Shown here: in pieces, positions 1 through 26,467 of the stretch
How the letters are laid out: each line of letters opens with the position of its first letter
Position numbering within the stretch: position 1 is the stretch's first letter
Virus record (IMG/VR): IMGVR_UViG_3300035145_002390
Coordinates: 1-26,467 of that record
Length of the DNA stretch: 26,467 nucleotides
Reading direction: 5' to 3' (one strand)
Source: a virus
Made by a program: the position numbers and the translations under genes
Notes under the pieces: generated by a model
The model's database searches: none
What the model was told of the DNA's origin: nothing
Seen by the model: only the letters and a program-made list of their open reading frames with translations

Positions 1-1283
1 AAATTTACTTGCTTCAAGAGGTTCAGGATGAAAAGTATGAATTATTGTTTGGTGATGGATACTTTGGTAAGAAACTAGAAGATGGTGCAGTTGTTACTGT
101 GTCCTATGTCATTACTGATGGTAAGGATGGTAACGGACCAAGCAACTTCTCCTTCTCTGGTAGGGTTATTGATGGTGATGGAAACATCGTTATCCCCACA
201 TCATCCATCACAGTTGATACTAAGATCGCTGCATCCAATGGTGGTGATATTGAACCGATTGAATCAATCAAATATTTTGCTCCTAGAATCTATGCTTCAC
301 AGCACAGAGCAGTAACAACTCGTGACTATGAAGCAGTTATTCAGTCAATCTATCCAAACACAGAGTCTGTGTCTGTTGTTGGTGGTGAAGAGTTAGATCC
401 ACCACAGTTTGGTAATGTTTTAATTAGTATCAAACCAAAGAATGGTAACTTTGTTTCTGACTTTGATAAGCAAAATATTCTTTCAAAATTAAAAGAATAT
501 AGTATCTCCGGTATCAATCAGAAAATTATTGATCTTAAGATCCTCTTCGTCGAAATTGATAGTGCTGTCTATTACAATAGTGCACAAGTTAGCAATATTA
601 ATGATTTGAAGACAAATATCAATACGGTCTTGAATACGTTCTCTTCATCAAATATCAACCAGTTTGGTGGTAGATTTAAGTATAGTAAGTTAGTGCAGAC
701 AATTGATAATGTTGATGATGCGATTTCGTCTAATATTACAAGAGTCAAGATTAGAAGAAACTTGAATGCACTGATTAATACACCAACACAGTATGAACTG
801 TGTTATGGAAATGAGTTCCATATCAATGAAGGTGGATTTAATATTAAGAGCACTGGATTCACAATTTCTGGTAGCACCGATTTGTTTTATTTTACTGATG
901 TTCCTAACAAAGGAACGGATGGAAAACTGGATGGAAGTGGTAAAGGTGTTCTTGTCATCACCAAAGATGAAAAGAATGTACAAGGTGAGTATGTAATTAG
1001 CAGAACTATCAATCCTATTGGCACGATTGATTATGTTAAAGGTGAAATTATGATCAATACAGTGGTCATTACATCTACTGTAAAAGAGAACAATGTTATT
1101 GAGATTCAAGCAATCCCAGAATCAAACGATGTTATTGGTTTGAAGGATCTTTATCTTTCCTTTGACGTTGCAAATAGTAAGATAAATATGGTGAGAGACA
1201 CCATTACTTCTGGTGAACAGACATCTGGTGTAGGTTATAAAACAACATCTAGTTACTTAAACGGAGAACTAAAGAGGATATAA
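1..1283 (+). CDS. 6: Baseplate wedge subunit gp6, 3' part (T4-like)
   Basis: This is the C-terminal part of a gp6-type (baseplate J family) protein, which in T4 forms the ring that joins baseplate wedges around the central hub. The reading frame is open to the left edge (first full codon at base 3), so the true start lies outside the window. About 427 codons are visible, against about 660 residues for T4 gp6. Near the beginning there is the family signature FGDGYFGKKLEDG followed by a V-x-Y-x-x-x-DGKDGNG stretch. About 30 residues later comes an APRIYASQHRAVTTRDYE segment typical of baseplate J/gp6 proteins, where the conserved R-A-x-T-x-x-D-Y is visible. The stop at 1281-1283 is one base before the ATG of the giant gene, which fits operon organisation. 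The family call is firm; the exact symbol rests on synteny with the gp7-like protein, gp8, gp13 and gp14. Confidence 0.88.
   Translation, partial: IYLLQEVQDEKYELLFGDGYFGKKLEDGAVVTVSYVITDGKDGNGPSNFSFSGRVIDGDGNIVIPTSSITVDTKIAASNGGDIEPIESIKYFAPRIYASQHRAVTTRDYEAVIQSIYPNTESVSVVGGEELDPPQFGNVLISIKPKNGNFVSDFDKQNILSKLKEYSISGINQKIIDLKILFVEIDSAVYYNSAQVSNINDLKTNINTVLNTFSSSNINQFGGRFKYSKLVQTIDNVDDAISSNITRVKIRRNLNALINTPTQYELCYGNEFHINEGGFNIKSTGFTISGSTDLFYFTDVPNKGTDGKLDGSGKGVLVITKDEKNVQGEYVISRTINPIGTIDYVKGEIMINTVVITSTVKENNVIEIQAIPESNDVIGLKDLYLSFDVANSKINMVRDTITSGEQTSGVGYKTTSSYLNGELKRI
1181..1188 (+). promoter_or_regulatory. Candidate internal late promoter (GATAAATA)
   Basis: The octamer GATAAATA differs at one base from the T4 late promoter TATAAATA and fits the degenerate NATAAATA form that I recall for cyanophages. 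It lies inside the end of gene 6, about 97 bases before the start of the giant gene, so transcription would begin near 1194. It sits within coding sequence and may be chance. A similar octamer lies about 100 bases before the DUF4815-type gene. Confidence 0.35.
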
Positions 1284-1284
1284 G

Positions 1285-4200
1285 ATGATACAAACTGGAT
1301 TTGAGCAGAGGGTTAAGGTTCAGCAGATTGTTGATAGCCAACTACCTGAATTCTTACGCGCTGAAAGTCCCAAATCAATCGATTTTCTGAAGCAATATTA
1401 TATCTCCCAGGAATATCAGGGAGGTCCTACTGATATTGCAGAAAATTTAGATCAATATCTCACACTGGATAACTTCACTCAAGAGGTTATCTCCGGTAAG
1501 ACGACGTTATATTCTGATATTACAGCATCAGCAGACACTATTCAGGTTTATTCGACTAAAGGATTTCCTAATGAATATGGTTTGTTCAAAATTGGTGATG
1601 AAATTATCACCTATACTGGTCTGACTACAAATACTTTCACTGGATGTATTAGAGGTTTCAGTGGTATTCAGACCTATAGAACAGATTTAAATCGTGAAGA
1701 ATTAGTTTTCAAGGAAACAAACAAAGCTGCACACGATGGTGGTGTAGAAGTTCAGAACTTGAGTGCTCTGTTTCTTCAAGAATTTTATAAGAAACTTAAA
1801 TATACCTTCACTCCAGGATTAGAAGACTCTGATTTTGTAGATGATCTTGATGTTAATAACTTCATCAAAGAGTCAAACTCACTTTATAAAGCAAAGGGTA
1901 CAAAAGAATCATTTAAAATTCTTTTCAATGTTCTTTATGGTGAGACACCAACAGTTGTAGATCTTGAGAGATATCTCTTCAAACCATCTGATGCACAGTT
2001 TAGTAGAAGAGAAATAGTTGTTGCGGAAAGAATTTCTGGTGATCCAAACAATCTTGTTGGACAAACAATTACAAATTCTGCAGATTCTGCAACAAGAGCA
2101 TCTGTTTCTGAAGTTGAAATCTTTACAAGAACTGGTATTGGCACATATTACAAGTTAAATCTGTTTGTTGGTTTCACTGATGCAGATACTGTTGAAGGAA
2201 CTTTTAAAGTTCAACCAAAAGTAAAAGCAATCAATTCAGTATCTGTAGGTTCATCCGTTATTACAGTTGATTCTACGGTTGGTTTTGGATCAACAGGCAC
2301 GATTGTTTCTGGTGATAATACAATTTACTATGGTGAAAAAACAATCAACCAATTCTTACAATGCACTGGTGTTGATAATGCAATTGGTGTTACAGATGAT
2401 ATTAGACAAGATCAAGTATTCTTTGGTTTTGAAAATGGTGATGTATCAAAGAAAGTAGAACTTCGTATCGGTGGGGTTCTTTCCAACTTTGAAGCAGTTG
2501 GTAAACCTTCTCTGGTATCAGAAGGGCAGATTATCCGCGTCAAGAATATTGGTGAGGTAATCAAAAATCCAGAGACCGATAAGTCATTTAAAGAAACATT
2601 CGCAAATTCCTGGATCTACAACACTTCAGTTAGATTTGAAGTTGATTCAATCAACGGTTCAACATATACTCTCAAATCTACAATTGAAAAGTCAAGTCTG
2701 AAGGTTGGTGATATTGTAGATATTTTGCAAGGTTCAACACAGACTATTGAAGCAGCAGATGCAGAAATCTTGACTGTAAGTGGAAAAAGTGTAACCCTTG
2801 GAAATCTTGGTGGATTTACTCCAGCAACTGGTGTAGATTATACAATCAGAAGAAAACTCAATACAGCATCAAGCACTGGAGTTCCTTTGGCATATGATGG
2901 TGTGACTGCTGATGTTCAGAATGTTTATCTTGAGAATGAAGAGACATTCTATGTTGCATCAAACTCTTTACCATCTTATGAAATTGCCAAGGATATTAAG
3001 TCTGCAACAATTGCTTCTGCAAGTGGTAGTGCATTAGAAAACTTTAACAGCAATACGTTAAGATATACAACCCTTTCATTCTCATCCAGTGTTCCATTTA
3101 TCACTGGAGATGAGGTTCAATACACTGCATCGAATGACACTTTAATTGGTCTTTCTGAAAAGACATATTATGTAAAGGTATTGAATCCCGACAACAAGAT
3201 AGAACTATATGAGTCACCTTCTTTCATTGAAAGTAATACTCCAATTGGATTTGAATCTGTAAGTGCAACAGGTTCTCATACCTTCACTTTAGCATCTCAA
3301 AAGAGTGGATCTCTGCAACCACAAAGACTTCTGAAGAAATTCCCCAATAGTCAGAATATCAAGAATGGTGCTGGTACAAAAACACTTCCAGGAACCACTG
3401 GAATGTTGGTTAACGGTGTTGAAATTTCGAACTATAAGTCGGATGATAAGATTTTCTTTGGACCAATTAAAGAAGTTGTCCGTCTAAATGCTGGTGATGA
3501 CTATGATGTTATTAATCCACCGACTGTAACACTCGGAGATTCTGTCGTTAGTGGTGGAACTACAGCATTAGTTCAACCTGTTATTAGAGGATCTGTTAAG
3601 TCGGTTTTAGTTGATCCTCAAGACTTTGATATTCGTAGAGTTCAATCGGTCACCATCAGTGGTGGAAATGGGTCTGGAGCGATTTTAGAACCTATTCTGG
3701 ATACAAAGTACCGTGAGGTTGAGTTTGACGCAAGAGAGAGCACTGTAGGTGGTGGTATCGATATTACTGATGATACGATCACTTTTACTAAGAATCATAA
3801 TTTAAGAAATGGTGACAAGGTAATCTACAACAGAAATGGTAACGCAGAAATTGGTATTGGATCATTTGATGGTAGTAATACAAATCAAACATCAACTCTC
3901 CACAGTGGATCTGCATACTTTGTTGAATTAGTCAATACATCAACTGTCAAGTTGTATGAAACTTTTGATGATTTTAATTCTGGTATCAGTACAGTAGGAT
4001 TTACAACGTCTGTTACCCAAGGTATTCATAAACTTAGACTATTTAATCCAAAACAAACTCTTCGTGAAATTAAAGTTATCAATCCTGGAAGTGGATACGA
4101 GAACAGAAAACTGACTGTAAAACCTACAGGGATTTCAACCACTTACAGCACAGTCAATTTTCACAATCACGGGTTTAAAGATGGTGATATTATCGTCTAT

Positions 4201-7200
4201 ACTGCTGATACTACTGCAATTGGTGGTCTTACAAGTGGAAATGAGCATCACATTCTCAAACTTGATAACAATTCCTTCAGATTAAGTGATCCTGGTGTTG
4301 GTACAACTGCATTTACCAACAATTATAAGAGAAGAAAGTTTGTAGAACTCACTACACAAGGTGTTGGTAACCATAATTTTGCTTATAGAGACATTTCTCT
4401 TACAATTGATGCCGAATTTGACGGTGTGACAGGTGTAATTACTGCCACTCCACAGGTCAGAGGTGAAATTGTCGATCTTTACCTCTATGAAACAGGCACT
4501 GGGTATGGTTCAACCATCCTTAACTTCCACAAATTGCCTGATGTTACCTTTAAATCAGGTAAAGACGTTGAAATTAAACCAATTATTAGTGGTGGAAAAA
4601 TTGTAAGCGTTCAAATCACCAATCCTGGGTCAGAATACACTAGTGCACCAGACCTGACAGTCGATGGTGTGGGTATTGGAGCAAAATTAAGAGCGATTGT
4701 TGCAAATGAGAAGGTTACCTCTGTTGTAATCCTCAATGAGGGTGTTGGATATGATGTCAATACCTCAATTGCAGCAACATCTATAGGAAGTAAAGCATCT
4801 GCTAGAGCATCTGTCAGAGATTTGACAGTTGATCACAATGCAAGATTTGGTAATGAACTTGTTTCAGAGGACACAGCAGGTCTGAAATACAATTTAGTGG
4901 GATATAGCACCCAGATTGGTGGAGATGCCTTCCAGGACGCTGCAGGCACCCACTCACCAATCATTGGTTGGGCATATGATGGTAATCCAATCTATGGACC
5001 TTTCGGACATGCTAATCCATTAGATATTAACTCTGATATTGTTCAGTTGAGCACAGGATATACTAAATCTAGTGCTAACGTTGTTGATAGACCTTCTGGT
5101 TTTGCTGATGGATTCTTTGTCGAAGATTACAAATATGATAATTCTGGAAATCTAGATCAATATAATGGCAGATTTGCAAAAACACCAGAATTCCCTAATG
5201 GTGTCTATGCATATTTTGCTGGAATTTCCACTAATTTTGGAACTGGCACTACACAACCTGAATTTCCATATTTTATTGGACATTTCTACAGATCAGAACC
5301 TATAACACAGAATGTAGATCAAACATTCGACTTCAATTCTTCTAAACTAAGAAGAAATACACTCCCATATAGAGCAGATTCACTGTTTGCTTCAAATGAC
5401 TTTATTGTTGAACCAAATGAGTTCATTGCACAAAGAGCAATCGTTGATTCTATTTCAAGTGGTTCTGTAAATGACTTCAAAGTCATTGAACCTGGATCTG
5501 GATATGCCATAAACGATGTTGCAAGTTTTGCTGGTCAAGGTGGTCTTTCAGCATATGTTTCGGAGATTAAAGGGAAAAGTATTGTTGATGTCAATACGAC
5601 AACAGAAACTTTCACCGACTGTGTAGTTACCAGATCTAATGATTCTGAAGTAAAACTAACGTTTACATCAACACATAATATTAATGATGGAGATAGCATC
5701 GCTATTTCCGGTCTTTCAACTTACATTAAAGGTCTGACCAAGACACATAGCGTTGGTGTTACTACTGAAACACTGTTCTTAATTGCTGATGTTGCTTCAA
5801 ACGCAACTGTAGGATTTGTCACTGACATCTATGTTTCTAATGTCCCAGAAATTATCTCTGTAGGATCTACAATCGGTATTGGAACTGAAAGACTAGAAGT
5901 CCTTAACATTTTTAGTGGAAGTAAGGTTCTGAGAGTTGCTAGAGGTCTGTCTGGTGCTGGACATACGTCGTCTACAGCAGTTAAAGAAGTTAGCAACACA
6001 ATTACAGTTCCTCTGAATACTAAAGATTTCTCATCGAATGTAAATGAGGAATACTACTTCAATGCAGCATCTCAAATTGGTATTGGAGCTACTGCAGGAA
6101 TAGGAGTTTCGTTTGTTTATGCTGTTGGAGCAGATGCTAGATCCATCTCAATTCCAACTCAAAGCATTTACTTACCAGATCACCCATTTACGACAAATCA
6201 ACCTGTTGTTCTTGCTGCTCCAGTTGGTGCATCGAAGATCTCTGCATCTGATACCGCATCATCGACCCAATTTAATATTCCAGACTCCACAACACAAAAT
6301 CTCTTTGTAATTAACAAAGGAAGAGATTACATCGGTCTTGCAACTCAGGTAGGAGTTACCACAAACGGTCTCTTCTTTAGATCGTTTAGTCCAAATGGTG
6401 ATAGTGATGATTACAAGTATTCTATTGCACCTCGTTATGATCAAGTAACTGCAAAAGCACAAAAAATTACTGCAACGGTTGCTGTATCTACTGCTCACGG
6501 ACTTTCTGATGGAGACACAATCTCTCTCGATGTAAGACCAAACCTTTCAGTTGGTATCGGCGTATCTACAGGTATTCTTGTCAAGAGAAATGCTGATGAA
6601 GCAAAAATTCTTGTCAATCCTGTTGGATTTACTTCAGCAGTAGTTGGAACTGCCAAGAGTGAGTTATCAATCACATCACACGGATTTAAGACTGGTGAAA
6701 AAGTATTCTACAATTCTTCGGATTTGATTGTATCTGGTCTTGAAACAGGTTCTTACTATGTTTATAGGATTGATGATGATACCATTCAACTTTCCGAAAC
6801 ATATAACGATTCAATCTCAACTCCACCAACTATCGTAAGTTTTGGATCAACTGGTGGTGCAGGTCAAGAGTTGGCAAAAATCAATCCACAAATTCCTGTT
6901 ATTAAAAATAACAACCTTGTATTTGATCTGTCTGATGAATCTCTTGATGGATATAACTTCAAGATTTTCTATGATAATAAATTCCACAATGAACTGGTAT
7001 CGGTTGGTGGAACAGTAACAGACTTTAGTGTAACTGGTGTTGGAACGATTGGTATCGGAACCACAGGAACGGGCACACTAACTCTCAAGTATAGTTCACA
7101 ACTTCCATCAAAACTATATTATACTCTTGAAAAGTCTGGATATATCAGTAGTGCTGATACATTTGTATCAAACTATTCAGAAATTCTTTTCGTTGATAGT

Positions 7201-10200
7201 AAGTATAATGGCAACTATGCGATTGCTGGTGTTGGAACTACAACGTTCCAGGTTGCATTAGATCAAGTACCAGAAGATTCTGCTTATGTTGCATCTGATT
7301 TAGCGTTTGCAGAGTATACAACAAATTCACCAACTGCTAGAGGTGGTGTTCATCAGATGAGAATTACCTCTGGTGGAGAGGGATATAAAGATCTGCCAGA
7401 CTTTGTAAGTATTGCATCAACTGATGGTATCAATGCAACGATCCTCCCAGTCTCTGAAACGATTGGAAATATCAATGAAGTAACAATTAAAGATCAAGGA
7501 TTTGATTTCTCTGCAGATAAAACCTTAAGTCCAGAAGCATTTGTATCTTCCAACTATCGCTTAAGAAATAGAAATACCATTAGTGCAATCAATGTTATTG
7601 ATGGTGGTCAAAATTATATTTCTGCACCTGATTTAATCATCGTAAATCGTGATGGTGTAGAGGTAGATTCTGGTCTTCTGGAAGCAAATCTCCAAGGTTC
7701 ATCAATTACTTCTGTAACTATTGGTGATGCACCTAAAGGATTGAGTGAAGTTGTTAATACAGTTTTTGCTATTAATAACACTAACGGTGTTGGAATCGAT
7801 AGTTGTACGTCATCTCCTACAGGTATTGTTACCTGTAGATTACAAACACCTATCCTTGGATTCAATACAGCACCATTTGCTGTTGGAGACAAAATTTTTG
7901 TTGAGGGTATTACAAAAATTGGTACTGACGGTCAAGGATTTAACTCTGCAGATCATGGATTTAAGTTCTTCCCTGTAACCAAGTTTACTAATACAAATCC
8001 TGCTGAAGTTGAGTTTGATATGACAGGCATCGCCACTGGTGCTGGTATTGCTGTCACCACACAAAATTCTTATGCAACTCTGATCAGACAGTCCAACTAT
8101 CCAACGTTTGAAGTTGTTCAAACACCATTGGAACTTGTTGATGGCGAAAAGATTCTTACTTTAGATACGGCAACAAATCAGTTTGTTGAAAGAGATTTAG
8201 AAGTTGTTAGTAATGAAGGAGAACTTCTGAAGATCTATGGATCTTATGATCTATCTTTAAATGAAAAACTTCTTGGTAAGACTTCTGGAGCAGAGGTAAC
8301 AGTCGATTCTATTGAAGAAAATAGAGGTTTCTTCAATATTGACTATTCACTTGAAACTGATATTGGATGGCGTGAAGAAACTGGAAAACTCAATCTGGAT
8401 TCTCAAGTAACTGCAGATAATGATTATTATCAAAATCTTTCATACACAGTTAAGAGTTCCCAAACATTTGAGAAAATTATTGATCCTGTAAACAGATTGC
8501 TTCATACTTCAGGTATGAAGAACTTCTCTGATACTGGAATTACCAATAATATCAATGCAGGTATCGGAACCACCGTTTCTTCAACTAGTATCGCACTGCT
8601 TGACATTATTAGTGATAAGAGAGTAGATGTTGTTAAGTCGTTTGACTTTGGTCTTGATGTTGACGTATTAAACGGAAGATCTAAGTTTATCAAACTTGAA
8701 AATAAAAAACTTGCTGATTTTATTAAGTGTGATACAAACAGAGTATTGATCGTTGATGATGTTAAGAACCAGTTCTCTAACAATGATGACACTGAAGATT
8801 TGTTTGTGAATCTTGATGCTATCAACTTCACTGATGGATATGCAAGATACCTGCTTCAGGTAAGAAGTGTTGACAACAAAGAAATGCAGGCAACTGAAGT
8901 TGTAGTTGTTCCATCACAAGATAGGAAGTCTTTCTTGACAGTTGAAAAAGCAAACATCACTATCGGTCAGGCAAACAATAACAACACAAATACAACATTA
9001 AGTCTTGGCGAATTTATTGCAGATGCTAATAACTTGGCACTGCAATTTGTTCCAACTGAACCATATGAGACTGATTATGATATTAAAATTCTTAAGAATG
9101 AATTTAATACGACTCTGACTGGTATTAACACAAGAACAGTTGGTTTTGCAGATCTTGTTGGTGTTACAACTACGGTTGGCGTAGGAACAACAGTATCTCT
9201 GGTTGTCAGAGATGCTAATATCACAGAGGGAATTTACGCTAATGTTGAAGTTGTTAATACAGCAACTCAGTTAAGATCAGTTGTTGAACTGTATATGGAT
9301 CATGATGGAACTGATACTTCTGTTTCAGAGTTCTATTTTGATAATGACAATACAACAGAATTATCCGATAACTTTATTGGAACCTTCAAAGGAAATATTA
9401 GTTCTGGTGTTCTTTCATTAGACTTTACTAACAGCACTGGATCTGATTCAGTTCTTGTTAGAACCAGAGCAGTTGGATTTGGATCAACATCTGTTGGTGT
9501 TGGAACTTATAGATTCCTTACAGCATCACAACCAGCAGAAAGTGAAAAGTCTGGCAGACTTCAAACTAACTTTGCACAGACTGTTGGTATTTCTACTCCT
9601 ATCAGCGTTTCTAACTCTGATGTAACAACTCTCAAAACACTTGCGAGAGTTGGATATGGAAATACTTCTGCATTGCACCAATTACTGGTAACACACGATG
9701 GAACATCAGCTTATACCGTACAATATCCTTATCTTTCCATTGGAAGCACCAGCGGGATTGGAACATTTGGAGCCAATATTAGCAATAATGATCTGCTACT
9801 AAACTTCTTCCCAGATCCTACTATTTCTGGATCTCAAGAAATTGTAGTTCAAACTTACACTGAGGTTTTACAAACTACTAGAGATCTTGAAAATGTTGCA
9901 GATATTTTAACTTATGGTCCAGTAAATGAAAAACTGACTGTAAGTGGATATAACGCACTTAACGGTGAAAGAGGTAATGCTACAGCGTTTGATATGAAGT
10001 ACGAAGGTACTCCTATCTTTGCGAAGACTTTTAATCCCTCAGACACTACTATCCTTGATAAAGGAACTGGTATCTTTACAATTCAGGACCACTTCTTCCA
10101 GACTGGAGAACGCCTTATCTATGAACCAGGTTCAACATTTACTGGTGTTGCTGGAACTGCAATGAACCGTGCAGGAGTAAGTGTTGGACTGGCAACAGAA

Positions 10201-13176
10201 GTATATGCAATTAGATTGAATGCTGATCAATTTAAGGTTGCAGAATCTGCTGCTAATGCAAATTCTGGAACTGGTGTTACCTTTACCGATCACGGTGGAG
10301 GTAATGCTCACACCTTTGAGATGTTTAAGAAACTCAGTAAGTCAGTTGTTAGTATCAATGGTGTTGTTCAGAGTCCAATTGCATTTACAGACATCAACTA
10401 TGATTTGGAAGATAATGGTGGATCAATCACTGGTCTGACATCTTTCTTCTCAATCTCTGGTATTTCCTCTATTTTACCTGGAGATATCTTCAAGGTTGAT
10501 GATGAGTATATGAAGGTTGAAAGTGTTGGTCTTGGAACTACATCTGTTGGACCAATTTCTGGAACTGGCAACTTCAATGTTGTAAAGGTTGAGAGAGGAT
10601 TTGTTGGAACTTCTGCTACAGTCCACGATGATGGCGCTACTGCAAGAATCTTCCTTGGTTCATTTAACATTGTCAAGAGTAAAATTCACTTTACTGAACC
10701 ACCAAGAGGTGATTTAGGACAACTGATTGGTCTTGATAATCTTCCCAAGTCTAAATCTTCATTCGGTGGAAGAGTATATCTTAGACAAAACTATGATACC
10801 AACCAGGTATTTGATGACATCTCCAAAGACTTCACTGGAATTGGTAAAACTTATACCGTAACTGTTGCTGGTCTCAACACAACTGGTATTGAAACTGGAA
10901 GTGGTGTGGTCTTTATCAACGATATCTTCCAAAAACCATCAACATCTAACAATCTTGGAAATAACTACGACTTTGAACAAGGTGCTGCTGGTATTTCTAG
11001 TGTTGTCTTCACTGGTATTACTTCATCTAACGGTCAGTTAATTCTATCTGAAGATAATATTAACAAGAATCAACTTCCTAGAGGTGGAGTCATTGTTTCT
11101 CTTGGATCTACACCTGGTCTTGGATTTGCACCTCTTGTTGGTGCTGCTGTAACCGCAGTTGTTTCTGGTGGTGCAATTCAATCCGTTGGTCTTGGAAGCA
11201 CTGATATTCACGGATCTGGATATCGTGGAGCATCAGTTTCAATTGGAATTACTGAATTTGGTGGATCACCCGGATCTGGTGCAGATGTCTCTGCAGTCGT
11301 TGGTGCTGGTGGAACCTTGATCTTTACGGTCAACTCTGGTGGATCTGGATACACAAATCCAATTGTAAGTATTCCAGCACCATCCTACGAAAATCTGGAA
11401 GTTGTTGGTGTATCGCGTCGTGGTATTGGAGCAACAACAGGAACAGGTAAGGGTCTGCTCTTGACTCTTGATGTTGGATCCGCTTCTACAACTGGCATCG
11501 GATCAACTCTATTTGAAGTTAAAGACTTCAAGATTTCTAGACCTGGTTATTCATTCCGACCTGGTGATAAATTTAAACCAGTTGGACTTGTAACTGACAA
11601 GGGACTTGCTTCTCCACTTGCAGACTTTGAGTTAGAAGTTCTTGATACTTTCTCTGATTCTTTCTCTTCTTGGTCATTTGGTGAGTTGGACTTTATTGAT
11701 CCAATCTCAGATCTTCAGGATGGATCAAGAAGAAGATTCCCACTTTATTTTGAAGGTGAATTATTGAGTTTTGAACTTGGATCAGATCCAGAATTGGATC
11801 TCAATGCAGTTCTTTTGATCTTTGTCAATGGTGTTATTCAAGAACCTGGTTCTCACTACCAGTTTAGTGGTGGTACATCCTTCAAGTTTGAGACTGCACC
11901 AAAAGCAGAGGATAATGTCTCCATCTTCTTCTATAGAGGAACACGCGGCACTGATAGTGTTTCGGTTGAAATTCTCGAAACTATTAAAGAAGGTGATGAA
12001 TTGCAGTTGATGCAGTTTAGTAATGTTGTTACTCAAAACCGTAGAAGCATTGCAGGCATCGTTACTTCTGACTTGGTTGAAACAAACCTCTATGCTGGTC
12101 AGGGAGTTAGTGATTCAGTTTCTAGACCATTTGACTGGTATAAGCAAAAAGTAGATAAGTTTATCAATAATAACTTTGTCTACAAGACAAGACCTTCGAT
12201 TGAACCACACGTTTATCCAACTGCAAGAATTATTGGTGATGTTTCATCTTCTGCCAGTGAGATTTTTGTTGATGATGCACAGTTCTTCAACTATGAAGAA
12301 AATGAGTCTTCAATCGTTATTGATTCTGTAGATGCTCTCATTGTAAATGGCGGTGCTTCAGATCCAGTAGCAGCGGCAATCACCGCAACAGTTTCCGCAG
12401 GAGGAACAATTAGTGCTCTCACAGTCACTAGTGGTGGTTCAGGTTATGTTGGAACTGCAGTAACAGTTTCAATCTCCGCACCAAAATCTGTAGGTGTTGG
12501 TGTTGGAACTACTGCTTCTGCAACGATTCCTGTTTCAAACGGTTCTCTTAGTGGAACTGCAAATATCACAAATCCTGGATTTGGATATACATATACACTT
12601 CCTCCAACTGTTCTAGCACCAACAACCAACACCATCTACGAAAATATCACCTCAATTGACATTGTTCAAGGTGGATCTGGTATTGTTACTGGTATTACCA
12701 CTGTTGCTGGAACTGGTGGTCAGGGAACACTGGGTATTAAGTTCTTCTTGAATGCTTCAAGTAATAGTGAATACTCAAACTTCCAAAATGGTTATCCAAT
12801 CTTCATCACAGACACTATTGTCGGTAGTGGAGTAACTTCTATCAATAACGCACAAGACGTTGCAGTTGTTGGTGTAGGAACAACCTTTGTGGATAACGTC
12901 TATATTGTTAGAAACTTCTCTGCTGCTGCGGCAAATGCAGAGTTTGTTGCTGATATTCTTTCAACCACAGCATCAGCTTCAGAAATTCCTGCAACTGGAT
13001 TTGTCACTTGCGGAAGATTCTCCTGGGGTCGTCTCGCGGGCGTTGCAAGAGCAAGTTCACCAATCTCCATTGGTGTTACTGGTCTTACATTCTCAGGTCT
13101 CAGCACGTATCCGACTATTCAAAGAAGAACATTCGGACATAGAGACTCTGGCGCTCTTAGAAACGATCTGGGATAA
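1285..13176 (+). CDS. Giant gp7-like baseplate wedge protein with YHYH domain and repeat arrays
   Basis: This single uninterrupted frame encodes 3963 residues, nearly four times T4 gp7 (about 1030), and takes gene 7's position between gp6 and gp8. The start is ATG 1285, with AGAGGA at 1273-1278 as ribosome binding site. Residues 1 to about 330 form a conserved-looking N-terminal region (VKVQQIVDSQLPEFLRAESP, then a helical stretch near 160-215). From about 600 the chain is nearly all beta-rich repeat modules: roughly thirteen GSGY-type motifs, about seven HGF-x-x-GD-x-V-x-Y motifs, several 'IGDE-x-I-x-Y ... RG' motifs, and three tandem copies of a domain of about 128 residues (2520-2860). A YHYH-type domain lies near 1185-1355. 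There is no signal peptide or membrane segment. The role, wedge initiator and probably peripheral baseplate arms, is inferred from synteny and from what I recall of marine T4-like phages. No catalytic domain is evident, so 'virion structural protein' is the safe minimum. Confidence 0.8.
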   Translation: MIQTGFEQRVKVQQIVDSQLPEFLRAESPKSIDFLKQYYISQEYQGGPTDIAENLDQYLTLDNFTQEVISGKTTLYSDITASADTIQVYSTKGFPNEYGLFKIGDEIITYTGLTTNTFTGCIRGFSGIQTYRTDLNREELVFKETNKAAHDGGVEVQNLSALFLQEFYKKLKYTFTPGLEDSDFVDDLDVNNFIKESNSLYKAKGTKESFKILFNVLYGETPTVVDLERYLFKPSDAQFSRREIVVAERISGDPNNLVGQTITNSADSATRASVSEVEIFTRTGIGTYYKLNLFVGFTDADTVEGTFKVQPKVKAINSVSVGSSVITVDSTVGFGSTGTIVSGDNTIYYGEKTINQFLQCTGVDNAIGVTDDIRQDQVFFGFENGDVSKKVELRIGGVLSNFEAVGKPSLVSEGQIIRVKNIGEVIKNPETDKSFKETFANSWIYNTSVRFEVDSINGSTYTLKSTIEKSSLKVGDIVDILQGSTQTIEAADAEILTVSGKSVTLGNLGGFTPATGVDYTIRRKLNTASSTGVPLAYDGVTADVQNVYLENEETFYVASNSLPSYEIAKDIKSATIASASGSALENFNSNTLRYTTLSFSSSVPFITGDEVQYTASNDTLIGLSEKTYYVKVLNPDNKIELYESPSFIESNTPIGFESVSATGSHTFTLASQKSGSLQPQRLLKKFPNSQNIKNGAGTKTLPGTTGMLVNGVEISNYKSDDKIFFGPIKEVVRLNAGDDYDVINPPTVTLGDSVVSGGTTALVQPVIRGSVKSVLVDPQDFDIRRVQSVTISGGNGSGAILEPILDTKYREVEFDARESTVGGGIDITDDTITFTKNHNLRNGDKVIYNRNGNAEIGIGSFDGSNTNQTSTLHSGSAYFVELVNTSTVKLYETFDDFNSGISTVGFTTSVTQGIHKLRLFNPKQTLREIKVINPGSGYENRKLTVKPTGISTTYSTVNFHNHGFKDGDIIVYTADTTAIGGLTSGNEHHILKLDNNSFRLSDPGVGTTAFTNNYKRRKFVELTTQGVGNHNFAYRDISLTIDAEFDGVTGVITATPQVRGEIVDLYLYETGTGYGSTILNFHKLPDVTFKSGKDVEIKPIISGGKIVSVQITNPGSEYTSAPDLTVDGVGIGAKLRAIVANEKVTSVVILNEGVGYDVNTSIAATSIGSKASARASVRDLTVDHNARFGNELVSEDTAGLKYNLVGYSTQIGGDAFQDAAGTHSPIIGWAYDGNPIYGPFGHANPLDINSDIVQLSTGYTKSSANVVDRPSGFADGFFVEDYKYDNSGNLDQYNGRFAKTPEFPNGVYAYFAGISTNFGTGTTQPEFPYFIGHFYRSEPITQNVDQTFDFNSSKLRRNTLPYRADSLFASNDFIVEPNEFIAQRAIVDSISSGSVNDFKVIEPGSGYAINDVASFAGQGGLSAYVSEIKGKSIVDVNTTTETFTDCVVTRSNDSEVKLTFTSTHNINDGDSIAISGLSTYIKGLTKTHSVGVTTETLFLIADVASNATVGFVTDIYVSNVPEIISVGSTIGIGTERLEVLNIFSGSKVLRVARGLSGAGHTSSTAVKEVSNTITVPLNTKDFSSNVNEEYYFNAASQIGIGATAGIGVSFVYAVGADARSISIPTQSIYLPDHPFTTNQPVVLAAPVGASKISASDTASSTQFNIPDSTTQNLFVINKGRDYIGLATQVGVTTNGLFFRSFSPNGDSDDYKYSIAPRYDQVTAKAQKITATVAVSTAHGLSDGDTISLDVRPNLSVGIGVSTGILVKRNADEAKILVNPVGFTSAVVGTAKSELSITSHGFKTGEKVFYNSSDLIVSGLETGSYYVYRIDDDTIQLSETYNDSISTPPTIVSFGSTGGAGQELAKINPQIPVIKNNNLVFDLSDESLDGYNFKIFYDNKFHNELVSVGGTVTDFSVTGVGTIGIGTTGTGTLTLKYSSQLPSKLYYTLEKSGYISSADTFVSNYSEILFVDSKYNGNYAIAGVGTTTFQVALDQVPEDSAYVASDLAFAEYTTNSPTARGGVHQMRITSGGEGYKDLPDFVSIASTDGINATILPVSETIGNINEVTIKDQGFDFSADKTLSPEAFVSSNYRLRNRNTISAINVIDGGQNYISAPDLIIVNRDGVEVDSGLLEANLQGSSITSVTIGDAPKGLSEVVNTVFAINNTNGVGIDSCTSSPTGIVTCRLQTPILGFNTAPFAVGDKIFVEGITKIGTDGQGFNSADHGFKFFPVTKFTNTNPAEVEFDMTGIATGAGIAVTTQNSYATLIRQSNYPTFEVVQTPLELVDGEKILTLDTATNQFVERDLEVVSNEGELLKIYGSYDLSLNEKLLGKTSGAEVTVDSIEENRGFFNIDYSLETDIGWREETGKLNLDSQVTADNDYYQNLSYTVKSSQTFEKIIDPVNRLLHTSGMKNFSDTGITNNINAGIGTTVSSTSIALLDIISDKRVDVVKSFDFGLDVDVLNGRSKFIKLENKKLADFIKCDTNRVLIVDDVKNQFSNNDDTEDLFVNLDAINFTDGYARYLLQVRSVDNKEMQATEVVVVPSQDRKSFLTVEKANITIGQANNNNTNTTLSLGEFIADANNLALQFVPTEPYETDYDIKILKNEFNTTLTGINTRTVGFADLVGVTTTVGVGTTVSLVVRDANITEGIYANVEVVNTATQLRSVVELYMDHDGTDTSVSEFYFDNDNTTELSDNFIGTFKGNISSGVLSLDFTNSTGSDSVLVRTRAVGFGSTSVGVGTYRFLTASQPAESEKSGRLQTNFAQTVGISTPISVSNSDVTTLKTLARVGYGNTSALHQLLVTHDGTSAYTVQYPYLSIGSTSGIGTFGANISNNDLLLNFFPDPTISGSQEIVVQTYTEVLQTTRDLENVADILTYGPVNEKLTVSGYNALNGERGNATAFDMKYEGTPIFAKTFNPSDTTILDKGTGIFTIQDHFFQTGERLIYEPGSTFTGVAGTAMNRAGVSVGLATEVYAIRLNADQFKVAESAANANSGTGVTFTDHGGGNAHTFEMFKKLSKSVVSINGVVQSPIAFTDINYDLEDNGGSITGLTSFFSISGISSILPGDIFKVDDEYMKVESVGLGTTSVGPISGTGNFNVVKVERGFVGTSATVHDDGATARIFLGSFNIVKSKIHFTEPPRGDLGQLIGLDNLPKSKSSFGGRVYLRQNYDTNQVFDDISKDFTGIGKTYTVTVAGLNTTGIETGSGVVFINDIFQKPSTSNNLGNNYDFEQGAAGISSVVFTGITSSNGQLILSEDNINKNQLPRGGVIVSLGSTPGLGFAPLVGAAVTAVVSGGAIQSVGLGSTDIHGSGYRGASVSIGITEFGGSPGSGADVSAVVGAGGTLIFTVNSGGSGYTNPIVSIPAPSYENLEVVGVSRRGIGATTGTGKGLLLTLDVGSASTTGIGSTLFEVKDFKISRPGYSFRPGDKFKPVGLVTDKGLASPLADFELEVLDTFSDSFSSWSFGELDFIDPISDLQDGSRRRFPLYFEGELLSFELGSDPELDLNAVLLIFVNGVIQEPGSHYQFSGGTSFKFETAPKAEDNVSIFFYRGTRGTDSVSVEILETIKEGDELQLMQFSNVVTQNRRSIAGIVTSDLVETNLYAGQGVSDSVSRPFDWYKQKVDKFINNNFVYKTRPSIEPHVYPTARIIGDVSSSASEIFVDDAQFFNYEENESSIVIDSVDALIVNGGASDPVAAAITATVSAGGTISALTVTSGGSGYVGTAVTVSISAPKSVGVGVGTTASATIPVSNGSLSGTANITNPGFGYTYTLPPTVLAPTTNTIYENITSIDIVQGGSGIVTGITTVAGTGGQGTLGIKFFLNASSNSEYSNFQNGYPIFITDTIVGSGVTSINNAQDVAVVGVGTTFVDNVYIVRNFSAAAANAEFVADILSTTASASEIPATGFVTCGRFSWGRLAGVARASSPISIGVTGLTFSGLSTYPTIQRRTFGHRDSGALRNDLG
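4840..5310 (+). other. YHYH-type domain within the gp7-like protein
   Basis: Residues about 1185-1355 of the giant protein carry the hallmarks of the YHYH family. These are THSPIIGWAYDG at 1222-1233, followed directly by NPIYGPFG (1234-1241), and later a DQYNGRFAKTPEFPNGVYAYF segment whose N-G-R-x(n)-P-x-G-x-Y-x-Y-F pattern matches the family's second conserved block. It ends with FPYFIGHFYRSEP, which resembles the family's terminal 'PY-x-x-G' block. The domain is found in many bacterial exported proteins and has no assigned biochemical function that I can state. Embedded here among beta repeats, it may be a surface-exposed insert on the baseplate. Confidence 0.75.
8842..9860 (+). repeat. Three tandem copies of a beta-rich domain of about 128 residues
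   Basis: Residues about 2520-2604, 2661-2727 and 2791-2859 of the giant protein align to one another. Copies 2 and 3 share HDGT (residues 2673 and 2804), which corresponds to QDRK (2545) in copy 1. Each copy then has a G-E/T-F turn (LGEF near 2575, IGTF near 2699, IGTF near 2826) followed by an 'A/G-N-x-L-x-L-x-F' strand. The spacing between equivalent positions is 124-131 residues. The copies are diverged in sequence, so this is an old internal duplication and not a recent DNA repeat. Confidence 0.65.
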
Positions 13177-13178
13177 AG

Positions 13179-13186
13179 TATAAATA
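13179..13186 (+). promoter_or_regulatory. T4-type late promoter upstream of gene 8
   Basis: There is an exact TATAAATA, the T4 late promoter -10 octamer, in the 28-base gap between the giant gene and gene 8. By T4 spacing, transcription would start near 13192, leaving a leader of about 13 bases before ATG 13205. There is no purine-rich ribosome binding site in that leader. Family knowledge is that such promoters are read by the sliding-clamp-coupled late sigma factor (gp55 type). Confidence 0.8.
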
Positions 13187-13204
13187 TAGAAAAAAGCTAG
13201 CACG

Positions 13205-14752
13205 ATGGCGGCCATTGTAACCGATCAGTTTAGAATATTGAATGCGGAAAATTTCGTAAATTCCGTCACGAATACTTCTAATTCATATTATGTCTTTGTG
13301 GGATTAGCAAATCCTACAGAAAGTGGTTTTGGGAAGTCTTCTACTTGGGACACAAACACTCCAAGTCCTATTGATAACTTTGAGTATCAAGGATTTGTAA
13401 GTGATAATATGTCCTTTGGTAGGAAAGTTACTTCCTCAAATATTAGAAGAGTTGTTAGAAGAATAAACTGGACTCAAGGAACGCGATATGAAATGTATCG
13501 CCACGACTATAGTATTAATAGTTTGTCTCCTGTGTCTAAGTCTGCAAGACTATATGATGCAAACTACTATGTAATGAATAGTGAGTTTAAAGTTTATACT
13601 TGTATCGACAACGGTTCTTCTGGTATTTCCACAACAGGTAATGCATCATTAGATGAACCGACATTCACTGATCTTGAACCTTCAAAAGCAGGTGTTAGTG
13701 GTGATGGATATGTTTGGAAGTATCTGTTCTCAGTCTCTCCAAGTGATGTTATTAAGTTTGACTCTACAGAATATATCACATTGCCTAATGATTGGGAAAC
13801 AACAACCAATGCTCAGATTGCCGCAGTCAGAGACAATGGTGATTCTACGGTTAACGAGAATCAGTTAAAGAAAATCTATATTGATGAACGTGGTGCTGGA
13901 TATTCTCAAGGAACACACGAATTAGATATCTTGGGTGATGGCACTGGAGGAAAAGCGATCCTTGATGTTGATGCTCAAGGAAGAATCACTAGTGCTTCAG
14001 TTTCTTCTGGTGGTAAGAACTATTCTTTTGGAATGGTTGATCTTGGATCAATTAACTCCAACTCCACAACCAAAGCAAAACTGGTTCCAATCATCCCACC
14101 TTCAAAAGGTCACGGATATGACATTTATCAGGAACTGGGTGCAGAACGTGTTCTTCTTTATGCACGCTTTGATGATTCCACTAAAGATTTCCCAGTAGAC
14201 ACAACAATATCTCAAATTGGTGTTGTAAAGAATCCAACATCTGTTGGTTCTACTTCAGTATTTACTGACAATCAATATTCATCAATGGGTGCAATTAAGT
14301 TCTCAACAACTTCTGGCACTCTTGCAATCGGTGATGTTCTAAGTCAGAGCGTAACTGGTGGAACTGCTAAAGGTTATGTTTTCTCATATGATACTGAAAC
14401 TAAAGTTGTTAAGTATGTTCAGGACAGATCATTGTTCCTGAATCAAACAACATTTGATCAAACTGATTATGTTGGTGTGACAACTTCTGCTAATGTATAT
14501 TCATTTGCTTCAAGTGCAAATGCTGTAACCAGCGATGGTGGTTTCTCTGGAACGATTGATACTGGATTCACTGGAGTTTCTACAAATCCAACAGGATCAA
14601 AGGTTGTTTCTTTGGGTGTTAACTTCGCAAGTGGAGTTGCTACACCAGAGATAAATAAAGGATCAGGGGACATCATCTATATTGACAATAGACCTGCTAT
14701 CTCCAGAAACTCAAGACAAAAAGAAGACGTTAAAATCATCCTGGAATTCTAA
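13205..14752 (+). CDS. 8: Baseplate wedge subunit gp8 (T4-like)
   Basis: This 515-residue protein begins MAAIVTDQFRILNAENFVNS and continues with the SNSYYVFVGL, FGRKVTSSNIRRVVRRINW and YEMYRHDYS segments expected of T4-like gp8. In T4, gp8 is a dimeric wedge component bound to gp6, gp7 and gp10. It is longer than T4 gp8 (334 residues). Part of the extra length is an insertion of GSGY-type beta motifs: GAGY near 230 and GGKNY near 269, separated by a 'GDGTGGKAILDVDAQGRI' turn. The same module type fills the neighbouring giant protein. The start is the first ATG after the late promoter at 13179-13186; no Shine-Dalgarno is seen. The stop at 14750-14752 lies three bases before the next gene. Confidence 0.88.
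   Translation: MAAIVTDQFRILNAENFVNSVTNTSNSYYVFVGLANPTESGFGKSSTWDTNTPSPIDNFEYQGFVSDNMSFGRKVTSSNIRRVVRRINWTQGTRYEMYRHDYSINSLSPVSKSARLYDANYYVMNSEFKVYTCIDNGSSGISTTGNASLDEPTFTDLEPSKAGVSGDGYVWKYLFSVSPSDVIKFDSTEYITLPNDWETTTNAQIAAVRDNGDSTVNENQLKKIYIDERGAGYSQGTHELDILGDGTGGKAILDVDAQGRITSASVSSGGKNYSFGMVDLGSINSNSTTKAKLVPIIPPSKGHGYDIYQELGAERVLLYARFDDSTKDFPVDTTISQIGVVKNPTSVGSTSVFTDNQYSSMGAIKFSTTSGTLAIGDVLSQSVTGGTAKGYVFSYDTETKVVKYVQDRSLFLNQTTFDQTDYVGVTTSANVYSFASSANAVTSDGGFSGTIDTGFTGVSTNPTGSKVVSLGVNFASGVATPEINKGSGDIIYIDNRPAISRNSRQKEDVKIILEF
14650..14657 (+). promoter_or_regulatory. Candidate internal late promoter (GATAAATA)
   Basis: GATAAATA is one base from the T4 late consensus. It lies inside the 3' end of gene 8, about 100 bases before the ATG of the DUF4815-type gene. 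Its distance to the next start is almost the same as that of the candidate inside gene 6. A chance occurrence in AT-rich coding DNA cannot be excluded. Confidence 0.35.
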
Positions 14753-14755
14753 AAA

Positions 14756-17700
14756 ATGCCACAAAAAACGAATCTCAATATAAGCCCATATTTTGATGAT
14801 TTTGATAAGGACGATAATTTTTATCGTGTCTTATTCAAACCAGGATCGCCTGTTCAAGCGAGAGAACTGACAACTCTGCAGTCTATTCTGCAGAATCAGA
14901 TAGAAAATTTTGGTAGTCATATTTTCAAAGAAGGATCGATGGTGATCCCTGGAAATATCAACTATGATGGCGAATATACCTCAGTAAAAATCAACTCAGA
15001 TTATCTGGGAATTCCTGTAACAGCATATGCAGATAAACTAGTAGGGAAAAGATTAAAAGGACAAACTTCAGGTGTAACTGCGAGTATTGATAAATTCCTG
15101 GATGTTTCTCCTAGTGAAGGAATTACAGATCTGACACTATTTGTTAGATATCACGATTCTAGTGATGTTGGAGAGATTTCAACTTTCAGCGATGGAGAAG
15201 TTTTAATCGTTGAAGAAAGTTTTACTTATGGAAATACTGCTGTAAATGCAGGAGACACAGTTGCTACAGTTGTTGCTGAAGATGCTGCAGCGATCGGTAG
15301 TAATGTTTCGATCGGTCAAGGTGTTTATTTTATCAGAGGAACATTTGTTGATGTTGCCACAGATAAAATTGTTCTGGATGCATATAGTAACAATCCATCT
15401 TTCCGAGTTGGTCTAGAAATTACTGAAGAACTCATCACTGCAAAGGATGATAGTTCTCTCTATGATAATGCAAAGGGATTTTCTAACTTTGCTGCACCTG
15501 GTGCAGATAGACTGAAGATTTCTACAAAACTTTCGAAAAAACTTCTTACTGATTACGACGATAAGACATTTGTTGAATTAATTAGAATTGAAGATGGTGA
15601 AATTAAGAAGTTACAGAATACTTCTGTTTACAGCGTAATCAAAGATTATTTTGCAAAGAGAACCTTTGAAGAGTCTGGAGACTATTCTCTTGGAAACTTT
15701 GGTGTTAGCACATCAGAGATTTTGAATGATAGAATGTCTAATGAAGGTGTATATTTTGATGATCAAATAACTGATCAAGGTAATACTCCTTCTGAAGATC
15801 TGTATGCGGTAAAACTTTCTGCAGGCAAAGCATACGTCAAAGGATTTGATGTAGAGACTATTTCAACAACAGTTCTTGATGTAGAAAAACCAAGAGATAC
15901 AAGATCAGAAACAGATGTTTTAGTTCCATTTGAGTTTGGAACACTTTTGAGACTTAATAATGTCAATGGAACCCCTTTCATTGGTGTTGATAATAATGAT
16001 AATCTTGTCGGTTTACACAATCAAAGAAAAACAACAGCAAACGCAACTGGTGGTTCTGGAACTCAAATTGGTAGAGCAAGAATTTATTCTTTCGGATTAA
16101 GCGATGCTCCATATTCGGATGCATCATCACAGTTTGATCTTTACTTGTTCGATGTTCAAACTTTTACAGAATTAACTCTTAATTCTTCAGTATCAAATGC
16201 ACAACTTCCAGACTCTTCATTTGTTGAAGGTGTAAGCAGTGGTGCATCAGGTTTTGCAAATGCTCAGGGTGGTGGTAGTGATACCGTCAATCTTGTTCAA
16301 ACAACAGGAACATTTATTGCTGGTGAGCAATTAAGAATCAATGGTACTATTTTAGTTTCAAGATCTGTTAAAAGAGTTAGAACTTTTGGTATTGAAGATA
16401 TTAAGTCCGTATTCCAAGATTCTACCGCAGTTGATTCAGAACTGAAATCTGATTTCTCCGGTGATTTGATTCTTCAGAGAAAAACAGCACCAAACTTCAG
16501 TATCGCAGATCAAATTACTATTAGTTCTGCTGGTATTGCCACAGTTGCTGGTAAGAACTTTGTTGGCATCAAGAGTGATGCAATCATCAGATACCAAACT
16601 TCAAGTCTGTCGGTTCCAACATTTAACAGAGTTGAAAGTGTTGCTGCTGATGGATTGTCAATGACATTAGCAGTAACATCTGATGTTGCCAATGTATGTG
16701 ATGGTAACATCGTTGCAGGAACAGTCAATTTTACAATTGGTGCTCCTATTGTAAGAAATAAAGGTGGTATGTACGCACCTTTAGAACAAACTGATGTTTC
16801 TACAGTTGGTCTCTCTGGATCAAATCTTGTAGTATCCACTCAAATTAGAGAAAAGTCTACCAGTGCTGCTGGGGAACTGAGTTTGGTTCCTGGAGACACT
16901 GGTATTACCAGTTCTAGATACGAAACATTTGATGCTGAGCGTTACTCAATTCATTATTCTGATGGAAGCACTGAAGATTTAACTTCTGATCAATTTACCT
17001 TGGGTACTGATGGTAATGTTACCATTAAAGGTTTGACAGCATCACAGTCAAGTAATGTCACTGTCAATGCAACTGTTAAGAAAATTGGTATAACTGAAAA
17101 GAGAAAAGATTATGTTAGAAGTGAAAAAATTAACATCACTAGATGTCAAAGTGGAGTTACAACTTCTCTAACAGGATTGACGCAGAGTGATTTCTTTGGA
17201 ACAAGAATTGAAGACAAAGAAATTTCCCTCAACGTTGCTGATGTTGTAAAAGTTATTGCTGTCTATGAGTCGCTTGATACCAATGCTCCAGTTTTAGATA
17301 AACTGGCATTCCCAGCTGGTCTCGCTTTAAATACAAATTCTATCCTTGGTGAAAAAATTCTTGGTAAAGAAACTGGTGCTTTAGCGCAGATCGTCACAAG
17401 ATCTTCTGCAACAGAAGTTGAAATTGTATATTTGAATGATTCTAAGTTCTCAGTTGGAGAATTAGTAGAGTTTGAAGAATCAAATATTACTTCAATTATT
17501 TCTACCATCACTATTGGCAATTATCAGGATGTAACTAGACATTACACTCTTGATAAAGGACAAAGGGAAGAATTTTATGACTACGGACGTATTGTAAAAT
17601 CTAACGATGGATATACTCCAACACGCAGACTACTTGTTATTTTTGATTACTACCTTGTACCTAGTAACGATACTGGCGATATTTACACTGTAAACTCTTA

Positions 17701-20700
17701 TGATTCTGAGAGATATAAGTTTGATATCCCAACTCTTCCAAGTGGAGTAAGAGCGTCTGATATTCTCGATATGAGACCAAGAGTTACTGCTTTTGATCCT
17801 TCTACTAATAGATCTCCATTTGATTTTGATTCGAGAACTTTTGGAACAACAGGAAATAACCCAACTTTAGTTGTTTCACCTGAAGAGAGTTCAATTGTTG
17901 ATTTTTCATACTATCTGCCAAGGATTGATAGAATTTCTCTGGATAAAAACGGTGTATTTACCGTAACTAAAGGAACCTCTGCAGTAAATCCAAAGGCACC
18001 AACTTCGGTGGATGATGCAATGGAAATTGCAACTCTGAAGTTACCTGCTTATCTCTACAACACTGATGATGTTGAAATCACGGTTGTTGACAATAGAAGA
18101 TATACAATGCGTGACATTGGAAAACTTGAGGATAGAGTTGAAAACTTAGAAACTCTAACATCGTTGACATTACTTGAACTTGATACTAAGACCTTACAGG
18201 TCAGGGATGCTGATGGTCTTGATAGATTTAAATCAGGTTTCTTTGTTGATGACTTCAAAGATGTTGCTAGAACTAATATTGATGATTCAGATATTTCGGT
18301 TGATAGTGCGACAAACACTTTAATAACACCTAGGGACTTCTTCTCTCTGAAACCACAGATTGCTTTAGAACCATCTATTAACATTAGCACAGCAGATTTC
18401 GGTCAAGACTTACCTCTATTGGACTCTAATGTTCAAAAGACTGGTGAGTTAGTTACACTCAAGTATACTGAAAAAGAGTGGATTGAACAACCTCTTGCAT
18501 CCAGAGTTGAAAATGTCAATCCATTCAATATGATTGACTTTACTGGAAGAATTCAACTAACACCAGCATCTGATAATTGGGTAAGAAATGTTTTTGTTGA
18601 TGGTGGAACTAGAACCATCACTTCTGCCACTGGCGAAACTTACATTGAAACGGTCAAGATTTCTAGTGAACCAGACACTCACGTCAGATCAAGAAACGTA
18701 GCATTTGCTGCTGGTGGACTAAGACCTTTGGCAAGACACTATCCTTTCTTTGATAGTGCTAGTGGTATCGACGTTGCACCAAAACTTATTGAGATTACGA
18801 TGTCTTCTGGTGTATTCACTGTAGGTGAAGATGTTAGTGGATTTATTGGTGGAACAAGAGTCTTTAGCGCAAGAGTTATTCAACCAAACCACAAAACTGG
18901 TGCATATAATAATCCAACAACAACTATCAGTTTGAATCCATATGATAGATCTGTAAGTCTCCCAACAACATATTCTGCATCCTCAACTGTTCTTAACGTT
19001 GATATTGAGGCACTTTCAGATGAAGTTCAGGGTCGTTACTTTGGATTTGTTCAAAAAGGTGTTGTCCTTGTTGGCAATACAAGCGGTGCACAAGCGTCTG
19101 TAAGCGATGTTAGATTGTTTACTGATACCTTTGGTGATCTAGGTGGTTCAATCTTCTTCAGGGATCCTCTAGCGTCTCCTCCACCACCTTTGAGGTTTAA
19201 GACTGGAACTAATTCTTACAAGTTGACTTCGAGTTCAACAAATGCAACTCCTCTCAAGGGAAGTTTGTTGATTAGCTCTGCTGAAACTACTTATAGAGCG
19301 ACTGGTATTGTCGATACTTTCAGACAAACAAGAGTTATCGTAAGAAGACCACCTCCACCACCACCACCACGTCGTCGTCGTGGCGGAAAAGACCCACTGG
19401 CACAATCATTTACAGTGGATGAAACTGGTGCATTCCTTACTTCAGTTGACTTGTTCTTCTCAAACAAGGACGAAGCAGAAAAAGTTACTGTTGAAGTTAG
19501 AACAGTTGAGTTGGGTACACCAACAAATCAATTAGTTGATGACTTCTCTAGGGTTACTTTAGAACCTTCACAAGTTAATACTTCATCCGATGGAACAGTT
19601 GCAACGAATGTTAAGTTCCCATCGCCAATTTACTTGGAACCAAATACTGAATATGCAATTGTTATTCTGGCACCAACAACCAATCAATATGAGCATTGGA
19701 TTGCTAGAATGGGTGAAAGAACAATCAACACAACCACATTACCGAATGCTGAAAGTGTTCTTGTAACCAAGCAATATGTTGGAGGAAGTCTCTTCAAATC
19801 ACAAAACGGAACTATCTGGACCGCAAGTCAATTTGAAGATCTCAAGTTTAAACTTTACAAAGCGAACTTCTCAACTACACCAGGAACAGCATTCTTCTAC
19901 AACACACCATTAACAACAACAGATTCTAATCTGCCCAAATTGAATGCAGATTCTATCAAGACTCTGCCCAGAAGATTGAAGATTGGTATTACCACAACAA
20001 CCACAATGAATTCTGTGTTGCAGGTTGGTAGAAAGGTAAGTGATGGAACTGCAGGAAGACCATTTGGTTTTATTGATCAAGTTGGTGGAAGACTTGATAC
20101 ATTGAGTCCTTCTATCGTAGGTGCTGGATATAGTAATGGTACTTATAGTGATGTTCCACTCTACACTATTACAGGTAATGGTAGTGGCGGTAGAGCAACA
20201 GTTGTTGTTGCTTCTAATGTAATTTCTTCAGTTACTCCAACCACAGATGGAAATGGATATGTTGTTGGTGACGTTGTTGGTGTTACTACTTCCAATATGG
20301 AAAAGGGACGTGGTGCAAAAGTTACTGTCACACAATTGGATGGATTTGATACTCTGTATTTGACGGGTGTTCAAGGAGAAACTTTTGATACAGGAGACTT
20401 GGTTGTTTATGAAAGTGACACTGCTGTTTCTTATGCAAACACTGATATTTTGAGTTCTACTGTTCTCGATTCTCTGTCAGAGGGTAATATTATTGAAGTT
20501 ACTCATCATAGTCACGGTATGCACGCAAGTAACAACATTGTTACTTTGTCGGATATTGAACCAAATACAGTTCCAAGTACACTTACATCTGAACTAACAA
20601 ATAGTGCAGCATCAATCTCTGTTGCTAATACATCTATCTTTGGAACATTTGAAGGTATTACCACTTCAAGAGGATTTGTCAAAGTCAACAACGAAGTTAT

Positions 20701-21820
20701 CTTCTATGATTCAATCACCGCAGGTGGTGGTGGAGCGGGAACTCTTGGAATTGGAACAAGAGGTATTGATTCATCTTTGGTAAGATCTCATCCAAACAAT
20801 TCAGAAATCTTCCCATACGAACTAAATGGCGTATCTTTGACCAAGATCAATACGCAACATAATATGTCCAGTAATGCATTATTGAATTCGTCTCAAGATA
20901 TTGATAAGTATTATCTTGAAATTGATCGTCAAGATAGAGCAAGTGGCGACACAATTCTGAGCTTCACTAGTGACAATCAAGTTGGTGGTAGTGGTGCAGT
21001 TGGCACAAGAAACATTCAATACAATACGATTGAACCAAGAGTTAATGTAATTACTCCAGGTGAAGGAACATCTATATCTGCACAAATTAGAACAACTTCT
21101 GGTACAAGTGCAGGTGGTATTGAACCATCGTTTATTGATCAAGGATTTGAATCTGTCGAATTGAATGTAGACAATGCTCTGTCTACACCAAGAATTGTTG
21201 CTTCCGAAATCAACGAAACTACCAGATTGACAACTTTACCCAAAAACAGATCATTCACTCTGGGAATTACACTCAATTCTAATGATTCGAATCTTTCACC
21301 AGTCATTGATACCAATAATATGACAATGATCTATGGTAGAAATCGTCTGAATAATCCTATTAGCGATTATACAGTTGATGGTCGTGTCAATCTTAATAGA
21401 GAGGATCCACATAGTTCAGTCTACGTAACCAACAAAGTTGATTTGGCACAACCTGCTACATCACTCAAGGTTTTGGTTTCTTCTTACAGACACGCATCTG
21501 CAGATTTCAGAGTTCTCTATCAGTTGTTTAGAACAGACTCTGGTGGTATTGAAACAACCTATCAGTTGTTCCCTGGTTACAATAACCTTAAAGACACTGA
21601 CGGTGATGGTTTTGGTGATGAGGTGATTGATAACACTCAAAACAATGGCAGATCAGATGCATTTGTTCCTGCCAGCATTGATGGACAGTTTTCTGAATAT
21701 CAGTTTACTGCCGACAATTTAGAACAATTTGATGGATTTAGAATTAAAATTGTTATGAGTGGAACCAATGAAGCACGTTCTCCAGAGTTTAAGGACCTTA
21801 GAGTAATTGCTCTTGCTTGA
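14756..21820 (+). CDS. Large baseplate/tail structural protein, DUF4815-like N-terminus
   Basis: This 2354-residue protein lies in the position of T4 genes 9 to 11. The N-terminus (SPYFDDFDKDDNFYRVLFKPG, then PVQARELTTLQSILQNQIENF, residues about 11-52) matches the conserved opening of the DUF4815 type found in large marine phage structural proteins. A central region follows, then a Pro-7/Arg-4 hinge (1532-1542). This leads into a DPLAQSF module (from 1546) with the family's later 'GSLFKSQNGTIWTASQFEDLKF' block (about 1676-1697). GSGY-type motifs and an 'IGDE-x-I'-type block recur near 1780-2000, and a DTDGDGFGD loop lies at 2280-2288. The chain ends with a 'FDGFRIKIVMSGTNEARSPEFKDLRVIALA'-type block common to such proteins. 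It starts only three bases after gp8's stop (TAA AAA ATG) without a clear ribosome binding site, which suggests coupled translation. It is probably a peripheral baseplate component that anchors fibres. The exact function is unknown. Confidence 0.78.
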   Translation: MPQKTNLNISPYFDDFDKDDNFYRVLFKPGSPVQARELTTLQSILQNQIENFGSHIFKEGSMVIPGNINYDGEYTSVKINSDYLGIPVTAYADKLVGKRLKGQTSGVTASIDKFLDVSPSEGITDLTLFVRYHDSSDVGEISTFSDGEVLIVEESFTYGNTAVNAGDTVATVVAEDAAAIGSNVSIGQGVYFIRGTFVDVATDKIVLDAYSNNPSFRVGLEITEELITAKDDSSLYDNAKGFSNFAAPGADRLKISTKLSKKLLTDYDDKTFVELIRIEDGEIKKLQNTSVYSVIKDYFAKRTFEESGDYSLGNFGVSTSEILNDRMSNEGVYFDDQITDQGNTPSEDLYAVKLSAGKAYVKGFDVETISTTVLDVEKPRDTRSETDVLVPFEFGTLLRLNNVNGTPFIGVDNNDNLVGLHNQRKTTANATGGSGTQIGRARIYSFGLSDAPYSDASSQFDLYLFDVQTFTELTLNSSVSNAQLPDSSFVEGVSSGASGFANAQGGGSDTVNLVQTTGTFIAGEQLRINGTILVSRSVKRVRTFGIEDIKSVFQDSTAVDSELKSDFSGDLILQRKTAPNFSIADQITISSAGIATVAGKNFVGIKSDAIIRYQTSSLSVPTFNRVESVAADGLSMTLAVTSDVANVCDGNIVAGTVNFTIGAPIVRNKGGMYAPLEQTDVSTVGLSGSNLVVSTQIREKSTSAAGELSLVPGDTGITSSRYETFDAERYSIHYSDGSTEDLTSDQFTLGTDGNVTIKGLTASQSSNVTVNATVKKIGITEKRKDYVRSEKINITRCQSGVTTSLTGLTQSDFFGTRIEDKEISLNVADVVKVIAVYESLDTNAPVLDKLAFPAGLALNTNSILGEKILGKETGALAQIVTRSSATEVEIVYLNDSKFSVGELVEFEESNITSIISTITIGNYQDVTRHYTLDKGQREEFYDYGRIVKSNDGYTPTRRLLVIFDYYLVPSNDTGDIYTVNSYDSERYKFDIPTLPSGVRASDILDMRPRVTAFDPSTNRSPFDFDSRTFGTTGNNPTLVVSPEESSIVDFSYYLPRIDRISLDKNGVFTVTKGTSAVNPKAPTSVDDAMEIATLKLPAYLYNTDDVEITVVDNRRYTMRDIGKLEDRVENLETLTSLTLLELDTKTLQVRDADGLDRFKSGFFVDDFKDVARTNIDDSDISVDSATNTLITPRDFFSLKPQIALEPSINISTADFGQDLPLLDSNVQKTGELVTLKYTEKEWIEQPLASRVENVNPFNMIDFTGRIQLTPASDNWVRNVFVDGGTRTITSATGETYIETVKISSEPDTHVRSRNVAFAAGGLRPLARHYPFFDSASGIDVAPKLIEITMSSGVFTVGEDVSGFIGGTRVFSARVIQPNHKTGAYNNPTTTISLNPYDRSVSLPTTYSASSTVLNVDIEALSDEVQGRYFGFVQKGVVLVGNTSGAQASVSDVRLFTDTFGDLGGSIFFRDPLASPPPPLRFKTGTNSYKLTSSSTNATPLKGSLLISSAETTYRATGIVDTFRQTRVIVRRPPPPPPPRRRRGGKDPLAQSFTVDETGAFLTSVDLFFSNKDEAEKVTVEVRTVELGTPTNQLVDDFSRVTLEPSQVNTSSDGTVATNVKFPSPIYLEPNTEYAIVILAPTTNQYEHWIARMGERTINTTTLPNAESVLVTKQYVGGSLFKSQNGTIWTASQFEDLKFKLYKANFSTTPGTAFFYNTPLTTTDSNLPKLNADSIKTLPRRLKIGITTTTTMNSVLQVGRKVSDGTAGRPFGFIDQVGGRLDTLSPSIVGAGYSNGTYSDVPLYTITGNGSGGRATVVVASNVISSVTPTTDGNGYVVGDVVGVTTSNMEKGRGAKVTVTQLDGFDTLYLTGVQGETFDTGDLVVYESDTAVSYANTDILSSTVLDSLSEGNIIEVTHHSHGMHASNNIVTLSDIEPNTVPSTLTSELTNSAASISVANTSIFGTFEGITTSRGFVKVNNEVIFYDSITAGGGGAGTLGIGTRGIDSSLVRSHPNNSEIFPYELNGVSLTKINTQHNMSSNALLNSSQDIDKYYLEIDRQDRASGDTILSFTSDNQVGGSGAVGTRNIQYNTIEPRVNVITPGEGTSISAQIRTTSGTSAGGIEPSFIDQGFESVELNVDNALSTPRIVASEINETTRLTTLPKNRSFTLGITLNSNDSNLSPVIDTNNMTMIYGRNRLNNPISDYTVDGRVNLNREDPHSSVYVTNKVDLAQPATSLKVLVSSYRHASADFRVLYQLFRTDSGGIETTYQLFPGYNNLKDTDGDGFGDEVIDNTQNNGRSDAFVPASIDGQFSEYQFTADNLEQFDGFRIKIVMSGTNEARSPEFKDLRVIALA
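19343..19387 (+). repeat. CCA/CGT trinucleotide tract encoding a Pro-7/Arg-4 hinge
   Basis: Seven proline codons (six CCA and one CCT) are followed by four CGT arginine codons and two glycines, preceded by two AGA arginines. This encodes residues 1530-1544 of the DUF4815-type protein. The tract separates the N-terminal half from the DPLAQSF module, which suggests a rigid, positively charged linker. Trinucleotide tracts of this kind can change length by replication slippage. Confidence 0.85.
21593..21619 (+). other. Asp-rich calcium-type loop (D-T-D-G-D-G-x-x-D)
   Basis: Residues 2280-2288 of the DUF4815-type protein read DTDGDGFGD, with aspartates at positions 1, 3, 5 and 9 and glycine at 6. 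This spacing matches the calcium-binding loops of dockerin, thrombospondin type 3 and EF-hand families. The loop lies about 70 residues from the C-terminus, just after a YQLFPGYNNL segment. Metal binding is inference. Confidence 0.6.
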
Positions 21821-21822
21821 TT

Positions 21823-22020
21823 ATGATTAGAGTTGAGGGACAAAAAAATCTGTATCGGGATAATTCTGGCGCTATTGTCAATACCGATACAGATCAATAT
21901 AATCAGTATGTTAGATTGAGGGAGAAAAGAAAACTCGAAAAAAAGGAAATTGTTGAAATCAAACAAGAAATTGAAGAACTCAAATCACTTCTTAAGGAGG
22001 TTTTAAAAAATGGATCCTGA
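21823..22020 (+). CDS. Small conserved coiled-coil protein of marine T4-like phages
   Basis: The product is 65 residues, starting at ATG 21823, two bases after the preceding stop. A TTG six bases upstream is also in frame, but the ATG gives MIRVEGQKNLYRD, which I recognise as the opening of a small protein recurrent in T4-like cyanophages. The N-terminal 25 residues are mixed. Residues about 32-62 are strongly charged and heptad-like (REKRKLEKKEIVEIKQEIEE), which predicts one long helix or coiled coil. The gene's 3' end carries the strong ribosome binding site (AAGGAGG) of the next gene and overlaps it by 11 bases. Function is unknown; the position among baseplate and fibre genes suggests a small virion or assembly factor. 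Confidence 0.8.
   Translation: MIRVEGQKNLYRDNSGAIVNTDTDQYNQYVRLREKRKLEKKEIVEIKQEIEELKSLLKEVLKNGS
21994..22000 (+). promoter_or_regulatory. Strong Shine-Dalgarno (AAGGAGG) for the 58-residue gene
   Basis: The full AAGGAGG core lies nine bases before ATG 22010 and fixes that start. It is the best ribosome binding site in the window. Most other starts here (gene 8, the DUF4815-type gene, 22202, 25298) have no recognisable site. Confidence 0.85.
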
Positions 22021-22186
22021 TACTATCGAATTGTCAAATCTTTCCAAAAGTTTTGAATATGTAAAGATGGCATCGCAGATAGATGAATGCGATGACCGAG
22101 AGGAACTTCGTAATATTGCAAAGGCATATCTTAAACTCTATTTGAAGCAACAGGAAGTTGTTGGTCGCATAGGACTAAATAGTTAA
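22010..22186 (+). CDS. Small hypothetical protein (58 residues), helical
   Basis: ATG 22010 is preceded by a perfect AAGGAGG. The frame runs 58 codons to TAA 22184-22186 and overlaps the upstream 65-residue gene by 11 bases in another frame. The sequence begins MDPDTIELSNLSKSFEYVKM and continues with a charged segment (DECDDREELRNIAKAYLKLY) that predicts two helices. There is no signal peptide or membrane segment. I do not assign a function. The pairing with the 65-residue coiled-coil gene by overlap suggests that the two are made together, and they might interact. Confidence 0.78.
   Translation: MDPDTIELSNLSKSFEYVKMASQIDECDDREELRNIAKAYLKLYLKQQEVVGRIGLNS
22174..22181 (+). promoter_or_regulatory. 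Weak late-promoter-like octamer (ACTAAATA)
   Basis: ACTAAATA differs at two bases from TATAAATA and lies 21 bases before ATG 22202, the expected distance for a late promoter with a short leader. It overlaps the end of the 58-residue gene. This is a weak candidate only. Confidence 0.25.
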
Positions 22187-22201
22187 AAATATTATTAGAC
22201 A

Positions 22202-22540
22202 ATGGCAGTCTACACTTCTAATATTATAGTAAATACTGGAACAGACTTTAGTCAAATTTTTACTCTAGAGGATGGGCAGACTAACGCTGCTCTTAATTTG
22301 ACTAGTTATGATGTAAAAGCACAAATGAGAAAGCATCCTACTTCTAGTGGGGTGACAACTTTTACTGCATCAATTTATAGTGCTTCTAATGGTCAAATTC
22401 AGTTGGGTTTATCAACAACCACAACTGCCAGTTTGAAAGAAGGTAGATATATGTATGATGTTGTCTTAACAGACACATCAAATGTTATGAGTAGAGTTCT
22501 AGAAGGATCTGTAATGGTCACCAAAGGAGTTACTCAGTAA
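22202..22540 (+). CDS. Small virion structural protein, possibly BppU-N-like
   Basis: This 112-residue protein begins MAVYTSNIIVNTGTDFSQIF and is rich in Thr, Ser and beta-strand pattern. The order is an N-terminal 'T-G-T-D-F-S-x-x-F-T-L', a 'N-L-T-S-Y-D-V-K-A-Q-M-R' strand, a 'G-Q-I-Q-L-G-L' strand and a final 'Y-M-Y-D-V-V-L-T-D' strand. This order resembles the beta-sandwich N-terminal domain of phage baseplate upper proteins (BppU type), which attach receptor-binding proteins to baseplates. The resemblance is by eye and uncertain. Its stop shares a base with the next start (TAATG), so the two are probably translated as a pair. No ribosome binding site is visible before its own ATG. Confidence 0.72.
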   Translation: MAVYTSNIIVNTGTDFSQIFTLEDGQTNAALNLTSYDVKAQMRKHPTSSGVTTFTASIYSASNGQIQLGLSTTTTASLKEGRYMYDVVLTDTSNVMSRVLEGSVMVTKGVTQ

Positions 22541-22806
22541 TGGCAAACATCAAAGTTAGATCAAGCAATAACTCTATTGTTGTTAGAGTTGGTCAGACTA
22601 ATGCAACTAAAGTTGTAGCATCAAACGTTGCTGCATCAGCAGCAGGAACATTGGAAGCAATTGCAAGCGATGTTTCTTCTTCAGGCAGAGCTACAAATAC
22701 ATTCTTAATGTATGACGGTAGCGATTATATACACGTAGATGCTTCTCAGATTATGGATCTGGCAGATACAGTTGATGACGATACAATTGATTATGGTTCT
22801 TTCTAA
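22540..22806 (+). CDS. Small structural-type hypothetical protein (88 residues)
   Basis: ATG 22540 overlaps the preceding stop as TAATG, with AAAGGAG at 22523-22529 ten bases upstream. The product begins MANIKVRSSNNSIVVRVGQT, has an Ala/Ser-rich middle, and ends in an acidic tail (IMDLADTVDDDTIDYGSF). It has no cysteine, signal peptide or membrane segment. The strand-like N-terminus and the position between a BppU-like small protein and the fibre gene suggest a connector or an adaptor for the fibre. This is inference and I do not recognise a named family. Confidence 0.7.
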   Translation: MANIKVRSSNNSIVVRVGQTNATKVVASNVAASAAGTLEAIASDVSSSGRATNTFLMYDGSDYIHVDASQIMDLADTVDDDTIDYGSF

Positions 22807-22820
22807 TTGATAATTATGAG

Positions 22821-22844
22821 ACTAAAGTAATAACCTTTAGTTTT
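22821..22844 (+). terminator. Weak hairpin terminator before the fibre gene
   Basis: ACTAAAG (22821-22827) and CTTTAGT (22835-22841) form a 7-bp AT-rich stem with a 7-base loop, and the right arm runs into TTTT. The stem has only two G:C pairs, so it would be a weak terminator. It directly precedes a GATAAATA promoter candidate. Confidence 0.45.
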
Positions 22845-22852
22845 GATAAATA
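22845..22852 (+). promoter_or_regulatory. Late promoter of the fibre gene (GATAAATA)
   Basis: GATAAATA lies in the 69-base gap between the 88-residue gene and the fibre gene. By T4 spacing, transcription would begin near 22858, giving a leader of about 18 bases that contains AAAGG (22858-22862) before ATG 22876. The intergenic position makes it more credible than the octamers inside genes. Confidence 0.6.
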
Positions 22853-22875
22853 CAATTAAAGGTAAAGACTAGAAA

Positions 22876-25236
22876 ATGGCTGCTCCAGTATTAAAGTTTA
22901 AAAGAGGTAAGCTAGTAGAGCTTCCCTCATTGGCTGTAGGAGAACCAGGTTTTACTACTGATAAATACGATCTATATCTTGGAAGCAGTGACGGCAATAA
23001 ATTCGTAGGCAGTGGAAGATTCTGGAGTACTGAAACTGCTACCACAGGTAGTGGAGTATATTTCTTTGAAGCTACCGATAACGGAACTAACAAAACCCTT
23101 ATTCAAGCACCTGCTTCTTTAGCAGCAGACCTAACTTACACTCTACCAAGTGCTCAGGGTAACGCAAATTCTGTTTTAACAAATAACGGATCTGGCGTCT
23201 TGACGTGGGGTGCTGGTTCTGCAAACTCTGTTCTCACTGGTGTTACGACAATTCAAGGTTCGCTTGATGTTGAAGCGGATGCTGAATTTTCTGGTCTGAC
23301 TACAGTTACCAATACCACAGACAACACTATTGGTAATGTAAATACCGGTGCTTTACAGATTGATGGTGGTGTAGGTATCGCCAAGAATCTGACAGTTGGT
23401 GCTGCAGCATCTGTCACCAGTGACTTCTTTGTTTCGGGCATTTCGACTTTCGTAGGTACAGTAACGTTCCAAAGTGGAACAATCAACCTTGGTGATGCTG
23501 ATACTGACGACATTAACGTAGCTGGTGAGTTCATCTCAAGTCTTGTTCCTAACGCAACCAAGACTTATGATCTTGGCGAATTTGCTAAGCAATGGAGAGA
23601 TCTCTTTGTTGGTGGTCAAATCAATGGATATGAGGGTCTTGTAGGTACTGCAAGTTCAACAAGAGTTGACTATGCAGTTACTGTTGCATCCAAGACAGAC
23701 GCTCACAGATATAAAGGTTCAGGATCTAGTAGTGCATACTTCATTGATGGATCCGAATCTCCATTCCTGACTCTGTTACCTGGTCTATCTTATAGATTTG
23801 ACCAGTCTGCAGCATCGAACAGTGGTCACCCACTGAGATTCTATCTTGAGTCTGATAAGACTACTGAATGGACTACTAGTGTCACAACAAACGGAACTCC
23901 TGGTAATGCTGGTGCATATACAGAGATTGAAGTTCTTGATACTACACCTGTAGTTCTTCATTATCAATGTAGTTCCCATGGATTTATGGGTAACTCGTTG
24001 GCAACAAACTCCAACGTAGTAAACAGCAACCACGCAGCAATTCTCCGTGGAGGATTGGATGTTAGTGGTGGAGAGTCAACATTATCTTCTGCAACTGTCG
24101 AAGACTTGACTGCTGGAAGAGTTGTTCTTGCTGGTACAAGTGGTGCTCTTGAGGATAGTGGAAACCTGACATTCAACGGAACTAAGTTGACTGTCACAGG
24201 AAACGCTCAAATCACATCAGACCTGGATGTTGATGGTGGCGCTAACATTTCTGGTGGAGAATCAGTTTTATCTTCTGCAACTGTTAGTGATCTGACTGCT
24301 GGAAGAGTTGTTCTTGCTGGCACAAGCGGTGCTCTTGAGGATAGTGCACTTCTGACCCACACTGGTGGAACTGGTCTTGTTGTAACTGGCAATGCATCAG
24401 TAAGTGGCATTGCTACAATCAAGCAACTTGAAGTTGGTCTTCCTGGACAAACTTTGGTTGGTATCACTACCATTCTTGATGAAGATACCCTGGCATCAGA
24501 TAGTGCAACTGCACTGGCAACTCAACAGTCTATCAAGGCATATGTTGACTCTCAAGTAACTGCACAAGATCTTGACTTCGCTGGTGATTCTGGAACTGGT
24601 GCTGTTGATCTCGATTCTCAGTCACTGACTATCTCTGGTACTTCTAACGAGATTGAAACTTCAGCATCAAACCAGACCATTACAATTGGACTTCCAAATA
24701 CAGTCAACATCACGACTGAACTGGATGTTCCAACCATTGAAGTAACCACCATTGAATCAAGAAATGGTGCTACTGCAATGACCATTTCCGATACTACGGG
24801 AAATGTTGCAGTTGCGTCTACTTTGACAGTTCAAGGTGATCTGGTTGTAACTGGTGCACAAACAATTGTCAATACAGAGACCCTGAAAGTTGAAGACTCT
24901 CTGATTGAAGTTGGTCTTGTTAACAGTGGTGGTGATCTGGTTGCACCTACTACTGATGCAAACATTGACGTTGGTATTCTCTTCCACTATCACACTGGAT
25001 CTGCCGCCAAGAAAGCAGCAGTATTCTGGGATGATTCGGTATCAAGAATTGTATTTGGATCTGATGTATCAGAAACCAACAGTGTATTGAGTGCAACTGC
25101 CAACACAGGTTACTCTGGAATCGAAATTAAAGAACTTTACGTCAACGACTGTGCAGGTGCTTCCCAGGTTATTTCTTGTACTGGTAGCACAAGAAATCTT
25201 GAGAATATCACGATTGACGGCGGAACATTCACCTGA
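22876..25236 (+). CDS. Tail-fibre-like protein with cupredoxin-like domain
   Basis: This 786-residue protein sits where T4 has gene 12/wac. Residues 1-50 (KFKRGKLVELPSLAVGEPGF, then TDKYDLYLGSSDGNKF) resemble the Mtd-type N-terminal domain that begins many phage receptor-binding fibres. Repetitive strand-rich shaft sequence follows. Residues about 259-385 form a cupredoxin-like domain with H318, C365, H368 and M371 in the type-1 copper pattern. A duplicated 32-residue block (GGES-x-LSSATV ... GALEDS) lies at 397-428 and 459-490. ALATQQSIKAYVDSQV (about 545-560) is a trimeric-fibre motif recurrent in such proteins. The C-terminal part contains FHYHTGSAAKKAAVFWDD, an often-seen tip block of marine phage fibres. 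No peptidase-type chaperone tail is evident. It is inferred to be a host-contact or baseplate-attached fibre. The start at ATG 22876 follows a late promoter. Confidence 0.8.
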   Translation: MAAPVLKFKRGKLVELPSLAVGEPGFTTDKYDLYLGSSDGNKFVGSGRFWSTETATTGSGVYFFEATDNGTNKTLIQAPASLAADLTYTLPSAQGNANSVLTNNGSGVLTWGAGSANSVLTGVTTIQGSLDVEADAEFSGLTTVTNTTDNTIGNVNTGALQIDGGVGIAKNLTVGAAASVTSDFFVSGISTFVGTVTFQSGTINLGDADTDDINVAGEFISSLVPNATKTYDLGEFAKQWRDLFVGGQINGYEGLVGTASSTRVDYAVTVASKTDAHRYKGSGSSSAYFIDGSESPFLTLLPGLSYRFDQSAASNSGHPLRFYLESDKTTEWTTSVTTNGTPGNAGAYTEIEVLDTTPVVLHYQCSSHGFMGNSLATNSNVVNSNHAAILRGGLDVSGGESTLSSATVEDLTAGRVVLAGTSGALEDSGNLTFNGTKLTVTGNAQITSDLDVDGGANISGGESVLSSATVSDLTAGRVVLAGTSGALEDSALLTHTGGTGLVVTGNASVSGIATIKQLEVGLPGQTLVGITTILDEDTLASDSATALATQQSIKAYVDSQVTAQDLDFAGDSGTGAVDLDSQSLTISGTSNEIETSASNQTITIGLPNTVNITTELDVPTIEVTTIESRNGATAMTISDTTGNVAVASTLTVQGDLVVTGAQTIVNTETLKVEDSLIEVGLVNSGGDLVAPTTDANIDVGILFHYHTGSAAKKAAVFWDDSVSRIVFGSDVSETNSVLSATANTGYSGIEIKELYVNDCAGASQVISCTGSTRNLENITIDGGTFT
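23650..24030 (+). other. Cupredoxin-like domain in the fibre protein
   Basis: Residues about 259-385 show the cupredoxin layout. A 'L-P-G-x-x-Y-R-F-D' strand (like G-D-x-V-x-F) leads to SNSGHPLRFY with the first histidine (H318). Forty-seven residues later comes YQCSSHGFMGN with C365, H368 and M371. The C-x2-H-x2-M spacing matches amicyanin (C-T-P-H-P-F-M). The H-to-C distance of 47 equals that of plastocyanin (H37 to C84). All four type-1 copper ligands are therefore present. Confidence 0.72.
24064..24345 (+). repeat. Pair of 96-base direct repeats in the fibre gene
   Basis: Bases 24064-24159 and 24250-24345 (starts 186 bases apart) encode nearly identical 32-residue blocks. Their shared part reads SATV-x-DLTAGRVVLAGTSG, followed by GALEDS. 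The DNA copies differ mostly at synonymous sites, so the protein sequence seems to have been kept while codons drifted. The copies are in phase and probably arose by duplication of a fibre shaft unit. Confidence 0.85.
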
Positions 25237-25252
25237 TAACTTTCAAATAACT

Positions 25253-25260
25253 TATAAATA
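25253..25260 (+). promoter_or_regulatory. T4-type late promoter overlapping a terminator
   Basis: This is an exact TATAAATA in the 61-base gap before the coiled-coil and neck genes. The predicted transcription start is near 25266, inside the left arm of the terminator hairpin at 25262-25281. It would serve the 61-residue gene, gp13 and gp14. Confidence 0.8.
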
Positions 25261-25261
25261 C

Positions 25262-25287
25262 AGGTGGGGTAACTCCCACCTTTTTTT
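25262..25287 (+). terminator. Rho-independent terminator after the fibre gene
   Basis: AGGTGGGG and TCCCACCT form an 8-bp stem with one G:T pair and a TAAC loop, followed by a run of seven Ts (25281-25287, the first also closing the stem). It is strong by composition and unusual in this AT-rich DNA. It would end transcripts that come from the fibre gene. Confidence 0.85.
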
Positions 25288-25297
25288 ATATTCGATT

Positions 25298-25483
25298 ATG
25301 AATGAAATTGACTACAGAGCTTTATTAACGGTATATCAACAAAAATCTGCTGATATGCTCTCTCAGATTATCGCCTTGGAAGCAAAATTGATTGTTGCAA
25401 ATCAGAGACTTGAAGAGGCACAAGGTAAAACAACAAGAAAAAAACCACAACCAAAGACGGTTGTAGATGCTGAGGAATTCTAA
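25298..25483 (+). CDS. Small coiled-coil protein upstream of gp13
   Basis: The product is 61 residues from ATG 25298 to TAA 25481-25483. The frame is open further upstream, but that part overlaps the fibre gene and the terminator, and ATG 25298 is the first start after the late promoter at 25253-25260. The sequence MNEIDYRALLTVYQQKSADM continues through a heptad-like helix (IIALEAKLIVANQRLEEAQ) into a basic Lys/Pro tail (TTRKKPQPKT). A similar small gene commonly precedes gp13 in T4-like cyanophages, as I recall. There is no visible ribosome binding site. Function is unknown; a neck or tail assembly role is suggested only by position. It abuts gp13, whose ATG follows the stop directly. Confidence 0.75.
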   Translation: MNEIDYRALLTVYQQKSADMLSQIIALEAKLIVANQRLEEAQGKTTRKKPQPKTVVDAEEF

Positions 25484-26329
25484 ATGGCAAAACCATCAAC
25501 ACGCCAAGGACTGATTGATTATTGTTTCAGACGTTTGGGTGCTCCAGTACTTGAAATAAACGTAGATGATGACCAAGTTGATGATTTGGTTGATGATGCT
25601 TTGCAATTTTATCAGGAAAGACACTATGATGGTGTCGAAAGAATGTACCTGAAGTACAAAATTACTCAAGAAGATAAAAATAGAGGAGAAGCAAAGGGAA
25701 CCACAGGAGTTGGAATTGTAACTACAAGTGCCACATCTACATCAATTAGTGGATATGGAACTACAACATCAAATTTCTATGAAACCTCAAATTTTATTCA
25801 AGTTCCAGACTCTGTAGTTGGAATTGAAAAAATATTTAAGTTTGATACTAGCAGCATTTCAGGAGGAATGTTTAGTATTAAATATCAACTGTTTTTGAAT
25901 GATTTGTATTACTTCAATTCAGTTGAACTTTTGCAATATGCAATGACAAAGACATATCTTGAAGATATTGATCGTTTGTTGACAACGGATAAGCAGATAA
26001 GATTCAACAAAAGATCGGATAGATTATATTTGGACATTGACTGGGGAGCACAAACAGTAGGTGATTTTATTATCATTGAATGTTATCGTGCTTTAGATCC
26101 AGAATCATTCAGTCAAGTTTATAATGATAGTTTCATCAAGAAATATCTTACTGCTCTGATTAAGAGACAGTGGGGAGCAAACCTCATCAAATTTGGTGGA
26201 GTCAAACTTCCTGGTGGAATTGAACTAAACGGAAGACAAATATATGATGATGGCGAGAGAGAAATCGAAGCGTTGATGTCCAGAATGTCTATGGACTTTG
26301 AATTACCACCCCTCGACTTTATTGGATAA
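25484..26329 (+). CDS. 13: Neck protein gp13 (T4-like)
   Basis: This 281-residue protein is close in length to T4 gp13 (309). In T4 it forms part of the neck that joins the finished head to the tail, together with gp14. The start is ATG 25484, directly after the previous stop, with GAGGA (25472-25476) seven bases upstream. The N-terminus (TRQGLIDYCFRRLGAPVLEI, then an acidic DDDQVDDLVDDALQFYQERHYDG helix) is the recognisable gp13 signature. The later KYLTALIKRQWGANLIKF and LPGGIELNGRQIYDDGEREI blocks also fit. A Ser/Thr/Gly-rich stretch at residues about 72-100 (from GTTGVGIVTTSATSTS) looks like a flexible loop. The stop overlaps the gp14 start by one base (TAATG). Confidence 0.9.
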   Translation: MAKPSTRQGLIDYCFRRLGAPVLEINVDDDQVDDLVDDALQFYQERHYDGVERMYLKYKITQEDKNRGEAKGTTGVGIVTTSATSTSISGYGTTTSNFYETSNFIQVPDSVVGIEKIFKFDTSSISGGMFSIKYQLFLNDLYYFNSVELLQYAMTKTYLEDIDRLLTTDKQIRFNKRSDRLYLDIDWGAQTVGDFIIIECYRALDPESFSQVYNDSFIKKYLTALIKRQWGANLIKFGGVKLPGGIELNGRQIYDDGEREIEALMSRMSMDFELPPLDFIG

Positions 26330-26467
26330 TGGCGTTAAATCCCTTCTTTCTACAAGGTTCTAGATCTGAACAAAATCTTGTTCAGGATCTTATCAATGAG
26401 CAGTTAAAAATATTTGGGGTAGAAGTTACATATATCCCAAGAAAGATGGTTAGAAAACAAACCATCT
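26329..26467 (+). CDS. 14: Neck protein gp14, 5' part (T4-like)
   Basis: The first 46 codons are visible; the gene runs off the right edge. The product begins MALNPFFLQGSRSEQNLVQD and continues LINEQLKIFGVEVTYIPRK, the characteristic opening of T4-like gp14. Its start overlaps the gp13 stop by one base, which fits translational coupling of the two neck partners. T4 gp14 works with gp13 to complete the head for tail joining. Confidence 0.9.
   Translation, partial: MALNPFFLQGSRSEQNLVQDLINEQLKIFGVEVTYIPRKMVRKQTI

Follow-up and report, generated by a model that had tools for sequence, protein, structure and literature searches.

The window, meaning the whole stretch of DNA that was analysed, is a virus record of 26,467 bases and covers part of the tail and baseplate region of a T4-like marine phage. 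It contains an ORF of 3963 aa (1285–13176), a gp8-like baseplate wedge protein (13205–14752; PHROG 438, E 5e-160) and a structural protein of 2354 aa (14756–21820). These are followed on the plus strand by a probable fibre-assembly protein (22202–22540), which is of the L-shaped tail fibre assembly or LtfC-like kind and matched PHROG 3304 (E 9e-33) and, below the cut-off, PF23926. It is the upstream partner of the fibre and, after a small gene (22540–22806), leads to the gene of a 786-aa tail-fibre protein (22876–25236, plus strand), matched by PHROG 30742 'tail fiber protein' at E 2.7e-51. The downstream border of this fibre island is the neck protein, a T4 gp13-like head-tail adaptor (25484–26329, plus strand; PHROG 211, E 1.1e-47), so that the fibre gene lies between the L-shaped-tail-fibre-assembly-like gene and the neck gene. 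A similar gene order from the fibre-assembly-like gene to the neck gene was seen in the OM43 phage Melnitz and the Synechococcus phage DSL-LC02, and the stretch from VrlC to the neck has been described as a variable 'host recognition cluster' in phages of this kind (PMC7029224). The closest relatives of the gp8 (61%) and neck (79%) proteins were from cyanomyoviruses, the neck protein being 77–79% identical to cyanophage gp13. Within the fibre, the sole region recognised by Pfam was an Mtd_N (major tropism determinant N-terminal) motif at aa 7–36 (22894–22983, plus strand; PF18454, 28 bits against a cut-off of 26.3), which probably marks the baseplate-proximal end.

The preliminary description had placed the four ligands of a type-1 copper site in this fibre, and its residue numbers proved exact on translation of the ORF at 22876–25236. 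From the translation and from conservation in the family, the predicted copper ligands are H318 (23827–23829), C365 (23968–23970), H368 (23977–23979) and, in the axial position, M371 (23986–23988), all encoded on the plus strand. C365 and M371 are among just three Cys and three Met residues in the 786-aa protein. The amicyanin-type loop, C-x2-H-x2-M, was borne out as C365-SS-H368-GF-M371. The order His, Cys, His, Met is that of type-1 copper proteins, and the Cys/His/Met loop precedes the last strand, lying between strands E106–111 and E119–123 of the structure model. The modelled span of the domain, delimited by the AlphaFold model, structure matches and profile comparison, is aa 255–383 (23638–24024, plus strand), with an HMM core at aa 266–377 (23671–24006, plus strand).

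The borders of the region were also visible in an orthologous fibre (L488). Its first 241 residues were 61% identical to aa 1–241 of the window fibre, and its sequence from aa 242 onward was 48% identical to the window fibre from aa 383 onward, with nothing in between. This pattern indicates that aa 242–382 (23599–24021, plus strand), the block absent from L488, is a clean insertion. The fibres of the Synechococcus phages DSL-LC02, from a lake, and S-B05 were likewise without the block. Judged by these alignments, the cupredoxin domain is an optional, movable module in fibres.

Seventy-six diverse relatives of the window domain were aligned, and this alignment served as input for both modelling and profile construction. 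The AlphaFold (AF2) model had a pLDDT of 92.9 and a pTM of 0.86. When compared with the PDB by Foldseek, its best match was rusticyanin (E 2.2e-4), and further top rows were Cu-nitrite reductases, bilirubin oxidase, CueO and small laccases. The PDB matches listed were all cupredoxins or multicopper-type proteins, the metal-free SufI (2uxt) included. Using VIA-align, 100 residues were superposed on the N-terminal cupredoxin of the Hyphomicrobium nitrite reductase with a Z of 9.2 and an rmsd of 2.7, and Z values near 8 were obtained against laccases and rusticyanin. Such Z values are middling taken alone, but the structure-match rows for the model all point to one superfamily. Whether the domain would model as a Greek-key cupredoxin sandwich had been named at the outset as a check, and it did so, with blue-copper or multicopper proteins as the top PDB matches. 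Among viral models in BFVD, the matches included giant-virus 'beta-sandwich proteins' of Pithovirus LCPAC302/304 and Marseillevirus LCMAC201/202 (E 2e-8 to 4e-7), a match of fold alone.

Descent and register were checked independently of the model by profile-profile comparison. The 76-member profile was aligned by hhalign with a profile of 56 PF00127-family proteins drawn from the genomes of cyanobacteria and other bacteria, giving a score of 48.8, a probability of 95.6 and an E of 1.1e-8 for this one comparison. The reversed profile scored 11 and 15 column shuffles scored at most 16. The alignment paired His with His, Cys with Cys, His with His and Met with Met, where H64, C111, H114 and M117 of the model correspond to H318, C365, H368 and M371. 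When gp9-type copies were combined with neighbouring ones in one profile, its score was 56.7 with the cupredoxins (shuffles ≤15.4) and 173 with the window family (shuffles ≤14.1). The predicted convergence of the four ligands in space rests on the fold match together with this pairing of profile columns.

Scans with the single sequence gave a different picture. The preliminary description had looked to the Pfam cupredoxin families, but neither PF00127 nor PF13473 matched the window domain above its cut-off, and no other Pfam or NCBIfam model did so in single-sequence scans. Over the 76 relatives, PF00127 matched four (best 0.0023), and PF25489, a plant At5g54830-like domain, gave weak sub-cut-off matches in 22. 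PF13473 reached 2.4e-4, below the cut-off, in copy 2 of the P-SSM2 spike. In the NCBIfam scan the domain was unmatched by the amicyanin equivalog TIGR02657 and by the plastocyanin model TIGR02656, the window loop being two residues shorter than C-x2-H-x4-M. Because their models were unmatched, the domain was not assigned to plastocyanin or amicyanin. A single-sequence search of the PDB and hmmsearch with the family alignments returned chance-level matches only; among them was pseudoazurin 3tu6 at E ~1, with its C-x2-H-x-G-M segment aligned. An alternative assignment to the carbohydrate-binding family CBM_4_9 came from sub-cut-off Pfam matches (best 7.7e-5; 8 of the 19 members of one alignment and 7 of the 76 of another), which, wherever coordinates were available, ended ahead of the Cys loop. 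This reading was dropped, since the fold and profile evidence favoured a cupredoxin. On the model and the profiles, the window domain is almost certainly a true cupredoxin domain.

With tblastn, the window domain found matches in 69 of 50,697 phage records. Where a host or source was named, these phages were marine and infected Synechococcus, Prochlorococcus, SAR11 (Mosig, Baldr) or OM43 (Melnitz). By PHROG, all 76 alignment members were tail fibre, baseplate wedge, fibre connector or virion structural proteins, or were unannotated. A related domain, here called 'HPFYI'-type, was present in 336 phage records and, among the matches listed, was mostly part of gp9. It occupies the C-terminus of cyanophage gp9, the baseplate wedge or long tail fibre connector, whose N-terminus matches T4 gp9 and gp10. 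The long tail fibre of T4 is held by gp9. The gp9 of S-SSM5 (L545:2001-2288) is an example that ends in such a domain with H-C-H-M. Where inspected, the records of HPFYI-type gp9 proteins were named gp9 or connector only. Two copies of the domain were present in the tail spike of P-SSM2. Separately, one intact-looking copy together with partial, degenerate copies was observed in cyanophage baseplate or structural proteins of very large size (L211, which is P-HM2 gp7, and L213, L215, L217 and L218).

It had also been suggested that the domain belongs with hosts that carry plastocyanin. The cyanophage affinity of the gp8 and neck proteins agrees with this in part, but phages of SAR11 and of the OM43 methylotrophs had the domain too, with identical ligands, so a plastocyanin-host link is not needed.

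Conservation of the ligands was determined from at least 144 distinct copies collected with search seeds that were free of ligand residues. In these, H, C, H and M were conserved in 97, 96, 96 and 96%, respectively, placing the ligand columns among the most conserved of the family and level with the structural core. In an enlarged set, H-C-H-M was found in 297 of 338 distinct copies among the matches listed; some of its seeds contained ligand residues, a bias towards intact sites, and one query had been picked for lacking them. After reduction at 85% redundancy, again among the matches listed, 141 of 156 copies had the full set. Two further samples were selected without reference to the domain. 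For fibres selected by their first 254 residues alone, the domain was present in 27 of 81 that were not cut short, and all 27 had H-C-H-M. For gp9 selected by the first 300 residues alone, each of the 77 complete proteins among the matches listed had the C-terminal domain with H-C-H-M, at pairwise domain identities down to 61%. The four residues therefore did not vary freely among homologues, which had been raised as grounds for doubt, and were near-invariant (141/156 non-redundant copies, 27/27 fibres and 77/77 gp9). Conserved with ligand-free seeds and invariant in the N-terminus-selected samples, the ligand set is not a product of chance.

The site was partly or wholly lost in about one in ten of the non-redundant copies, with the fold signature kept. 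Each of the ten non-redundant copies that lacked the Cys lacked the second His as well. The Met was replaced by Gln in two copies (L135 and one L141 copy), a swap that resembles the stellacyanins, in which Gln is the axial ligand. With the ligand columns left out of the tree, the label of full or not-full site requires seven changes, four of them forced by strongly supported branches. The Cys and the second His changed jointly in four of five supported independent pairs and never in opposite directions, for which a sign test gave a p of 0.125, not significant by itself. Fisher tests on the raw loss table gave far smaller p values, with relatedness ignored.

A clade of ~370-aa phage proteins (L104:2752-3105, L087 and L383-L449) has an N-terminal cupredoxin-fold domain from which the ligands have been lost. 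The corresponding positions read N/F-S/A-L/T-M, and the clade provides a natural metal-free control. Phage 023Pt_psg01 encodes a protein that is similar in sequence to this clade and keeps all four ligands. The ligand-less L104 copy was predicted to have the same kind of fold with a pLDDT of 92.4, from an alignment in which relatives with ligands were also present and may have aided the prediction. Cupredoxins were still the first match of its model, with a best E of 1.1e-3. The ligands are therefore seemingly not needed to make the fold.

The existence of the ligand-less clade leaves a metal-free decoration or adhesion domain as the main rival explanation. Like the Ig-like and FN3 domains of virions, such a domain would serve without metal, and its ligands would persist by ancestry and local packing. 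That relatives without ligands keep the fold agrees with this, as do other metal-free cupredoxin folds, namely the ephrins and E. coli SufI, the latter already met among the structure matches. Against it, the ligands are conserved like the structural core across divergent relatives, and the Cys and second His are lost jointly rather than singly. Packing alone would also not predict Met-to-Gln as a tolerated axial change. Taking both sides together, we regard the metal-free explanation as unlikely, and selection for metal binding as the probable reason why the site has been kept.

Metal binding, the identity of the metal, rigidification and a role in docking are what we infer beyond this point. 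Copper or another soft metal would be taken up by the site, either during assembly or after release into seawater, and would tie the His loop to the C-x2-H-x2-M loop. Tied in this way, the loops could rigidify the exposed end of the sandwich, and the ordered end may then offer a surface for docking, either to the envelope of the host or to an adjacent part of the fibre or baseplate. The contact could be made with protein or glycan, for fibre attachment or for adsorption. A docking role was favoured over electron transfer, for which no partner exists and a fibre has no obvious need, and over a redox switch, as type-1 copper sites show very little geometry change on redox. The explanation as a whole, an intact type-1 copper ligand set in an optional fibre module that forms a metal-ordered docking surface, is the one we lean towards; for its last part, a metal-ordered docking or stability role rather than any other, the chances appear about even.

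Little free copper is available in the cytosol, in which the fibres of T4-like phages are produced, and the site is therefore perhaps empty or filled with zinc or Cu(I). The retention of the fold signature in the one-tenth of copies that are without a full site further implies that metal is dispensable in some settings. The strongest form of the idea, that occupied type-1 copper sites occur group-wide on marine T4-like phage fibres and at the gp9 joint and are needed for attachment or contact, is held tentatively and is doubtful at this stage. If true, it would mean that infection includes a copper-dependent step throughout the group, in phages of cyanobacteria as well as those of SAR11 and OM43.

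Two other functions for a metal-bearing domain were considered. By the first, the site would be metal cargo, with copper-bearing fibres drawn as a Trojan horse to host metal-uptake receptors or serving in seawater as ligands for copper, an idea put forward for iron in fibres with HxH sites. The named phages found with the domain are marine only, and both the HxH iron of T4 gp37 and the Trojan-horse idea have been discussed for marine phages (PMC11705849). This function is improbable given that no link to copper-uptake receptors was seen, that the gp9 position is at the baseplate end and does not face the receptor at first contact, and that the host range is broad. Slightly less probable again is a redox or copper sensor, in which the Cu(I)/Cu(II) state or the copper level near the cell would switch fibre deployment or adsorption. 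Type-1 sites are built for one-electron switching, and gp9, which in T4 forms the joint for the long tail fibres, contains a related domain. The nearly fixed geometry of these sites is, however, poor for a switch, and no partner reductase or oxidase was identified. A chance pattern in an unrelated beta-sandwich, for which only the failure of single-sequence Pfam cupredoxin matches to exceed the cut-off would speak, is very improbable, being contradicted by the conservation, the fold matches, the profile pairing and the N-terminus-selected samples.

Known cupredoxins are either free electron carriers or domains of enzymes. No report of a virion cupredoxin was found in the literature searched, which comprised openly accessible journal papers. 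The fold and the site were already known, and the location in virion tail and fibre proteins is new as far as that literature shows. Virion cupredoxins with near-invariant ligands, borne by ocean phages of great abundance, would put the fold in a new setting, and the results suggest that host-contacting parts may carry metal sites in many ocean viruses. Such a family would also give copper a possible part in the adsorption of phages, and it makes the attachment of phages of marine cyanobacteria, SAR11 and OM43 a directly testable question. In addition, an annotation is gained for several hundred hypothetical or structural proteins, as the C-terminal cupredoxin of gp9 or as cupredoxin modules of fibres and spikes.

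Metal sites have been proposed before on tail fibres of marine phages, namely those of the HxH iron kind, of which T4 gp37 and the alterophage R22Y are examples (PMC11705849). In this the window domain is similar; the HxH sites, however, lie between the chains of a triple-stranded fibre and hold iron, whereas the window site lies within one domain and has copper-type ligands. An HYH in the window fibre (aa 704-706; 24985–24993) was considered as such an iron site and rejected, the relatives having HYY, HYF or NYF. It varies freely, in contrast to the H-C-H-M set.

Also close to the window domain are the domains of cyanomyovirus gp9, the P-SSM2 tail spike and proteins of P-SCSP2 and P-GSP1, which belong to the same family with H-C-H-M. 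The gp9-group domains differ in being HPFYI-type and shorter, and in gp9 they are C-terminal. The gp9-group annotations inspected read gp9, connector, spike or hypothetical, and cupredoxin was never named.

Cellular relatives of the domain included a Prochlorococcus protein (L142) and flavobacterial proteins. The former (L142:1351-1755) is a secreted-looking HPFYI-type cupredoxin of 134 aa, unlike plastocyanin, and may be a cellular cousin of the domain in phages. The HPFYI cupredoxins, comprising L142, the flavobacterial L143 and PF25489 proteins, share H-P-F/L after the first strands and Y-Y-x-C-x2-H near the end. Unlike the window domain, they are stand-alone or eukaryotic, and L142 and L143 pass the PF00127 cut-off, which the window domain does not. 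Giant flavobacterial ORFs (L117, L118, L120, L126 and L130; the longest at least 5441 aa) were also observed to have one H-C-H-M copy at aa ~2675-2778, near locus base 8000. One of these ORFs is on a 2.0-Mb chromosome (Candidatus Arcticimaribacter).

Among the well-known type-1 cupredoxins, the proteins of PF00127 and PF13473 (plastocyanin, amicyanin, pseudoazurin and rusticyanin) have the same predicted fold and the same order and place of the ligands, and the ligand loop of amicyanin equals that of the window domain in length. The window domain differs from them in its own signatures, 'YRFDQS..SN.GHPLRF' and 'GTPG..GAYT', and in its setting: type-1 cupredoxins are free secreted electron carriers, whereas the window domain is embedded in a long virion protein.
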